64,000 nt of DNA, from contig NZ_WPCA01000001.1 of NCBI RefSeq assembly GCF_009741825.1, positions 1-64,000 on the forward strand. Reading direction: 5' to 3'. The notes beneath the pieces are model-generated. The model was not told where the DNA came from. It did no database searches and saw only the letters and a program-made list of their open reading frames with translations. Shown in pieces: positions 1 to 64,000 of the stretch. Both the position numbers and the translations under genes were made by a program. Each line of letters opens with the position of its first letter. Positions within the stretch are counted from its first letter, which is position 1. Origin of the DNA: Halapricum sp. CBA1109. GTDB lineage: Archaea; Halobacteriota; Halobacteria; Halobacteriales; Haloarculaceae.

Positions 1-806
1 GTCCTGCCAGAACGACAACGTCGTCTGGAGGTGTCCATGGCCGACCGGGTAAGCCAGCGTTTCGAAGTCCAGCGCATCACAGTCAAACCGAGCACCGAAC
101 TCGGTCTCGACCAGCGAGATGGTCGTCGCGCGCGGGCTATCGGCGCAGTGTACTCGTCCTCGCGGGTACGGGTCAGGACGACCGGGATCGAGTGCTCCCT
201 CGCAAGAGAGCCGAGGACAGCAATCGTCCGGCAGAGCATCGCCCGTGAGACGCCGGGTGACAGCTCGCCACCGCGATACAGGGCGTCGACGGCCGGGCAG
301 ACGATCACTGCTGGGTCGTCGGTCCTAGGAGCGCCGAATGGGCCAGTGTCCCCACCGTGGAGCCAGCGGCCGACCTGCGCGACGAGCGTGTGGTGCTGAT
401 GGGTAGTGAATGCTCTGGCGACCTGCACACGGTCCAGCACTTGTGGCGAGGGCGCGACGCTCGCCATCGAGTGTGTCGTCGCGTGCCCTTGCGTGTCTAT
501 CCAGACGACGTCGCCGCCGGCGGTGAAAGCGGTGTCGAGCGCCAGCCCTTGGAGCGGTTGGTGGACGGCCGACCGGCGCGCTCTTGGCCCGTCTGCGTCG
601 GGGTCGAGCAGGTACACGCCGCCCTCCAGCTCAGGTAGTTCCGGGACCGGGACTGTCTCGTCGGCGGTCGTCACGACAGTCTCCGGACACGCACTATTCT
701 CGCGAGATCGCGCACGCTGGCCCAGAAGTTCGTCGCTCGTTGGGCCGGGCCAGCGCCCGTCGCCGCTTCGCTGTGGCATGTATGGATGGACACCGACTGC
801 GGCCAT
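1..806 (-). pseudogene. RadA/RecA-like ATPase-fold protein, 3' end cut by window, apparent frameshift
   Basis: Reading leftwards from ATG at 806 (alternative in-frame ATG at 779), the translation has RadA/RadB-like features: a VVWIDTQGH strand-turn, a VARAF..HQ stretch, then VIVCPAVDALYRGG (Walker B-like strand) and VVLTRTRE. No Walker A P-loop is visible, so it may be a degenerate RecA-fold accessory protein. The frame holds to about position 135. The similarity (TTISLVETEFGARF) then continues to position 1 in another frame. Removing one CG from the CG repeat around 124-135 restores a single frame, so this is either a frameshift mutation or a base-calling error. The 3' end lies outside the window. 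Plasmid-borne RecA-fold proteins are common in haloarchaea; the exact role is not known. Confidence 0.6.
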
Positions 807-827
807 AACGTCTGGAGGGTGGGTTCC

Positions 828-945
828 GTGTTTCCGGAAATGGAGTGAAGTGCGTGGTCAACGTCGTGAACGGACGCTTGTGTCGCAAGTCGGAGTGGTT
901 CCGGGTTGCTTCCGGAAACGGAGGTGATTCCGGGTTTCCGTGAAG
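828..945. repeat. TTCCG-rich repeats with two TTCCGGAAA palindromes (ORB-like or operator candidates)
   Basis: TTTCCGGAAATGGAGTG (831-847) and TTCCGGAAACGGAGGTG (910-926) share a palindrome followed by a purine/G-rich tail, and further TTCCG words occur to about 945. The layout (palindromic core plus G-rich flank) recalls haloarchaeal origin recognition boxes, and related TTTCCGGG words recur upstream of the Orc1 gene near 3570. They also sit directly upstream of the RadA-like gene, so they could instead be operators. The rest of the 807-1131 gap shows nothing recognisable. Confidence 0.4.
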
Positions 946-1131
946 TCCGTCTGACTGTCGCGGCCGTTATCTACCGCGCTCTCAAGAGCAGATGATGTGA
1001 TTGCCTCGTGCATAATCTGTCAATAATCTATTTTGACGGCCGTGCTGAATACAGAGGATGAAGTCAGCAGTCGGTCATCGTTCGTTTCACACCGATCCGG
1101 ATGAATCAACCGGTCAGTAGAACTGCGTCGG

Positions 1132-1887
1132 TCACTCGATTCTGAATCTCGAAAGCGTGCCGCTGGTACACTCACTCTCCTCTGGAACATCCCAACGGAC
1201 CTCAACGAGGTCTCCGGTCCCCAAGTCGAAGGGTACCCACGGTGCTTGAACCGGCTGGTTCCCCTCCCGGTCAGTGATCGCAATACTATCGTTAATATGG
1301 ATGGTCCTTGTCGCATTTTCCTGGAGCCAAACGACCGTTGCCGTCTCGTTCGTCTCCTCGTCGGTCACGACGACCGTGAATTTCCCATCTCTCAAGGCAT
1401 CACCGCCGTCGTGTTCGACGAGTAGGGTATCGTTTGCATCATCGTACGTGTGATTGAATTCGACTGCCGGACAGGCCAGCGCAGGCCTCTCTCCCAGACT
1501 CGTTACAAAAACCAAGATGCCAGCAAAAGCAACCAGAGTGAGACAAAAAGGACGAGAACGACAGCTGTCGGCCGTGATATCTGGGCGTCCATTCTTCTCG
1601 GATATCTTTCCTGGGATACTAATATCTTTGTCTCGGATATTTAACTCATCTTCTGGTAGCCTGGGAAGACCTACAGAATCCACATCTATCCTGCAGGGAA
1701 GGTACTCGATACATCCTCTGTATTGACCGATCCAACTACCTCCAATCTGCCCCTCTATCCGTGCAAGACTCGCGCCCTCTATGCAGCAGCGGTTCAATGA
1801 ACTGTCAGAGAGCCATCGGTAAGAGCGTGCTAGATTCAGAGCGTAGGTCTTGCATCCGTGGTCATTCAGCCCATTTACTGACCTCAA
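1132..1887 (-). CDS. Pilin-like secreted/membrane protein (start uncertain)
   Basis: Only the C-terminal half is convincing. It has a hydrophobic helix (LTLVAFAGILVFVTSL) followed by a domain of about 110 residues beginning CPAVEFNHTYDD, with a later HDGGDALRDGKFTVVV stretch. This is the beta-rich layout of the C-terminal domain of haloarchaeal type IV pilin-like proteins (HDGGD... followed by GDLVEVRW). The N-terminal ~100 residues of the longest frame are Cys/Arg/Ser-rich and look non-coding, so the true start is probably an alternative codon shortly before the helix (about 1600-1650). No canonical prepilin cleavage motif is evident. It is divergent from the lipoprotein gene that follows. 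Confidence 0.5.
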   Translation of the reverse strand: MRSVNGLNDHGCKTYALNLARSYRWLSDSSLNRCCIEGASLARIEGQIGGSWIGQYRGCIEYLPCRIDVDSVGLPRLPEDELNIRDKDISIPGKISEKNGRPDITADSCRSRPFCLTLVAFAGILVFVTSLGERPALACPAVEFNHTYDDANDTLLVEHDGGDALRDGKFTVVVTDEETNETATVVWLQENATRTIHINDSIAITDREGNQPVQAPWVPFDLGTGDLVEVRWDVPEESECTSGTLSRFRIE

Positions 1888-1922
1888 TAAGGCATTTATT
1901 CCAGTGGCGGATGATATGATAT

Positions 1923-2354
1923 ATGAACAGGTGTCTCAGTCGCCGTGCGCTTCTTGCGGGGGCCGGTAGTGCTATGGGGACCACGCTCGCTGGGTGTTCG
2001 ATGGGCAAACAAGCGACTGCACGTATCGGCGAGCTTCGCCTAGTCAATACGGGGCTACAAACTCGTCAGGTCACCATTCGTATCGAGACAGACGGTCAAC
2101 GGAAGCTTGACGAGACGTACGAGGTCGGTGGTTCTGAGGGGGCTCGCGTTCAAGCTGTTGACTCGGCACTCCCAACGAGCCGCGGTGAGCAGACGATTAC
2201 TGTCGATGTTCTCGAATCCGAAACGACCGAGTCTCTGACATACCGAGAGGGGGCATGTCGCTCCGTGATCGCTGACTTCGGCGATGGGGACGTTGGATTC
2301 TATAGCGACGAAGGCGAGCACCACTGTTCATCAGGCACTCCACAGCAATCATAG
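1923..2354 (+). CDS. Tat-exported lipoprotein of unknown function
   Basis: The protein has 143 residues. The N-terminus MNRCLSRRALLAGAGS has twin arginines, a Gly/Ala-rich hydrophobic stretch and a lipobox-like TLAGC (Cys at residue 25), typical of haloarchaeal Tat lipoproteins anchored outside the cell. The mature part (LRLVNTGLQTRQVTIRIETDG, then QTITVDVLES) looks like a small beta-sandwich. Two later Cys (CRSV and HHC) might form a disulphide. The start is supported by an AT-rich promoter-like stretch just upstream. It could be a surface-associated partner of the pilin-like protein transcribed divergently, but that is only inferred from adjacency. Confidence 0.75.
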   Translation: MNRCLSRRALLAGAGSAMGTTLAGCSMGKQATARIGELRLVNTGLQTRQVTIRIETDGQRKLDETYEVGGSEGARVQAVDSALPTSRGEQTITVDVLESETTESLTYREGACRSVIADFGDGDVGFYSDEGEHHCSSGTPQQS

Positions 2355-2515
2355 CGACTCCGACCGAGCGTAGACTCACGACACAAATCTACCACTCCGC
2401 ACCCCTTCACAAGGACGAGCATCGGATGACCAATTCGCGCGTTCTATCCATAAAGAGTGGTCCTGGCGATTCCAAGATAGGAATCTGCGTTGTAGATTTT
2501 CCAGAAGCAGGGGCC

Positions 2516-3526
2516 TCACTCCGCCTCACGAGCTTCGTAGACGCGGTTCGGGCCACTCCCGTGGGACTCGACGAGGTTGTACTGCTGGAGTTTGTTAAGC
2601 CACGACCGGACAGTCCGTTTGGTCCGTGGCTCGTCGGCTCGTTCGGCATATTCCTCGTAGAGGTCCCGAGGTGCGATCTCCCCGTGGTCGACAACGAGTT
2701 CGTAGACGAGGCGCTGTTCGGGTCGGAGTGCGTCAAGCGTTCGGGAACGCACCTCCTGCCGCCCCTCGGGAATGGCAGCCTCCACGTGGTCGTCAGTGAT
2801 TCGTTCGGCGTTCTCGCGGTCGGCCCGCCGTGCAGCGCTCCGGAGGATACTCAGCCCGACTCGGGCGTCGCCGGCGGCGGCGTCGGCGATCAACCGGAGC
2901 TGATCGGTCCGGATCGCGTCGGGTTCGAGTCCGTGGTCCGCTCGTGCGGCGACGATATCGGTCAGTTCATCGACGTGGTAGCGGTCGAAACGGATCGTCT
3001 CAGCGGTCTGGAGTCGCGAGCGGACACGCTCGTCCAAATCGGCCAGCAGTTGCTCCTCGTCGTTGGTGACGAGAACGAACGAGAAATTGTCCAGCCGGTA
3101 GAGGTCGTATACGAGGCGCGCGTCGTCAAGCTGGTCAACCTCGTCGAGCGTGACGATCACCGGCGGGCCGTCGTAGTTGTCGAGCTTTTCCAGCAGTTCG
3201 TCGTGTGGCGTCGACCGACGGTGGACGTCCAGCGTCTGGCCCAGCCCTTCGAGGATAGCGTAGATGGCCCCGAACCGGGTGTACGACTGCCAGCAGTTCA
3301 CGTGAACTGATTCGATATCAAGGACACTCTCGCGGAGCCGAGATACGACGAACTTCGTGATGGTGGTCTTGCCGACGCCGGAGGGGCCGGTGATCAGCAC
3401 CGGCCGAGCGTCTTCACCGTCGGAGATTGGCTCCAGAACGCGCGAGAGTGCGTTCACTTCGGCGTCCCGATGAACAACATCGCCGGGGACGAACTCCTCA
3501 CGGAGGACCCTCGCGTCGGTGATCAT
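2516..3526 (-). CDS. cdc6: Orc1/Cdc6-type replication initiator
   Basis: The protein has 336 residues. An AAA+ ATPase domain carries Walker A GPSGVGKT (47-54) and Walker B TLDEVDQL (about 126-133), followed by the VRSRLQ sensor/arginine region and GDARVGLSILRSA, which matches the Cdc6 sensor-2 helix. The C-terminus (residues about 260-336) is a winged-helix domain that binds origin repeats. The length is short for chromosomal Orc1 (about 400) but usual for plasmid-borne haloarchaeal Cdc6. It should bind ORB elements at the origin of this replicon. Candidates are the G-run/TTTCCGGG sequences immediately upstream and the TTCCGGAAA repeats near 831-926. Confidence 0.9.
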   Translation of the reverse strand: MITDARVLREEFVPGDVVHRDAEVNALSRVLEPISDGEDARPVLITGPSGVGKTTITKFVVSRLRESVLDIESVHVNCWQSYTRFGAIYAILEGLGQTLDVHRRSTPHDELLEKLDNYDGPPVIVTLDEVDQLDDARLVYDLYRLDNFSFVLVTNDEEQLLADLDERVRSRLQTAETIRFDRYHVDELTDIVAARADHGLEPDAIRTDQLRLIADAAAGDARVGLSILRSAARRADRENAERITDDHVEAAIPEGRQEVRSRTLDALRPEQRLVYELVVDHGEIAPRDLYEEYAERADEPRTKRTVRSWLNKLQQYNLVESHGSGPNRVYEAREAE

Positions 3527-3554
3527 GGCGAAAACGTTCAGAACGTGTGAACAT

Positions 3555-3600
3555 AAGCGGTGGGGGGTCGTTTCCGGGTTTCCGGGTTATTTCTGTATCG
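3555..3600. promoter_or_regulatory. G-run plus tandem TTTCCGGG upstream of the Orc1 gene
   Basis: A run of G (GGTGGGGGGTCG) is followed by two tandem TTTCCGGG words, 30-70 bp upstream of the Orc1 start. A G-string next to a short repeat is the hallmark of haloarchaeal ORB elements, so this may be part of an origin or the autoregulatory site of the gene. The remainder of the gap to 3903 holds only an unconvincing 83-codon frame. Confidence 0.4.
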
Positions 3601-3903
3601 TCCCAAGAATGGTGCTTTGCATAGAATCGGAGACTATCTGTCTGTTTCCGAAGCCTCCGGATCAGGTCCTCTTGTAGTATCGGTCGTGGGTCCAGAAACG
3701 GCGAAACCGTCTGACTTACTCTCGGTCGCCGACCTACTCTGGGAGTTCGATGGCTTCTGCTGCGTCAGGGGTGGTTGTGATAAAAAAGAACCTTCACCAC
3801 ATCACAAGTGAGTTCGTCTTCAGAACGTCGCTATCTGTCTGACGCGAATCGGGTACGTAAGATAGTCCATGGGTATCGTTCTCCCAGGTGAGTGGAAAGA
3901 GTA

Positions 3904-4338
3904 TCATTTCTCGGTCCGCTGCTCTAGAACAATCTCTTCCAGTTCCGGATTCTCGAGACCAGCCTTGATCAGCCCTTCGTAGAAATGTTTGTTGAGCTCG
4001 ATTTCCTCGCCCTCGTTGATCATTAGCTCACCATTGATTTCCCGATAGCGGGTTTTCATCCGGTCGACTAGGTCAGCGCTGATATACATGGCTGTGTGGG
4101 GCCGGTCCCGCCGTGTATCCGATGTCGAATCTCTGTCTGTGGCTTGTCCTGAATCTGGGTTAGTTGTATTATCCGTATTATCCACATTATCTTGATTATC
4201 CGCAGAATCCATATGGGCCGAATTATCCGATTCAGTTGTTTCCACAGAATCGTCGGCCGCCGTCGCCTCCTCGGATGAGTTCTGTTCCTGTTGGTCAGGT
4301 GGGTCAAATCGGTCACTGAGTGGGTTATCACCGCTCAT
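3904..4338 (-). CDS. ParB-like partner of ParA (small acidic segregation protein)
   Basis: The protein has 144 residues and its start overlaps the parA stop (ATGA, 4335-4338), so it is the second gene of a partition operon. The N-terminal ~85 residues are an Asp/Asn/Ser/Thr-rich disordered tail with Asp-Asn repeats. The C-terminal ~60 residues (beginning HTAMYISADLVDRMKTRYRE) look like a compact ribbon-helix-helix or helical DNA-binding domain. In type Ib partition operons the small gene after parA encodes a centromere-binding protein with a flexible N-terminal tail that stimulates ParA. That role is inferred from position and layout. Confidence 0.7.
   Translation of the reverse strand: MSGDNPLSDRFDPPDQQEQNSSEEATAADDSVETTESDNSAHMDSADNQDNVDNTDNTTNPDSGQATDRDSTSDTRRDRPHTAMYISADLVDRMKTRYREINGELMINEGEEIELNKHFYEGLIKAGLENPELEEIVLEQRTEK
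4168..4228. repeat. ATTATCC repeats at 9-bp spacing inside the ParB-like gene
   Basis: ATTATCC occurs at 4168, 4177, 4195 and 4222, with variants ATTATCT at 4186 and GAATCC near 4205. All are at multiples of 9 bp. Read on the gene strand they encode the Asp-Asn repeats of the protein. The same heptamer recurs upstream of parA, so the coding repeat may double as a ParB-binding array. Confidence 0.65.
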
Positions 4339-5144
4339 AGGAATCCCTCCACGTAGTCCGCAATTTGGTCATAGGAGGCCATGATATCCTCTTTCGCATC
4401 GGCGTCCCAAGGATACCCGGCCTCTTCAGGGTCATATTGATAGATTGTCGTCCGATACTCGATTGCGTGCTCGACGACGTCCCGATCAGGAATCTTGAAC
4501 ACATAATCCTCGCCGAAGTTCTCGGAGAACCAGTCCTCTACTTCTCGGGCGACGTTCCCCTGAGACGGGACCTCGTTGAGCACGGCGCCCATCGTTTTGA
4601 TATCGTACTGGTCGAATTTGTCCTCGATCGTCTCGATCTCGTCGAAAAGTATTTCTAGGCTATCGCGCGCGATGGTGTTCGGGTGACTCGGGAAGAGCAC
4701 GTTCTCACTCGCGATGAGCGACCCATCGGAAAGGGGACCGAGATTCGGTGGGCTATCGATTAGAATGATATCGTAATCTGCGTCCAGTCTGTCTACGGCC
4801 TTTCTGAGTGCCTCGTGCCCCCCGGCTTCGGAGTAGAGATACTTTTCGAGGTTAAAGTTCTTGAGATGGCTTGGCACCATGTCGAACTCACCGGTCGAGA
4901 CGATCAGCTCGTTCAGGTCGTCATAGGAGAGTGTCCCCATATCGCTGAGAACATCAAACAGTGCATGGTCTCCAGTCCGATATTCCTCTCGAAGCCCCAT
5001 CTTGAGTGTGGCTCCGCCCTGGGGATCGGCATCGACAACGAGCACATCGTGGCCCCTGTCGTTTAGGGCGCCAGCCAGATTGATCGTTGTCGTCGACTTT
5101 CCAACACCGCCTTTCTGCATCGCGACTGTTATCCGGTATGTCAT
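4335..5144 (-). CDS. parA: ParA family partition ATPase
   Basis: The protein has 269 residues. Deviant Walker A KGGVGKST is at residues 11-18, followed by VVDADPQGGATLKMGL (Walker A') and IILIDSPPNLGPLS (Walker B). This is the classic ParA/MinD/Soj set. It uses ATP-dependent, non-specific DNA binding to move plasmid copies apart together with the small downstream protein. No N-terminal HTH is present, which fits a type Ib ParA whose repression depends on the partner protein. The repeat array 5128-5360 over its promoter is the likely centromere/operator. Confidence 0.93.
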   Translation of the reverse strand: MTYRITVAMQKGGVGKSTTTINLAGALNDRGHDVLVVDADPQGGATLKMGLREEYRTGDHALFDVLSDMGTLSYDDLNELIVSTGEFDMVPSHLKNFNLEKYLYSEAGGHEALRKAVDRLDADYDIILIDSPPNLGPLSDGSLIASENVLFPSHPNTIARDSLEILFDEIETIEDKFDQYDIKTMGAVLNEVPSQGNVAREVEDWFSENFGEDYVFKIPDRDVVEHAIEYRTTIYQYDPEEAGYPWDADAKEDIMASYDQIADYVEGFL

Positions 5145-5360
5145 GGATTATCCGTGTTAGGTGGATTATCCGACTCAGCCACCTTATAAACATTATCCAC
5201 ATGATACCGCCTATAACATAAATCTACGTCAGACACCTCTCTGACAGAGAATATACTACTTGAATCGACTACGGATAATCTATCACATACATATAATCCA
5301 CAGAATCTCCACTACGGGAAATTCGTATGATATACTTTATCTATACAATATGGATAATCC
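5128..5360. repeat. Putative centromere: ATTATCC/GGATAAT repeats upstream of parA
   Basis: ATTATCC is at 5147, 5165 and 5192, with GTTATCC at 5128. Inverted copies GGATAATC and GGATAATCC are at 5273 and 5352, and a TAATCCAC variant lies near 5294. They span the parA start and promoter and match the repeats inside the ParB-like gene. This is most simply a parS-like centromere that also serves as operator. The stretch from about 5365 to 5549 shows nothing else. Confidence 0.65.
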
Positions 5361-5549
5361 GTCTAATGTGGACAAGGCGCCTATTCCATATACTCTACAC
5401 TGCATTAGCCAATGGATTGACGTACTAACGGATCAGTTCTTCACCATCGCCTATCACGGCACTAATCAGATTTGCTCGTGGTCCCTCTTCAGTGTCCACG
5501 CTTCGCTGTGCTCAGCAACAGCGTTGTGGATATCCCAGCTGTTCTGGAG

Positions 5550-6717
5550 TTAGTCGGTGTTCAGCACTTCCTCGAGCCTGTCGCGACGCTCGATAACGTT
5601 CTGTTCACGGTATGCCTCGTGTGTCGTCTCTATCGATTCGTGACGGAGTAGTTCTTGTGCGAGTTCGGCATCTTGGGCGTAGAGCTGACTTCCTATCCCC
5701 CGACGTCCACCGTGCGGCTTGAGATATTCGCCGTCGATATCGAGATCAGCACACTCACATAGCCGCTGCATTAGGGAACGGGGCGCCGTTTTTTGAGAGG
5801 GCTGGGGGCGTGATATCGTGCTCGCGGAGGACCTCGATTGAGGTCGTATCTTCGAGTTCTTCATCAATCTCGTCGTCGCTCAATCCTCGCTCTGCAAGGC
5901 CGTTCCGTGCAGTCTTTGCGAGCGTCGGATAGTGGCGAGTCGGGAATACCGGCCAGTCATCGCTCGCAGGCGCGAAAACCCGTTTGTATCCATTCAAGGC
6001 GGTCGTAACACGCTCAGTAAGGGGAATTGCTTGTTGTTCGCGTGTCTTCCCAAATACGACTGCGTAGCCGTCGTCGATGTGAACGTCGTCCCACGCCAAG
6101 CCGTCGCGATAGTCGTCGCGGGGGTCGGAGAACAACTCCGCCCCACGAGCGCCTGTCAGCGCGAGCATCGCGACGACAGCACGGTCACGGTAGGCTCTCT
6201 CTCGGTCATCCTGTGATCCATCCAGTGCGTTGTCGACGCGCTCATCGGCAAAGGTCAGAAGTTCGTCACGATCCCCCTCCGACCAGAACTGCCGGTCGTG
6301 ATCACCATGGTATTCAGGCAGTGCGTTCTTCACCCGGTTCGGCCGCGCCGGATTCTTGTCGAGGCGTTCGTCGTCGACACACCAGCCGAGAAATGCTCGT
6401 ACAATAGTAAAGTACGGACCGTTCGCGTGAACCGACGCAGCTGAGAGGTCGTCATCTTCGTCGACGCGCTTGCGAAGCCACTGAGCGTACCGTCGACAGT
6501 CGAGGACGGTTATCTCTTCGAGTTCGGTCACGTCTCGATGCTCACGGAGGTACTGGGCGAACTCGTTGAGGACGAGTTCGTTGTTCGCTCGGTAGTTCCC
6601 AGAGTCGAGACTCCGAAGCCTCGCCTGTATCGCGCGCTCGATGGTCGTTTCGGGCGTTGAACCCCCTGGTTCTGGGCCGGACATCGGTTGTGCTCCACAG
6701 ACGGCGGCGGGGTACAA
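5550..6717 (-). pseudogene. Tyrosine recombinase/integrase (XerC/D-like), frameshifted
   Basis: An N-terminal SAM-like core-binding domain (residues about 25-120) is followed by a catalytic domain with the first Arg in LTGARGAELF (about residue 191). The first frame ends near 5755. The remaining catalytic motifs, KPHGGRRGIG (H-x-x-R), ELLRHESIETT and the nucleophile Tyr in HEAYREQN, lie in the other frame down to 5550. The break sits in a six-base A run (T6 on the + strand at 5789-5794); one fewer A restores one ORF of about 385 residues. As read, no intact catalytic site is made. Start could be 6717 or the in-frame ATG at 6684. Its neighbourhood beside parA suggests resolution or integration of the replicon. 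Confidence 0.8.
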
Positions 6718-7122
6718 AATTTTACTGTGTCTTTCTGCGCTAAGACGCAGTAATATTCCGAAGACCCTATATCCACGAATTGAGCCCTCTTACCATGGTG
6801 AAAATCGATTTTAGTGAAGGAATAGGGAGTGATAAATCATATTATGATATACTATTTCTCAGAAACCGCGACGACCTGTGATGTGATTTATCTATTCTAG
6901 AGATTTTTGGTCTTAGAGACCTCAGCAGACAGGTTTTCACTTTCAGGCTGCTTCGCGAGTATTTAACTATCAAGCAGACATACCAATTTCTGTCTCCCAT
7001 AAAAATCACCCGGAGATAGAATACGATGATTCCAGACGACATTATACACCGCGTGGATGCCGCCATCCGCAGTCGAGTCATGACTACACCGTACCTATCG
7101 AGTTTGATGGGCAGGTGCTAAA
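6718..7122. other. AT-rich gap between integrase and first CBASS operon
   Basis: About 400 bp without a supported gene. It is more AT-rich than the flanks and may mark an insertion junction, since a recombinase gene lies on one side and a defence cassette on the other. A 31-codon frame (7026-7121) ends two bases before the CD-NTase start; it could be a leader peptide or remnant but has no other support. Confidence 0.3.
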
Positions 7123-8064
7123 ATGCCGATTCCGGAAACCAAATTTAACGACTGGAATAGTACCGGAGCTGACAAGGGATCGGCTGATGCACGGGACAAG
7201 ACTCGCCGTGCCCTGATGAGCGAACGCTCACCACTCGAACAAGCGGACGAAGATTACGAAGTCTATTTACAGGGCTCATATGCGAACACAACTCACACAC
7301 GGGGATCGAGCGACGTAGACGTCGTCGCGAAAATCACGTCTGCATGGCGCTCTGACCTTGAGGAGCTCAGTGAGGAAGCGGAAGAACGATACAACGAAGA
7401 CCACGATGACGCCGATTATGACCACCGTGATTTCTACGATGATGTGCTGACGGCACTCAGGATCAAGTTTGGCCGTTCAGCTGTTACTCTCGGTAATAAG
7501 GCAATCAAAATCGACAAGGAGCGGACATCACTACTTGATGTCGACGTTGATGTCGTCGCGTGCGGTGAATACCGTGTCTACCGGACTTATCCCCAAGGCG
7601 GCGATGAGGACGCGGAAATCGACAAGGGTATGCACTTTATGCCGCAGAGCGGCAACGATCGTGTAATCAACTTCCCTAAGATTCACCGCGAGAACGGACG
7701 GGAAATGCACTCGAACTACAAGGAAACTGTCCGTATATTCAAGAACGCACGCTATTACTACAACAATCATTTCGATACTCTCTGGACGATTGATGCCCAC
7801 TCGTACGGGATCGAGTGTCTCATCTACAACGTTCCAGAGAGTATCCTAAAGCGAACTAGTCGATCAGATCGGTTCGACGAAATCCTCACCCACCTAGAAG
7901 ATGCGGACTTCTCAAGCTTTGATCAGGTTTCTGAAATGGAATCTCTATTTGGCGGTAGCAGCACGCAGTGGAGTACTGACGAAGCAGATGAACTCATAAC
8001 CCGTCTCCGAGAAATGTGGGACGACTGGTACAGCAAACGGAAGAATGCACAACTTTTCCACTGA
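7123..8064 (+). CDS. CD-NTase (CBASS cyclic-oligonucleotide synthase), system A
   Basis: The protein has 313 residues. The nucleotidyltransferase signature is clear: LQGSYANTTHTRGSSDVDV with GS at 51-52 and metal-binding Asp64/Asp66, and the third Asp in the LLDVDVDVVA strand (139-143). It is followed by the helical C-terminal half typical of CD-NTases. On phage infection such enzymes make a cyclic di- or trinucleotide that activates the effector encoded next. Its end overlaps the effector start by 20 bp, so the two are translationally coupled. The absence of E1/E2/JAB or HORMA/TRIP13 genes makes this a minimal (type I) CBASS. The product nucleotide cannot be told from sequence alone. Confidence 0.88.
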   Translation: MPIPETKFNDWNSTGADKGSADARDKTRRALMSERSPLEQADEDYEVYLQGSYANTTHTRGSSDVDVVAKITSAWRSDLEELSEEAEERYNEDHDDADYDHRDFYDDVLTALRIKFGRSAVTLGNKAIKIDKERTSLLDVDVDVVACGEYRVYRTYPQGGDEDAEIDKGMHFMPQSGNDRVINFPKIHRENGREMHSNYKETVRIFKNARYYYNNHFDTLWTIDAHSYGIECLIYNVPESILKRTSRSDRFDEILTHLEDADFSSFDQVSEMESLFGGSSTQWSTDEADELITRLREMWDDWYSKRKNAQLFH

Positions 8065-8662
8065 CCAATCGAACCGCCATCAGCGATATATCTTAATCGG
8101 TATCGCTACTGCAGTGATTTTCCTTGGAGGGATCAGCGTTTTTGGTCCTATACCTGGACTTTCGATGGGCGTTGTCTCATCCGCACTCTACTTCGGTTTC
8201 ACGAAATATCTCTGGAAGTGGGAGTGGTTACACGATAAGGGATTGGTCGCTGTTCCGAACTTCAATGGTATATGGGAAAGACATCTGTACACTTCCGCCG
8301 ACGCGGACCCCATCTCTGATGAGCAGATTGTCGACAATGGGCGTCAGATTGAGAGACTGACAAAACAGGAAACCAGTATTGAGATTAAACAGACCTGGGA
8401 TCAGATACGTGTATCATTGGATGGGCCAGAATCACCCTCACATAGCCGAGCAGCGACGATCTTGGTCAAAGAAAAAGCCTGGCCGACACTCTCGTATAAT
8501 TACTGGAATGAGGGGAGTACCACCAACGAAGAGCTTGACCCACATTATGGGACTGCTATCTTAGAATACGATGAGCGCGAAGACAAACTCGAAGGAAAGT
8601 ACTACAACCGCCCTGATCAGCGGGGAACCCATGGGATACTGGAACTGTACAGAGTGAACTGA
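8045..8662 (+). CDS. cap15: Cap15-like CBASS effector (two TM helices + beta-barrel), system A
   Basis: The protein has 205 residues. Two transmembrane helices (about 14-32 and 37-57) are followed by a soluble domain opening with VPNFNGIWER, then ITKQTW-like and YNRPDQRGTHGILEL strands. This is the layout of Cap15, whose minimal eight-stranded beta-barrel binds the cyclic nucleotide and drives oligomerisation that disrupts the inner membrane. The start overlaps the CD-NTase gene. The same order of elements is found in the second copy at 8667-9314, which supports the assignment. In a haloarchaeon the target membrane would be of ether lipids, an unusual setting for this effector. Confidence 0.8.
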   Translation: MHNFSTDQSNRHQRYILIGIATAVIFLGGISVFGPIPGLSMGVVSSALYFGFTKYLWKWEWLHDKGLVAVPNFNGIWERHLYTSADADPISDEQIVDNGRQIERLTKQETSIEIKQTWDQIRVSLDGPESPSHSRAATILVKEKAWPTLSYNYWNEGSTTNEELDPHYGTAILEYDEREDKLEGKYYNRPDQRGTHGILELYRVN

Positions 8663-8674
8663 GTTTTCACTCTG
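8650..8674. terminator. Shared bidirectional hairpin covering both effector stop codons
   Basis: CAGAGTGAA (8650-8658) pairs perfectly with TTCACTCTG (8666-8674) across a seven-base loop. The stop codon of the rightward effector (8660-8662) and that of the leftward effector (8667-8669) both lie in this structure. It can act as a compact two-way terminator or mRNA 3' stabiliser for the two converging operons. Confidence 0.6.
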
Positions 8675-9314
8675 ATTTCACGAAGTACATTTCTCCGTAG
8701 TTCTCACGGCCAGGACCTGTGTAATAGAATCCCTCTAGTACTGTTTCATCAGAGTCTGATTTTAAAGCTAAGTCCGCGGTTCCGTAGTGTCTTGTCATCG
8801 AAGGCGCTGAATCTGGGTCTGGATCGTTCTCATACTGGTAGTTGAGGCTCGGCCAACGCCCATCTTCAGTCAGTACAGTTGCTCCAGTACTGTCTGACTC
8901 GGAATTGTCGGTCTCCAGGTGGATGCTAATTTTCCGCCATGTCTGAGTGATTCGTAGCGTCGCTGCGACCCGCTGCATTTCCGCGTTCGGGTCGTTCGAA
9001 GCGTGAAGTGCATCATCTGGAATGACACCCTCATAAGAGGTTTTCACATATCCCGTCCACTCGCCGTTGAAATCAGGAACTTTTGACGCTCCTGTTGCGC
9101 GGGCGATTCTTGTTTTCCAAATAAACCGACTAAACATCGCTGTAAGAAGGGTGAATCCCACTCCCCAGGAGATCGTTATGCCCGCGACTGCTGGTATGAC
9201 TGCGCTGAGCGTTGTTGAAAGCCACCCCACGGCAAGGGCAGCTGCATAGGCTCCGAATCCAAGAATACCGTATACAGTCGGCCTATTGTCGTTGTCTGTT
9301 GAGTACGTATGCAT
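8667..9314 (-). CDS. cap15: Cap15-like CBASS effector (two TM helices + beta-barrel), system B
   Basis: The protein has 215 residues. Two hydrophobic segments (about 14-38 and 40-62) end in the basic RFIWKTRIAR, followed by KVPDFNGEWTGYV and a beta-rich domain with ITQTWRKISIHLET and EGFYYTGPGRENYGEMY. The order and key words match system A (VP-[ND]-FNG-x-W; I-[KT]-QTW; LEG-[KF]-YY), but overall identity looks modest, so this is a diverged relative rather than a recent duplication. It is encoded five bases after its CD-NTase. Predicted role: membrane disruption after cyclic-nucleotide binding. Confidence 0.8.
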   Translation of the reverse strand: MHTYSTDNDNRPTVYGILGFGAYAAALAVGWLSTTLSAVIPAVAGITISWGVGFTLLTAMFSRFIWKTRIARATGASKVPDFNGEWTGYVKTSYEGVIPDDALHASNDPNAEMQRVAATLRITQTWRKISIHLETDNSESDSTGATVLTEDGRWPSLNYQYENDPDPDSAPSMTRHYGTADLALKSDSDETVLEGFYYTGPGRENYGEMYFVKSE

Positions 9315-9319
9315 CGCTA

Positions 9320-10216
9320 TTAATCCTCTTCATAGAGGCGTCTGGCCTCGGTGACGAATGTCCTAGCGTGTTCGACATCCCATTGGGTTGACTCGTCACC
9401 AAACAACGATTGCATCCCATGCTGTACAGTATAGTCCGGGAACTCTTCTGCGGCGTCGGCTTCGAGTTCGTCGAGAATTCCCTCGACTCGGTCGCGAATA
9501 TCCACCTTTGCGATTGTGGCAGTCTCGATGTTTGAGAGGAGACACTCGACGAAGTATGACGCGGCGTTTTCTTTCTCAATAGCGCCGTTCTCTGCGAGTG
9601 TATTCCTGAAGTTCTTGAAAATACGGATCGTTGGTTTGTAGTTCCCGTTTGTATATTCGTTGTACCTGGTGCCCATGATTCGATGACGGCGTGGGAAATT
9701 GATGATCTTCGTCCCGTCTGGAGTCCAGAATACAATTCCTTTCATGTGGTTTCCTGGCTGGCGTGACCAAAATCGTCGATACTGGAGACAGGGAACGACA
9801 TCGGCTCCAAGGGGCAACTCATCACTGTCCACTTCGATTGCCTTCTCACCACGTTCGACGTTGCGTGTCCCGTATTGGGCTTGGAGGGTTCGATACACGC
9901 CTTCGGCATGTTCCTCGAACATCTGCTGTGGATTTCGATCAGGGGCATGGCTGGCGGCATGATCAGGGACGTGAGAAAAATCTGCATGGAAGGTGTCTGT
10001 CCGAATAACAAGAATGTCTACGTCACCGGAATTGTATACCATGGTCGTGTTCCGGTACGAGCCTTGGAGGAGGGTAGCGAACTCTAACCCTTCACTGACG
10101 CCCTGGAGGCCACCTTCTTCCAGATCATCCCGGAGTTCGCGGTTGGTATCTCGGGCTTCTTCCTGATTCGCAGTTTCCGAATGTGTCCACCGGTTCAGTT
10201 TTGCACGAGAAATCAT
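9320..10216 (-). CDS. CD-NTase (CBASS cyclic-oligonucleotide synthase), system B
   Basis: The protein has 298 residues. The catalytic core is LLQGSYRNTTMVYNSGDVDI with GS at 52-53 and Asp65/Asp67, and the third Asp in PLGADVVPCL (139). Conserved features shared with system A include KIINFPRRH (versus RVINFPKIH), YKPTIRIFKN (versus YKETVRIFKN), SLFG..STQW near the end, and the helical C-terminus. It is followed by its Cap15-like effector in a compact operon. The differing NTase loops suggest that the two systems may make or sense different nucleotides, which would avoid cross-talk. Confidence 0.87.
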   Translation of the reverse strand: MISRAKLNRWTHSETANQEEARDTNRELRDDLEEGGLQGVSEGLEFATLLQGSYRNTTMVYNSGDVDILVIRTDTFHADFSHVPDHAASHAPDRNPQQMFEEHAEGVYRTLQAQYGTRNVERGEKAIEVDSDELPLGADVVPCLQYRRFWSRQPGNHMKGIVFWTPDGTKIINFPRRHRIMGTRYNEYTNGNYKPTIRIFKNFRNTLAENGAIEKENAASYFVECLLSNIETATIAKVDIRDRVEGILDELEADAAEEFPDYTVQHGMQSLFGDESTQWDVEHARTFVTEARRLYEED

Positions 10217-10230
10217 CTGTTGTATAGTCC

Positions 10231-10242
10231 GATGTGCCTATA
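10231..10242 (-). promoter_or_regulatory. TATGATATCATA palindrome in the system B promoter
   Basis: A perfect 12-bp AT-rich palindrome lies 15-26 bp upstream of the system B CD-NTase ATG, near the position expected for a TATA box of a leaderless haloarchaeal transcript. It may be the TATA element, an operator, or both. Confidence 0.4.
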
Positions 10243-10283
10243 TGATATCATACTCACGAATATCTGCCAACAATAGGTGATGT

Positions 10284-11750
10284 CTACGTCAAGCTATCAA
10301 GTTCCCCGTCCTCTAAGGAAAGGAATTCTATAACGTAGTCTTTCAGGGTTTGGTTCTCTGCAGCGAAGAACTCCACAGTCCGGAACACCTCTTTGCTAAA
10401 CCGTTCATAGAGCTCGAATATATCTGGGTCGAGAAGCTCAGGGTTAGATGACACCAGTTCCTTTTGTGTAGAAGTCTGGATACGATAGGCAAACGAGAGA
10501 TGGGTATTCAGGCCCAATAAAAACACCGACAAACTAGACTGTCGACCCTGCTCGGAATGGGCAACTGTCTCTGCACTCACGGTCGAGAAGTTAAATTTCA
10601 GGAAATGGTTATTATCCAATAGCAACTCATCTGGCTGTATTTGGTGTTTGCTGTTCACAAGACCGATGATGCGAATTAGACAAGGAATACACTCGCCACA
10701 GTTATAGGGGTGTCCGACATCGTCCTTTTTTTGTGACAGCTCACGCGGATGGGGACACGTTCGAGTGAAAAGGATGTTTTCTTTGTTTGAGATAGAGTTG
10801 ACGACATCTTTCTTCGTGTAGCCAAGGAAAGGATTAGTAATTTCTATGTTACGGTCCGGAAATAGTTCCTCGAAAACCCGGTTCAAGCTCTTGACGAACA
10901 GTGGGTGGACTGTGCGAGTCGTCGTCCAGCCCGATTCCAGCGAGGAGAACCGTGAGAGGATACCATTCTCGGGAACATAGATATCATCGACATCGAGGGC
11001 TACCGCGACAGCGGCGGCGAAAGCGAAGTACATGAATGACCGAGTGAACTGCGTATTTTCGTATGCAGAGAACCCCTCATCGACACCTATTGAGGTCAGA
11101 TTACCATCGAAGAGATGGTCAAAATTCCGCACTAGATGGCCGACGTTTCGGCCGTGATCAACGCTGACAAAATGTGGGTTGTGCCCTTCATCGGTCAAGT
11201 GAGACTGACCACCCAAGCTATCTAATCCGCCAGAAAAGAGCGCGACAGAATCTGCCCCAGGTATCTGAGCACAGTGCTCACTATCGTCCCCATCATTAGA
11301 CTGAGTCTCGTCGATAGCATCGATGAATCGAAATTGAAAATTGTCACGTGAGATGAAGCTAATAGCATGATTCAATTCAGACTCCAATGATTGCCATCTC
11401 TCCACGTCAGCAACAGGGTACAAGATCTGAATCTGACGTGATTTCAGCATTTCTTCCTCATCTTCCTTCGCACCAGTGGGCCCTCGTTTCACCAAACGGT
11501 CCGCAGCATACGTACCGAGTGCAACCTCAATCAACGCCGTGACTGTTTGAGGAGGGCTCCGTCCGAAAAGATCATTGAGAACGTTCTTTTTATACTTGAT
11601 AAGACGACCACCTTCCGTTTCAGCTTCGGTTCGATAATCGTCGACGACAATGGTGTAGTCGGAGTCTGCTTCACTAAGACTCGATCCAGTCCCAGACTTA
11701 ATCAGGAATCGCTTAGTTCCCTTCAAGATCTTCGTCCTCCCACGCCACAA
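10284..11750 (-). CDS. QueC/QatC-like ATP-PPi-loop protein
   Basis: The protein has 488 residues, about twice the size of housekeeping QueC. The PP-loop LFSGGLDSLGG has SGGLDS at 163-168. The zinc-binding cluster is TCPHP (Cys322) with NCGECIPCL (Cys341, 344, 347), the QueC arrangement. An N-terminal ~150 residues and a C-terminal ~130 residues extend the core, as in QatC of the Qat anti-phage system and the QueC-like protein of type IV CBASS. QueC converts carboxy-deazaguanine to preQ0; the defence versions are proposed to act on a partner protein. The chosen ATG overlaps the preceding gene by 38 bp. It is the last gene of the 12.55-10.28 kb operon. Function here is inferred. Confidence 0.78.
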   Translation of the reverse strand: MWRGRTKILKGTKRFLIKSGTGSSLSEADSDYTIVVDDYRTEAETEGGRLIKYKKNVLNDLFGRSPPQTVTALIEVALGTYAADRLVKRGPTGAKEDEEEMLKSRQIQILYPVADVERWQSLESELNHAISFISRDNFQFRFIDAIDETQSNDGDDSEHCAQIPGADSVALFSGGLDSLGGQSHLTDEGHNPHFVSVDHGRNVGHLVRNFDHLFDGNLTSIGVDEGFSAYENTQFTRSFMYFAFAAAVAVALDVDDIYVPENGILSRFSSLESGWTTTRTVHPLFVKSLNRVFEELFPDRNIEITNPFLGYTKKDVVNSISNKENILFTRTCPHPRELSQKKDDVGHPYNCGECIPCLIRIIGLVNSKHQIQPDELLLDNNHFLKFNFSTVSAETVAHSEQGRQSSLSVFLLGLNTHLSFAYRIQTSTQKELVSSNPELLDPDIFELYERFSKEVFRTVEFFAAENQTLKDYVIEFLSLEDGELDSLT

Positions 11751-12123
11751 TCATCTCGTGCATAGTATTCCGAATCATTTCTTCTACATCTTCGTGCTCT
11801 AGTAGTTCTACATCGGCATCTTCGAAAATTGGAGCTAGTTCCGGCTGGTCCTGTATTCTTTCGACCAGTTCATCCGCCCGGTTGGCACATTGATCTCGTA
11901 GTTGCTCCTCAAATTTTTCTAACTCTTGGTCCGTCTCGACGTTCTGGCTGAAATGGAGTTGGAGGGCGGAGTCTGATTCAGGATCATTTGTAGCTGCCTC
12001 AATCTCCTCGTTAAGCAGTTGAAACAGATACTCCCGAAAATATACTCGGAAGAATCCCTCAACGCCATGCGCCTCTACGAATTCGTCAATGTTATTCTGA
12101 ATCTCGGTGTCGTTCAAGAGCAT
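11713..12123 (-). CDS. Small acidic helical protein of the QueC-like operon
   Basis: The protein has 136 residues, is strongly acidic and predicted mostly helical (for example LRDQCANRADELVERIQDQ and LEHEDVEEMIRNTMHEM). It overlaps both neighbours (32 bp with the upstream gene, 38 bp with the QueC-like gene), so it is part of the same unit and probably works in a complex with them. No family is recognised, no TM segment, no nuclease motif. It may be an adaptor or a lineage-specific counterpart of other Qat subunits; this is speculation. Confidence 0.65.
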   Translation of the reverse strand: MLLNDTEIQNNIDEFVEAHGVEGFFRVYFREYLFQLLNEEIEAATNDPESDSALQLHFSQNVETDQELEKFEEQLRDQCANRADELVERIQDQPELAPIFEDADVELLEHEDVEEMIRNTMHEMIVAWEDEDLEGN

Positions 12124-12553
12124 CAGCTCCTTCCGTCATAATGTCACCCATCGCACTTTCCATTGCTCGTTCTGCGGACCCTGAGAAGGTCCGGTCGGTT
12201 CCTTGAGATCCTTCTGCAAGGCCTCGGGTGGCGGCCTCCTTTGAAGCTTGTTCAACGACAGCGTCAGAGGCACCAGCTGCAACGACTTCCTTTGCCACAG
12301 AGGTGCCGACCTCCTTAGTAGCGGACTCAACACCGTTCTGGTGACTTTTGATAATGAATTCAGAGCCATATCGGACCGCTAAATATGCTGGAACCTTTGC
12401 TGCGCCGTTCGGTTGGGCAGCCAGAATCATCTTGAAATAGATTTCACTCGCCTTGGCAGCATCTTTATCACTCGCCGCATCAGCTAAATCACGTTTCGCA
12501 TCCTTATAATCAGCATTGGATGCCCCAGATTGATTCCGGGTTGCTGTTCCCAT
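12092..12553 (-). CDS. QatB-like small protein with exposed Met-Gly-Thr N-terminus
   Basis: The start at 12553 (MGTATRNQSGAS) is preferred over an ATG five codons upstream (12568), because a TATA-like TTATAAATA about 25 bp upstream would give a leaderless message at 12553. After Met removal the chain would begin with Gly. The low-complexity Gly/Ser/Thr N-terminus recalls QatB of Qat systems (from memory MGTS...). The 153-residue remainder is Ala-rich and helical with small-residue repeats (EVGTSVAKEVVAAGASDAVV), possibly membrane-active. As first gene before a QatC/QueC-like enzyme it is a good candidate for the enzyme's protein substrate. No direct evidence of modification. Confidence 0.6.
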   Translation of the reverse strand: MGTATRNQSGASNADYKDAKRDLADAASDKDAAKASEIYFKMILAAQPNGAAKVPAYLAVRYGSEFIIKSHQNGVESATKEVGTSVAKEVVAAGASDAVVEQASKEAATRGLAEGSQGTDRTFSGSAERAMESAMGDIMTEGADALERHRDSE

Positions 12554-12568
12554 ATCATCATATTGCAA

Positions 12569-12621
12569 GTCTGTATTTATAATGCTAATTGTTACAAAGG
12601 TCTAACAAATCTTTGTAACAA
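12569..12621 (-). promoter_or_regulatory. Promoter and perfect inverted-repeat operator of the QueC-like operon
   Basis: An AT-rich TATA element (about 12572-12582) is preceded by TTGTTACAAAG (12589-12599) and its exact reverse complement CTTTGTAACAA (12611-12621), separated by 11 bp. Arms of 11 bp one to two helical turns upstream of the TATA box are typical of a dimeric regulator site. No regulator gene lies in the operon itself. Confidence 0.55.
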
Positions 12622-12949
12622 CTCCAAGCAGCAGTCGGTGGCCGAGTAGTCCCATAGTGGAGCTAAGAATCCACAACTACGGTGAGTAGTACCTCCTCCA
12701 CTGTTTGAGGAATGGTGATTTCAAGTTCCGCTAGCGATATCATGCCTCGGGCTCCGCAACTCACAGTTTCGGAGGATGCCTTACTCGGAGACAATACCGG
12801 ACTGAATGTGGGTCTTACTCACCGTTTCTGAAGTTAATCGGGACGGATTCACCGAGAGGGTCGCTTATTTGTGAGAAAACCGGCTGATTCGACCGACCTG
12901 AGAAAGTGTTTCCACTCGAAATCAGCGGTCTCGACGCGACGGCAGCTGG

Positions 12950-13105
12950 TTAGTCAGGTGGAATCAACGCTGAGGCGAGGAGTTCGACACACTCACCCAC
13001 GGTCAACACGGGCGCGTACTCGATCTCACCGTCGACGCCAGCTTTCAACAAGAAGTCGGTAAGTCGCCAGATGTTGTAGAGCAACACCGCGAACACGAGG
13101 ATCCA
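12950..13105 (-). pseudogene. C-terminal fragment of a haloarchaeal transposase
   Basis: A 52-codon reading frame (beginning WILVFAVLLYNIWRLTDFL and ending ELLASALIPPD before TAA at 12950-12952) looks like the C-terminus of haloarchaeal ISH-type transposases. An in-frame stop lies just upstream, and the rest of the gene is missing. The remainder of the 12622-13199 gap contains no other supported feature. The fragment shows past transposon activity at the edge of the defence block. Confidence 0.65.
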
Positions 13106-13199
13106 ATCTCAGGCCACATTTCTAACTATCTATTGGTTCCATCAGTTTGTGTTTTTATAAAGTAAGCAACAAAACATCCTCCGAGGTTGTGGAGCCTTG

Positions 13200-15203
13200 C
13201 TATTCGATCCGCATATTCATGTACCCGCCTTTAACTACTTCCTCGAACCGTTGGGACTCAACGACTGCTTCGAGCTCAGTTTCGGTTCTCAAAACCTTCT
13301 CTGCCGCAATTTCTGTTTGTGACGGCCAATCTGGGGTTCCAGCATCAGGAACTGAGACAAGACGAATAACGTACGGAATATCCCCGTCACGAACGAATGC
13401 CTTGGCTTGACGGTACTCGTTTGTTGTGAGCCGGAAATTAAACCGCGGGGTGGTTCCGTTCACGGCTTTGACCTCGACGGGAACGAACTGGAGGCCAAAA
13501 TCATCGGTCCCCTCGTCATCAGAAAGCGGTCCAAGGGGATCGATGACGTCGAATCCAGGCCCCCGTTCCATTGTGACATTTACGAGTCGAACAAGCGGAA
13601 ATTCAACAAATGAGTCCTCATCTACTTCTGCTCGCCAGTTGCTTATCGTACTGTGATTCAACGCTTCTGAGTCTCCCAAGAGTGGGAGGAGATCAGACGA
13701 CCAAACGTTCTCGACGTGCCACTTGTATGACCGCTCCTGCTGATCAGAATGTAACCGTTTGAACCGGGAGCGGAACTGGCGAATGTCTCCACCAGGATGC
13801 TCGTCAAGCCACGTAGCGATTCGATCGAGGACACCAGCCATAACGTACGCTTCTGCTTGCTGGCCACGCCCGCGATACTGTGTACTCCCACCGCCGCTGC
13901 CGCCACCAGTCGAGACGGAGAGAGAACTATCAGTACCAGCTACCTCAACGCCTTCAGGAACTATGGAGCCATCAGAACTCCCGCCCGCGATTTCGCCATC
14001 AGTATCGATCGCTGTTGCGAGATCTGCAAACGCTCGCTCTTGATGGTCCTTAGCCCCTCGATCAGTTTCCGATTCCGGAATCGTCCCCTCCTCAACGTAG
14101 GTGGTAACGAGACTGTCCCAGTCGAATTCGACTTCCGGTAGTTCACTGTCGATGTCCTCGCAGAGGGATTCAAGGAGAGTCTGAATTCGGTCGTTGATGC
14201 TGACGTGCGCAACGAACGGCAGGCAACCGAGCGTTGTCGCATACGATTCGGGGACTGAATCCGACCATTCGGGAGACGCAGATGAGTGGAGTTCGCGGAG
14301 TCGCTCGCTCCAAGTGTTGAGTTCAGTGAGTTCTGCGGGATCGGTCTGTTCCCAGAGTTCGGCGACGGTTCGAAGGCGCACGTACGCTTGTCTGGCATCG
14401 CTATTGAACGGCGGTCGGTCGAGTGTCCCGCGGTGAGCATCGAGCCAATTGATGACAACAGCTACGGTTGCTTCATCAACGTCCTGTGCTTCCAATTCGC
14501 GAACCCAATAGGTAGCCGTCTCGGAGAAGAGGCCCGCGGCGATGAACTGCAACTTGTCCGGAAGTGTTGCGTGGACACCGTCGATCCATTCTCGGATCGT
14601 CGGAGCGAGGTCTGTGAGGTCGTGGTCAACATTGGCGTCAGGATTCGGTTGTTCGCCCGTTGCGCACCACTCCCGGATGAAGCCGATCGTATCGGAGTCT
14701 GCATCTTCGAGTGCATCGAGAAGCGGACCAGCATCAACTGGAGTACGATCGAGCCGACCTAGCAGATCGTTGAGTGCCCTGACATCGCGTTCAAACGACT
14801 GAAGCGCGTTCGATCCGAGCACCTGTTTGACCGCCTCGATTGGGAACGTCCGCTTCTTCCAGCGTGATTCGAGTTCATCGACCTCGACGTCGCTGCGCAG
14901 TGCCTCCCGGAAGGTAGCAACTTTCGTCGGTCGTTCGACAAGCAGGGCGATCCCCATCGAAAGCCCTTGCAACGAGAGTGAATCACTGGCTTCGGCGGCG
15001 TTCAGGAGGAGGGCCTCATTGCCGTCGTCAGTCCTATAGAGTGCAGATGCGGGATCTGACAGTTGTCGAAGCACATCGTCGGGGAACGCTTCTACGACAG
15101 CGATATTTGCTGCAGCAGTTGCGAGATTTTCTGCGGTATCTACGATTTCTTCCTCATCGGATCGTTCCGTCGAAGCAACGAGAAGATCCTGCCGTTCCGT
15201 CAA
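13200..15203 (-). CDS. DUF3883 (NOV-domain) protein, partner of sacsin-like ATPase
   Basis: The protein has 667 residues. The first ~400 are helical and acidic without a recognised family; a low-complexity Ser/Gly linker follows (about 440-455). The C-terminal ~200 residues have the DUF3883/NOV layout: GRGQQAEAYVMAGVL, then FVPVEVKAVNG with E-x-K (about 577-579), then FRLTTNEYRQAKAF and YVIRLVSV. This domain resembles a PD-(D/E)XK nuclease fold and is common in prokaryotic defence genes. It follows the sacsin-like ATPase gene by 41 bp, and in many relatives the two parts form one chain, so they probably form one complex. Confidence 0.7.
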   Translation of the reverse strand: MTERQDLLVASTERSDEEEIVDTAENLATAAANIAVVEAFPDDVLRQLSDPASALYRTDDGNEALLLNAAEASDSLSLQGLSMGIALLVERPTKVATFREALRSDVEVDELESRWKKRTFPIEAVKQVLGSNALQSFERDVRALNDLLGRLDRTPVDAGPLLDALEDADSDTIGFIREWCATGEQPNPDANVDHDLTDLAPTIREWIDGVHATLPDKLQFIAAGLFSETATYWVRELEAQDVDEATVAVVINWLDAHRGTLDRPPFNSDARQAYVRLRTVAELWEQTDPAELTELNTWSERLRELHSSASPEWSDSVPESYATTLGCLPFVAHVSINDRIQTLLESLCEDIDSELPEVEFDWDSLVTTYVEEGTIPESETDRGAKDHQERAFADLATAIDTDGEIAGGSSDGSIVPEGVEVAGTDSSLSVSTGGGSGGGSTQYRGRGQQAEAYVMAGVLDRIATWLDEHPGGDIRQFRSRFKRLHSDQQERSYKWHVENVWSSDLLPLLGDSEALNHSTISNWRAEVDEDSFVEFPLVRLVNVTMERGPGFDVIDPLGPLSDDEGTDDFGLQFVPVEVKAVNGTTPRFNFRLTTNEYRQAKAFVRDGDIPYVIRLVSVPDAGTPDWPSQTEIAAEKVLRTETELEAVVESQRFEEVVKGGYMNMRIE

Positions 15204-15244
15204 GGCCTGTTGGAACTCGGCGACGCGGCCGGTGTGCTGTTCAG

Positions 15245-18200
15245 TTACGACGCTAAGTCATCATCCTCCAGATCGAGTACGAGCTTCGATGCCTGGAGTT
15301 GGTCAACTCCGAGTGCTGTCGCCAGCCGAACGAACGGCCCACTTCTCGGTCGAGGAAGAATATAGTAGTCGTTTTCTTCGGCAGTCTGCAGTTCCCACGG
15401 TTTGGGAGACTGATCCTGATAGTAGCGGATCTGATCTGTATTTTCCTGAATCCACTCGATAGATGCCGTCAGCCACTGGTCGCTGTCACGCAGCGGGAGG
15501 TGCGTCAAGGCACCCCAGTCCAGTTCATCGCGTTGATCCGCTGGATCGTCTGGGAACTCTCGAACTAACGGTTGTAAGAGTTGAGTATACGCTTGATTCC
15601 AGTCGTTGATGCGTTCACCTGGAATCCAGAGACGGGCTGGACCATCCTCCGGCAGTGGTCCATCGACGAGAACAGATTGCAACTGCTGTAGCCGCCTCGT
15701 CGCACCGGTTGGCCCGAGGTCGCTCACAGGTTGAACGTCAAGCGTTTCGAGCACCTCTTCGGAGAATCCGCTATCCGCCTCAACGTGTGGAAACATCCGA
15801 GCAGCCTGTGCGCCACGGCTACTTTCTTTCCGGACAGCGAAGCGAAGCTGCGAGGTATACTCAACCCACCGTTCGGCGAGCTCATCGTCGACATCAACAA
15901 CAGGACCCCAGATATCGAGACTACGAAGCTGCCAGTTCAACAGACTCGGAACTGACGAGGTCCACGAGCGTCGCTTGTGGCCGTTGTTACACGACCAGCC
16001 GGTCTGCAAGAGCGTCGAAACGAATGCATCACCGTGTCGGCGGAGAACCTCTCGAACCGCATGAGCGCGCTGAGAAAGACGTTCAGCGTCATCTATCCAG
16101 ACCCACGAGGCCAGGTTTACTTGAGAGAGTTCACCATCTGTCTTGACGTTACATTTCGGGGAATGATCGGCACTAACCTGCGGATGATGCTCTACACCGG
16201 TGAGAAGTGATACATAGTCTGCGTTCTCCGAGAGAGTCGTCTGTAATCTCTGGACGATATCAGGCACAGAATCGATGAAATCGTCACTACCCCACTCTGT
16301 CGGGTTCCAATGGTGGTCCCGACGCATCGAAGGGTGGTCGTCGCCGTACATCCAGAGAACGCTGACGCCCGGCAACGAACCCGTACCAAGGAGAGATAAA
16401 GCGCGGACGAAATCAGCGTCCGAAACGTCCCGCTTGATCTGATCACGAAAGGTCGCCCATGTCTCTGTGTCCGGGGACGGCCACGTCGGGGCAGGATACT
16501 GATCTGCAGGGACGTCAGTCCAATCCGCGGGCACCTCGGCGTCATCGTCTGCCTGTTCTTCTTCATCGGATCTGAGTGCTCGCTCGCGAACTGACTGCCA
16601 CTCATCCGAGAGAACGGTTTCTGCAATCGGTTGCGGCTGCGTTCGATGCAGTTGGAGATCACAGGTGCGAAGCTGTACCCGTCGACGGAGATTCGCTCGC
16701 TGAACGCCTTCCTGTTGTGTGATCGCGGTTTCGAGGTATGAGAGCGGGAAGAACTCGCCCTCCCCCATTTGTAGGTCGTCCGATTCGGCTCCGATACGAT
16801 CAACAAGCGCAGTTAGAAACGCGAAATCGATTGGTTCGACTGTTTCGTGTCGCCCATCAGCGAACGTGTCGAGGAGCGAGCGGACAAAGCTCGGAATGCC
16901 TTCATACGCACGAAGCCCCCAGACTCGGCCTGCCGTACTCAGAACGTGATGAACCGTGGCGTCCTCCTGAATAACGTCATCGAGGAAATAGACCGTCATA
17001 TTAGAGGTTCGCGGTGGCGTCGGCGGGCGCTCGATATCACGAGTGGTCGATTCGATATCCCAGATCACCGACCGAACGCGACGCTGTGTATGCTGCCCAC
17101 CTGTCGGAGTTTGACGTCGTTCGATTGTGACGAGCGCAAGTTCTTCATCAGGATCGACCTCGCGAATTCGACACGGTAAGAGATAGATGCCGTCGAATCT
17201 ATCGCCAAGGTCAGTGAGTGTCTCATCAAGGAATTCATCGCCTTCCGTTGCAGCTGCCAGCAGAGTTACCGTGCCTCGAAGGAGGGTTCTGGCAGCAGTC
17301 GCGGGAACGATCTGGGCCGGCGGATCGTCATCTTGCATCGCAAGCCCGGTTGCGAGTTGTTCAACCCACTCCTCGAGTAGTGCCTTCGAGGCAGTCTGCC
17401 CGTCCTCTATCGCGAGAAGCATTTGAATACGCTCGCGCCACATTGAAGGGATTTCGAGGACAGCGGTCAGTGCTTTCTGAGTGAGTAGCGGTGATGACTC
17501 TGGAGAGGTCTCTACTGAGCGCTCTAGGTGGTCGACAAGCGTTCGGTATGCGAGCTGGCCTTCGAGGACAGAGCTATCCCAGTGGAGCAGCGTATTTTCT
17601 GGTTGCCGTGGCCCATCAACGGTTGGGATACATTCGGTCGCCCCAAGTCGTTCGAACAGTTCAAGGCGGAACCAGTCGAACAGTTCGTCGTTCGACGTTG
17701 GTTCCGATATTTCGTCGACATCTGGAATGGACGGTAAAAGACACCACGGAAGATGCGAGCTATAACTGGGCGCATCCTGGTCGGTTGCAGCAATAGCAAC
17801 TTCCTCACCAACTAACTCAATGAGATCCAGCCCCTCCTGAAGCACGCTCCAGTTCGCCGCCAAGTTGTTCGAACTGAGGTCCTTACGGTTCGTTTCGACT
17901 CGGAAGCGACCGTGAAGACAGAACGGAAGCTCGACCGCGCTCGTTCCTTCGATCGGATAGAATAGATAGAGAGGGTACGAGGCAGTTGGGACTGAGCCAC
18001 CGTCTGCAGCCTTGTTCACGAGTAATGTAGTATGGTGTTGACGTGCGTTCGTGAATTGGAATTGATCGAAGCGATGGGTGGTTTCGGTATCGTCCGGCGA
18101 CTGTATACGGACATCAACTTCGCTGTGTGCGAGACCCGGGGTCGCGACATTCGGGCTTGAATCGCGTTGGATCTCCCACCGTTCTTTGCGCACGGTATCG

Positions 18201-19201
18201 CTGCCGCCATCAGTGGCACGCTCAAGCGTGAGTTCCTCAATACCACCGAGTTGAACGAGCGTTTCGGGCTGGAGCCCATCTTCGCTTGCTGTCGCAGAGA
18301 GATACTCCCAAATCCGTTGTGGCCGATCTTCAATCGATCCAGTATCTTCCTCCTCGGGGATCGAAGCGCCGATATCGGATAGTTGTGAGCGCCACTCAAA
18401 ATCCTCGTACCGGATGAACACTGCAGTACGGAACTGATCCTCGATCGAAGTGCCGGAGGAGCCAGTTAGTAGGTCACGAACACGAGAGCGGACTGGGTCG
18501 GAATCTGCCTCCGATCCGTTCATAGCCAACGGAACCGGGAAATTGAACAGCGGGAGTTTGGAGATTGAATCCTGAATCCCGCCTGTAAGCGGAATCGTCT
18601 CGTCTGGACTGCTGTTTGTCAGCAATTCCTGTAGAGTCGCATCATCGAGATCGTCGGTAAGATCCAAGATGTTGCTATCCTGGCCTAGCCGATTACGGAT
18701 AGCAGCGACGAGATATGCTCGACTCAATTGAACAGCAAGGATGTCGTCGGAAGACTGGTCCGGCCGAGTGAAGATCTCGAAAGCGTCACCCGTTGCGAGG
18801 ATGGATTTCAGGCCGACACCTTTGTGGCCGATAGATTGATCGTTATCTCCCTTTCCGGTCTCGCCGATCATCGTGACGGCATCTTCGACTTGTGGGTCAA
18901 AGAGATCGAATCGGCTGCCCGTATTAGCCACTAACACCCCTTCGTCGTAGACGCCAACGTAGACAAGGCCCTGCTCTGCATCCCCTTGCCAGATCGCATC
19001 TCGAGCATTCTGAAGTAGCTCGAGGATTTCTCGCCCTTCGTGCCCGCCAGCAATTTTCCTTTCGGCATTACCGATGATTACCTTGTCGCGGAGTGCATTC
19101 TGAGCGGCTTCTGCTGTATCTGCTTCTCGAACGTGGGATAGAAAATTGTCCCATCGATCTTGCCATCGGGTTCGCAATTCCTGCTCGGATAATACCGACA
19201 T
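15245..19201 (-). CDS. Sacsin-like GHKL ATPase, very large
   Basis: About 1318 residues from ATG at 19201 (chosen over 19219 because the conserved-looking sequence begins MSVLSEQELRTRW). A GHKL/HSP90-type ATPase domain is at the N-terminus: the N-box ELLQNARDA (61-69), ANTG (92-95) and GHKGVGLKS (125-133) match sacsin-repeat N-termini. The remaining >1000 residues are of unknown fold. Large sacsin-like ATPases paired with DUF3883 proteins occur in bacterial and archaeal defence islands and are candidate anti-phage sensors, but the mechanism is not established. It is transcribed away from the helicase at 19347, so the 145-bp gap holds divergent promoters. Confidence 0.75.
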   Translation of the reverse strand: MSVLSEQELRTRWQDRWDNFLSHVREADTAEAAQNALRDKVIIGNAERKIAGGHEGREILELLQNARDAIWQGDAEQGLVYVGVYDEGVLVANTGSRFDLFDPQVEDAVTMIGETGKGDNDQSIGHKGVGLKSILATGDAFEIFTRPDQSSDDILAVQLSRAYLVAAIRNRLGQDSNILDLTDDLDDATLQELLTNSSPDETIPLTGGIQDSISKLPLFNFPVPLAMNGSEADSDPVRSRVRDLLTGSSGTSIEDQFRTAVFIRYEDFEWRSQLSDIGASIPEEEDTGSIEDRPQRIWEYLSATASEDGLQPETLVQLGGIEELTLERATDGGSDTVRKERWEIQRDSSPNVATPGLAHSEVDVRIQSPDDTETTHRFDQFQFTNARQHHTTLLVNKAADGGSVPTASYPLYLFYPIEGTSAVELPFCLHGRFRVETNRKDLSSNNLAANWSVLQEGLDLIELVGEEVAIAATDQDAPSYSSHLPWCLLPSIPDVDEISEPTSNDELFDWFRLELFERLGATECIPTVDGPRQPENTLLHWDSSVLEGQLAYRTLVDHLERSVETSPESSPLLTQKALTAVLEIPSMWRERIQMLLAIEDGQTASKALLEEWVEQLATGLAMQDDDPPAQIVPATAARTLLRGTVTLLAAATEGDEFLDETLTDLGDRFDGIYLLPCRIREVDPDEELALVTIERRQTPTGGQHTQRRVRSVIWDIESTTRDIERPPTPPRTSNMTVYFLDDVIQEDATVHHVLSTAGRVWGLRAYEGIPSFVRSLLDTFADGRHETVEPIDFAFLTALVDRIGAESDDLQMGEGEFFPLSYLETAITQQEGVQRANLRRRVQLRTCDLQLHRTQPQPIAETVLSDEWQSVRERALRSDEEEQADDDAEVPADWTDVPADQYPAPTWPSPDTETWATFRDQIKRDVSDADFVRALSLLGTGSLPGVSVLWMYGDDHPSMRRDHHWNPTEWGSDDFIDSVPDIVQRLQTTLSENADYVSLLTGVEHHPQVSADHSPKCNVKTDGELSQVNLASWVWIDDAERLSQRAHAVREVLRRHGDAFVSTLLQTGWSCNNGHKRRSWTSSVPSLLNWQLRSLDIWGPVVDVDDELAERWVEYTSQLRFAVRKESSRGAQAARMFPHVEADSGFSEEVLETLDVQPVSDLGPTGATRRLQQLQSVLVDGPLPEDGPARLWIPGERINDWNQAYTQLLQPLVREFPDDPADQRDELDWGALTHLPLRDSDQWLTASIEWIQENTDQIRYYQDQSPKPWELQTAEENDYYILPRPRSGPFVRLATALGVDQLQASKLVLDLEDDDLAS

Positions 19202-19346
19202 TAATAGAAAAGGCAACATAGCGGATTCTTATCAAAGTTCTCAGGACAATCGACGTCGTTACAACTGTTGCACAACCGAGATTACGCTCTAATATGCTTC
19301 ACCCCATAACAGCAAATCATATGTGTTTCTTCACATACTGATAGCT

Positions 19347-22300
19347 ATGTCGACGTTTTTTACCGACTATGCTGCAGACATTACTTTTCCAAGCAGCCAG
19401 TCGGGCAACTCAGCCAAATATCGACAGTGCCAGAAGGGGGCCTATTGGGCGATAAAAGCTCACAAAACAACGAATAGCAACAGTCCTGCGACTATCTCTC
19501 TCCCGACTGGAGGCGGCAAGACGGCGGTCATGATGCTTGCCGCGTTCGAATATGAGGTTGACCGGGCCCTCATCATCGTCCCGTCAGACGCACTGCGAAG
19601 TCAGGTTGTTGACCGGTTTGACGAGCTCGAAGGACTCAACAAGGCAGATGCGTTTTCTGGCGACACCGACGATCTGGAGGTCCATAGCCATGAGGGACGA
19701 CCTACTACCGAAGATGACTGGGAATCACACAGGGATGCAGACGTTGTTGTCTCAACACCGAACAGCGTGAGTGAAGTCTATGCGAACGCTGACGAAGACC
19801 CGCTCCTATTGCCTCCTGACGGCTTTTTTGATCTCCTCATGGTCGACGAGGCTCATCATACGCCAGCCCCTGGCTGGCGAGAGGTGCTTGAGAGCTTTGA
19901 GAACCTTCCGCAACTTCTGTTCACTGCTACGCCGTTTCGCCGTGAAGATCAACCACTTCCGGGTGAATTGATTTACCACTATCCGATTGAAGAAGCCCGT
20001 AATGATGGCATCTATCACGAAGTCGGTCTTGACACAGTCACTGGGCCCAATCAGGAAATAGAGGAGGCGGCCAGTACACTCAGATCGTTGCAGGAGTCCA
20101 ATAAGCGGGCAACACTCTTAGCCCGGACAGACAAAATAAGCAAAGTCAACGAGCTTCTAGACACCTACGAAGATGAGACAGATCTGGAGCTTCGAGCTGT
20201 CCATTCAGAAACTGAAAATAATCATGAGACCATCGAACAGCTTCGAGATGGGGCAATCGATGGTGTAGTTGTAGTGAATAAATTCACTGAGGGCCTTGAC
20301 GTAGCAAATCTTCAGGTAGCGGTTTTTCACGAGTCGCCAAAGTCATTCCCAAAGATGGTCCAAATTATCGGCCGGTTAGCCCGTAAACCGGTTGATGATG
20401 CTCCGGCAACAATCATTGCTACCGAAGAGACGGTCCAGAGTGAGAGCATGTCCGAAGCCGTTCGTCAGTTGTATCGTGATGACACAGGGTGGGCAGATAT
20501 CGCCGACGAATTGATCTCAGAATATCTTTCGCCACAACAATCAGACTCCACTGGGGGTGCACCACCGCTGGATGCCGTGAGCCCAGACAACATTCGCCCG
20601 TACAAATCAGTCACTGTATATACACTGGACGATACCGTCTTTGAGCCCTTCGCTGACGACTCAGATTTCGACGTTGGAGAGGCAGATCGTAGCCTCGGAT
20701 ATGTCATCTCGTCACCAGACTCAGTGTGGGGATGTATCACAACGACGCAGGAATCACCGACATGGGGGACCGATACGATTCTACAGAGCAAGACATATAA
20801 TTTACATCTCTACTGTGCTCCTGATAACAGCGATCTCCTGTTTGAGTACACCTCCGATTCCCGCCGGGCAAAGAAGATCCGAAGCACGTTGGTACGTGAC
20901 CAAACGACAATATCACAGATCGAAGGGGAACGGCTCTCCAGGGCGATGCAGTCGCTCTCAGCACCGAAATTTAGAGCTGCGGGCATGAACAATGTACTGG
21001 TCCCATCAGGGACGCAACCGGAACATAAGCTTCTGACAGGCAATGATGTACAGGGGGCAGTATATCACTCTGACTCCCGACGGTACACGCATGGACATAT
21101 CTTCGCGTCATTTGAGTCCGACACCGAAGCCCCTGATAGCGACAGCGATGAGAGTGAGTCCACATCGTCGACCAGTAATACGCGGGGAATTAGTAACACA
21201 ACAGGCTCAATCTGGTCAAATTCAAAGGGCGATCTTTCCTCGTTCGAAAGGTGGTGTGTGACACTAGCAAAGAAACTGACTGCAGACCGTGAACCAACAA
21301 TTCAGCACTTCGGAACACTCAATCAAGGGACTACAGTGGATGTTTTCAGTTCAGAGCCATTTTCTGCGGTACCATTCCCAGCACTGCTTACAAAAAAAGT
21401 AGAGCTCCAAGAACCAAGCACAGGCGATTGGAATGAGATTAATTTAGCTATTGAAATAGACGATTCGGTAGATACTCCGACGTCGTCGGTTGATGTGTGC
21501 GTTTCCGCTGAGCCGGTGAATTCCTCTATCCAGTGCACGTATGACATCGCCACGAACCAGTGGTCTGGAGAGATTACTGACTATCAGTTTCGCCTCCCCG
21601 ATGTCCGGACTCACTCTTCGCTTCCAGGGGATGAATTCTTGCGTAAGTATCCTCCCAGATTCCATGTCGATGCTAGTACAGCCGTGATGGGAGGTGCCGA
21701 ATACGCTGCAGAGACCACTCTCGATGAGTTCGATCCATCGTCACTCATTATGTCTCTCCAGCCGGACTGGTCAGACTATATCAACGAGAAAGCCACCGAG
21801 AAGCCACCTTGGTGGGACCACATCTCCGATCTGGATTATAATCTCTCAGCTGTCTGGGATCTGACCCCGACAAAAACGGTTTTCCCCGCGATGGTTGAGA
21901 TACTCACATCGGAATACGGAGGGGGAGAGTATGTGCTGTTTTGTGGGGACATGGGAGATGAGATTGCAGATTTCATTGACTTCAAGAGAGATGATAAGGA
22001 AATAACCTTCTATCACTGTAAGCGATCGAAGTCAGCCGGTGTTAGAGTGAATTACTTCAAAGATATTTATCACCAGACGCTCCGTTCGCTTCGCTACACA
22101 TACAATCGTGAACTCGTCGATCAGATCCATAACGAACACGAACGGGACATTGGTTCACATATCATTCACGGCAAGGATACTTTTGAGGATATTAAATCCG
22201 ATTTTGTGGCGTCCGAGTGGGACTATACTATTTGCGGTGTCCATCCAGGTCTCAAACTCAATTTTGACCCGGAAGAGAACAATGAAAATGTTGGACGTTT

Positions 22301-22379
22301 ACTCAGTGAGTGTACCGAACAAGTTGAGCGATACGATGTTGATTTTGCGATGATTGGTGCTGGTGATAGCTGGGATTGA
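19347..22379 (+). CDS. SF2 DEAD/DEAH helicase with C-terminal nuclease-like region
   Basis: 1010 residues from ATG at 19347 (MSTFFTDYAADITF); an upstream GTG at 19323 seems less likely. Helicase motifs: Walker A PTGGGKT (53-59), DEAH (167-170), TATPF (193-197) and motif VI QIIGRLAR (339-346), as in type III restriction Res-type and Rad25-like helicases. The C-terminal ~250 residues contain a Gly-rich turn and D-x-x-D-E-I-A-D-F-I-D-F, then EITFYHCKRSKS, which looks like a divergent PD-(D/E)XK-type core. A Ser-rich acidic linker lies about 605-640. It is convergent with the PLD-SNF2 gene and divergent from the sacsin-like gene, so it may be an independent defence helicase-nuclease. Confidence 0.72.
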   Translation: MSTFFTDYAADITFPSSQSGNSAKYRQCQKGAYWAIKAHKTTNSNSPATISLPTGGGKTAVMMLAAFEYEVDRALIIVPSDALRSQVVDRFDELEGLNKADAFSGDTDDLEVHSHEGRPTTEDDWESHRDADVVVSTPNSVSEVYANADEDPLLLPPDGFFDLLMVDEAHHTPAPGWREVLESFENLPQLLFTATPFRREDQPLPGELIYHYPIEEARNDGIYHEVGLDTVTGPNQEIEEAASTLRSLQESNKRATLLARTDKISKVNELLDTYEDETDLELRAVHSETENNHETIEQLRDGAIDGVVVVNKFTEGLDVANLQVAVFHESPKSFPKMVQIIGRLARKPVDDAPATIIATEETVQSESMSEAVRQLYRDDTGWADIADELISEYLSPQQSDSTGGAPPLDAVSPDNIRPYKSVTVYTLDDTVFEPFADDSDFDVGEADRSLGYVISSPDSVWGCITTTQESPTWGTDTILQSKTYNLHLYCAPDNSDLLFEYTSDSRRAKKIRSTLVRDQTTISQIEGERLSRAMQSLSAPKFRAAGMNNVLVPSGTQPEHKLLTGNDVQGAVYHSDSRRYTHGHIFASFESDTEAPDSDSDESESTSSTSNTRGISNTTGSIWSNSKGDLSSFERWCVTLAKKLTADREPTIQHFGTLNQGTTVDVFSSEPFSAVPFPALLTKKVELQEPSTGDWNEINLAIEIDDSVDTPTSSVDVCVSAEPVNSSIQCTYDIATNQWSGEITDYQFRLPDVRTHSSLPGDEFLRKYPPRFHVDASTAVMGGAEYAAETTLDEFDPSSLIMSLQPDWSDYINEKATEKPPWWDHISDLDYNLSAVWDLTPTKTVFPAMVEILTSEYGGGEYVLFCGDMGDEIADFIDFKRDDKEITFYHCKRSKSAGVRVNYFKDIYHQTLRSLRYTYNRELVDQIHNEHERDIGSHIIHGKDTFEDIKSDFVASEWDYTICGVHPGLKLNFDPEENNENVGRLLSECTEQVERYDVDFAMIGAGDSWD

Positions 22380-22437
22380 ATGTTTGTTTCCTATCCAAAC
22401 GTATCACCATACGCCAATTCTAGCGGAAGTCAAGATG

Positions 22438-22450
22438 CCCGATCTTCGGG
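22438..22450. terminator. Small hairpin between convergent helicase genes
   Basis: CCCGA-TCT-TCGGG forms a five-base-pair GC stem with a three-base loop in the 80-bp gap between the converging helicase genes. It is a weak candidate for a bidirectional terminator. Confidence 0.3.
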
Positions 22451-22459
22451 AGTCATCTC

Positions 22460-25400
22460 TTATTCAAAGGGAGTTAACCAGCGTTGAATGGTTTCTGTCG
22501 CCATCTTTTCATTTAGAACACTTACATCAAGTGACAACCGTTGTTTAGACTCAGAGGAGGCATACATCGACACTAGCGGATCTGACTGACCGGATTCGTT
22601 CACTTCGATCTCGATTCCTGATTCGCTCAACCAACCATCAAACCGAACTAATTCTCCGATATCCTCCCCGCGCTGATTCTGGCGTAGCACATCCAGAAGG
22701 TACTCGAATAACTCCTGCTGTGGGAGCGGTATCACGACGGACGGATACCATTCGAGCACTTTCGGGTCGAAAGAGATCAGTACCTCGTCGTCATCAGTAT
22801 ACATCGCCTGGACAGTATCTTCTGGAGGATCTGTCGGGACTGGCGGATTAGCATCGTCCGGGACCGACATACGGTAGAGTTTCTTGTACGGCGCATCTTC
22901 GTCGTCGGTCAGCTGTCGATCCAGCATTTCGAATCGCCATCCCTGATCCCGCAGGACTTGGCTCTGAGTGAAGAGCCGCTTTACGACGTCTGGAGTTACC
23001 ATCGGCTCGAAGCGGCGATCGGGGTACCCGACCAATTCGATATCTGGGTGAGCTGTCGTCCAACCATCGAGTTTCGACGACTCGATTATCTCCGCTTCAG
23101 TTGTTTCCTTGCCATCCTCTGCGAGACCGACACGTCTCGATAGTTCTGCTGCTTCGGCAGCGCGACTTTCGGCCGTGTTGGCGATGTCTTCGCTGTCCTG
23201 ATCCGACTCACCCATCGCGACTCGTTCAACGTCCCCCTCTAATCCTTCCAATATCGGACGGAGCGGTCCGACGGCCTGCTCGAATAGGTTGATTCGTTCA
23301 CGAAGCCGGTCGTAGATGTCCTCTTCGACGGTATCAGCGTAGACGTAGTTCCAGATGAGTACGTCGTCGTTCACCTGCCCGATGCGGTCGATCCGGCCGA
23401 TTCGCTGTTCGACCCGCATCGGGTTCCACGGCAGGTCGTAGTTGATCATCGCATCGCAAGTCTGCAGGTTGAGTCCCTCGCTAGCGGAATCAGTACAGAT
23501 GAGAACCGAGAGATCTCCATTCGGATCGGTGAACTCTCGTTTGACCCGCTCTTTGCTCGTTCCTCGCCACTCACCGGTGTCTTCCTCGTATATTTCTCCG
23601 CCCCGGCCGGAGTAGGTCCCGACCGCAGGATGGCTGAGACATACCTTGTTCTTGATCGCGTCAAGCGTGTCCGTATACTGCGTGAAGATGATGACTGTGT
23701 CTCGTGCCAAACCGCTCAGCGTTTGCAGATCCTGGACCAACTGTTCGAGCTTCGGATCCTCGGGGACGTCGTATAGCTGGGCGATGAAATCCTCGAGTTC
23801 GCTCAGTTCGTACTGTCGGATGCGCTCGCCGGCGTCCCCGGTCGCCCCGATTTCGTCGACCGACACGTCGTACTCACGATCGAGCACCTCTTCTCGATCG
23901 GCGAGTGCGCCCGTTCGCAGGTCACTGTCCGAGATTCCGGAGACATCACGCAATTCCGATTTGAGGTTCTCTCGACGTCGCTGAAGGGACTGTTCGATGG
24001 CATGCAGGCTGCTCGTCAGTCGCTGGCGATATGTCGTCATCACGAAGCCGACAGCGGTCTGCTCTTTCCCTTCAAGAAGCTGCTTGGAGCGGTTGTAGAC
24101 GTCGGAGATGTACGTCTCGACGCGGTCGTACAACGGTTCTGCGTCGCCGAGTTCGACCTCTCGGACCTCGATCTCTCGGCGTGGTACGCGCTGGTCGAGC
24201 CGACCAGTTTCCGCGAACTTTCGTAGCGTCTCCCGGGTGTTGCGGAACACGCGAGACTGAACAGGTGTCGTCTGACTACCGAGCTCGAGCAAAAACCGCA
24301 GGCTTTCACCGGAGAGTTGCGAGAACCGATCTTCCCAGTCGCGTGCGCCGAGCCGACCGACGCCAAGGACGCGCTTGAGCCGACGGCGTTCGCTCAGCGA
24401 CAGCCCGGTTTCGTCAATCGCCTCCTCTACTCGATCTGCGACGTCGTCGTGTTTCCGGACGAACGCCTGAATCATCCCTGCCCACGTCCGAAGAGTGAGC
24501 ATCCCTTCGTAGGGTTCGACGTTCCACTTGGACGAGAGACCTGGGAGGAGTACTTCGACAGTTTTGGAGTCAGACCCGGCTATCTCGTCCAGTAGCTCAG
24601 GGAGATCTTGTTGGACATCGAAGTAGGTCTCGAAGTTCTCACGATCGTTCCAGCCTTCGGGGAGCTCACAGAGCCGAAGAAGGTCGTACAGCTCTGTGAT
24701 TTCCAGCTGCATCGGTGTCGCCGTGAGAACGTACATACTCGTGGTATCCTTCCGGAGGTCCGTGAGCAGGTCGTAGAGATTCGTCCCCTTACGTCCGTGA
24801 TGGGCTTCGTCTACGAGTGTGAGATCCCAGTCGGCATCGACCGCTCCTTGACCCGGAGTGAGAGCGCCGCTCTCGCTGTCGCTGCCTCTGTGGACTGTCG
24901 GGGAGAACAGCTCCATATTGCCCTCACGCGCGCCGTGTGCCACGAGGCCAAGACGACCGTCGGGCCGTCCCGCTCGGAGACGAACTCACCAATGTGTGAG
25001 TTCTCCCAGTCGTCTGCCGGGTCATACTCGGATAGTGCGTGTTCTCTCCCGTACGCATCTCGAAGGATGCGCTGAGCACCGGCATAATCGTACGAGTGCG
25101 TATTGATATTGAACTTCTCCAGTAGCTCTTCTTGCCACTGCGGCTGGACGGTCGCGGGGACGAGCAAGAGCGCGTCACGTACTTCTCCGATGGTGAGCAG
25201 TCGAGAGATCGTCAGCCCTGCCTCGATAGTCTTCCCGAGTCCGACTTCGTCACAGAACAGGAGGCTTTCGGGGTAGATGCTTGCCGCCGTATCGGCGGCA
25301 ACGCGCTGGTGAGGCCACGGCGAGATTGAGCTAATATCCTCAGCCATATGCAGCGCACCGGGGAGACGGCCGTAGTCGGAGACGATCTGTGCGACTGCCG

Positions 25401-26092
25401 CTTCCGAGGCCTGTGGGTCCTTCGTGTTCTGGAGGCGTTCGACATGCTCCTGCAGTTCCTCGTCGGATTCGGGTTGCCAATCGAGGATGTCCTGTTCGAT
25501 CGCCTCGTCGATGTCCGTGACTTCGACGTCTTCGTGCTCCTCTTTCCAAAGGCGCTCGAAGGTCTCGATGTCCTCTTCGACGTACTCCCCCTCGACGTCG
25601 TCCCACGATCGATGGACTTTGAACCGCTCGTAGTTGCGGTACCAGGCGTTGTACGTCTCGTTGATGCTACCCTCGAATGAGATGCTGTAGCCGTCGGCGT
25701 CGGTCGCGATACCGAGCTTCGGATGGAAGATCCCGCCGTTGGTACTGTTTCGAGGTTCACCGATCTTCAGCTGAAGCCGTCCCTCGTCCATCATCTGCGC
25801 GATGAGCGCGAGACGGGACTCGCCTTCCTCTGAGAGGGGACTATCCGTGAGCTGGTTTGTTCTCCCGACCGAGTTTCTTCGAGGCGATGATCCGGATTTC
25901 ACCGTCCGTCTCGAACGCGGATTCAATCCCTTGGAGGGCGTCAGCGAGGTTCTGGAGGCTCAGGTAGCCAGCGAGACGATCGTACTGAACCGCTTCCGAG
26001 AGCATCGGCTGGTAGAACGCGCCGACCAGAGTCTCTTCACCCCGGAAGTTGCTCTCGTACACTCGTTTCCAGTGATGATCTCGGAAAGACAT
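22460..26092 (-). pseudogene. PLD-SNF2 helicase (DrmD-like), two apparent frameshifts
   Basis: Three overlapping frames read as one protein of about 1210 residues. N-terminus from 26092 (MSFRDHHWKRVYESNF): a phospholipase D-like region with GIFHPKLGIA and GSIN. Then an SNF2 ATPase with CDEVGLGKTIEAG (Walker A), LVDEAHH, LTATPMQ and the C-terminal lobe ending in RVEQRIGRIDRIGQ. Frame break 1 is at an AAA near 25856-25858 and break 2 at a CG repeat near 24927-24933; removing one A and one CG restores the ORF. It resembles helicases of DISARM-type and related restriction systems, which translocate along DNA. As read, no full-length protein is made. Its start lies 15 bp from the methyltransferase stop, so it is the last gene of the array. 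Confidence 0.8.
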
Positions 26093-26106
26093 GGTCAGAT
26101 GAGGAG

Positions 26107-28960
26107 TTAGAAGTCTTGGAGAGTAGTTCGGGTCTGTTCGTCTTCGGACTCCCTACTCAAGAAGTCCGTATCGATGTCTAGCAACTGGCCGGTCTCACCA
26201 GATGCGAGATTGACAAGCAACTCGTAGTCAGGATGATCCTGTGGAACGACTTGGAGCAGGCTTTTCACCGTCTTCGTGAACCAGGAGGCATTCTGTAGAT
26301 CGCGTTCCTTCAGCCAGTTCCAAGCAAAGTCGCCGCCCTTGGTCTCAAGCACGTTTAGAGCTGCGTGGACGGCATCGATGTTGTAATCGAACGACGTATC
26401 TCGTGGATTTACTGGGTAAGCCTGTTCGCGTCGTTTTTCACCAGCTTCGAGTGCAGTGTAATCTCTGACACGATAGTCCTGTCCCTTCAAAACAAGGGTA
26501 TCCCCGCTTTTACCCCAGATTTTGGTATCCTGCTTTATTTCATCGATCTGAACACCTACCCCGATACCGAGTTGTCTCGCTTCGTCATAGGGTATGTTTT
26601 CAGATTCATATACAAGCCAGGAGAGAATATACCAGCGACTTAGCGAGTCCACTTCATCTAGACTGTCTTCCAACTCCCTCTCAATAAGAACCTCCGTGAC
26701 GGCTCGTCTTGCTTCCTCTAATGCCTGCTTTGGTCGAACGGGGTTGTCATGAATATCTACGACAGGATACTCTTCAGTAAATACCCGGAGAGTGGGACCG
26801 AACGCGCCTATAATGACGTCTGTCTTAGTCAAATTAAGATCTGAGTCTAAAAGATCCGTAGCTTTCTGCCTTGCCGCCTCGAAGGTTTGCTCTTGAATAT
26901 CGCTCCATAGCGTTGGCGGTGTATCCTCTTGAGTAGGATTGACCGGTTTGCGGCAAGTGAGAAGTAGTGACGTGTCTGCAGACGATTGTCCCTGTACACC
27001 AATACGGCTGGGGCTTTCACTGGAAATCGTGTGTGTCGCCGTAATGGTGAAGTCCGATTCCATGATAGACATTGTTAATGAATCCCACGCTCCGATTTCT
27101 TTATCCGTAAAGTAAATGGTGATAACTCCACCGGGCTCTAGAACGCGGTGTGCTTCAGTAAAGATTGACCGCATCTTGTTTTCGTAGTGTTCCCGTGCAG
27201 AAGCCCCATTAGAGGAGTCGGAATCCTGGTCAACTAATGCTGGATTTTCAACGGCCTCATCATCTTTGTTCGTTTCTTGAGGACCGAATGCCTCTGGGAA
27301 TACACTTCCAAGGTATTCACGTAGCCAGACGTAGAACGCATCGGAGATCTCTGAGTAGACGATATTATCTCCATAGGGTGGATCAATCACCACTGCCTGC
27401 AGTTCTGAGTCATCAATAGGTAGGTCAGAAGCATCTCCCCGATATATTGTAGCTGGTTCATCGACATGAGAGACATACTGAGCAGTCTCTTCATAGCTAC
27501 CAATAATGTTCTCCGCTTCCGACTCGTAGCTATATGTCCCCACCATTTGATTGCTCTCAGCAAAATGATATTTAAATGAGAAGTTATTATCTCCAAGCAT
27601 ATCACTGGGAGAGCCATAGTCCGGTGACATCGGGTTCAATCTTGAATTACGGCTAACTAGTTTCACCGGAATAAAGGATAATAAAATCAAGATGAGTTCT
27701 GCCTTTGACTCCTCGTATTCTGACTGAATTTCGGGAGATACCTCCTCAAATGCTTCCAAATAAGCAGCGTGCGTGAGTAGTTGGCGAGGGCTATAGACGT
27801 CTCTCCATTGTTCTACTCCGTAGGGAACAGCCCGGTCATAGTATCCCTCGAATCGTTCTACAGTGAGAAGTGTGGATAGCCGGAGGTCAGAGTCGATTTT
27901 TTTCTTCAGCTTTCTCAACCGCTTCAACGTCTTCTTCAATTGGAGAATGGTACTTAGTCCCTCCAATCTCCTCTTCATATCTTACTCCACAAACCTCGAA
28001 TTCAAAGCTGCCATTCTTGAATATCTCGACTAAATCTGAACGTTCTGTTACGACACCACAATGGGGACATTCTGCATCTCCACCGCTTACAGTCCCTTGA
28101 TTCGGATCATAGCTCTCTCTGGTGTCAACCTTGGACGGGTCAATAACTTCGAATGTTAACTCTCCCTCAGTGAATTTAGGGTAGACTGCAGCATTTCGAC
28201 GACGGTTGAAATACCAGCGATTTGAAATAGGAATCCGACTACCGCACGAGGGGCAGGAGATGCTATAGGCCCGGTAGTAGTGGCTTGGGGAGATGCCATT
28301 TCTATCAGGGAAGTAATCTTCTAACTCATTACGGACATAATCTTCAATCTCATCCATCCAATATTGAATATCAGATTCAACAGAGCCGACCTCTGGAGCA
28401 TATTCCAGAATTACTTTATTTATTAGCCAAGCAACGGGATTAAGTTCGTTTGAGACCGTTGGGAGGCCATAGCGGAGCGATTCGAGAGGGATTGTACCGC
28501 CGCCAGCAGTCGGATCAATTACCGTCGGCAGATCTCCATTCCACTGAGATCGTAATTGATCGTGGAGTTCTTCTAATTCTGAAGCGGGGGGAACATTTCT
28601 GTGTGGATATTCATATCCAAAATGCTCCTCAATTGATCCGCTTCGGTTATTTTTTGAAGCAAACTTTTCCAAGACATAATCCGTGATATCTCTATTTACG
28701 TTCCTTCTCGGGCCAATGCACATCAGATCCAGTAATTCATCATTAGACACATCCTGCGGGAGGACAGAGCTAAGGATTGCTAACCGGGTAGCAGCGGTAG
28801 GCCGTCGAGCAAACCACTTGAAAATATTTCTATGTGGAGACATGGTCTCCGGGTTCGATTCCTTTAGACTCTCAATACCTACGGTCTTAGTAGGTAGAAC
28901 GCTTTCTGCTTTTATTGCCTTGTACTCCGAATCGTCTTCTAAATCAGATCTGTCGTTCAT
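26107..28960 (-). pseudogene. DUF1156 DNA methyltransferase, one apparent frameshift
   Basis: From ATG at 28960 the N-terminal DUF1156 signature SPHRNIFKWFARRPTAATRL is followed by DPTAGGGTIPLE (SAM-binding motif I, about 149-160), Cys-rich CPSCG and CPHCG zinc knuckles, and, after the break, VIDPPYGDNIVYSE (the DPPY catalytic motif of N6-adenine or N4-cytosine methyltransferases). The frame breaks in a run of seven A (T7 on the + strand, 27897-27903); one fewer A gives a single ORF of about 950 residues. The two halves separate the SAM-binding from the catalytic motif, so the current reading would be inactive. It starts two bases after the DUF7680-like gene. In related systems it marks host DNA as self. 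Confidence 0.82.
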
Positions 28961-28962
28961 TT

Positions 28963-29601
28963 TCAAATATGTCCTGCTAATAGTTGACGAAGAGCTGTGA
29001 CGCCGTTCTGACTTGATGGTGATCGACACTTCGCGTGCCAGTAATAACACTCCTCAAGACTCATCCGGTCAAGACTGTCTGCCACAGTCGTGAGTTTCTC
29101 GTACTTCCGGAGCTCTTTCAGCGCAAGGAAAGCGATCGTGAGCCGCACGCCATCGCTTTCCGACAGCACTGCAGATCCCTCACCACGAGTGACCGTTGCA
29201 GGATCGACGCCTGCGTCAGCCAGTACCGACTTCACGAGTCGGTGAACGGCCTGCTGGCGTTTCCCACGAAGCGTCGTAACTTTCAACGCGCACCACTCGT
29301 TCCAGTCCCAACTGTTCGGGGTGCGTTCGGACGGCGACCCGACGTCGACGAAGCTCAGCCGTCCGTCTGCGTCCTCATCGACATCGGGAAGTGCGTCCAC
29401 GATCGAGATTCGTGAGAGGGTGCGGTTACTGTTTGCCCGCTGGAGGCGCTTCTGCCGGCCGTTCGCGAGATCATCGGGAATGAACTCGTATAGCGTCAAT
29501 CCGGCATCGTCTCCGAGTCGCCGCGTCAGAGCGAACGTGGGACGACCGCCATGCATACTGCTCCCGTAGGCAAACGACTCCGCTTCCGACTCGATGCTCA
29601 T
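28963..29601 (-). CDS. DUF7680-like small protein of the methyltransferase array
   Basis: The protein has 212 residues and its start overlaps the DUF499 gene stop (ATGA, 29598-29601); the methyltransferase starts two bases after its end. No catalytic motif is recognised; it has a mixed fold with Ser/Asp-rich turns and a C-terminal helical part (VRLTIAFLALKELRKYEK). Proteins of this size regularly sit between DUF499 and DUF1156 genes in haloarchaeal arrays, so it is probably an accessory subunit of the restriction complex. The family name is given from memory of that context and should be treated as tentative. Confidence 0.6.
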   Translation of the reverse strand: MSIESEAESFAYGSSMHGGRPTFALTRRLGDDAGLTLYEFIPDDLANGRQKRLQRANSNRTLSRISIVDALPDVDEDADGRLSFVDVGSPSERTPNSWDWNEWCALKVTTLRGKRQQAVHRLVKSVLADAGVDPATVTRGEGSAVLSESDGVRLTIAFLALKELRKYEKLTTVADSLDRMSLEECYYWHAKCRSPSSQNGVTALRQLLAGHI

Positions 29602-32600
29602 TGGGTCACCTCCTCAGGTTCGTCCGTCCGTTCCTTCACCGTGCCGGTGACGACGAGTTCGATATTGTTGATGCCACCGAGTCCTTCGAGTGCTTCCTGA
29701 AGGACGCCCAGTGTGTTCTCCCGCGAGTTGTCGTCGAGGGAACCGGCTTCGGTTACGAGCACGGCTTCTCCTTCAGCCTCTCCGCCACGGCTGATAAAGC
29801 TCTCCGGGATGTGGTTCGTCCCGAAGTGCTGGGCGAACTCTGCTGCGGTGCCCTCGTAGCCCGCTTCGAAGACGCTGATCGATTCGTCTGCGGATTCCGC
29901 GACGTATTCGAACACGACCTTGGTTGCTTCCCCGATCCTATCTAAATCCTTGATCTTGTCACTGATGAACCAGGCCCGCTCCCAGACCTGGTCGCCCTCG
30001 AGCTCGATCTCGATGGTGTCGATGACGACATCGATATCGCCGCTGGAGACATCGTGGTTGTCCCGCAGCCGCATCTTCTGCTGGTCGATGTCGCCGTTCA
30101 CCGCCGAGAACGCGCCCGAAATCGCACTCGGGGAATCCGTACTTGCGGTGAACGACAGCTCCGAGCGCTTCGGTGGTTCGTCGATGGCGGTCCCGCCCAA
30201 GTCATCGTCGTCGTCATCCGTCGTCTCGTCATCGTCCTCGATTTCAGTCTCGTTCTCCTCGTCTTCGTCGAGCGCTGGGAACGTGAGATCGTGAGCTTCC
30301 AGCAGCGCCTCACTGTCCGCGAAAACGACGTGATCGTCGCTGATCAGTACGTCCGACATCGACAGTGCCGTCGACATCTCTTCCGCGTCGACGAGCGGAC
30401 GTTCGCCCGTCTCTGTCGATGCCGTATCTTCTTCGGAGCAGTATCCGCGTCCTGAGGTACCATCCCAGAACACGTAGTCGGTCGTATCGCTCGTGGTCAC
30501 GCTGCGAACCGTCTCTCGAATCGGCTTCGGGTCGAGGAGGATCCGGACGTCGGTGCGCTTGGCGACCAGCTTCCGGATGTCGAGCGTGGTCATCGAATCC
30601 GGATCAGATTGCCAGATACGGTTGGTGAACCACGCCGTTCCCAGCGCGCCCTCGTTCCGGGTGATGAGCCGATCGAGGCTGTCAAGGTTCTCGAAGACGA
30701 CGTCGTGCAGGTCATCGTTTTCGTTGACGGAGTCGATGACCTCATTCTTGAGACCGCCCGTACCGGGGTAGTAGAGGTGTCTGTAAGCTTGCCGGACGGA
30801 TTCCCCGAGCAGCGCTGACGTCTCTTGCAACCGCTCGTCGAGGTCGTCACGCTGTGCGCTGTTGAGTTCCGTCTCCCAGGCCTGCCCGTTCAGGATTCGC
30901 TCCATCGCCTTTACGCGCCTTGCGTGATCGAGTGCGCCTTCGATCTCCTGCTCCCCGGCTGCGAGGAAGACGACGTTGTTTCGATACACTCGCTTCTTCT
31001 CGCTTCCCGGTGAGCTTCCGGTCGTCGTCGCAAGCGTCTGGAGCAGTTCCGGCGGTTCATCCTGGTCGCTCGATACCGTCACGGCGCTGAAGCCCATCAC
31101 GCAGAGCCGAACCGTGTCGTATTCGTCCGGTACTTCGTACGGAGCCTGCGGGTCGTAGATCGTGTCGAACTCTCCACCGCCGAGCGCTCCTCGAATCGTC
31201 TGTTCGAGCCTGTTTCTGGCGACACCGTCCTCGATCTGCTGGGCCTCGTTGGTGATGAGCTTCGAGATTTTGGGCTCACCTTTGAACCGGAGCAGTCCGT
31301 TCTCGGTCTCGTAAAGGAAGAACGCCTCCGTCTCGGGGCTACTCCCGGTTTCGCTCAGGTTCTTCAGCGCGTCACGGTAATGGTCGAGCTCCACGCTGGG
31401 TTCGAGGATCATCTCCCACAACTCTCGCCGCGAGAGCCCACGTCCCCGGTTGCCACCGGAAACAATGCTCTTCCAGAGTATCGTCGTTCCGAGATGCGTG
31501 GCGATCGGCGGATGCCCCATCGGCGTCCAGTTCTCGTCCTCGTACTGGCACGCCGCCTTGCCATCGTTCGTGAAGACGTCCGACTTCGATGCCGTCCGGA
31601 GGTCCTGCTCGATTTGTCCGAAGAGATCCAGCAGCGTCGACCAGACGTACTCGTCGGAAGGGTGCATATCGAACGCGCGAATGAAGTTCCGACCCTCGTT
31701 GGCACTCTGATTGCTCCAGACGTGGTGGACGGCCCTGGAGACGAGCTTGAGCGCACCCCGCGTCCGCTGGAAGTTCGGCAGTGTATCGATCTCTTGAGCG
31801 AGCAACTCGATGAGCGTCGGATGGAAGGGATAGGTTCGCTCGAGTTGTTCGTGGAACTCCGCTTTGGTCACGCGGTCTGTGAGATCCGTTTCGTAATCAC
31901 GGTAGAAAGACTGGTATCCGTCCGCGACCTGTGTTGCTGCGCTCTCGTCGATAGACTTGAAGAGTCGGTGTTTCAGCACTTCGGCTACTTCGTCGTCTTC
32001 AGTCGGCGTTACGGAGCGCTCCGTCCGCTCCGAGATAGCGTCGAGATCGTCGATGAGTTCCTGTACCTGCTGGGCTTTGTCTTCGAATGCGGTCGCAGCA
32101 ACGCTGAGAACGACAGTAACATCGTCGGAGTTCTGTGTCGCGCGCATTAGCGACCACAGGAATGAGTTCGTCTGGTCCGCGAGGGTCGATTCCTCAACTG
32201 CAACGGCAGCCGCCTGTTCGAGATACTGGGCAACCTCGTCGATGAGGACGAGTCCAGGGTCATCCAGCAACTCAAATAGTTCCTCAATGTCGGACTCCCC
32301 GGGAGCTACACGGTCAGCGTCGTAGTCGCTAAACAGCGCATAGCCATCTGCACCGCCCAGCTGATAGGCGAGTTCCCCCCACATCGTCTGTGTACTGGGG
32401 GCGGACGGATCGTCCTTGTTGCACCTCGCGTCCATCGCACTGACGTGCCCCCCCTCGAAGACCGCCGTTTCTACAGTGAGGTCGTCCTGTATGTCAGCAA
32501 ATGCTGAAGAGATCTCGTCGTCGGTGATGAACTCGGAGAGGTCATCAACTGCGGTCGGCTCGCGAGAGAAGTGGTACGCCGCAATCTGGGAGTGGGTCTT

Positions 32601-32891
32601 TCCACCACCGAAGACGGTATCGAGTGACAGGAAGCCATTTTCACCGCTGTATTCGTCCGTCTTCTTCCCGACGTATCGTTTCGCCAGAAGGGTGATCAGA
32701 TCCTGAAGACCGTCCGTTGCGTACGTCTTGGTAAAGAATGTCTCAGGATCTGCGTAGATATCTGGCGCACTATCTGGATTAAAGACGACACCAGAGAGTT
32801 TTGCTGCGAATTGGTTTTCCGATAATGTACCCTCCAACACATCGTCGTGTGGGGTACAGGTTTCGAAGAGTGAGGGGACGGAAGTTGCCAT
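29598..32891 (-). CDS. DUF499 P-loop ATPase (BrxC/PglY-like)
   Basis: About 1097 residues from ATG at 32891 (MATSVPSLFETCTPHDDVLEG), chosen over an upstream ATG nine codons earlier. DUF499 features: an early FGGGKTHS Walker A (about 94-101), DPGLVLIDEVAQYLEQA (Walker B) and VVLSVAATAFED. It has a long helical middle, an Asp/Glu-rich linker (about 880-910) and a beta-rich C-terminal domain. Such ATPases are related to BrxC/PglY of BREX and occur with DUF1156 methyltransferases. They are thought to be the regulatory or DNA-engaging motor of the system. It heads the tight part of the operon. Confidence 0.82.
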   Translation of the reverse strand: MATSVPSLFETCTPHDDVLEGTLSENQFAAKLSGVVFNPDSAPDIYADPETFFTKTYATDGLQDLITLLAKRYVGKKTDEYSGENGFLSLDTVFGGGKTHSQIAAYHFSREPTAVDDLSEFITDDEISSAFADIQDDLTVETAVFEGGHVSAMDARCNKDDPSAPSTQTMWGELAYQLGGADGYALFSDYDADRVAPGESDIEELFELLDDPGLVLIDEVAQYLEQAAAVAVEESTLADQTNSFLWSLMRATQNSDDVTVVLSVAATAFEDKAQQVQELIDDLDAISERTERSVTPTEDDEVAEVLKHRLFKSIDESAATQVADGYQSFYRDYETDLTDRVTKAEFHEQLERTYPFHPTLIELLAQEIDTLPNFQRTRGALKLVSRAVHHVWSNQSANEGRNFIRAFDMHPSDEYVWSTLLDLFGQIEQDLRTASKSDVFTNDGKAACQYEDENWTPMGHPPIATHLGTTILWKSIVSGGNRGRGLSRRELWEMILEPSVELDHYRDALKNLSETGSSPETEAFFLYETENGLLRFKGEPKISKLITNEAQQIEDGVARNRLEQTIRGALGGGEFDTIYDPQAPYEVPDEYDTVRLCVMGFSAVTVSSDQDEPPELLQTLATTTGSSPGSEKKRVYRNNVVFLAAGEQEIEGALDHARRVKAMERILNGQAWETELNSAQRDDLDERLQETSALLGESVRQAYRHLYYPGTGGLKNEVIDSVNENDDLHDVVFENLDSLDRLITRNEGALGTAWFTNRIWQSDPDSMTTLDIRKLVAKRTDVRILLDPKPIRETVRSVTTSDTTDYVFWDGTSGRGYCSEEDTASTETGERPLVDAEEMSTALSMSDVLISDDHVVFADSEALLEAHDLTFPALDEDEENETEIEDDDETTDDDDDDLGGTAIDEPPKRSELSFTASTDSPSAISGAFSAVNGDIDQQKMRLRDNHDVSSGDIDVVIDTIEIELEGDQVWERAWFISDKIKDLDRIGEATKVVFEYVAESADESISVFEAGYEGTAAEFAQHFGTNHIPESFISRGGEAEGEAVLVTEAGSLDDNSRENTLGVLQEALEGLGGINNIELVVTGTVKERTDEPEEVTQ

Positions 32892-33030
32892 ATGCTGATG
32901 AGTCCTGTCCCTGCTCATGTAATTGTTTGTGTCTCACCTGTATCAACAGGACGATAGTCCGTACTGTCTTTGAGGCAATCAACGCTCCAGAAATACCCTC
33001 TGTACCTAATCCACAATCGGGATCGGCTAG

Positions 33031-34008
33031 CTATTCACGTTCTTCGTCCTCTTCGTCATCATCGTTATCGTCGTCAGCACCGCTAAATGAGTCAAACGTC
33101 GCCTGGTCGTCTTCTCGGAGATAATCCTCGACACGCTGTTCCATAACCATCTCCTCGACGCCGAGGATCGCACCCATATGCTCACGTCGGAACTCGTACC
33201 GATGCGTTCCTACTACATCACACGCGCCGATGTCCTCCAGGAACTCAAATACGATTCCTAAATCGCCAGGATTCACATTGTGCCGCGGTGCGAAGAAGTC
33301 TCGTACTTGTTCTCGTGTTACCTCGATACCGTCTTCATGATCTAGGGCCTGTTCACCCCAGATATCCGTAACCGCCATAGCCAAAACCTCCGGCTCCATT
33401 CCCTCAGTAAGCAGAATCTCATCCGGTGGGTTCTCCGGGAGCGTTACACCGGTCCGCAGCGCGGATTGCATCGCTCTATCGTCGTCGAAATCGCCGGCTA
33501 GTACCCGAAGGTCGCCGCCGTAATCCTGCGTCATCAATACCGCGTAATCGGTAATCCTGTCGAGAGCCGCTCGAAAATTCTCCGACTCACGACGCGTCTC
33601 CTCAATATACTCTTCATCCATATCCTGATAAACGATAAGTGACTCGACAGCAGTCACAGTACCGTCATATTCGGTTTTCTCTCGGACTTGAGCGTTCTCT
33701 AATTCCTCCTCAGCGGCTTCGATCGTCACCTCATCGCATTCTTCCATCTGATTGATGTCGCGTTCGTTGATGTGGTGGCCGCTTTTGATTTCACAGAGCG
33801 CGCATGTCGAGCCGTCGTACAGAACGAAATCCGGCTGTGCCTTGACTGATCTCCCCTCGGATCGGTCCTCGAAGACGGGGAACATCACAGGGATACGAAC
33901 CCCCCGTGAGTACAGAGGGGGATCAGCACGAGCCGTGACAGCGGAATAGAATAGATTATAGGTGTTGACCTCGCGTCGTTGCCGTTCACCCGCTGTCAGC
34001 GACGTCAT
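33031..34008 (-). CDS. PD-(D/E)XK-type nuclease-like protein with winged-helix tail
   Basis: The protein has 325 residues. Residues about 45-85 hold PVFEDRSEGRSVKAQPDFVLY followed by CALCEIKSGHH, a good PD-x(n)-E-x-K match with the lysine in the third strand. The central ~100 residues are mixed, then a region beginning EVTREQVRDFFAPRHNV looks like a winged-helix fold. It ends in an extremely acidic tail. It starts two bases after the preceding gene and lies 140 bp before the DUF499 start, so it may be the nuclease of the array or part of a separate two-gene module. Confidence 0.62.
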   Translation of the reverse strand: MTSLTAGERQRREVNTYNLFYSAVTARADPPLYSRGVRIPVMFPVFEDRSEGRSVKAQPDFVLYDGSTCALCEIKSGHHINERDINQMEECDEVTIEAAEEELENAQVREKTEYDGTVTAVESLIVYQDMDEEYIEETRRESENFRAALDRITDYAVLMTQDYGGDLRVLAGDFDDDRAMQSALRTGVTLPENPPDEILLTEGMEPEVLAMAVTDIWGEQALDHEDGIEVTREQVRDFFAPRHNVNPGDLGIVFEFLEDIGACDVVGTHRYEFRREHMGAILGVEEMVMEQRVEDYLREDDQATFDSFSGADDDNDDDEEDEERE

Positions 34009-34010
34009 AT

Positions 34011-35174
34011 CTATTGAATCGCCACCGGATTTTGTTTCTTCGCGAGGGAGTATGTCGAATCGAGGTTCTCGTAGACCTCGCGGACAAATTCCCGGAGACT
34101 CAACGCACTTGTCGTCTCTCGTGCATATAGCACGATATCTGGGGGCTCAAGAGCGACGTCGAAGGTTTCGTCGTGCTCAGTATCGAATACACGAATCTTC
34201 GTTCCCCCATCACGGATTCCGTGTCGATACCGATTTCCGTTTAATACGTGCGTTTCGAGCTCGTCGACTAATTCCTCAGTAGCTGCGTCGTCACGGTCTG
34301 GTTCAGTAAGTTCAACGGCAGTAAATCCGTCCACTGTGAATCCATTCTCCAATTTGCGTAGCTCTGGAGAGAACTCGACATCGAACCGTGCACGATCAAG
34401 TGACTGATACCCTTCCGTGATGCCGAGCAGCGTTTCCACAGCTTTCGGCTCTGACCCATCGCGTACCGACCGCATAGAAATTCGACCGTTATTCGTATTC
34501 GCCCCCTGAATAGCAGTACTGGGAGAATTCGTCTGGTCGAAGTCAATCCGCGTTGGCTTTGCATCGAATGCGTCTTCGGCCTTCTCTAAGTCACCAGGTT
34601 CCGCACCCGTGAATCGAAGAGTTGCGTCTCTCTCCCTATTCGGGGCGTGGTATTTCGCGGTGAACCCGGAGACTCGAGAATCTCTGATATCGGAGGTAAG
34701 ATCTTCCAGATCATCGGAGGACAAATAGAGCCGTTCGAGACACGGGAGATAGTCGAGAAAGCGTTCAATAGTCTTATCGCGCCAATCAGAGTGAACAGTC
34801 GTGATTACCCAGACGTAGTCACCATCGTCTGTGGTGACGAAGAGGAACTCATCTTCGCGCCCTTTCGCTGGAGTAGTGATGGTAACAATAGATATGTCAT
34901 CGTCAGCGACGTCTTCTGAGAAGGTGTGCTCGGATGCGAAATTCTCCGCATGGCCAGTAATGCGATCGTCCTCAGTGAGCTGATGTACCCAGTGGTCAAC
35001 GTCTCCAATCTCGAATCCTTGGTTGTCGCACAAGTATATGTTCAGGTCGGTCTGTCCCCCGCTGCGCGTCGTCTTTTCTTCCATCTCCTCGTCGGTCTTG
35101 ACGACGTATTCGACGAGTTCGCGCAGAATATCGCGCTTTGATTTGCCTGTGTAATCAGCGGGGTCGAATTCCAT
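34011..35174 (-). CDS. Unknown protein paired with the PD-(D/E)XK protein
   Basis: The protein has 387 residues; no family is recognised. Residues about 1-60 are helical (KSKRDILRELVEYVVKTDEEMEE), the rest mostly beta with two similar halves and no TM segment. The stop is two bases from the next gene's start, so the two are co-transcribed and probably interact. It is divergent from the truncated nuclease gene starting at 35361. Candidate role: sensor or specificity subunit of a defence module, inferred from location only. Confidence 0.6.
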   Translation of the reverse strand: MEFDPADYTGKSKRDILRELVEYVVKTDEEMEEKTTRSGGQTDLNIYLCDNQGFEIGDVDHWVHQLTEDDRITGHAENFASEHTFSEDVADDDISIVTITTPAKGREDEFLFVTTDDGDYVWVITTVHSDWRDKTIERFLDYLPCLERLYLSSDDLEDLTSDIRDSRVSGFTAKYHAPNRERDATLRFTGAEPGDLEKAEDAFDAKPTRIDFDQTNSPSTAIQGANTNNGRISMRSVRDGSEPKAVETLLGITEGYQSLDRARFDVEFSPELRKLENGFTVDGFTAVELTEPDRDDAATEELVDELETHVLNGNRYRHGIRDGGTKIRVFDTEHDETFDVALEPPDIVLYARETTSALSLREFVREVYENLDSTYSLAKKQNPVAIQ

Positions 35175-35360
35175 ACTGGAGTACTCCGTATAGTTCTCTT
35201 AGCGTCGGCAACCGTTTTATGCTGTGGTTCTGTTTCAGACGTGGCAGTGTGATTGACAAGAAGATTATCCATGTTTTGCTTACATAACCTACGGAGTCGG
35301 CACCCATAGAACCTGCAAGCGTCCCTATCTTTTTGTGATTGGTATGTATTTCTCATATTC

Positions 35361-37130
35361 GTGCCTATCCGCAGAGCGAAAACTGCAGAATCACTTTACG
35401 CGGAAGTCGAAGATTACGACCTGGTCGTCACTCCTGACGCCCCGTTTGCGAGTGCGATCAACCGCCGTCTCGACCGCCCTCACTTCGGAACGTTTGCGAC
35501 TACCCCGCGTCGTCTCGCAGCTGGCCGACGCGAACAAGCAGAAGACCGCGTCGCCTTTCTCGAGGTTATCGAGCAGACTGACCACGATTGGAAAGCAGTC
35601 GCATACGCTATCGGGAATGTCCTCCAGTGCTGGGAACATCAGGGTCGCCTTGACGCCATTCTTGACTACGACGCCTACGTCGACGAGACGACCCGAGAAG
35701 TCGTCGAGATAATGCAAAATCTCCGGACAACCTCGAAACGGCTCACCGAACATACAATCGACGATGATCAGTCAGTTGCTGTCGTTGGTTATGAGCAGCT
35801 GACCAACCTGGAGCGTAGCATCCTGCCGGAAGCGTTCGATCGTGTCGATCTGTTCACTGACGAGGTGTTCGACTATCCGGAGTTCCACGTCTTCGAGTCG
35901 GCAACCGATATCGTCAGTGCGCTTCTCGATACGATTTCGGCGCACAACGCTGAACGTGTCGCGGTCGTCCTCGATAGTGGGAGTCAGTACTCGTCGCTCG
36001 TCGAGTCCGCTCTCGAAGCAGCAGACATCCCATTTTACGGTGGCCCAGGATTCATCGATGATCCGCACCACCGAGCGTTCGTTCGACTGCTCCGTGTCGG
36101 ATTCCGCGGTTCCGAAACGACCGTTGGTGACGTCCAACCGCTGCTCACGCAGATGGACCTCGATATTCCGGTCAACGATCATCAAAAGCGTCTGGAGACG
36201 GTCGAAAGCCCGGATATTGAGTGGTTGCAGGAATTCTGCTCCTCCATCGGAGAACGAACGTTTGCGGATGCTCTGGATACATATACGAGTAAAATCGGCA
36301 TCGAGCTTACCCTCTTCGAGGAGGAATTGCAAACTCTCAGCCTTAGTGATGAACTCCTGACTACCGGGGGCGTTGACCGGCTAGCCTACTACCTCCAGAC
36401 CTACGAAGTCCCTGTCGACAGGGACAACGAGGGTGTTCTCCTCGCTGATGCGAAGTCCTCTGCCTACGTTGATCGTCCCGTCGTTTTCCATCTCGGAATG
36501 GGACAGGACTGGACGCATTCGGCTCCACAGCGACCGTGGGTCGATACTGAGACGCAGTTCGAACGCTACATCGGTAACTTCCAGCGCCTGCTTCAGAGCG
36601 GCGACCAGCAGTACTATCTCGTTCAGGACACGGCTGGTGGGGAGCCGATCACGCCTTGCCTCTACTTCGGCGATCTCCTCGATGACGACTTCGAACGGTT
36701 CAGTGATCTCGAGTCAGTTGAACATCGACGACGACTGCGATCGAACGGCGTCGGCTTCGATCGCCATCCGCTTGACGTTGAGTCCGAGACAATCGAGACA
36801 GTCAGCCAGTCCAGTCTCAACAGCTACGTAAACAGTCCCCGAGACTACCTTTTCGGAAAGCTTCTCGATTCCCCCGAACAGGAACGGTTCGTCGAAGGGA
36901 CTCTCTTCCACGACTTCGCGGAATTCTATGTGAACCATCCCGATGTTATCGCAGATGTCGATATAACAGAACTCGTCGACGTCATGCTCGGGGAGGCGGA
37001 GGCCTTCTTTTCGAGTGCAGACGAGGCGCTTCGTCGGCCTGTCGCCACGCAAGGGGGAGGTGATCGTCAAGCAGTTGCTCAAACGGTGTCAGGGGTGGAT
37101 GCGCCGGGATCACATCGTTCAACGTCATAG
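35361..37130 (+). pseudogene. AddB-like/PD-(D/E)XK nuclease family protein, 3' truncated
   Basis: From GTG at 35361 the sequence closely resembles a common haloarchaeal nuclease family (opening MPIRRAKTAESLYAEVEDYD, later SQSSLNSYVNSPRDYLFGKL, the entry to a Cas4/AddB-type nuclease domain). From memory the intact family is about 800-900 residues and ends with the iron-sulphur/nuclease core. Here the similarity ceases around 37037 (EALRR) and the frame runs into unrelated sequence, ending at residue 589. The catalytic E-x-K part is therefore lost. The junction is followed by small palindromes (TAGCTGCAGCTA at about 37198). Probably inactivated by recombination or insertion. Confidence 0.65.
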
Positions 37131-37292
37131 GCTTAGGTTAGCGGTCATGGAAAATAACGGGTGGGAATAAGGCCGATTCTAGCACCGAGAGACTGCCTAG
37201 CTGCAGCTAGACCGTCTTTCGAAACTAGCGAGAAGACAGCTAGTCTGATTGGCTCTCAGTATCTAAGTGCGTGCCTCTCCGAGACGCTGATG

Positions 37293-37640
37293 ATGAACGA
37301 AGTGTGATTGTTAGATTCGCATCGGCTTGATCGACTGTTAGGAAATGTTGAGCCAGAGGAAATGCCGGAGACGGTTAATGAATTGAAAACAATGCATTCA
37401 CGGCTGGAGGAACTGCCTCTTGCGCTGTGCCTTCGCCTCGTCGTGGCAATCACCAACTACGAACCGGAGACAATCCGGGGAAGCACGATCATCACGGTGT
37501 GAGAAGAGTTCTATGACACCCTCCAAGACGCTAGTAAGATGGTGTATGTTTAACGAGCAGCCGCCCGCCTCTGAGGGGTTTCTCAATTTGTGGCCAACAA
37601 TGGTCGCTGAGCGATAGGTTGAGGAGATTCTGCCTCGTTA
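37293..37640 (+). pseudogene. Decayed ORF of unknown function
   Basis: A protein-like sequence can be followed through stops and a frame change: MNEV-stop-LLDSHRLDRLLGNVEPEE, ELKTMHSRLEELPLALCLRL and NYEPETI in one frame, stop, then EEFYDTLQDASKMVYV, continuing as FNEQPPASEGFLNLWPTMVAER in another frame. The consistent amphipathic and codon character suggests a once-functional gene now broken by at least two nonsense changes and one indel. No family recognised. The surrounding 37131-37675 gap has nothing else but short palindromes. Confidence 0.4.
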
Positions 37641-37675
37641 GATGAATTTAATATTACCTGTAGTGTATTATATGC

Positions 37676-38116
37676 ATGGCCGACAAACACCACGAAGTAA
37701 AATCGGCCACTGAGAACGCATCAGACTATCAAAAAGAAAGTCAAAACCGTTCAGGTGGGTCTCCGGGGGGAGAGTGGTACGAAGTGACGTTCTCCATCCC
37801 GTGGATTGTAAAGAAGGTAGACAGTGGCCAAGATGCGATCAACATCGCAGTCAGTGAGGTCGGAAAAAGAATTACCCCGGCGAAGAACCCTATCAGGGAG
37901 ATAGATATCAGCGTTCAAAAAATCCGTTGCGCTGACTGTGAAACCTCAACAGATGCCCTGCTGATGGTATCGAAGACAGGCCTGGTTGGGCTCCTTCTCA
38001 CGATGGAGGCGAAGGGGACAACCTACGAAGAAGCAATAACCGTCGCGAAGCGCGAGATTGGACCAAAACTTCCAGAGATACCTCTGACCGCTGTCCGCGA
38101 TCAGTCAAAGGCATAA
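37676..38116 (+). CDS. Divergent DUF555/UPF0212 family protein
   Basis: The protein has 146 residues. A polar 30-residue extension is followed by EWYEVTFSIPWIVKKVDSGQ, NIAVSEVGKRI, CADCETSTDALLM, GLVGLLLTMEAKG and AKREIGPKLPEIPLTAV. Every block lines up with the universally archaeal DUF555 proteins (YxVxLEAAWxVRDV, AVSEAGKRL, CPACGEPFD, TALVGLLLEMKV, AKSEIGKALRDVPL). The usual C-x-x-C is kept as CADC. Core copies are chromosomal; this plasmid-type copy is divergent and may have a different role. Function of the family is unknown. TATA-like AT-rich sequence precedes the start. Confidence 0.75.
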   Translation: MADKHHEVKSATENASDYQKESQNRSGGSPGGEWYEVTFSIPWIVKKVDSGQDAINIAVSEVGKRITPAKNPIREIDISVQKIRCADCETSTDALLMVSKTGLVGLLLTMEAKGTTYEEAITVAKREIGPKLPEIPLTAVRDQSKA

Positions 38117-38493
38117 AATCGAATTAGAGAAGAAGTTCGATTTTACAATTCAGTTTCAGATACCCTCAGTAGTCTCCGAGACGGGAGTCTGGACTAGTCC
38201 GAATGGAATCGAAATCAATGCTCTCCATTCGTGAGATTTCCTCAAGAACCTCGACGACCACTTCAGTCGCTACTTGTAGCTCGAAATGCTAGGCAGGACC
38301 ACCGACGGAGCCAGCGGCTTTCTTATGTGCATCTATGATCCCCTGCATATCGAGTTCCATCAGATGATCACGCATTCGCCACTGTACGAGTTTGTCGGCG
38401 GCTTTGTCTGCTATACCCATTGTGATAGTCATCGACTGGGGTTCACTTTCTTCCGGCACCAATTCGACGATAAATCTAAATCAAGAGATCGGC

Positions 38494-38605
38494 TTTACAC
38501 ATCGATGACGGAGGGTGTAGTTGATACATTGGATAGACTACAGTATCATAGGTTATCAAAATCCAGCCGAACTGCGCACTGTTACACTTCGATGACGGGG
38601 GGCGG
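38494..38605 (+). repeat. ORB-like repeats upstream of the second Orc1/Cdc6 gene
   Basis: TTTACACATCGATGACGGAG (38494-38513) and GTTACACTTCGATGACGGGG (38581-38600, followed by GGCGG) share ACAC-[AT]-TCGATGACGG plus a G-run, the halophile ORB layout. A partial copy ATACATCGACGGAGGTG is at 38694-38710, and a weaker ATACATCGCTACC near 38617. All point toward the initiator gene. The rest of 38117-38744 has no gene. Confidence 0.75.
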
Positions 38606-38744
38606 GCAACAAAGATATACATCGCTACCGGTATCAAGGTGAAAAGATTCAGAGTGGAGAATATAGTGGTTAGCACAATTAAGGCTGTTAGATATACATC
38701 GACGGAGGTGAATCTTTTTAACACCCCCGCCACACAACAGAAGT

Positions 38745-40208
38745 ATGGCTGGCAGCAATCAGGGTGGCACTGATCAATCGGCGTTGGAGGAGGAAGAAAC
38801 ACAATCACAGACAGAGGACAAGTTCGACGCCACTCAGGAAGATACTGCTGCCGACAACGCGTCTCTCGGTCTTTCCGAAGACGATGCTGGCGGAAGTACA
38901 CAACAGTCGATTCGGGATATGCTCAACGAGGACGGTGGCGGGTCAGTTTTTGTCAACCGAGATCTCGTGGAGCCGGACACCATCATCGACGAAGAGCGGA
39001 TCGTCGGCCGCGACGATCAACTCGAGTCCGTCGTATCGTTCCTGAAGCCGACATTGCAAGGAAATCGGCCGCCGAATATGCTGCTCTACGGTCCCGCCGG
39101 TACTGGGAAGTCACTCATCATCGGTGCCGTGACACAGCAAATCGTCGATCTCTGTAAATCAAATGGTGAAAGTTTCGGTGTTGTCGACATCAACTGCCAG
39201 CCAATCAACACCCTCGACCAAGCGGTCTACGAACTCGTCCAGACAGTCGCAAAAGACGTCGGTGCAGAGGTGGGCGTGCCCGAAACTGGCGTGTCGACGA
39301 AGCGTAAGTACAGACGTCTCTACGAACTTATTAACAAACATCACGACTCGGTCATCTTCATCCTCGACGAGATCGATCTCTTGGTCGGACGGCGTGCTAA
39401 CGACGAGCCTGCCTACTCAAAGTTACTCTACCAACTCTCGCGAGCCAGCAATACGAACGAGATTGAGGGGAGAGTATCCGTCGCAGCACTGACGAACGAT
39501 CCGAAATTCATGGAGGATATTGACGGCCGTGCCGAGAGTTCGTTCAACCCACGGGACGTCTACTTTCCGGATTATGATGCCACCCAGTTGCGCGAAATAC
39601 TCCAGAATCGTCGCGATGCTTTTCGGCCGGATGCACTCTCCGATGACGTAATTCCACTTGTTGCTGCCTTCGCAGCACAAAGTCACGGGGACGCTCGGAA
39701 GGCCATCGACCTGTTTCGTGGCGCCGGCGACCTCGCCGACGAGCGTGATGATGACCACGTCGACGAACACCACGTCCGCGAGTCTCAAGAGGAAATCGAC
39801 AAAGATCGGTCGCTAAAGCTCGTCGAGGGACTCACGACACAAAAAAAGATCTCACTGTACGCCACTGCCGCCGTCGCCCATTACTCAAAGCGCTCCGGAA
39901 GCTCTGTTCCAAGTCCAGTCGGATTCAAAGTATATCAGTGGGTGACGGACGATATCGATGCGGATCAAATGACACGGGAAACGTACGTCAAGTACGTCAA
40001 GGAGCTTTCCACGTACGGATTGATTTCTACATCGAGGAAGAGTCGTGGTCGCGGTGGCGGGATGTACATGGAGTTCACCTTCACAGGTGACCCCACTGGG
40101 ATCATGAAACGGATCACGGAAGACACCCGATTGGAGAGTATTGCCGAACAGGAGGAACTCCTCCGAACGGTGGTCAACGCACAGCTGAAGGACTTCCACC
40201 AGGGCTAA
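38745..40208 (+). CDS. cdc6: Orc1/Cdc6-type replication initiator, second copy
   Basis: The protein has 487 residues. An acidic disordered N-terminal ~70 residues precede an AAA+ core with Walker A GPAGTGKS (116-123), FILDEIDLLVG (Walker B), RAESSFNPRDVYFPDYD (arginine finger region) and SHGDARKAIDLFRGA (sensor 2). A C-terminal winged helix contains LVEGLTTQKKISLYATAAV and RGRGGGMYMEFTF. Its length and domain order are those of full haloarchaeal Orc1/Cdc6, unlike the shorter copy at 2516-3526. ORB-like repeats on both sides indicate that this gene and its flanks form a replication origin. Confidence 0.93.
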   Translation: MAGSNQGGTDQSALEEEETQSQTEDKFDATQEDTAADNASLGLSEDDAGGSTQQSIRDMLNEDGGGSVFVNRDLVEPDTIIDEERIVGRDDQLESVVSFLKPTLQGNRPPNMLLYGPAGTGKSLIIGAVTQQIVDLCKSNGESFGVVDINCQPINTLDQAVYELVQTVAKDVGAEVGVPETGVSTKRKYRRLYELINKHHDSVIFILDEIDLLVGRRANDEPAYSKLLYQLSRASNTNEIEGRVSVAALTNDPKFMEDIDGRAESSFNPRDVYFPDYDATQLREILQNRRDAFRPDALSDDVIPLVAAFAAQSHGDARKAIDLFRGAGDLADERDDDHVDEHHVRESQEEIDKDRSLKLVEGLTTQKKISLYATAAVAHYSKRSGSSVPSPVGFKVYQWVTDDIDADQMTRETYVKYVKELSTYGLISTSRKSRGRGGGMYMEFTFTGDPTGIMKRITEDTRLESIAEQEELLRTVVNAQLKDFHQG

Positions 40209-40244
40209 GCTGGGATATTTTCTCGGAGTGTGGGTGTAGACACA

Positions 40245-40510
40245 CCCCCCGTCATCGATGTGTAAGTCCCTCACCCCTCTCCCCGTCATCGAAGTGTAAC
40301 TGGCATCGATGAAGCGACTAGTTCAACGAAGCTGAGCAAGCGTGTTCGGTATTAGTGAACGCAAAGTCCAGGTCGTCAATAGCACAGATCACTCTTGTCA
40401 GACTCAACTGAGATTGGAAAATGCCTTTGAACAAAGGAGAGGAAGGAGATTCCTGACGGATTGTCTCGAATCCATAACACAACCCCCTCCCCCCCGTCAT
40501 CGATGTGTAA
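40245..40510 (-). repeat. ORB-like repeats downstream of the second Orc1/Cdc6 gene
   Basis: Three copies on the minus strand: 40245-40265 (CCCCCCGTCATCGATGTGTAA as read on +), 40281-40300 (CCCCGTCATCGAAGTGTAAC) and 40482-40509 (long C-run then GTCATCGATGTGTAAA). They are the reverse complement of the upstream boxes, so the two sets point at each other across the initiator gene. Confidence 0.78.
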
Positions 40511-40846
40511 ATCACCGATGAAGGAGGGGTAGAGCCGATGAATCGAACGGTCTCATTCAGGGTAAGAGGGTCTAACGCTAGTGATAGCAAGGAAAGAAGG
40601 GTGCAGAACAACGATCTTTCAGAGTGATTATCCTCGCTCGGTCAGTTGGAATGTTACTCCAGCTGACACTCACTCTAGGTCCATTACGGCTTTGGTTAAT
40701 TCGGCGGTTACATAAAACTTCGTCAGACTAGAGTCATAAGTTCTAGAGAAGCTATTTCTGGAGTGTCACGGCTTCTTAACCGCGTCTGCGACTGTTCCGT
40801 CTGTTTTCCCATGATTTCGTCTTCTCCCCCTGCCCTCTTCTCACGG

Positions 40847-40875
40847 TTTTACACATCGATGACGGGGGGGGAGGG
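40847..40875 (+). repeat. ORB-like repeat with long G-run
   Basis: TTTTACACATCGATGACGG followed by an uninterrupted G-run and AGGG. It is the best match to the upstream boxes and is in direct orientation, closing the origin region. The 40511-40846 interval between the boxes is without a gene and is a plausible unwinding region. Confidence 0.78.
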
Positions 40876-40905
40876 TCCCCGTTCCCAGCTTCATCGAGGT
40901 CGTAT

Positions 40906-41268
40906 TTACTTTGGGTTGACTGGTGCGATATACTCGTTTTTCCACGAGTCTCCGTCACGCCACTGCCAGTAGAAGTACCGGTATCCCGGTTTCGTCTCTT
41001 TCACCGTGATGTAGGCTCCACTTGCTGGAACGTCGTCGTATTCATTGGGATCTGTCGATAACCCGCGTTCCTCTAACTCCTCGAGTTCCTCTTGATCTAC
41101 TTCTTCCTCAGCTCGACGTTGTTGAAGCTCTGCTTCTCGCTGTTCTCGTTTCCATTCGGCAAGATCACTCGCATAGGTGGCCACAGCTTCCAGTCGTTCC
41201 GGAGACTGTTTCTTGAGCGGCTCAAGAAGATATTTTGGTAGGTCCGGAGTTGGAGGCTTCCTTGCCAT
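40906..41268 (-). CDS. Small coiled-coil protein with C-terminal DUF6788-like motif
   Basis: The protein has 120 residues. Residues about 25-70 form a charged coiled coil (DLAEWKREQREAELQQRRAE). The C-terminus YRYFYWQWRDGDSWKNEYI matches the short aromatic motif seen in many haloarchaeal plasmid and virus proteins (DUF6788-like; name tentative). Its ATG is two bases from an inverted repeat covering its promoter (41270-41311), suggesting tight regulation. Function unknown; perhaps a small DNA-associated protein of the plasmid. Confidence 0.6.
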   Translation of the reverse strand: MARKPPTPDLPKYLLEPLKKQSPERLEAVATYASDLAEWKREQREAELQQRRAEEEVDQEELEELEERGLSTDPNEYDDVPASGAYITVKETKPGYRYFYWQWRDGDSWKNEYIAPVNPK

Positions 41269-41269
41269 A

Positions 41270-41311
41270 GTTACCCCACGTTCCGCAACTACTTTGAATT
41301 TGTGGGGTAAC
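41270..41311. repeat. Inverted repeat GTTACCCCAC...GTGGGGTAAC, left copy
   Basis: Ten-base arms GTTACCCCAC (41270-41279) and GTGGGGTAAC (41302-41311) are separated by 22 bp, directly abutting the start codon of the leftward gene. A second copy with similar flank (AG..CACACC..CTGT) lies at 43444-43486. Either a dimeric operator or an end of a small mobile cassette. Confidence 0.6.
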
Positions 41312-41608
41312 TACAGGCACACCACCCTGTCCGAAATTTCGAGGACTCAGCCGATCATGATATCGGTCACAGCAGTTCTTCAAATTCATCGACCTAGCGG
41401 TTTCGAGTCACAATCGAAGGTACGACAGAAGCCAGGATTCTGACGAAACACTGTCTGTATGCTTCGCAATCTGCTTGTTCTGTGACTAGCTCACGCCGTA
41501 TTCGATGTAGCAGGATTTGTCTGCATCTGGGTAGCCGTTCCGCATAGGCCGATTGTAAACAGAAATCCACAAACATATTTATATGAATCCACTCTATAGT
41601 TTACAGAG

Positions 41609-42559
41609 ATGCTGACCAAGGCCAGCCTTGCACTGCTAGACGCGCTTAGCGCTGGCCGTGAAGCTACAGCAAACGAACTCGCGACCGAGACTGAGTATTC
41701 CCAGGCACATATCTACGACGTCCTTGACACGTTGATCGAAGACGGCTTGCTCACCGAAGCCCGCGGTTCGAAGAATCGGCGTCTCGTCCAGGTGACTGAC
41801 CATCCAGTCGTCGAGTCGTATCGAGACCTCCGTTCGAAGCTCGGTCACGTCGACTGGACTGAGATACTCTCACCAGCGACGCTGCGGGTGTGCTGGTATC
41901 TCGACGAACCACGTCGAGCGACCGAGATCGCAGACCGACTCGAAATTACCCGACAGGGCGTCCACAACGCGTTGTCACTGCTCAAGCATCGTGCAATGCT
42001 GTCGCCGTCTGGGCCCGAATACGCGTTGACTGATGACCTCTCGCCACTGCTAAGGTTTGCACGAGAAGTCGTGACACACGAACATCGCTCGCGAGCTCGA
42101 GAACTCGCCCCGAGTGCGACAGTCGAGTGGTGTGACCCGAAGCGAGCACTCGTTCGCGTCCAGACGTCGGAGGATACGACCGCACTAGAGTCAAGTCCTG
42201 AGTGGCGACTCACTGGACTCGCACGATTCCAGGAGTACGGCTTACAGTTCTTCCTCGGTGGCGAACCCGCGTTCTGGTACGCACCGGATGAAGACCTCAC
42301 GCCCTCGGAGGTCGTGTGCCACACTCTCGTCCTCGATAGCGGGTCGCGACGCGTCAGTTATTCGATGCTGCTGATCGAGAAACTGAATATCGATCAGGAG
42401 ATCCTCACAGAAACGGCCAGGTGGTACGATCTGGAGACAGCGGTGGCCGCAATGTACCGACCCCTTCACGGAGAGTTCGAGATTGCTGAGGACCTCCCAA
42501 TCTTCCTTCCAAGTGAATCAGAATTTATGGCTCTCAAAGAGCAATACGGTGTCCAATGA
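41609..42559 (+). CDS. Two-HTH transcriptional regulator/antitoxin-like protein
   Basis: The protein has 316 residues. A first winged helix (residues about 1-65, with ANELATETEYSQAHIYDVLDTL) and a second at about 85-130 (EIADRLEITRQGVHNALSLL) are followed by a ~180-residue mixed domain with no recognised family. A TATA box (CATATTTATATG, about 41573-41585) fits a leaderless start. The gene overlaps the nucleotidyltransferase gene by ATGA, so the pair resembles AbiE-like regulator/nucleotidyltransferase toxin-antitoxin operons. It would repress the operon and neutralise the toxin; inferred from layout. Confidence 0.65.
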   Translation: MLTKASLALLDALSAGREATANELATETEYSQAHIYDVLDTLIEDGLLTEARGSKNRRLVQVTDHPVVESYRDLRSKLGHVDWTEILSPATLRVCWYLDEPRRATEIADRLEITRQGVHNALSLLKHRAMLSPSGPEYALTDDLSPLLRFAREVVTHEHRSRARELAPSATVEWCDPKRALVRVQTSEDTTALESSPEWRLTGLARFQEYGLQFFLGGEPAFWYAPDEDLTPSEVVCHTLVLDSGSRRVSYSMLLIEKLNIDQEILTETARWYDLETAVAAMYRPLHGEFEIAEDLPIFLPSESEFMALKEQYGVQ

Positions 42560-43425
42560 CTGTGTTCAAAGGAGGTGAGGCGATCAGGGCGTTCCTCGAA
42601 GAGTTCGACAGCTGGCTTTCGGAACCCGTAGACGTGTATCTTCTCGGCGGCTCCGCGATGACAGCACGAGGGCTGAAAGATCAGACCGAGGATATCGACC
42701 TTGCACTGGGTGTCGTTTCCGAGTTCGAGCACGTTCTGCAGGTGCTTCAGGCAGAAGGCTTCGCGGTGGTTGACGAGCCGACGGAGTCGTTCGAGGGTGT
42801 CGGGAAAACAGTTGAGCTCCATCACGAAGACCGCGGATTCCATGTCGATCTTTTCGAGCGGCAAGTCGTCGGGAAAGTGTGGATCACCGAGCGAATGCAT
42901 GACCGGGCCGAGGAATTCTGGACCGGTGACCACGCGACGGCGTTTGTCCTCTCGGATGAGGATATGTTTCTGCTGAAAGCGGTCTCAGGTGGTGACCTGG
43001 CGAGTGGCCGCCGCCGCGACATTGAGGATATGCGGAAGTACGCCCAGCGTGGCCTCGACTATGAATCGATCCTGACCGAAATCGGCGAACAGCGTCCGTT
43101 CAACACAGGGTCGACTGAAGCACGGCACATCCGCGACCGTTCCCATCCGCTGTTCACTATCGAGATGGCCGTCACTTCTCTGTCTGGCCTCCCGAATACG
43201 TTCACGTCTCGTATCGCAGAGTTCGCGACAGAGTTCGAAGTTGAGTACACCGTCTTGGGTGCGGTCGATGATGGGGTAGCCGATGTCGAGAAAATTCGAG
43301 ACCGCGTCCTCTCGAACGTGAGAGCGCTTTCTGACGACCAATCGGGCGCTGTTGACGATGCAATTGCTCGATTAGTCGAAAAGCAGATTCTAGAGCGCGA
43401 GGGGACTGCTGTCCGACTCAGGTAA
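42556..43425 (+). CDS. Nucleotidyltransferase (DUF6036/AbiEii-like), toxin candidate
   Basis: The protein has 289 residues. VYLLGGSAMTARGLKDQTED-IDLAL gives the GG(S)-x(n)-D-x-D signature of minimal nucleotidyltransferases, with a third acidic strand around FHVDLF. The middle (LLKAVSGGDLASGRRRDIEDM) matches the AbiEii/DUF6036 helical segment, and the C-terminal ~100 residues form a winged-helix-like tail. AbiEii enzymes transfer nucleotides onto tRNA or proteins and stop growth. It overlaps the regulator by four bases and is followed by the second copy of the inverted repeat. Confidence 0.7.
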   Translation: MTVFKGGEAIRAFLEEFDSWLSEPVDVYLLGGSAMTARGLKDQTEDIDLALGVVSEFEHVLQVLQAEGFAVVDEPTESFEGVGKTVELHHEDRGFHVDLFERQVVGKVWITERMHDRAEEFWTGDHATAFVLSDEDMFLLKAVSGGDLASGRRRDIEDMRKYAQRGLDYESILTEIGEQRPFNTGSTEARHIRDRSHPLFTIEMAVTSLSGLPNTFTSRIAEFATEFEVEYTVLGAVDDGVADVEKIRDRVLSNVRALSDDQSGAVDDAIARLVEKQILEREGTAVRLR

Positions 43426-43443
43426 GGTATCTTCTCAACAGGG

Positions 43444-43486
43444 GTTACCCCACGCTGTTCACATAGATTCTGCTTTGTGGGGTAAC
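43444..43486. repeat. Inverted repeat GTTACCCCAC...GTGGGGTAAC, right copy
   Basis: Same ten-base arms as the left copy, with a 23-bp spacer (43454-43476). It lies 19 bp after the nucleotidyltransferase stop. The following AGACACACCCCTGT resembles the sequence after the left copy. The rest of the gap to 43810 holds no gene. Confidence 0.6.
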
Positions 43487-43810
43487 TCTAGCAGACACAC
43501 CCCTGTGTCCGCAATAGCACTGCATCAAATACACTAAACTGCGGCTACTCTCAGTAGCGTGTCATAGAAACATTCACGATCAATTCTCTGCGGTGCTACC
43601 CGGATAGTGGAATGTTGGAAGAAATACAGTTTCAGAAGGCTCTGCAAAATATAGAGGTTGGATTCAGCACAGAATTATAATCCGTTTCTATATCCGAGTC
43701 TGGGGCCGACGGTTTCCGCACAAGTTCTCTACATCGAGATTCCTCTTATCCGATGCTGGCTTTATAAGTGGGAAATTTATAAGAATTAGGGATTTTTACT
43801 AACAGGCCTA

Positions 43811-45067
43811 ATGACATCAGCCAGAATAATATCTGATTTTCTAGAGGAAGTGGCTGTTGATGTTGATGCGCCCGAACGAGGCATAATATCGCCTTGGGAA
43901 GATTTTGATAATAGTACTCTGACCGAAGATATCCTTATTTTGGACACTGAGATATCAAAGACAGAAGACAAGACCGGTGGTGATACTGTTGGTGGAGAAG
44001 GTACACATGATGCGATGATGTTTTTGCAGAAATCTATTGTCGAGCTTTTAGAAACGGGTAGAACTGTTGTCGCCCTTACAACATCATTAGAATCACTGCA
44101 TCCAAGACCTAACAAAACATATCTATTTTCCAATTACAACTGGTTATCAAAATTTGATGGGTTCCCTTCAGAATCCCCGCCGCCTCCAGAATCAGATGAG
44201 GAATGCGCTGTTTCGGAAGTTGTTGATCATTGGTGGGCACATGTTGATCTTGAGCGTAACGAAGAACCATTCACTCCATATTTTACTAACGTAACCAATT
44301 CTGAGGTCTATATCGATGTTGAAAACTCTGCGATATGTGATTACGAGGTTATTGCCAAAATACCCGGAAAGGAGCCAGTAGGCGATCTCCCTGTGGGATT
44401 AGTAGTAAAGAGCTGGGAATACAATGATGAATTGATCGAGCCCGATGGGAACGTCGTTTTCCTTCCAAAACCAGACGAGATTAAGGTTGACGGAGAGAGA
44501 TGGTTCAGATCCCTAATCGAGATTGGACAAATATTTTCTCCGGGTACAAAATCAGTTGACCAATATAATCGGCTTATCGGCCGTATACATACTCCTAAGC
44601 TTGAGAATGTATACAGAATATGTGATAGACTGTCAGCTGTTGGTCGCCAATTACAAGAGAGATATTCAGATCGAAGCACCATTGAGATCAACGATGAGTA
44701 TGACGTCCAAGACCTCTTTCATGCTATGCTGAAACTGTACTTTGACGATATTCGTGAAGAAGAATGGGCACCAAGTTATGCCGGGAAATCCCCAAGAATT
44801 GATTTTCTTTTGAAACAAGAGACTATAGCTGTGGAAATAAAAATAACAAGATCTGGTAGAGGGAACGCCGATATCTTAGAAGAATTAAGTGAGGACAAAG
44901 AACATTATCGAACCCATCCCGACTGCGAATTTCTTGTTTGTTATGTTCATGACCCTGGATATGAGATAACAAATCCAGCAGGTTTTGAAGAAGATCTAAG
45001 TGAAGATATAGATAGCCTAACTACGGAAGTTATTGTCTCATCAACTTCCCGTATTTCTGGGGTCTGA
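43811..45067 (+). CDS. Protein with C-terminal DpnII/MboI-like restriction nuclease domain
   Basis: The protein has 418 residues. Residues about 1-290 are unrecognised and include an N-terminal TSARIISDFLEEVAVDVDAPERG stretch. Residues about 295-400 carry YDVQDLFHAMLKLYFDDI, EEWAPSYAGKSPRIDFLL and VEIKITRSG, then LVCYVHDPG: a D-x(n)-E-x-K nuclease core of the DpnII/MboI-like family that is often fused to sensor domains in defence genes. The base composition is distinctly AT-rich (many ATA, TTA and AGA codons), unlike its neighbours, which points to recent acquisition from a low-GC source. It stands alone and may be a single-gene defence system. Confidence 0.7.
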   Translation: MTSARIISDFLEEVAVDVDAPERGIISPWEDFDNSTLTEDILILDTEISKTEDKTGGDTVGGEGTHDAMMFLQKSIVELLETGRTVVALTTSLESLHPRPNKTYLFSNYNWLSKFDGFPSESPPPPESDEECAVSEVVDHWWAHVDLERNEEPFTPYFTNVTNSEVYIDVENSAICDYEVIAKIPGKEPVGDLPVGLVVKSWEYNDELIEPDGNVVFLPKPDEIKVDGERWFRSLIEIGQIFSPGTKSVDQYNRLIGRIHTPKLENVYRICDRLSAVGRQLQERYSDRSTIEINDEYDVQDLFHAMLKLYFDDIREEEWAPSYAGKSPRIDFLLKQETIAVEIKITRSGRGNADILEELSEDKEHYRTHPDCEFLVCYVHDPGYEITNPAGFEEDLSEDIDSLTTEVIVSSTSRISGV

Positions 45068-45417
45068 ATTCCACGTATATTGAGTACATTTGATCCCTGA
45101 GTTCGTTGACCGATTCTCATTCGGTGTTCGGCCCGACGGTGCGTCTTGCGAAACTCACTCAACGATTAGAAGTTGTACCGGCCCACTAAAACGGAGTTGA
45201 TCGCACCAACTTCTGCCAGCGGTTTTGAAAATCCGATCAATCTCTAAGACCAATGAGGAATGATAATAAACGACTTAGCTGAAACTCATGAGAAATGATA
45301 GGTAAGATTTGCGTGTTCTGTCTTGCACAGGGTGATCCGACCTATTCAGAAATTATCATAATCCGGGTGCAAGATGTAGAGATTTTATTAGGTACTCGGT
45401 TTGCAAAGAGGGCGACA
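45068..45417. other. Gap without recognisable gene
   Basis: About 350 bp. Contains a near-repeat (AATGAGGAATGATA near 45253 and CATGAGAAATGATA near 45287) but no supported coding frame, tRNA or transposon end. Confidence 0.3.
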
Positions 45418-45852
45418 CTAACGCGGTCGGATAGTATCGTCTGTGACTTCGATATTTGCCGAGTTTAATTTGTCATAGAATGAACTCACATCATCCGTCA
45501 GAATCGCGCCGATATTCTCTTCCAACTGTGATATCTTCCAATCACCATTAATTTTTGTAGGATATGGGATGATAGCTTGAGCACTATCTACAAGTACTAT
45601 ATTCTTTGAATAAATCGGGGAGTTGTTATGATACACGTATGCAGTATCGGATTTGCAAGGACCAGGGTATACATCAGTCCAATCTTCACTGAAATCCTCC
45701 TTTTGCTGGTGTATCCCATGCCTCTCGATCCGCCAACTGGTATTCCAACTATGTGTGTGAACTATTTTCTCCTCATGTTGAAGAATGAATTTTGGCCATT
45801 CTCCTGCATCTGCGTCTGCTATGTCACCAAGTTCATCTGGTATCCGGCTCAT
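45418..45852 (-). CDS. Hypothetical protein
   Basis: The protein has 144 residues, AT-rich like the nuclease gene it converges with. Aromatic-rich beta segments (THSWNTSWRIERHG, YVYHNNSPIYSKN) and no TM helix or known motif. It may belong to the same acquired low-GC segment. No function can be given. Confidence 0.5.
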   Translation of the reverse strand: MSRIPDELGDIADADAGEWPKFILQHEEKIVHTHSWNTSWRIERHGIHQQKEDFSEDWTDVYPGPCKSDTAYVYHNNSPIYSKNIVLVDSAQAIIPYPTKINGDWKISQLEENIGAILTDDVSSFYDKLNSANIEVTDDTIRPR

Positions 45853-46004
45853 AGTTTGTTTATCAGACGGATGGTTAGTAAAAACTTGGTTGAGTCAGCC
45901 GGCGTATACCAAGTTCGGTGCTGAATATGCGCCTTCTATCTTGCACGCGAGTCTTGACAAGAGTTGGATAGACAGACGGTGGGAAGCTTTCTATGACACG
46001 CTCC

Positions 46005-47630
46005 TCAGTGGAACCCAACCGGTTCGTCGTCGTCCAAATTGTCGATGTCAACCAAGCCCTCTGTAGGTCTGTCTGAAACTTTCTCAGTTTTTGTTTCGCG
46101 AAGTAGATGCTGTGAGGCCTCCGATAAGGCATCAGCTGATGGAAAATCGCTCTTGATCACAGACGGCCCATTTCGACGGGCAGCCGATCGTTTGGCTTCG
46201 TCGACGAGCTCAGCGAGATCCGCCCCAGTGAATCCTTCCGTGTAGGTTGCAATCTCGCTTAGTTCATCTGAATCGATGTCTGCTGGAACACCCGCTAGTT
46301 TCGAGTGCAAAATCGCGTTACGTGCGTTCTTCTCCGGAAGGCCGACATAGTAGTGTGAGGTCAGTCGTCCAGGACGAAGAATGGCGGGATCGATATCATC
46401 AGGCCGATTCGTAGCTGCGACTACGATCGATTCGCGATTTTCTGACGTGAGATGCACCAAAAATTCAGTCGTCATCTTCCGATCCTCTGCATGGATGTTA
46501 TTCATGTCTCCTCCTCGAGCCCCGAATAGGTGCTCAGCTTCGTCAATGAATACCACGCTGGGACCTAGCCGAGCAGCTTCATCGAAAAGCTGGTGAATCT
46601 TCGTGGGCCCCTCGTTGACCCATTTGCTAGCGACGTCGGATGGACTCAACTCGACGAAGGGAACTCCGAGCTCGCCGGCGAGGGCACGGGCAAATATCGT
46701 CTTTCCAGTCCCCGGAGGCCCATAGAACAGAATCCCTCGCTCGGGCTCAACATCGAAACGTGTGAATCGGTCATCACCGATATGCTCTGCCCGAAGTGGG
46801 GCAATAATCTCGTCAGTCAGTACGCTCTTTAGTTCGTCATATCCTCCAATCTCGTCGAAGTCTATGTCCGACCACTGCCAATCAAAGGACATCTGCGTGA
46901 ACTGCTGGGACTGTTGATTCCGGCGTTCCTGAGTTTTCCTAAACTGATCTCGTTTGGCCTGATTCGTAATCGACTGTTGTGAACCAGCAGATGAACTCAT
47001 AGCCGAAGCCCTCTGCGTTTGCTCGCTCTCTGATTTGGTAGACTCGTCTTCTGGTAAGTCCTTTGCCACGTCGAACCCAACAAAACCCCCAAAGAGGCTG
47101 AATATGAATATGACGCTGGAGGAACTGGGGCTCGGGATCCCAGCTACACCGAGCCATGAAACGACCCAGTAGACTACTGAGTAACCAGCTAGCAATGCAG
47201 TGGACAATAAGAACCCCATCAGTACAGGGGGCTTCTCAATTGCGCGGTAATACGAAAATACGATCTGCTCAGCTAACTTTGACCGATCCTTCAGTACTGA
47301 GATTGCTATATAAAGAATCTCTCTGTAAGCAAAGGCCACAACTAAACTTGCTACTCCCGCTAATAGGAGAAATGGACTGCTTATTGGAATTCTAAGGGGT
47401 ATGAGAACGAACCGTAGTAGTGCGTAGATTAGTCCAACAGTTATGAAGCAAAGTAGCCAACTACCCCATCTACCAACCGAGCTCTCTCCACGTAGAACTA
47501 TTCTGTAGTCCTCGATTTCGGGAAGATCTTTTTCGACCATTGACTGGATACGTCGGTCGAGAAAGATTACAGTGAGATCGCTAACAATTACCGCTGCGAA
47601 CAGGACTGCGAATGCAAATATGAGGTCCAT
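46005..47630 (-). CDS. Membrane-anchored AAA+ ATPase
   Basis: The protein has 541 residues. Multiple TM helices in the first ~195 residues (about 1-25, 57-80, 82-110, 136-165, 170-190), a Gln/Ser-rich linker, then an AAA+ module with Walker A GPPGTGKT (304-311), Walker B FIDEAE (361-366), sensor NRPDDIDPAILRPGR and a C-terminal lid TGADLAELVDEAKRSA. It resembles FtsH/CDC48-type ATPases but has no HExxH protease motif. Sitting beside the conjugation block it could extract or assemble membrane proteins of the transfer machinery; it could equally be an independent cargo gene. Confidence 0.75.
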   Translation of the reverse strand: MDLIFAFAVLFAAVIVSDLTVIFLDRRIQSMVEKDLPEIEDYRIVLRGESSVGRWGSWLLCFITVGLIYALLRFVLIPLRIPISSPFLLLAGVASLVVAFAYREILYIAISVLKDRSKLAEQIVFSYYRAIEKPPVLMGFLLSTALLAGYSVVYWVVSWLGVAGIPSPSSSSVIFIFSLFGGFVGFDVAKDLPEDESTKSESEQTQRASAMSSSAGSQQSITNQAKRDQFRKTQERRNQQSQQFTQMSFDWQWSDIDFDEIGGYDELKSVLTDEIIAPLRAEHIGDDRFTRFDVEPERGILFYGPPGTGKTIFARALAGELGVPFVELSPSDVASKWVNEGPTKIHQLFDEAARLGPSVVFIDEAEHLFGARGGDMNNIHAEDRKMTTEFLVHLTSENRESIVVAATNRPDDIDPAILRPGRLTSHYYVGLPEKNARNAILHSKLAGVPADIDSDELSEIATYTEGFTGADLAELVDEAKRSAARRNGPSVIKSDFPSADALSEASQHLLRETKTEKVSDRPTEGLVDIDNLDDDEPVGFH

Positions 47631-47746
47631 TGATTGCTGGTTGTGTCACGTGGTGGTATCCTCGGTGTGGGTGGGTTGTGCTCAGCTGCACTACCCGTAT
47701 ATCGCTGTTATATCTAATAAACTCTCACCGTGAAAGCAAGCGCATT

Positions 47747-49816
47747 TCACTGTGTGAAAGAATCCCCTCCATCGTAATCTGGCGTATCTTCATGTTCATC
47801 GGGTCCGACTCCACCACTCATCGAGACCGTACTTGATCTCCCCGCACTCTGCTCCATATTCGACCCTATCAGCATTTCCCTCGCTCGATTACTGGGTCGA
47901 CTTCCACCGATATATTGCCCGGCTTTCATACCCATATATGGGTTCTGAGTTACTCCACCGATCATCGCGGCTGCCCCAATTTTCGAACCAGCAACGACTG
48001 TCTTCCCGTATGCTTTCCCAGCCTTCACTCCGATCTTCCCAGGCGCTTTCCCGACTGTCTTTGAACCTTGTCCGATAGCACGAGCAGATTTTGTCCTACT
48101 CGCTGCGCTAGTGGCTTCGCTCATATGTTCGTCTGCTTTGGCGAGTTGGGAATCTCGTGCTTCGGAGAGATCAATCGTCTTGAATGACCCGTCCTGTCCC
48201 CGGTAGGTTGCTTTTTGAACATCTGCTCCATCTTTATCGCTAGCACGAATCGTATTCACTGGCACTGAGGAGACGTGCTCTGCTGGTTGCGCGTCCTGGG
48301 GGACTATACCGCGACTGACGGCCTCTTGCATATCGATCTTCTTGCTCTCCCCAGCACTGGCAATGAAGTCAGCGTTATCTCTGTGAGTCGCTGCTTTGTC
48401 AGTGGCAGCGGCTTCTACCTTTCTCATCCGGTCGACAACGGATGATCCACTCCCATGATATGCTGCACCAGCGGTCACGTAGGAAGCAGCATCTTTCGCA
48501 CCACTAGCAGCCCCCTTCGCTCTTGTCACAGCAGACCCAGTTTTACCACCACTGGCTTTGTCTGATATCGATTCTTTAGCCGACGAGACAATCTTATGCC
48601 CGACGCTAGGTGCGTTGGCCTCGACGTCCGATTGCTCCCGCTTGGCCGACATCGCGTCGCCGATGCTCTGCCGAATGCCACTGCCGATTGATGTTCCGTC
48701 GGTTGCAGCAGATGGATCGATAGCCTCGCCTGCTGCGGTGGCACCTTTACCGGCCGCAGAAGCCCCACTCGCACCGCTGGCACCTCCGGCGCCGCCACTC
48801 CCACCAGCTGCACTTCCTCCTGCTCCAGCAGCGCCTGCGCCGCCCACAGCGCCCCCTCCAGCCATTGCCGTACCTGCGGACGCCGCGGCCGCTGCGGCGA
48901 CGATCGTCGCGCCGACGACTGCACCGACTCCCATCGGCTGACCTGCCCAGGCGATCACCTTGTAGGAGACCAAGAAGATCATCAGCGGCATGAGGAGGAC
49001 GAGAGCCAGAGTGACACCGAACTCCAGGACCGTCCCACTGATTCCAGACCGTCCAGTAATCATCCCGCCACCGGCAATCAGTGCGAAGACTTTGACGACC
49101 AACGCGATGACAGGCCCAGCGAGGAGACTGTACGCTCCCATTCGAAGAAACGTCGACCCGTATTTACTGACGGATTTGAATGGTCCTTTGTTCGGATACC
49201 ACATCACCGCAAACAGCGGTGTCCCGACAAAGACAACCCACACGAGATACCACCGAAGTAACAGCAGCAACATCGTGAGTGTGAATCCGATGAACGCTAA
49301 GATTGCGATGATCGGAAGCAAGAACAGCGTAGCTGTACCACCGAGGATGCCCAGACTATCGGAGGGATTCGCCATGTTGAACGACGTTGGCAACAAGGCC
49401 AGCGTGATTTGATTCGTCGCGTCGATAGCGAATCCCCAGAGCGGCCTCGAAATGCCGATGAACAATATGACTGCAAGCCCTCTCAGGACGATCTCCCAGA
49501 GTGACCCGGAGTTCTGTTCACCAAACGGCCACGCGACGAGGTTCATGACGACTAGAATCGGGAGAACGGCGATTGCAACCGAAGCGACGTCCGACCAAGC
49601 TGTCAGCGCCTGTGCACTCCCCATCGGGTTTGAGATATCCAGTAATGGGCCAACCGAGTAGTCGATAATTCCGGAGAGAACCGCATCTGCAATCCTACGG
49701 ATGAAATTGAAGATTGCGCCTGCGATTGCGTCAGGTAAGGCTCCGACCGCTCGCCTGAGACCGCCCAAGGGGTTCGGAATCCCGATGAGGACCACCAATT
49801 GCAGCGGGATGTTCAT
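47747..49816 (-). CDS. VirB6/TrbL-like polytopic membrane protein of archaeal T4SS
   Basis: The protein has 689 residues. Six to eight TM helices lie in the first ~310 residues (for example VILFIGISRPLWGFAIDATN, LLPIIAILAFIGFTLTMLLL), followed by an Ala/Gly-rich stretch (about 320-365) and a long hydrophilic tail with many Ala-Lys repeats. This matches VirB6/TrbL channel subunits of type IV secretion systems. Its ATG directly abuts the VirB4 stop (49816/49817), so it is the last gene of the leftward transfer operon. Start MNIPLQLVVLIGIPN. Confidence 0.75.
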   Translation of the reverse strand: MNIPLQLVVLIGIPNPLGGLRRAVGALPDAIAGAIFNFIRRIADAVLSGIIDYSVGPLLDISNPMGSAQALTAWSDVASVAIAVLPILVVMNLVAWPFGEQNSGSLWEIVLRGLAVILFIGISRPLWGFAIDATNQITLALLPTSFNMANPSDSLGILGGTATLFLLPIIAILAFIGFTLTMLLLLLRWYLVWVVFVGTPLFAVMWYPNKGPFKSVSKYGSTFLRMGAYSLLAGPVIALVVKVFALIAGGGMITGRSGISGTVLEFGVTLALVLLMPLMIFLVSYKVIAWAGQPMGVGAVVGATIVAAAAAASAGTAMAGGGAVGGAGAAGAGGSAAGGSGGAGGASGASGASAAGKGATAAGEAIDPSAATDGTSIGSGIRQSIGDAMSAKREQSDVEANAPSVGHKIVSSAKESISDKASGGKTGSAVTRAKGAASGAKDAASYVTAGAAYHGSGSSVVDRMRKVEAAATDKAATHRDNADFIASAGESKKIDMQEAVSRGIVPQDAQPAEHVSSVPVNTIRASDKDGADVQKATYRGQDGSFKTIDLSEARDSQLAKADEHMSEATSAASRTKSARAIGQGSKTVGKAPGKIGVKAGKAYGKTVVAGSKIGAAAMIGGVTQNPYMGMKAGQYIGGSRPSNRAREMLIGSNMEQSAGRSSTVSMSGGVGPDEHEDTPDYDGGDSFTQ

Positions 49817-52177
49817 CTAGACCTCCTCGGTATCTCGAGTCGAGGTCGCAGGACCTAGGGAACCACCTGATTCATCAGGGTCCAGTATACTGGGGTCGAG
49901 TACTGTCACGTCCTCACTCCCGCTCTCATCGAGCGAGAGTTCGAGATCGCGGTCGCGAGACATCACGGTGGGAATATCGCTGACTTCGAATTCGTTGCTA
50001 ACTGCCGTGCTGTACGGCTGGTCGATATCCTCCGGGGCTTCGAACCCTTCCACATCTCGGAGCCACTCCCAAGGGTCGAGTTTGTCGTCGATCACCTGAT
50101 GCTCGAACGGACCGCTCCGAATTTCGAGGCGTCGACGGCCGTGAACGCTGGTCGCGAGCAAGCACTCTGAGTACCCAGAGTCCTGTCCCCGTGCAGCGGT
50201 CTGCATGAATCGAATCTCGTCTTCGGAGAGGTCGTAGTACTCTTGGGTGTCTTCGCTCACCGACTCGGCGTAGAAGAGACACTTCACGTCGCAGTTCTCG
50301 TACACCTCACGCCGATCAGCCGTCCGAACGAACTCGTGGGCTGTCTGGCTCATCAACGTCAGCCCCGCTTCGTAGTGCCGAGCGTGACGGATGAATAGGT
50401 TGATCAAATCTCTCGCTGCTGGACGTCCAAGCAGATAGTGTGCTTCGTCGAAGGTCACATCTATCTTGAACGGCGAGCGCTTCGCTTCGATATACGCCCA
50501 CGAGAGCATTGCGTGGAGGATGAGTGGCATTTCACCTGTATCGGCGAAACTGCTCATATCCATCACAACGACTCGTGAATTGAGGTCGAGATTCGTCTGG
50601 CCGTTCAGGTTGTGGTTGATACCACCCGGTTTGAACGACTCGAATTTTGGCTGGAGATTTCGAGCCAGTTCGCGATGGTGATCGGTCGGCTTGACCAGCA
50701 TCTCCGACACTGGAATAACGTACTCTCGGTCTGGGTCTTCAACGATGTCGCCGAGAATTCCGTATTCCCTGAAGACATCTAGGTCACTTGCTTCAATGAT
50801 ACCCTGCTCGTGAGCTGCTTCGAGACCACCAACGGCAACGATATCGACACCTCGGAAGAGGTCGTCGAGAATCGGCGAATCTCGGTCGTACGTCTCGTAC
50901 TGTCCAAGGATGATTCCTCGCGATAGCGCGGCGTAGTGCGCCGCCTGAATGAGTACACCCTCTTCACCAGCGGAGAGTCCATCGCGTTGCTCGAAGTGCG
51001 TATTCAGCATCTCGATGACCGAGCGAATCGTCAGGGCGTACGTATCGACACCACCTTCGAGTTCTGCATCTGAGGGAGCAGATATATCGAGCGGGTTCAC
51101 CGTGTGCTTGCCACCGAATCGAATGACTTCGCCCCCGAGGGACTTCGCGAACTTCGGATAGTCGTCGCCGGCGGGATCGAAGAAGATACACTGGACGTTC
51201 GGATCTGCAAGCAATCGACGATAGATCTCTAATTTTCGGAAGTAGGATTTTCCAGAGCCGGTCTTTCCCGAGATCGCCATCGAATGTCCAGACAGTGCGT
51301 AGCGGTCGAGAATCACGGGGCGCTTGGTATCGTCGAATCCGAACAAGATGCCATCTGGATCGTAAATCGACGGCTCGACGAAATTGAAGAACGTACCGAG
51401 GGCTTCCAGCTGGATTGGGTGTGCATTCCCGAGCGTATCCGTGCACAGCGGCGCGACCGATCCATTCGCGTCTAATTGCTGGTGCTTGATCGGCGCAAGG
51501 TCGACGTCCTGTTCGGCAAGGATTGCGTCGACGCGGCCTTTTGCGTCTTCGAGTTCTTCCTGGGAGTCGGCAATCAACTCGATGTAGATTGAGACATCGA
51601 ATAGCTTCGTCGTCCCTTTGATCACGTTTTGCAGGATACGCTGCAAATCATCGCGATCGAGCTGATCCTCGTAGGTATCGGTTCGACCTTTCTTCTCTTT
51701 GAGGCTCAGCATCGTAACCGCCTGCGTATATCGACGCTGGAGCTTCTTTCGCGTCGAACGTCCATCCCGAGGCTGGATGTGTAGCGAGAGCCGGAGGTCG
51801 ACGTCGGCCAGCGTCAGCGGCACGAGCCATCCCAGGCCCACTTTCCGTGGAAGTGATGTGACCGTCATAATCGACGTCACCTTGTCGTCGCGAATCTGGA
51901 ACTCGGGAAAGTCCTGAACGACACGCGGGGCGACAACGCGCTTGTCCTGGTCACCTCGCTCTTTCAGCGTCATCTCTGGAGTGGCGAGCTTGACGTCCTC
52001 GGCTTCCATCTGATAGGCTGCCCACTCGATATTCTCAAGCGTCGTGTCCTTGCCCAGCAGATTGAGGTAATCTATCGCGTGCTGAGTTTCGTCACCGGTC
52101 AGTTCGTCGATCGGCCGCCGCTTGGCTTCTACGTTCGGATCTTCGTTGTTGAATGCGTCAGTAATCTTCTTCAGCAT
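49817..52177 (-). CDS. VirB4/TraC-like conjugation ATPase
   Basis: The protein has 786 residues. An N-terminal VirB4-type domain (about 1-280) is followed by a RecA-like motor with Walker A SGKTGSGKSYF (about 302-310), IFFDPAGDDYPKF, Walker B DVTFDEAHYLL (about 572-580) and LMSQTAHEFV, then a short acidic tail. These are hallmarks of VirB4/TrbE/CagE ATPases, which power assembly of the transfer apparatus and can be traced across bacterial and archaeal conjugation systems. Immediately downstream of the 487-residue partner and upstream of VirB6. Confidence 0.9.
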   Translation of the reverse strand: MLKKITDAFNNEDPNVEAKRRPIDELTGDETQHAIDYLNLLGKDTTLENIEWAAYQMEAEDVKLATPEMTLKERGDQDKRVVAPRVVQDFPEFQIRDDKVTSIMTVTSLPRKVGLGWLVPLTLADVDLRLSLHIQPRDGRSTRKKLQRRYTQAVTMLSLKEKKGRTDTYEDQLDRDDLQRILQNVIKGTTKLFDVSIYIELIADSQEELEDAKGRVDAILAEQDVDLAPIKHQQLDANGSVAPLCTDTLGNAHPIQLEALGTFFNFVEPSIYDPDGILFGFDDTKRPVILDRYALSGHSMAISGKTGSGKSYFRKLEIYRRLLADPNVQCIFFDPAGDDYPKFAKSLGGEVIRFGGKHTVNPLDISAPSDAELEGGVDTYALTIRSVIEMLNTHFEQRDGLSAGEEGVLIQAAHYAALSRGIILGQYETYDRDSPILDDLFRGVDIVAVGGLEAAHEQGIIEASDLDVFREYGILGDIVEDPDREYVIPVSEMLVKPTDHHRELARNLQPKFESFKPGGINHNLNGQTNLDLNSRVVVMDMSSFADTGEMPLILHAMLSWAYIEAKRSPFKIDVTFDEAHYLLGRPAARDLINLFIRHARHYEAGLTLMSQTAHEFVRTADRREVYENCDVKCLFYAESVSEDTQEYYDLSEDEIRFMQTAARGQDSGYSECLLATSVHGRRRLEIRSGPFEHQVIDDKLDPWEWLRDVEGFEAPEDIDQPYSTAVSNEFEVSDIPTVMSRDRDLELSLDESGSEDVTVLDPSILDPDESGGSLGPATSTRDTEEV

Positions 52178-52204
52178 GGCTCTAATGATGGTACGATTTC
52201 CTCG

Positions 52205-53668
52205 CTATTCCCCAGCAGACGGCTCCGGATCGTCGATGTCTGCCTCGTTCTCATCTTCCTCGCTGAGCGCTCCACGGCGTTGGCGAACAGCCATCCCGAC
52301 AGCAAGGACGAGGATGAGTATCCCTACGCCGTAGACTTCGAGGACGGTCGTCGTCTGGCCCATATCACTGTCCCACACGGCCGGGTAGGCCGCCTGAAAC
52401 AGATAGATCGCCACGGCGATGATGCTCGAACCGAGTACGCCGAATGCTCTCGCACGTCGAGATGATGGCAGGAGGACAACGAGGCCGACGAGAAACATCG
52501 GTAGTGCGCCTGCTGCGAACAGAAACGATCCCTCTCTCAGTAGCCAGTAGTTTGCTTGTGAGGACACCGTACCGGTGGCATTGAACGTTGCGAAGGCACC
52601 GATGCCCAGCACTACGGCGAGTACGAACATCGCTACTCCTCCGTACACGCTGAGTGGCGTCGACGAATTTCGGCCTACGCCCAGCGGTGCGATATTCCGG
52701 ACGTACCATTGGAGGAGACGACTTCGGTCGACTTTTGTGACCAACTCGGGTGCGACACGACCCTGGTAAGGTAGGTCGTCGGTTTTCGGTCGGTCAGGAG
52801 TCTTCGAAAGTGCCTCAGCGTCGGCCTCTGCGAAGGTTGTCTCCAGATCCAGTTGGTCTCCGCTCACTGGGTCGATCAGCGCGTCTTCGTCGGCTCGCGT
52901 GAACGACGCATGATCAAACCCGATCGCTGGCGGCGTCCCCCTGAACGAGTGATAGAGAACACTCAGAACATCTTCCCGGTTGTCGAGTACGGTCGTCCCT
53001 ACCTCGGTCCGCGGGAGTTGTGATGCAACGCGGTGTGCGCGAGCCCAGACCTCGTCGAGATATGGTTCCTCATCGCTGATCTCTTGGGCGGATCCCATCA
53101 CCGAGAACATCCCTTGCAGCCGGTTGAGGAAGCCAGCGTTCTCGTCGTCGTCCTCTCCTTTGTTGACGCCGACTGCGACGAAGAATCGGCGGTCTCGAAC
53201 TTGCCCTTCAGATAGCATCTGGCCGAGCCACTCGACGTGGGTGAGACGTCCATACTCCAGTAGCGGCGAATCCCCGACTGTATCGACTGGTGGGACGGTC
53301 CCACCATCAGCAGAGACGGATTGTTCTTCGGCCTCTCTCTCGTCAGTCTCGACGGGTGCTGTTGTTTCAATCGCTGGCGGGCGAATGAATTGGTCGAAGT
53401 AATCACTCGCGTCGAACGGGGTCGTCATACTGAGGATCTGGGTCGGATAGGACAATCCTCGAAGGTACGTCAGGTACGCAATGTAGAGATTGGACCGTCG
53501 CTCTTCAGAGAGCGTTAGCCAGTCCCGAGGTTCGATTTCGAGCAGCATCGCATACGACGTTGGCGTCTCGATGATACCCTGGTCACGAATGTTCTCAAAG
53601 TGCAGGAGGTCGAGCGTCGACGTCTTTCCCTCCGCTCTTGCTTTGTGTGATCCCTTGCTACCGGCCAT
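52205..53668 (-). CDS. Conjugation-associated protein with VirB4 N-terminal-like domain and TM tail
   Basis: The protein has 487 residues. Residues about 15-230 (LEIEPRDWLTLSEERRSN, then YLRGLSYPTQILSMTTPFD) look like the N-terminal domain found in TrsE/VirB4-type proteins, without any P-loop. Three TM helices lie in residues about 345-465, followed by a short acidic end. It is the gene before VirB4 and overlaps the PrgI-like gene by 11 bp. Likely a membrane scaffold of the transfer channel. Confidence 0.65.
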   Translation of the reverse strand: MAGSKGSHKARAEGKTSTLDLLHFENIRDQGIIETPTSYAMLLEIEPRDWLTLSEERRSNLYIAYLTYLRGLSYPTQILSMTTPFDASDYFDQFIRPPAIETTAPVETDEREAEEQSVSADGGTVPPVDTVGDSPLLEYGRLTHVEWLGQMLSEGQVRDRRFFVAVGVNKGEDDDENAGFLNRLQGMFSVMGSAQEISDEEPYLDEVWARAHRVASQLPRTEVGTTVLDNREDVLSVLYHSFRGTPPAIGFDHASFTRADEDALIDPVSGDQLDLETTFAEADAEALSKTPDRPKTDDLPYQGRVAPELVTKVDRSRLLQWYVRNIAPLGVGRNSSTPLSVYGGVAMFVLAVVLGIGAFATFNATGTVSSQANYWLLREGSFLFAAGALPMFLVGLVVLLPSSRRARAFGVLGSSIIAVAIYLFQAAYPAVWDSDMGQTTTVLEVYGVGILILVLAVGMAVRQRRGALSEEDENEADIDDPEPSAGE

Positions 53669-54134
53669 TATCGACTCCTTCTGATTCAGTCGCCACCGGA
53701 TAGTCGGGCGTCTCTCGCTCCGCTGCTGATGATCGGAAGCTCACTTCAGCGGCCGCCGATGCTTCGTGCATCCGTGAGACGTGTGGCGGCGAGTCTCGCG
53801 TAATCCACTCATCTTGGGCGACACCTTCGGCGAAGTCATTTTCTGAGTGACCGGGATGTGACCAGGTGTAAGCGTTCGAGCCAAATCTGTGCTGGAGCAC
53901 TGCTCGCGTCCAGATCATCGGGCGTTGCCCTTTCGGCGTCTTTCTGAAGATCGTCCCACCGACTAGGAGTCCGCCGACAAACAATGGAAGCGTCACCTCT
54001 GTCGGGAAGTTCAGCGCGTGGAGGATACCACACGGTGCAATAGGCAAGGCCATTGACTCGCCGATCCGCCGGGCAGAGAATCCTCCAAGTTTGGTTTCGA
54101 GGAGGTTCGCAGCGACGGGGACTGATTGAACCAT
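53658..54134 (-). CDS. PrgI/VirB3-like small membrane protein
   Basis: The protein has 158 residues. FSARRIGESMALPI and two short hydrophobic segments (about 27-65) are followed by FRKTPKGQRPMIWTRAVLQHRFG, a layout matching PrgI/VirB3-like proteins that pair with VirB4 in type IV secretion. The hydrophilic C-terminus is Ser/Glu-rich. Its stop overlaps the next gene's start (53658-53668), and its start lies four bases after the preceding small gene. Confidence 0.65.
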   Translation of the reverse strand: MVQSVPVAANLLETKLGGFSARRIGESMALPIAPCGILHALNFPTEVTLPLFVGGLLVGGTIFRKTPKGQRPMIWTRAVLQHRFGSNAYTWSHPGHSENDFAEGVAQDEWITRDSPPHVSRMHEASAAAEVSFRSSAAERETPDYPVATESEGVDNGR

Positions 54135-54138
54135 TCAG

Positions 54139-54321
54139 TCACTCCGACTCCCCGCTCGAAGCGTTCCTCAAGCGATCTTCGGGCGGGAACGGACTCGTCG
54201 ATTCGAGCCGTTCAGCACCACGGATGGTGAGCCCTCGCCAGGAGAGCCCGTGGGTTTCACGGATGCGTTTGAGATGTTCGTACTGCTCTTCGCTCGGGAT
54301 ATTGACTCTCGTGGACTTCAT
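54139..54321 (-). CDS. Small regulator/relaxosome-like protein, paralogue 2
   Basis: The protein has 60 residues: VNIPSEEQYEHLKRIRETHG, then LSWRGLTIRGAERLE. It aligns over about 37 residues with the start of the preceding gene product (VEIQFASDEEYEVLRDVRNR, HGVQWRGMLLQGARQVE). The short beta strand plus two helices is like a ribbon-helix-helix DNA-binding unit (inferred). Start overlaps the previous stop by ATGA (54318-54321). Probably an autoregulator or accessory DNA-binding protein of the transfer operon. Confidence 0.6.
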   Translation of the reverse strand: MKSTRVNIPSEEQYEHLKRIRETHGLSWRGLTIRGAERLESTSPFPPEDRLRNASSGESE

Positions 54322-54728
54322 CGACTGGCCTCCGATTCGTCGCGAGCACTCTCTTCGGCGACATAGTTTGCTGGGGGCTCAGTCGGTGTGCCTGGGCCGT
54401 TTTCTTCCTGCGGTATTTCACCGGAAACGGGGTGTCCGAACGAGTTCGACGCTTGCGGATGGGTGTCGACTTGCTCTCTGACCTGCTGAGTACACTGTGA
54501 GCGCTGCTCAGCAGAATCCGACTTTTTCGAAAGAGATCCTGCGTGTAGATCCTCGCTGTCGAGTGTGACAGGGTCGAGCTGTAGCAGTGCCTGTCGGAGA
54601 TCGTAGCCCTCTACCTGGCGGGCTCCCTGCAGAAGCATCCCACGCCACTGCACTCCGTGTCTGTTCCGAACGTCACGAAGAACTTCGTATTCTTCGTCGC
54701 TTGCAAATTGAATTTCAACTTCGGGCAT
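54318..54728 (-). CDS. Small regulator/relaxosome-like protein, paralogue 1
   Basis: The protein has 136 residues. The N-terminal ~45 residues are homologous to the 60-residue product encoded next; the rest is polar and disordered with many Gln, Ser and Glu. It is the first gene of the leftward transfer operon, directly downstream of a promoter region with GTAGCCG(C/T)AA repeats (54836-54896) that it may bind. Function inferred from position and size. Confidence 0.6.
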   Translation of the reverse strand: MPEVEIQFASDEEYEVLRDVRNRHGVQWRGMLLQGARQVEGYDLRQALLQLDPVTLDSEDLHAGSLSKKSDSAEQRSQCTQQVREQVDTHPQASNSFGHPVSGEIPQEENGPGTPTEPPANYVAEESARDESEASR

Positions 54729-54835
54729 GATGGTTGTGATAGCGTGGCCTCGTCTGGATCAGGCCCAGTCGAGGCGTTCGATTGTGTATCACCGTCTTCT
54801 GGGTCTCGGTAGGACTTGTACATATCACGAATACG

Positions 54836-54896
54836 GTAGCCGCAATCTTACGGCGGCTGTAGGCCTACGGTCTGTGCAATCATGCGGTAGCCGTAA
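54836..54896. promoter_or_regulatory. GTAGCCG(C/T)AA repeats in the divergent transfer promoter region
   Basis: GTAGCCGCAATCTT (54836-54849) and GTAGCCGTAATCTT (54887-54900) lie 51 bp apart with an inverted-like TTACGGCGGC (54849-54858) between. They lie between the leftward (54728) and rightward (55004) operons. The same word occurs before the VirB2-like gene at 59208-59217, so this is a likely operator family of the conjugation genes. The rest of the gap is unremarkable. Confidence 0.55.
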
Positions 54897-55003
54897 TCTT
54901 CGAGGCTATTTCTCCCTCTTTCGCGAATCAGTGTGTTGATGATACGGTCTATGGGTCCTCACACTTCGCCGACTGACCGGGTGGGGCCCAGCCCGAACCT
55001 ACC

Positions 55004-55354
55004 ATGAAATCGCAATTCACCGCCACTATACTGGAACAAGCGGTATCACACACGCTCGCATTCACACCCTCGTCAGAACAGACTGGTATCCCGGTGCAGG
55101 TTCTATTGGGGTCCATCCTTCAGGTCGGAAGTGGCCTCGCAACCGCCCTCACGTTCCCACCCTGGGTTGCTGAAGCCCTAACCCTCACAGGCTTCTGCAT
55201 TCTGGGGATTGGACTTATGGCCCGCTACGGCGGCTTCAGCTACAAATCCCGCCAGTGGGGACAGCGAATGACGTTCTTCGGCGTGTTTATGATCGTCGCT
55301 GGATTCGGCTTCAACGCCATCATTAACCTCTTGACATATGTCCTCTCTCCGTGA
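55004..55354 (+). CDS. Small membrane protein of the rightward transfer operon
   Basis: The protein has 116 residues. Three TM helices are predicted (about 28-50, 52-69, 86-114) with a basic loop RYGGFSYKSRQWGQR. Size and topology resemble the VirB2-like protein at 59268, though without a signal peptide. The stop overlaps the start of the large surface protein gene (55338), so both are co-expressed. Perhaps a channel or pilin-like subunit; not certain. Confidence 0.6.
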   Translation: MKSQFTATILEQAVSHTLAFTPSSEQTGIPVQVLLGSILQVGSGLATALTFPPWVAEALTLTGFCILGIGLMARYGGFSYKSRQWGQRMTFFGVFMIVAGFGFNAIINLLTYVLSP

Positions 55355-57638
55355 ATCTGTCCCTCGAGCGGCTGCATCGTGCAAGACCCTTCCGACGGTC
55401 GTCCTCGTGTGCCTCCTCTTGAGCTCGACTGCGATGGCAGGCTCACTCGCGCAGGGACCAGCAGCCAACCAAAGCTCACCAACGATTCCCGAACCAGAAC
55501 CTGGTGTCGAGCGGACATACAATGATACCTACCGAATCTTGGCGAGTGAGGATGAAGACCCGCTGTTCAACACCAGCACTCTCAGGGTTCCTGTGTTCCA
55601 CGACGATGGGTCGCTCACGTACGAGAACGAGACCTTCGGGATATTCCCCGTCCAACTCGACCCACGCAGTCTCCGACCGAGTGATGCGCTTCTCGTAGCA
55701 TACGAGACTGATGTCTACCAGACCTCACTGTACGACAAATCGGGGACGATTCCCCACCGGGACACGTGGGTCCCTCTGGATGAATATAGTCACCTCCGCA
55801 CGAGCATTATCCAACTCTCGAACGTAACCGCACTAGAGCCGACTAGTATCTCAGGAAACTACAGGGTCGAGGCGCTCAACCATCTCGGGTACTGGCATCC
55901 AGTGTACAACGCTGATGTCCAAGAAGACGACTCTCCAGATGGCTATTTTGTAGCCAACCCATCCAGCGCGATTGTTCACGTCCCTACTGGTGAGTGGGTG
56001 AGTACACGCCGCTGGAAGGCTGTCAAGGAACTCCTTCGGTATTCCGAAGATGCTGATCCTGCCGTTGCGAGAGAGCGAGTCGCGATCCCGATGGAGGAAG
56101 GCGAAGAACTCTATCCGGTCAGTAACGGTGGGAGCATCAACCGACAGTGGCAGAGACCCACCAATGTCGTCCGTGACACGTACGTCGGAATCGCAGACGT
56201 CCCACCAGCAGCGTGGTATCGCGGCCGGTACGTCACCCGCGACTGGGACACCACGGCTGCCGTCCCATGGGATTACCGCCTCGAAATTCCGGATGAGTAC
56301 TCCGTCTCTGATACCTGCCGACACGTCCATACCATCAACAATTCGACGGTGATCCACAACCACCCTCGAACGAAGTGGGCTGAATATACGCTCGAAAGTC
56401 ACGACGCCGTCGTAGATGTCTGGATCGGTAACGGGTCATACACTGCCGATATGAACTTGCAGTTTTCGTCTGGAATGTGGGCTCTCGGTCAGCCCTACAT
56501 GAGCTGGAAGCCATCGCTCTCTGCAGGAGCATACGAAATCACTGCCGAAGTCAATGTCACAGCCTCTGTTCTGGAACGCTACGGTATCACCAGTGCTGAG
56601 TGCACCTCCTATGATAGAGAGCGCTTCCAAAATGTGACGCACGTCGTGTCGTATTCTGTTCCGGTCCAGATCGTCGACGACGAATCTGCAGCTCTTCAGA
56701 TCGACGCAACGTACTACGACCGTCGAGGAGACGATATTATCCATATTGAATGGTCTGGGAACCAGACGCTCGCTGCCGCGCCATGGCAACAGATCACCGC
56801 CACGTTCGGAAACACTCGTCTTCATCTGGGCTCGCCGTGGCGCTTCTATCCCGTGTCGCAGAGTGACGCTGTCGAGGAACGCTCAGCTAATGAGACTACT
56901 ACTATTTCTTCTGGCCACTCATTCAGCGATACATATCCACGTCTGCTCCGGAATCGGGTCGCGGTCGGAAACGTCTCTCTCTATTTGGATGAACCAGCAA
57001 ATGAGTCCTCCTGGTGGCGAGGAGACTACGCCGAAATCAACCGAATCGTGCCGGGAACGTCACTCCCATCGACGATCATCGCTCCTGACAACGCGCGCCC
57101 CTCCCCGCTCTACGACGAGGTCGCAGGATATGTCGAGACGCTTGATCGAGAACTCGGAGAAGACGTCGAATTCAGAGCGACGACCATCTTCGAGAAGGAG
57201 ATCGGAGGCACCTCTCTGTCGGTTGTTCCCTACAGAGATGCTAAAATCACAGTCTGGATCGATGATTCTAGTGGCACTGATGTCCTGCAAATGCAGCTTA
57301 CAGATGCGCAATCAGGCGCGCCACTCGCCGGTCGAGAACTTTCGCTCACCGGTGCCTCCGAGTCAAATGTGACGACCGACAGCTCAGGTATGGCCACTGC
57401 TGTTCCACAGGGGAGCGTTGTTCGTGCTACGTTCGAGGGCGATCCCTGGCAAAGTTCTCGCACAACGTACTACATGGAGGATACCGCTGCTGTGATGACG
57501 GGCTTCGCAGCATCAGCAGCGCTCAACGATTTCTTCGGCTATCTCAATATCGGCGTCTCTAATACCGTACTCCTGATCGAATGGGTGGCTCTGGCAATCC
57601 TATCGATCTGGTGGATTCGTCGAAACAAAGACACGTGA
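55338..57638 (+). CDS. Large exported surface protein with C-terminal membrane anchor
   Basis: The protein has 766 residues. A signal peptide (MSSLRESVPRAAAS, then VVLVCLLLSSTAMAGSLAQG, cleavage about residue 38) precedes a long beta-rich, Asn-X-Ser/Thr-rich extracellular region and a carboxypeptidase-regulatory-like or Ig-like module (VLQMQLTDAQSGAPLAGREL). A terminal TM helix (LLIEWVALAILSIWWI) is followed by a few basic residues. Likely N-glycosylated as is usual in haloarchaea. Its place between transfer genes suggests a cell-contact or mating-pair protein. Confidence 0.65.
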   Translation: MSSLRESVPRAAASCKTLPTVVLVCLLLSSTAMAGSLAQGPAANQSSPTIPEPEPGVERTYNDTYRILASEDEDPLFNTSTLRVPVFHDDGSLTYENETFGIFPVQLDPRSLRPSDALLVAYETDVYQTSLYDKSGTIPHRDTWVPLDEYSHLRTSIIQLSNVTALEPTSISGNYRVEALNHLGYWHPVYNADVQEDDSPDGYFVANPSSAIVHVPTGEWVSTRRWKAVKELLRYSEDADPAVARERVAIPMEEGEELYPVSNGGSINRQWQRPTNVVRDTYVGIADVPPAAWYRGRYVTRDWDTTAAVPWDYRLEIPDEYSVSDTCRHVHTINNSTVIHNHPRTKWAEYTLESHDAVVDVWIGNGSYTADMNLQFSSGMWALGQPYMSWKPSLSAGAYEITAEVNVTASVLERYGITSAECTSYDRERFQNVTHVVSYSVPVQIVDDESAALQIDATYYDRRGDDIIHIEWSGNQTLAAAPWQQITATFGNTRLHLGSPWRFYPVSQSDAVEERSANETTTISSGHSFSDTYPRLLRNRVAVGNVSLYLDEPANESSWWRGDYAEINRIVPGTSLPSTIIAPDNARPSPLYDEVAGYVETLDRELGEDVEFRATTIFEKEIGGTSLSVVPYRDAKITVWIDDSSGTDVLQMQLTDAQSGAPLAGRELSLTGASESNVTTDSSGMATAVPQGSVVRATFEGDPWQSSRTTYYMEDTAAVMTGFAASAALNDFFGYLNIGVSNTVLLIEWVALAILSIWWIRRNKDT

Positions 57639-57746
57639 TTCTGCTCCGTTGAAATCTTATTGTGGTGTCAGAAATGGTGTGCTGGATATAGAGGGTCAGT
57701 TCAGCAGACTGTATTTAGGATTCTCCGATAATTTCTGTTATCGTGT

Positions 57747-58004
57747 TTAATCCTTTTCTGGCTCGTAGGTATACTTCTTTTTTTGATTGGTGGATTCAAT
57801 AGAGAATCCATTAAGTGCATCTACGAACTCCTCCGAGGACGATGCGTTCTCTCCAACCCTTTTTATAACTTCTATTGCTTGACTGTCAACTTCCTCAGAT
57901 TCACCATTCTTTCCGGACTCTCCACTTGGGAATACAAACTCTGCAGCTTTGCTTCCTATGCCCCTAGCAGCCCCCGCAACGATCGTGATCAAAGGTTCAA
58001 TCAT
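57747..58004 (-). CDS. Small hypothetical protein with N-terminal hydrophobic segment
   Basis: About 85 residues from ATG at 58004, which overlaps the preceding stop by eight bases (ATGATTGA); a start at 58037 would overlap 41 bp. MIEPLITIVAGAARGIG is a short hydrophobic stretch, and the rest is polar with VDSQAIEVIKRVGENASSSE. It is AT-rich, paired with the gene upstream. Possibly a toxin-like or membrane partner; no family is recognised. Confidence 0.5.
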   Translation of the reverse strand: MIEPLITIVAGAARGIGSKAAEFVFPSGESGKNGESEEVDSQAIEVIKRVGENASSSEEFVDALNGFSIESTNQKKKYTYEPEKD

Positions 58005-58644
58005 GGTCAGAAGCAATAGTATCAATTTCAGCAGCAATAGTTAATGAGATTATATTGACGGTCTGCCAAATCAATCCTTCGGAAACCTCAAACTCGTATT
58101 TCTCAAAAGAACGTTCAACAAAGTCAGTGAGCAGTAATTGGAAGGTATTGATTTCTAAATCCGAGAAATCAGCTTGTATTGCTAGTTCTTCTAATCCCCC
58201 TCCATCAAGATGGTTATCATTGAACGGAATTTGGAGGTTCTCTGGGAGTACACTGTCTGGAATGCCTGTTCCCTGTTCAAAAAACTGATCAATGTCAAAC
58301 TGTGAGTCAATTCCTTCGGGTATATCAATCTGAATAATAAACAAATTCTCTCGGTGGGTTCCTGACTCCGTGTCCGTGCTAATATGTTTCGGGTTGAACC
58401 TTGAATACGTGCCAACATGGAAATCCCGGAGCCCCCTGGGTAACTTTGGAATCTCCTCACTTCCTAAAACCTTCACAGGCTCTATTTCGAGCATTCTACT
58501 CTCGATGTTTAATGTGTATCCTGATGGATCGTACCCACCTACAGGTATTTCAATTATCAACTGTTCCGACTCTTTATCGTAAGAATAGCGAGGTCCGTCT
58601 ACCCCGTCTTGTTGATTCTTTCTATCCCGCCATCCATCAGGCAT
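57997..58644 (-). CDS. Hypothetical protein paired with a small membrane-segment protein
   Basis: The protein has 215 residues, acidic and soluble, with beta-rich first half (QLIIEIPVGGYDPSGYTLNI) and helical C-terminus (SEGLIWQTVNIISLTIAAEI). AT-rich relative to the surrounding transfer genes. With its neighbour it forms a two-gene unit inserted on the opposite strand inside the conjugation block, so it is probably cargo (entry exclusion, toxin-antitoxin or defence), but nothing specific can be shown. Confidence 0.55.
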   Translation of the reverse strand: MPDGWRDRKNQQDGVDGPRYSYDKESEQLIIEIPVGGYDPSGYTLNIESRMLEIEPVKVLGSEEIPKLPRGLRDFHVGTYSRFNPKHISTDTESGTHRENLFIIQIDIPEGIDSQFDIDQFFEQGTGIPDSVLPENLQIPFNDNHLDGGGLEELAIQADFSDLEINTFQLLLTDFVERSFEKYEFEVSEGLIWQTVNIISLTIAAEIDTIASDHD

Positions 58645-58784
58645 TATTCAGAAATTAAGCGGGAATGTAATTAGGTTTTTGTAGAACGCGATACGCGCGT
58701 TGTATTCAGCAGCACTCCTGAAAGTTATCAACTAATGAGAAGTTCGAAAAACCAAATTTTCTCTGAAGGCTGCTCTGACCGTAT

Positions 58785-58991
58785 TCAGGGAGCGGCACTG
58801 TTCCCAGAAACTTGTGCGCTGAGAGCTCGATAGTAGTCGTCGATCTCATCGAACGCGGGGACAGCAGCCTCATCGAGGAGTTTGTTCAGGGCTTCGTCGT
58901 ACGTCATCGTATTCCGGAAGTCCGAATTCTTGTACAGTAACAGCCGCTCCTTGGTCTCGTCTTTGACCGGGACCGTCTTGTTACACATCAT
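58785..58991 (-). CDS. Small antitoxin-like protein (VapB-like layout)
   Basis: The protein has 68 residues, with KTVPVKDETKERLLLYK followed by TYDEALNKLLDEA: the beta strand plus helix pattern of short archaeal VapB-like or RHH regulators. No PIN-domain toxin gene is adjacent, so it is an orphan antitoxin or a stand-alone regulator, possibly of the GTAGCCG-type sites nearby. Start at 58991 or the in-frame second Met at 58988. Confidence 0.6.
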   Translation of the reverse strand: MMCNKTVPVKDETKERLLLYKNSDFRNTMTYDEALNKLLDEAAVPAFDEIDDYYRALSAQVSGNSAAP

Positions 58992-59190
58992 TCCACCACC
59001 GCATTGATCCCATATCGCTGGGGGATACTGGCATACATCAACTTGTCACTTCATTTGGTGGGCTACCAGTCTAGTCCGCAACTACACGTCAACGTTCCAT
59101 CCGCTGTATGAGGACATAAATCTATCTGTAACCCCCCATAGAGACGCATATTCATTCCTGCTGTCAGCGCTGACTGTCGCGACTGTAGTG

Positions 59191-59217
59191 TTACGGCAAC
59201 TGCAATTTTGCGGCTAC
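59191..59217 (-). promoter_or_regulatory. GTAGCCGCAA repeat upstream of the VirB2-like gene
   Basis: TTGCGGCTAC (59208-59217) and TTACGGCAAC (59191-59200), read on the minus strand as GTAGCCGCAA and GTTGCCGTAA, are spaced 17 bp apart, 50-77 bp before the start at 59268. They match the sites at 54836-54896, implying co-regulation of the two rightward transfer operons. Confidence 0.5.
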
Positions 59218-59267
59218 TGCAACCTTGAAATCTATATCTCAATATCCGTCCAACGAGGTGGTGTGCA

Positions 59268-59630
59268 ATGAGTTCGAAAGCACGTTCAACACAACTCCTG
59301 AAACGCTCCGTGATGCCGCTGCTCTTCGTGGCACTCGCAATGCTCCTCATCGCCCAGCCCGTCGCTGCGCAGCCAGTCGGCGGCGGTGGTGGCTCCTCTG
59401 GTGACTTCCTCGACATCCTCAATCGAGCGTGGGAGGTCGTCTACGACTCGATGCAGTTCATTGGACTCGCTGTCTTGGGTCTGGGTCTAGTGGTGTATTT
59501 CACCGCCCGGAACAATTCAAATCGGTCTGAGACTGGAATGAAGCTCGCTGTGGGCGGTGGCGTACTCACCGTAGCCTACTTCGGTATGGCCGCGATCATC
59601 GCTGTCCTGGAGTACGTCGCGACTCCGTGA
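59268..59630 (+). CDS. VirB2-like pilin/channel subunit
   Basis: The protein has 120 residues. A signal peptide (SVMPLLFVALAMLLIAQPVAAQ, likely cut near residue 35) is followed by a Gly/Ser linker and two TM helices (about 63-83 and 91-117) separated by a basic loop TARNNSNRSETG. This is the standard layout of VirB2/TrbC conjugative pilins. It precedes the VirD4-like coupling ATPase by about 190 bp. Confidence 0.7.
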   Translation: MSSKARSTQLLKRSVMPLLFVALAMLLIAQPVAAQPVGGGGGSSGDFLDILNRAWEVVYDSMQFIGLAVLGLGLVVYFTARNNSNRSETGMKLAVGGGVLTVAYFGMAAIIAVLEYVATP

Positions 59631-59816
59631 GAAGAGACAGAGTGCCTTCTCTCTCCCCTATGAACCGCATTTTCGGCGATTCGTGACGCTCCTCGCGAAA
59701 CATTTTGATCATGCTAAGCAAATCATACACACAGCGGCTCCCGTACGTCGAACCCAGCCCCGGTAGTCACTTCGCCACATCACACAGTCCTCGCTCGTCC
59801 TCATGGGAGGTGTCCA

Positions 59817-62800
59817 ATGAGCGGTAGTGACTCTGGCCCTCGCCGAACGTCTCGATCAGGCCGACGAAAAGGTCTCCCTTCGATTGACGATGACTCCATT
59901 CGTGACGCCGTCTCCCGGCATATCGAAGAGTCATTGCCCGAGGATGATCGTTCTGAAGAGGACCGTCCTTCTTCGAGAGCGGATCGGGGTGGGCCATCCT
60001 CGAATGATCCCGAGACCGATCACATTCCTCAGGAACCAGCTCCTGCGGCCAGTGACGCACAGGAAACGGCTGATACGTCGTTTCCGTATATCAAGATCAC
60101 TCCTGCGAGGGAACAGGTTCCACCAAAGCAAATCGTTAAAGGACTTTATGGGTTTCACAGGGCCGGGCGAGGGAGTTCGGTCCCCCTTTCGGGAGTCATC
60201 CCATTCACGAGGAAGAAGACGACGTTCGAATTCCTTATTCACAAGTCCCGAGACACGCAACGCTTCGATTTCTATCTCGGTGTCCACCCCTACGATGTTC
60301 GCTCGTTCAAGAACCTCGCGAACAACGTCTCCACGATGTATCCGGATTCGTTCCGCTTTGAGGTCGTCTCGTTCTCTGCTCGGGACGCTTTCACTCAGCA
60401 GAGTTCCCGAATGGCCGGGTTGCGGGCGCTGGCTGAACTGGAAGGTATTGAGGAGATCGAGGGGTTACAGGGATTCCAACCCACCCAACAATCCCTTGAT
60501 GAATTCATTGAGGACGAATATGATGACGCTCCCGAGGAAGAGGGAACCTTCGACCTCCCGGCGATGGTCCGCTGGAGTGGCACTGAAGCAAAGAACAAGG
60601 ACTGGATGACGCTGCTCTCTCGTTTCACCGAACTTGAGGCGAGTGCGGATACGGGCTATCGCTCCCCACTGAGTGTCCTACTTGAACAGGCAGCTGGGAC
60701 GGACGATCCATTCGTCTTCCAGGCCGTCTTCACGCCTCGACACGATTGGACTGACGGAGCCGAGTCACACAAGCGTGACCTCAAGATGGGCAACCACGGT
60801 GCAGGTGGCGCGTTCAAGAACGAACTCTTCCGAGTCCTCGGTGGAACGAGCGAAGAGGAGCGTCAGCAAATCCATCGAGGAGACACACCAGAGCAGATCG
60901 GCGGGACCGTTCAGGGGGTTGATCCTGGCGACACGACCCAACTCCCTCGGATGGGCCAGATCGACCTCAAGCAGCCCACCGTTACGTTTGATGTCTCTCT
61001 CCGCGCTGCTGGACCGGAACAGGTTATCGGCAGTATCTCGGGAGCGTTCAACCCCCTCTCTGGACCGTACTACGGAATTGAGGGCAATACCCTTGGACGG
61101 AGTAAGAAAGCGTTCAAGCGACTGTGCAATGCAGCGCTATCGAAAAACGGCTTCAAGAGTACGTTCAGCAGCACCAACCCCGTCCTAGTCGCGAGTCCTG
61201 ATGAACTCGCGAACTTCGTCACTGTCCCGAACAGCGGCGGTCTACCAAAGGTCAGCCGTGGGGCGTCCGGTGGGACGCCGGATGCACGCTCGCCACTGAC
61301 GGCGACCGACGAAACGCAACTTGCGAAGTACGACACGGGAATGTGTATCGGTCGAGCCGTGACTGCCTCTGCAGACCGGCCAAATATCGATATCAAACTC
61401 TCTGCTGAACAACTCACGCATCACGTACTACGGGCAGCCTCGACTGGCGCTGGTAAGTCGACGGCGATGATTAACGACGCGCTCAGCGCCTATGATGAAC
61501 TCGACGGGCCGATCTTCATCTTCGACAAGAAGGGCGGGTCGATGTTCGACGAGTACAAACGGGCACACTTCCGCCAGTTTGGGGATCTCGACGACGTCGT
61601 CCACTTCACAGTGCCCGGCGGGAACGGTGAGGTCCCAGCCTTCCCATTCTTCGATATCCGACCACAGGTAGCCGCTGGGATGTCTCGGGAGGCAGCTGTT
61701 CAGGAGAAGATGGACCGCTATGTCGAGCTTCTCTCGTACGTGATCGGTGCCGAGATGAACGAGAATGCGTTCGTCGCGAACGAAATTCTGGTGAACCTTA
61801 TCAAGGCCCTATTCGACCCGGTTCACGGGGAGGATGCGTTTGGAATCAGTGCCCTCAGAGATGCCGCTATTGAGATGCAAGGTAAGACGGACGAGACCTC
61901 TAATGGTACCTACGAAGAGCACGAGGACACTCGAAAAATCCCAGATGTGAGTGACGACGGACTCGAAAAGAGCCTCAAACGACATTTCAACGCAGATCGA
62001 AGGCGGTTCGATACATCAATTGATGCAGTGCTAAACCGAATCACGAAGCTTCAAGAGCGAGATTTCATCTGGCGGATGATGAACTTCGTCCCTGAGTGGG
62101 ATGACGAGAGAGGCGAGTATGCAGAGGATCAGATGTTCTTCAACCTCGACGATATCCTGGAGTCAAACCGTGTCATCCTCATTGATACGGGAGAGCTCCG
62201 GCCTGCCAGTAGCAATCTCTTCACGGTGTTGATGCTGGATTATCTCTGGTCGTGGGTCCGCCTTCGTAAACGGACTGGCCACGATCTTCCCAGCCCCAGC
62301 GATGGCTACGTCGTGAACCTGATTATCGACGAGGCTGCCCCGATAATGCAGGCGGCACTTCTTCGTGACGAAATGATTCCCGATGCTCGAGAGTTCGCGC
62401 TTGCATTCGAGATGATCCTGCACTTCCCAGAACAGGTCAAACGCGATGCCCTCGATACGAGCGCATACAAAGAAATCCTCCGGAATATCAATACCAAGCT
62501 CATCGGGAAGGGCGCGAATGACGACGAACTTGCCACGACGCTATTCCACGAAGAACTTGAGCCCGAACAATTAGCTGATCGTATCGCCTCACTCCCGCGT
62601 GGCGAGTGGATTGCCCAGCTCCCCGATACGGGGTTCAGAACTGACACGCCCGAACTCGTCTCGATGGAGCCACTGGACATTCCAGACGGACATAGCGACA
62701 GTGAGTCTCCTGTGACTGGGAGTACTCAGAGCCCTGGCTCTCGATTGAACTTCGCTGAGATGGACCAACAGCAGCAAGCGTTCACTCGGCACCGATACAG

Positions 62801-63914
62801 CCTCATCCCGAGCATCAACAGTCCGGCTACAGCCGTCCAACGAGCGGCGCAGTTCAGCAGTGGTCTATCTGGAGGTACGGCCGTTGAACACGACGGTCGC
62901 AGAACGGACACTGAGTCACCCTCTCCAAGCCCGAGAGTACAGAAAGATACTGAGCAAGATTCAGCTGCTGTAGATGACCGGGTCGATACTACTCTACCAT
63001 CGAGATCACAGAGATCGAATGGAGACCGACAGCCGAGGGAAGAACGTGCCTCTCCAGGTGGATGGACTAACGAATATGGGACCACACTAGGGACTGGAAC
63101 GCCACAGCCTCCTTCACCGGATCAAGACACTGGAAACAAATCTGATGGTGGCGAGAAATACCTGTCAGAAACCGATAGGACCGAGTCATTCCCAGGTGAC
63201 CTCACTGCCGATGAAGTCCAGTTCATTCGCAACGTCATCAAGGCCCTCAACGGTGAATTAGAGGGGTATGAACTCACCGAGTCGATGACTACGATTCGGA
63301 ATCTCTCGGGGGGCGATATAGACGAAGAGAAACTCATCGAGAAAGATTATATCGAGGAGCACTGGGCCAACCAGAAATACTACTGGGTCACTGAGAAGGG
63401 CCAGAAGGCTGTCAATCGTTCGCTATATAAAGGAAGAAATCGAGGAGATTTCAACGAGAAGACCATCCACAAGGTGTTCTCAGAATACTTCGCCCAGTTC
63501 CTCGAACTTGGGAGAGGGTTACATGTCGAGAAGTATTACGAACCTCCCAGCGGCGGAATGGTCTTCGATGTCGCCGGTTTCACCGTTGCTGACGACGGAT
63601 GGGACGAATTGGCAGTCATCGGGGAGGTCCTGACCCAAGTCAATCCTGCTTGGGCCGTGAAGCACTACGAGGACTTCGACGAATTTGGAGAAGTTCAGAA
63701 GTATTGGGTTGTCCAGAACTACGAGGTTGCTCACGACCTCATCCGGGCACTCAACTCGGCTGGATATATAAACGAGGTACCCTCGAAAGATATCACGGAT
63801 TATCGAGAGATAACTGAGAAAGCGTTCGGACCAGACACTGAGTGGACGATCATTGGTGCGAACGAGATCGTGGAGCAAGTGAAGGGATTCGACTCCGAAA
63901 ACGGGAGCTCGTAA
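59817..63914 (+). CDS. VirD4/TraG-like coupling ATPase fused to a C-terminal winged-helix/nuclease-like domain
   Basis: The protein has 1365 residues. Residues about 90-500 form a VirB4/HerA-type N-terminal region. The motor has Walker A STGAGKST (about 541-548), FIFDKKGGSMFDEY and Walker B VNLIIDEAAPIM (about 833-844). No N-terminal TM helices are visible, unlike most VirD4 proteins. A Ser/Pro-rich linker (about 1000-1115) leads to a winged helix (DEVQFIRNVIKALNGELEGY; KDYIEEHWANQKYYWVTEKG) and a last ~170 residues with FDVAGFTVADDGWDELAVIGEV that hint at a nuclease-like fold. It is predicted to deliver DNA to the transfer channel. Start at 59817 is preferred because of the intact ATG and codon bias. 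The remaining 63915-64000 holds no gene. Confidence 0.8.
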   Translation: MSGSDSGPRRTSRSGRRKGLPSIDDDSIRDAVSRHIEESLPEDDRSEEDRPSSRADRGGPSSNDPETDHIPQEPAPAASDAQETADTSFPYIKITPAREQVPPKQIVKGLYGFHRAGRGSSVPLSGVIPFTRKKTTFEFLIHKSRDTQRFDFYLGVHPYDVRSFKNLANNVSTMYPDSFRFEVVSFSARDAFTQQSSRMAGLRALAELEGIEEIEGLQGFQPTQQSLDEFIEDEYDDAPEEEGTFDLPAMVRWSGTEAKNKDWMTLLSRFTELEASADTGYRSPLSVLLEQAAGTDDPFVFQAVFTPRHDWTDGAESHKRDLKMGNHGAGGAFKNELFRVLGGTSEEERQQIHRGDTPEQIGGTVQGVDPGDTTQLPRMGQIDLKQPTVTFDVSLRAAGPEQVIGSISGAFNPLSGPYYGIEGNTLGRSKKAFKRLCNAALSKNGFKSTFSSTNPVLVASPDELANFVTVPNSGGLPKVSRGASGGTPDARSPLTATDETQLAKYDTGMCIGRAVTASADRPNIDIKLSAEQLTHHVLRAASTGAGKSTAMINDALSAYDELDGPIFIFDKKGGSMFDEYKRAHFRQFGDLDDVVHFTVPGGNGEVPAFPFFDIRPQVAAGMSREAAVQEKMDRYVELLSYVIGAEMNENAFVANEILVNLIKALFDPVHGEDAFGISALRDAAIEMQGKTDETSNGTYEEHEDTRKIPDVSDDGLEKSLKRHFNADRRRFDTSIDAVLNRITKLQERDFIWRMMNFVPEWDDERGEYAEDQMFFNLDDILESNRVILIDTGELRPASSNLFTVLMLDYLWSWVRLRKRTGHDLPSPSDGYVVNLIIDEAAPIMQAALLRDEMIPDAREFALAFEMILHFPEQVKRDALDTSAYKEILRNINTKLIGKGANDDELATTLFHEELEPEQLADRIASLPRGEWIAQLPDTGFRTDTPELVSMEPLDIPDGHSDSESPVTGSTQSPGSRLNFAEMDQQQQAFTRHRYSLIPSINSPATAVQRAAQFSSGLSGGTAVEHDGRRTDTESPSPSPRVQKDTEQDSAAVDDRVDTTLPSRSQRSNGDRQPREERASPGGWTNEYGTTLGTGTPQPPSPDQDTGNKSDGGEKYLSETDRTESFPGDLTADEVQFIRNVIKALNGELEGYELTESMTTIRNLSGGDIDEEKLIEKDYIEEHWANQKYYWVTEKGQKAVNRSLYKGRNRGDFNEKTIHKVFSEYFAQFLELGRGLHVEKYYEPPSGGMVFDVAGFTVADDGWDELAVIGEVLTQVNPAWAVKHYEDFDEFGEVQKYWVVQNYEVAHDLIRALNSAGYINEVPSKDITDYREITEKAFGPDTEWTIIGANEIVEQVKGFDSENGSS

Positions 63915-64000
63915 TCTGGTTTACAATGGGCGCTCTCAGAATGCTTAATAGACTCTCTAAAGGAACCTCGCACATCGCTGGTGCACATTTTCCGGATAAT

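What the first reader, a model, noticed from the sequence alone, without database searches (positions are those of the whole stretch)
10284..12621. Compact QueC-like operon with a Met-Gly-Thr small protein: possible minimal Qat-like system
Seen: three overlapping genes; a large QueC-like enzyme with PP-loop and Cys4 site, and a first gene starting MGTATR with a leaderless promoter. Known: QatC of Qat and the QueC-like protein of type IV CBASS are defence versions of QueC, and QatB-type partners begin Met-Gly. Inference: the enzyme may modify the N-terminal Gly of the small protein. The QatA ATPase and QatD TatD nuclease are missing and an unfamiliar 136-residue protein is present, so this could be an undescribed variant.
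Basis: partly seen in the sequence, partly recalled or inferred. Interest (0 to 1): 0.82.

Follow-up and report, generated by a model that had tools for sequence, protein, structure and literature searches.

The report
Archaeal minimal QatBC with split QatB
A three-gene cassette in salt-loving archaea is most likely a stripped-down form of the bacterial virus-defence system Qat, keeping only its core enzyme (QatC) and its putative target protein (QatB), with the target split into two genes; it has not been tested experimentally.

Summary
Three overlapping, co-directional genes (window 10284-12553, minus strand) encode a 153-aa protein starting Met-Gly-Thr, a 136-aa acidic helical protein and a large QueC-family enzyme. 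The enzyme is QatC-type, not the metabolic QueC: best profile and PDB matches are QatC, and it keeps QatC's Thr-x-Thr in place of QueC's Tyr/Asp. Canonical QueC and QueE sit elsewhere in the genome. The unit is real and mobile: complete in 12 of 392 sampled Halobacteria, always small gene next to qatC-like gene, often on plasmids, with no qatA or qatD nearby. A cassette of exactly promoter plus three genes is shared at about 83-86% between unrelated sites. Diverged three-gene versions occur in other archaea of the same phylum. The 'unfamiliar' 136-aa protein is probably not a new component: the two small proteins, joined in gene order, align co-linearly with bacterial QatB (hhalign score 50.4, prob. 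91%; swapped 27.9; shuffles at most 37). So this looks like a natural QatBC-only Qat system with QatB split in two. N-terminal Gly modification is inferred by analogy. The neighbouring CBASS genes are not part of the unit. New variant of a known kind; the fold search did not confirm the QatB split.

The parts
12574..12582 (-). TATA-type promoter element (TTATAAATA), about 25 nt upstream of the gene A ATG
   Evidence: Block AATTAG(A/C/T)ATTATAATACA conserved in 8 loci whose further upstream DNA is mostly unrelated; the shared cassette ends at 12590
12092..12553 (-). Gene A: 153-aa protein MGTATR..., proposed N-terminal half of a split QatB carrying the modifiable Gly2 tail
   Evidence: MG invariant in 13 sequences including methanogen-class homologues; aligns to the N-terminal part of QatB when joined to gene B; dN/dS about 0.08-0.13
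11713..12123 (-). Gene B: 136-aa acidic, all-helical protein, proposed C-terminal half of a split QatB (QatC-docking domain)
   Evidence: Conserved next to gene A; aligns to QatB residues about 160-270; AlphaFold2 pLDDT 73.8, all helical; dN/dS 0.03-0.05
10284..11726 (-). Gene C: QatC-type QueC-family enzyme (480 aa from TTG 11726; ORF opens at TTG 11750, 488 aa)
   Evidence: PADLOC QatC 5e-41; NCBIfam QatC 9e-45, below cut-off; PDB QatC 9zee/9vlk; QatC active-site signature
12589..12621 (.). Perfect 11-bp inverted repeat TTGTTACAAAG-N11-CTTTGTAACAA at the edge of the cassette; operator or insertion boundary, unknown
   Evidence: Found in the window copy only; coincides with the end of similarity to other copies at 12590

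Best explanation
The three genes form a self-contained antiviral cassette that is the archaeal, minimal form of Qat: QatC plus QatB, with QatB split into two translationally coupled polypeptides (gene A = flexible Met-Gly tail and first helices; gene B = C-terminal helical domain that docks on QatC), and without QatA or QatD. Proposed working: methionine aminopeptidase exposes Gly2 of protein A; proteins A and B assemble on QatC; QatC, using ATP at its PP-loop, activates a carboxylate substrate and joins it to the Gly2 amine, as Cap9 does with 7-carboxy-7-deazaguanine in type IV CBASS; the modified AB-C complex then restricts virus growth. Shown here by sequence: gene content, co-conservation, mobility, QatC-type active site, absence of QatA/D, co-linear similarity of A+B to QatB. 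Inferred: that A and B form one QatB-like unit, the modification, its chemistry and the antiviral effect.
For: QatC identity. QatC-type active site, with T278-R279-T280 (488-aa numbering) where QueC and Cap9 have Tyr/Asp, plus ENG, HP, NPFxxxTK and Cys4: motifs as in PMC13279940 and PMC13329287. Every gene A match in 392 Halobacteria genomes (13 matches, 12 genomes) lies beside a QatC-like gene. The three-gene order also occurs in G645, G896 and G694, same phylum, other classes. Cassette boundaries are the promoter and the end of gene C. No QatD match and no convincing QatA match within the fetched flanks, while positive controls score below 1e-90. A+B against QatB: 50.4, prob. 90.7%, haloarchaea only; 44.5 with methanogen-class copies; swapped 27.9/32.1; reversed 25.6; query block shuffles max 37.0 of 100; target block shuffles max 31.7 of 150; QatA, QatC, QatD decoys at most 19.1. 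Metabolic QueC and QueE are elsewhere in the genome. In bacteria QatBC alone defends against some phages and QatB Gly2 is essential (PMC13279940). Defence-island setting.
Against: Neither small protein alone matches any QatB model (PADLOC, NCBIfam, E up to 1; the QatB control matched). A alone and B alone give weak profile scores (23.6 and 27.6). Haloarchaeal and methanogen-class A and B families are not significantly similar to each other by profile. Foldseek of the gene B model found no QatB, though the model is of medium quality and the QatBC entries may be missing from that library. The gene A model failed (pLDDT 43). QatC here scores below the NCBIfam QatC cut-off. In other archaeal copies the PP-loop is SDGLDS or SEGLDS. 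No antiviral or biochemical data exist.
Confidence: 0.7

Rival explanations
1. Undescribed variant with a new component: protein A is the QatB-equivalent substrate, and protein B is an unrelated extra subunit (regulator, chaperone or effector) rather than half of QatB.
For: No family model recognises B; Foldseek finds no QatB; protein A alone already carries the Met-Gly tail and lies first in the operon.
Against: B joined behind A aligns co-linearly with the C-terminal domain of QatB far better than swapped, reversed or shuffled controls; B is the most constrained of the three proteins and a second small gene is present in all lineages.
Confidence: 0.2
2. A CBASS-linked ancillary module: the QatC-like enzyme acts on the neighbouring CD-NTase, as Cap9 does in type IV CBASS, and the unit is A-B-C-CD-NTase-Cap15.
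For: A CD-NTase (9320-10216) and Cap15 (8667-9314) follow on the same strand in the window, and the CD-NTase follows likewise in G068, G037 and G247.
Against: The CD-NTase begins MISRAK, not MGGS; ten of fourteen complete haloarchaeal cassettes and the copies in G645, G896 and G694 have no such CD-NTase nearby; in other genomes the shared block stops at the end of gene C; the enzyme is QatC- not Cap9-type.
Confidence: 0.05
3. A metabolic QueC paralogue (deazaguanine or other small-molecule chemistry) with two unrelated small proteins.
For: Pfam QueC match above the curated cut-off; some copies are annotated 7-cyano-7-deazaguanine synthase.
Against: Canonical QueC with QueE is elsewhere in the genome; QueC substrate residues are replaced by QatC ones; patchy, partly plasmid-borne distribution in a defence setting.
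Confidence: 0.03

Closest known systems
Qat (qatABCD) anti-phage system, core QatBC
   Same: QatC-family enzyme with N- and C-terminal extensions, Thr-x-Thr substrate motif, Zn Cys4; partner starts Met-Gly(Thr/Ser); partner gene directly upstream and overlapping
   Different: No QatA or QatD; QatB apparently split in two genes with a short tail (about 15 residues against 30-90); archaeal; not recognised by QatB models and below the NCBIfam QatC cut-off
Type IV CBASS Cap9 with its CD-NTase
   Same: Presumed reaction type: a QueC-family enzyme acting on an exposed N-terminal Gly
   Different: Enzyme has QatC-type residues and size; the substrate candidate is not a CD-NTase; Cap10 was not searched for specifically
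[quoted passage not shown]
   Same: Rossmann/PP-loop core and zinc site
   Different: About twice the size, different substrate motifs, no queD/queE neighbours; the genome has its own QueC

Membership tests
Qat (qatABCD) | QatC-family enzyme | tested here: met
   PADLOC QatC 5.1e-41; PDB QatC 9zee 4e-26; below the NCBIfam equivalog cut-off, 153 against 280 bits
Qat (qatABCD) | QatC active-site signature: SGGxDS, Thr-x-Thr in place of Tyr/Asp, ExG, HP, P(x)4TK, Zn Cys4 | tested here: met
   All present in the window protein; some archaeal relatives vary in the PP-loop and HP
Qat (qatABCD) | QatB partner with N-terminal MGTS-type motif | tested here: inconclusive
   MGTA/MGSA/MGSQ/MGGR present; QatB homology only as A+B concatenated profile, prob. 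81-91%, no single-protein model match
Qat (qatABCD) | QatA KAP-family ATPase in the operon | tested here: not met
   Only one marginal hit (8e-4, far end of L029) near any archaeal cassette; controls match below 1e-149
Qat (qatABCD) | QatD TatD nuclease in the operon | tested here: not met
   No match
Qat (qatABCD) | Protection against viruses that needs QatC catalysis and QatB Gly2 | not testable with these tools
   Needs plaque assays
Type IV CBASS | CD-NTase with N-terminal MGGS next to Cap9 | tested here: not met
   Neighbouring CD-NTase starts MISRAK and is absent at most loci
Canonical QueC | YxQxHxxE, VPxRN, YPDC motifs | tested here: not met
   Replaced by QatC-type residues

The most novel reading that the evidence does not exclude
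The split is functional, not just a broken gene: the Gly-bearing protein A is a separate small polypeptide that QatC modifies while protein B holds it on the enzyme, and modified A is then released as the effector or signal. That would make it a two-subunit substrate system not described for Qat or CBASS.
Probability: 0.15. Interest if true: 0.82.

Novelty: new variant of a known kind. Interest (0 to 1): 0.6.

Why it matters
Published work found in the laboratory that QatB and QatC alone can defend against some phages, but what QatC does chemically is unresolved (PMC13279940). Natural QatBC-only cassettes in archaea would show that the core travels by itself, extend this immunity to haloarchaea and other archaea, and offer a small (153-aa) separate substrate candidate on which an N-terminal modification could be read directly by mass spectrometry. 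The genome's own QueE suggests that the deazaguanine precursor is available.

Tried and rejected
Single-protein family scans of A and B (Pfam, PADLOC, NCBIfam): nothing credible. First hhalign of A or B alone against 14 QatB, and of A+B in a default alignment: weak. AlphaFold2 of A: unusable. Foldseek of B against PDB: no match. Viral contigs with A and C profiles: no relatives. Phage records: only two Listeria phage QatC-like hits. Cofunction with the adjacent CBASS considered and rejected on neighbourhood and N-terminus. TTG 12568 as start of A rejected on the promoter position. A membrane role for A considered: only the G645/G896 copies have a strongly hydrophobic stretch, the haloarchaeal ones do not.

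Full report
WHAT IS THERE. On the minus strand of a haloarchaeal contig, window 12553 to 10284 holds three overlapping genes: A (153 aa, MGTATRNQSGAS...), B (136 aa, net charge -33) and C (480-488 aa, QueC family). A TATA-type block about 25 nt upstream of the gene A ATG is conserved in eight loci while most of the DNA further upstream is not, which fits a leaderless transcript starting at that ATG. dN/dS among four copies is 0.08-0.13 (A), 0.03-0.05 (B) and 0.12-0.17 (C), so all three are maintained protein-coding genes.

GENE C IS QATC-TYPE. Pfam gives only QueC, 8.6e-7. PADLOC gives QatC 5.1e-41, NCBIfam QatC 9.2e-45 but below its 280-bit cut-off, and the PDB profile search gives the two solved QatC sequences, 9zee and 9vlk. 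In the alignment the window protein has SGGLDS, ENG, TTRTVHP, NPFLGYTKK and the four cysteines; canonical QueC lacks the Thr-x-Thr. PMC13279940 reports these two threonines as invariant in QatC, replacing the Tyr/Asp of QueC and Cap9, and essential for defence. The genome's own canonical QueC, 218.6 bits, and QueE lie together on another contig, so gene C is not the metabolic enzyme. In a tree of 37 sequences the archaeal three-gene QatC group is one side of a branch (weak, 78/86), apart from 17 bacterial qatABCD QatC (93/91).

THE THREE GENES TRAVEL TOGETHER. Gene C profiles hit 14 of 392 Halobacteria genomes, gene A profiles 12. All 13 gene A matches lie beside a QatC-like gene. The two genomes with gene C but not gene A have a contig end (G069) and a fragment (G271). 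With G094 there are 14 complete haloarchaeal loci in two clades about 30% identical in gene C. Several are on plasmids: Halolamina sp. CBA1230, Natrinema salinisoli, Halobiforma lacisalsi, Natrinema sp. DC36 twice. Against copies at unrelated sites the similarity runs from 10300/10307 to 12590, i.e. promoter to end of gene C. In G261 (N. salinisoli) gene B has one in-frame stop. Other archaea of the phylum carry the same order with diverged genes: G645 and G896 (MGSQNRS..., 150 aa; 94-96 aa; QatC 409-414 aa) and G694 (MGGRKSYS..., 148 aa; 95 aa; QatC 443 aa); I refer to these as methanogen-class copies from genome context, without names. A search with profiles of bacterial QatA and QatD over the fetched flanks finds no QatD and only one marginal QatA hit (8e-4, at the far end of L029), while controls score below 1e-90.

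THE TWO SMALL PROTEINS LOOK LIKE A SPLIT QATB. QatB is a helical protein of about 240-295 aa with an MGTS tail, encoded directly upstream of qatC. Neither A nor B matches a QatB model alone. Joined in gene order and compared as profiles with 15 bacterial QatB, they align co-linearly: haloarchaea only, score 50.4, P 1.2e-6, prob. 90.7%, columns 14-291 on 46-267; with the methanogen-class copies, 44.5, P 1.2e-5, prob. 81%. Swapped order gives 27.9 and 32.1, reversed 25.6, 100 query block shuffles reach 37.0 at most, 150 target block shuffles 31.7, and QatA, QatC and QatD profiles 19.1 at most. The methanogen-class pair alone shows the same order preference (27.2 against 18.2). I count this as good but not conclusive: the score depends on the alignment (an earlier default alignment gave 27.9), the haloarchaeal and methanogen-class families are not significantly alike to each other, the gene A structure prediction failed, and Foldseek with the gene B model (pLDDT 73.8) found no QatB.

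HOW IT MOST LIKELY WORKS. From PMC13279940: QatB and QatC form a 1:1 complex, suffice against some phages, and need QatB Gly2 and the QatC active site; Cap9 of type IV CBASS joins 7-carboxy-7-deazaguanine to an N-terminal Gly, but the QatC reaction is unresolved. By analogy, A (after Met removal) offers Gly2 to QatC, with B as the docking part. Steps shown: gene content, active-site signature, invariant Met-Gly. Steps inferred: A-B-C complex, modification, its chemistry, antiviral action.

CONTEXT. The cassette sits in a defence island: two convergent CD-NTase plus Cap15 pairs (7123-10216), a TmtA-like gene in two ORFs (13200-19219), and Hma-like genes (22460-32918). The CBASS genes next door are shared by only four of the fourteen haloarchaeal loci and the CD-NTase starts MISRAK, so I do not count them as part of the unit.

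NOVELTY. The held literature has no description of archaeal or split-QatB Qat; PMC13329287 calls the QatC cluster mainly bacterial, with qatA in 34% and qatD in 34% of neighbourhoods, so QatC outside full operons is known in outline. Two further E. coli QatBC structure papers cited in PMC13279940 were not read. I class this as a new variant of a known kind.

Noticed in passing
L083:142-5604 and L054:1-5673: Rhizobial plasmids (Mesorhizobium sp. AR10, Bradyrhizobium japonicum USDA 123) carry a large upstream protein (CHAT domain in Mesorhizobium) + glycine-rich MG-start protein + QatC-like + ASCH-domain gene, without TatD: possibly another Qat variant with a protease partner.
   Followed up: partly
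L056:3483-6623 and L082:3911-6474: Ensifer canadensis and Sinorhizobium fredii QatC-like genes followed by an XRE-type regulator gene; the Ensifer upstream protein starts MSDG, not MG; they have DYRN in place of Thr-x-Thr and branch with QueC in the tree.
   Followed up: no
L084:3066-5710: Leptospira noguchii plasmid has an MGHERLG... 260-aa protein overlapping a 621-aa QatC-like protein.
   Followed up: no
window 7123-10216: Two convergent minimal CBASS pairs (CD-NTase + Cap15), shared as one block with the cassette in G068 and G247.
   Followed up: partly
window 13200-15203 and 15245-19219: TmtA-like defence gene present as two ORFs matching the C- and N-terminal parts of one PADLOC model.
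   Followed up: no
window 22460-32918: Hma-like system: HmaA-like helicase, HmaB-like methylase in two ORFs (26107-27978, 27887-29050), HmaC-like ATPase.
   Followed up: no
L073:8687-9139, L078:776-1228: Gene A of the G645/G896 relatives has a strongly hydrophobic stretch (Kyte-Doolittle 19-window maximum about 2.4) absent from haloarchaeal copies.
   Followed up: partly
L006:7666-8595, L024:11132-12061, L026:11716, L027:11785, L028:11772: A TFB-like gene (zinc-ribbon start by eye) lies divergently upstream of the cassette in several genomes.
   Followed up: no
L008, L029-L033, L073 gene C: Second haloarchaeal clade has SDG(L/I)DS and the G645 relatives SEGLDS in place of the SGGxDS PP-loop.
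   Followed up: partly
window 12589-12621: Perfect 11-bp inverted repeat with 11-bp spacer exactly at the cassette edge, only in the window copy.
   Followed up: partly
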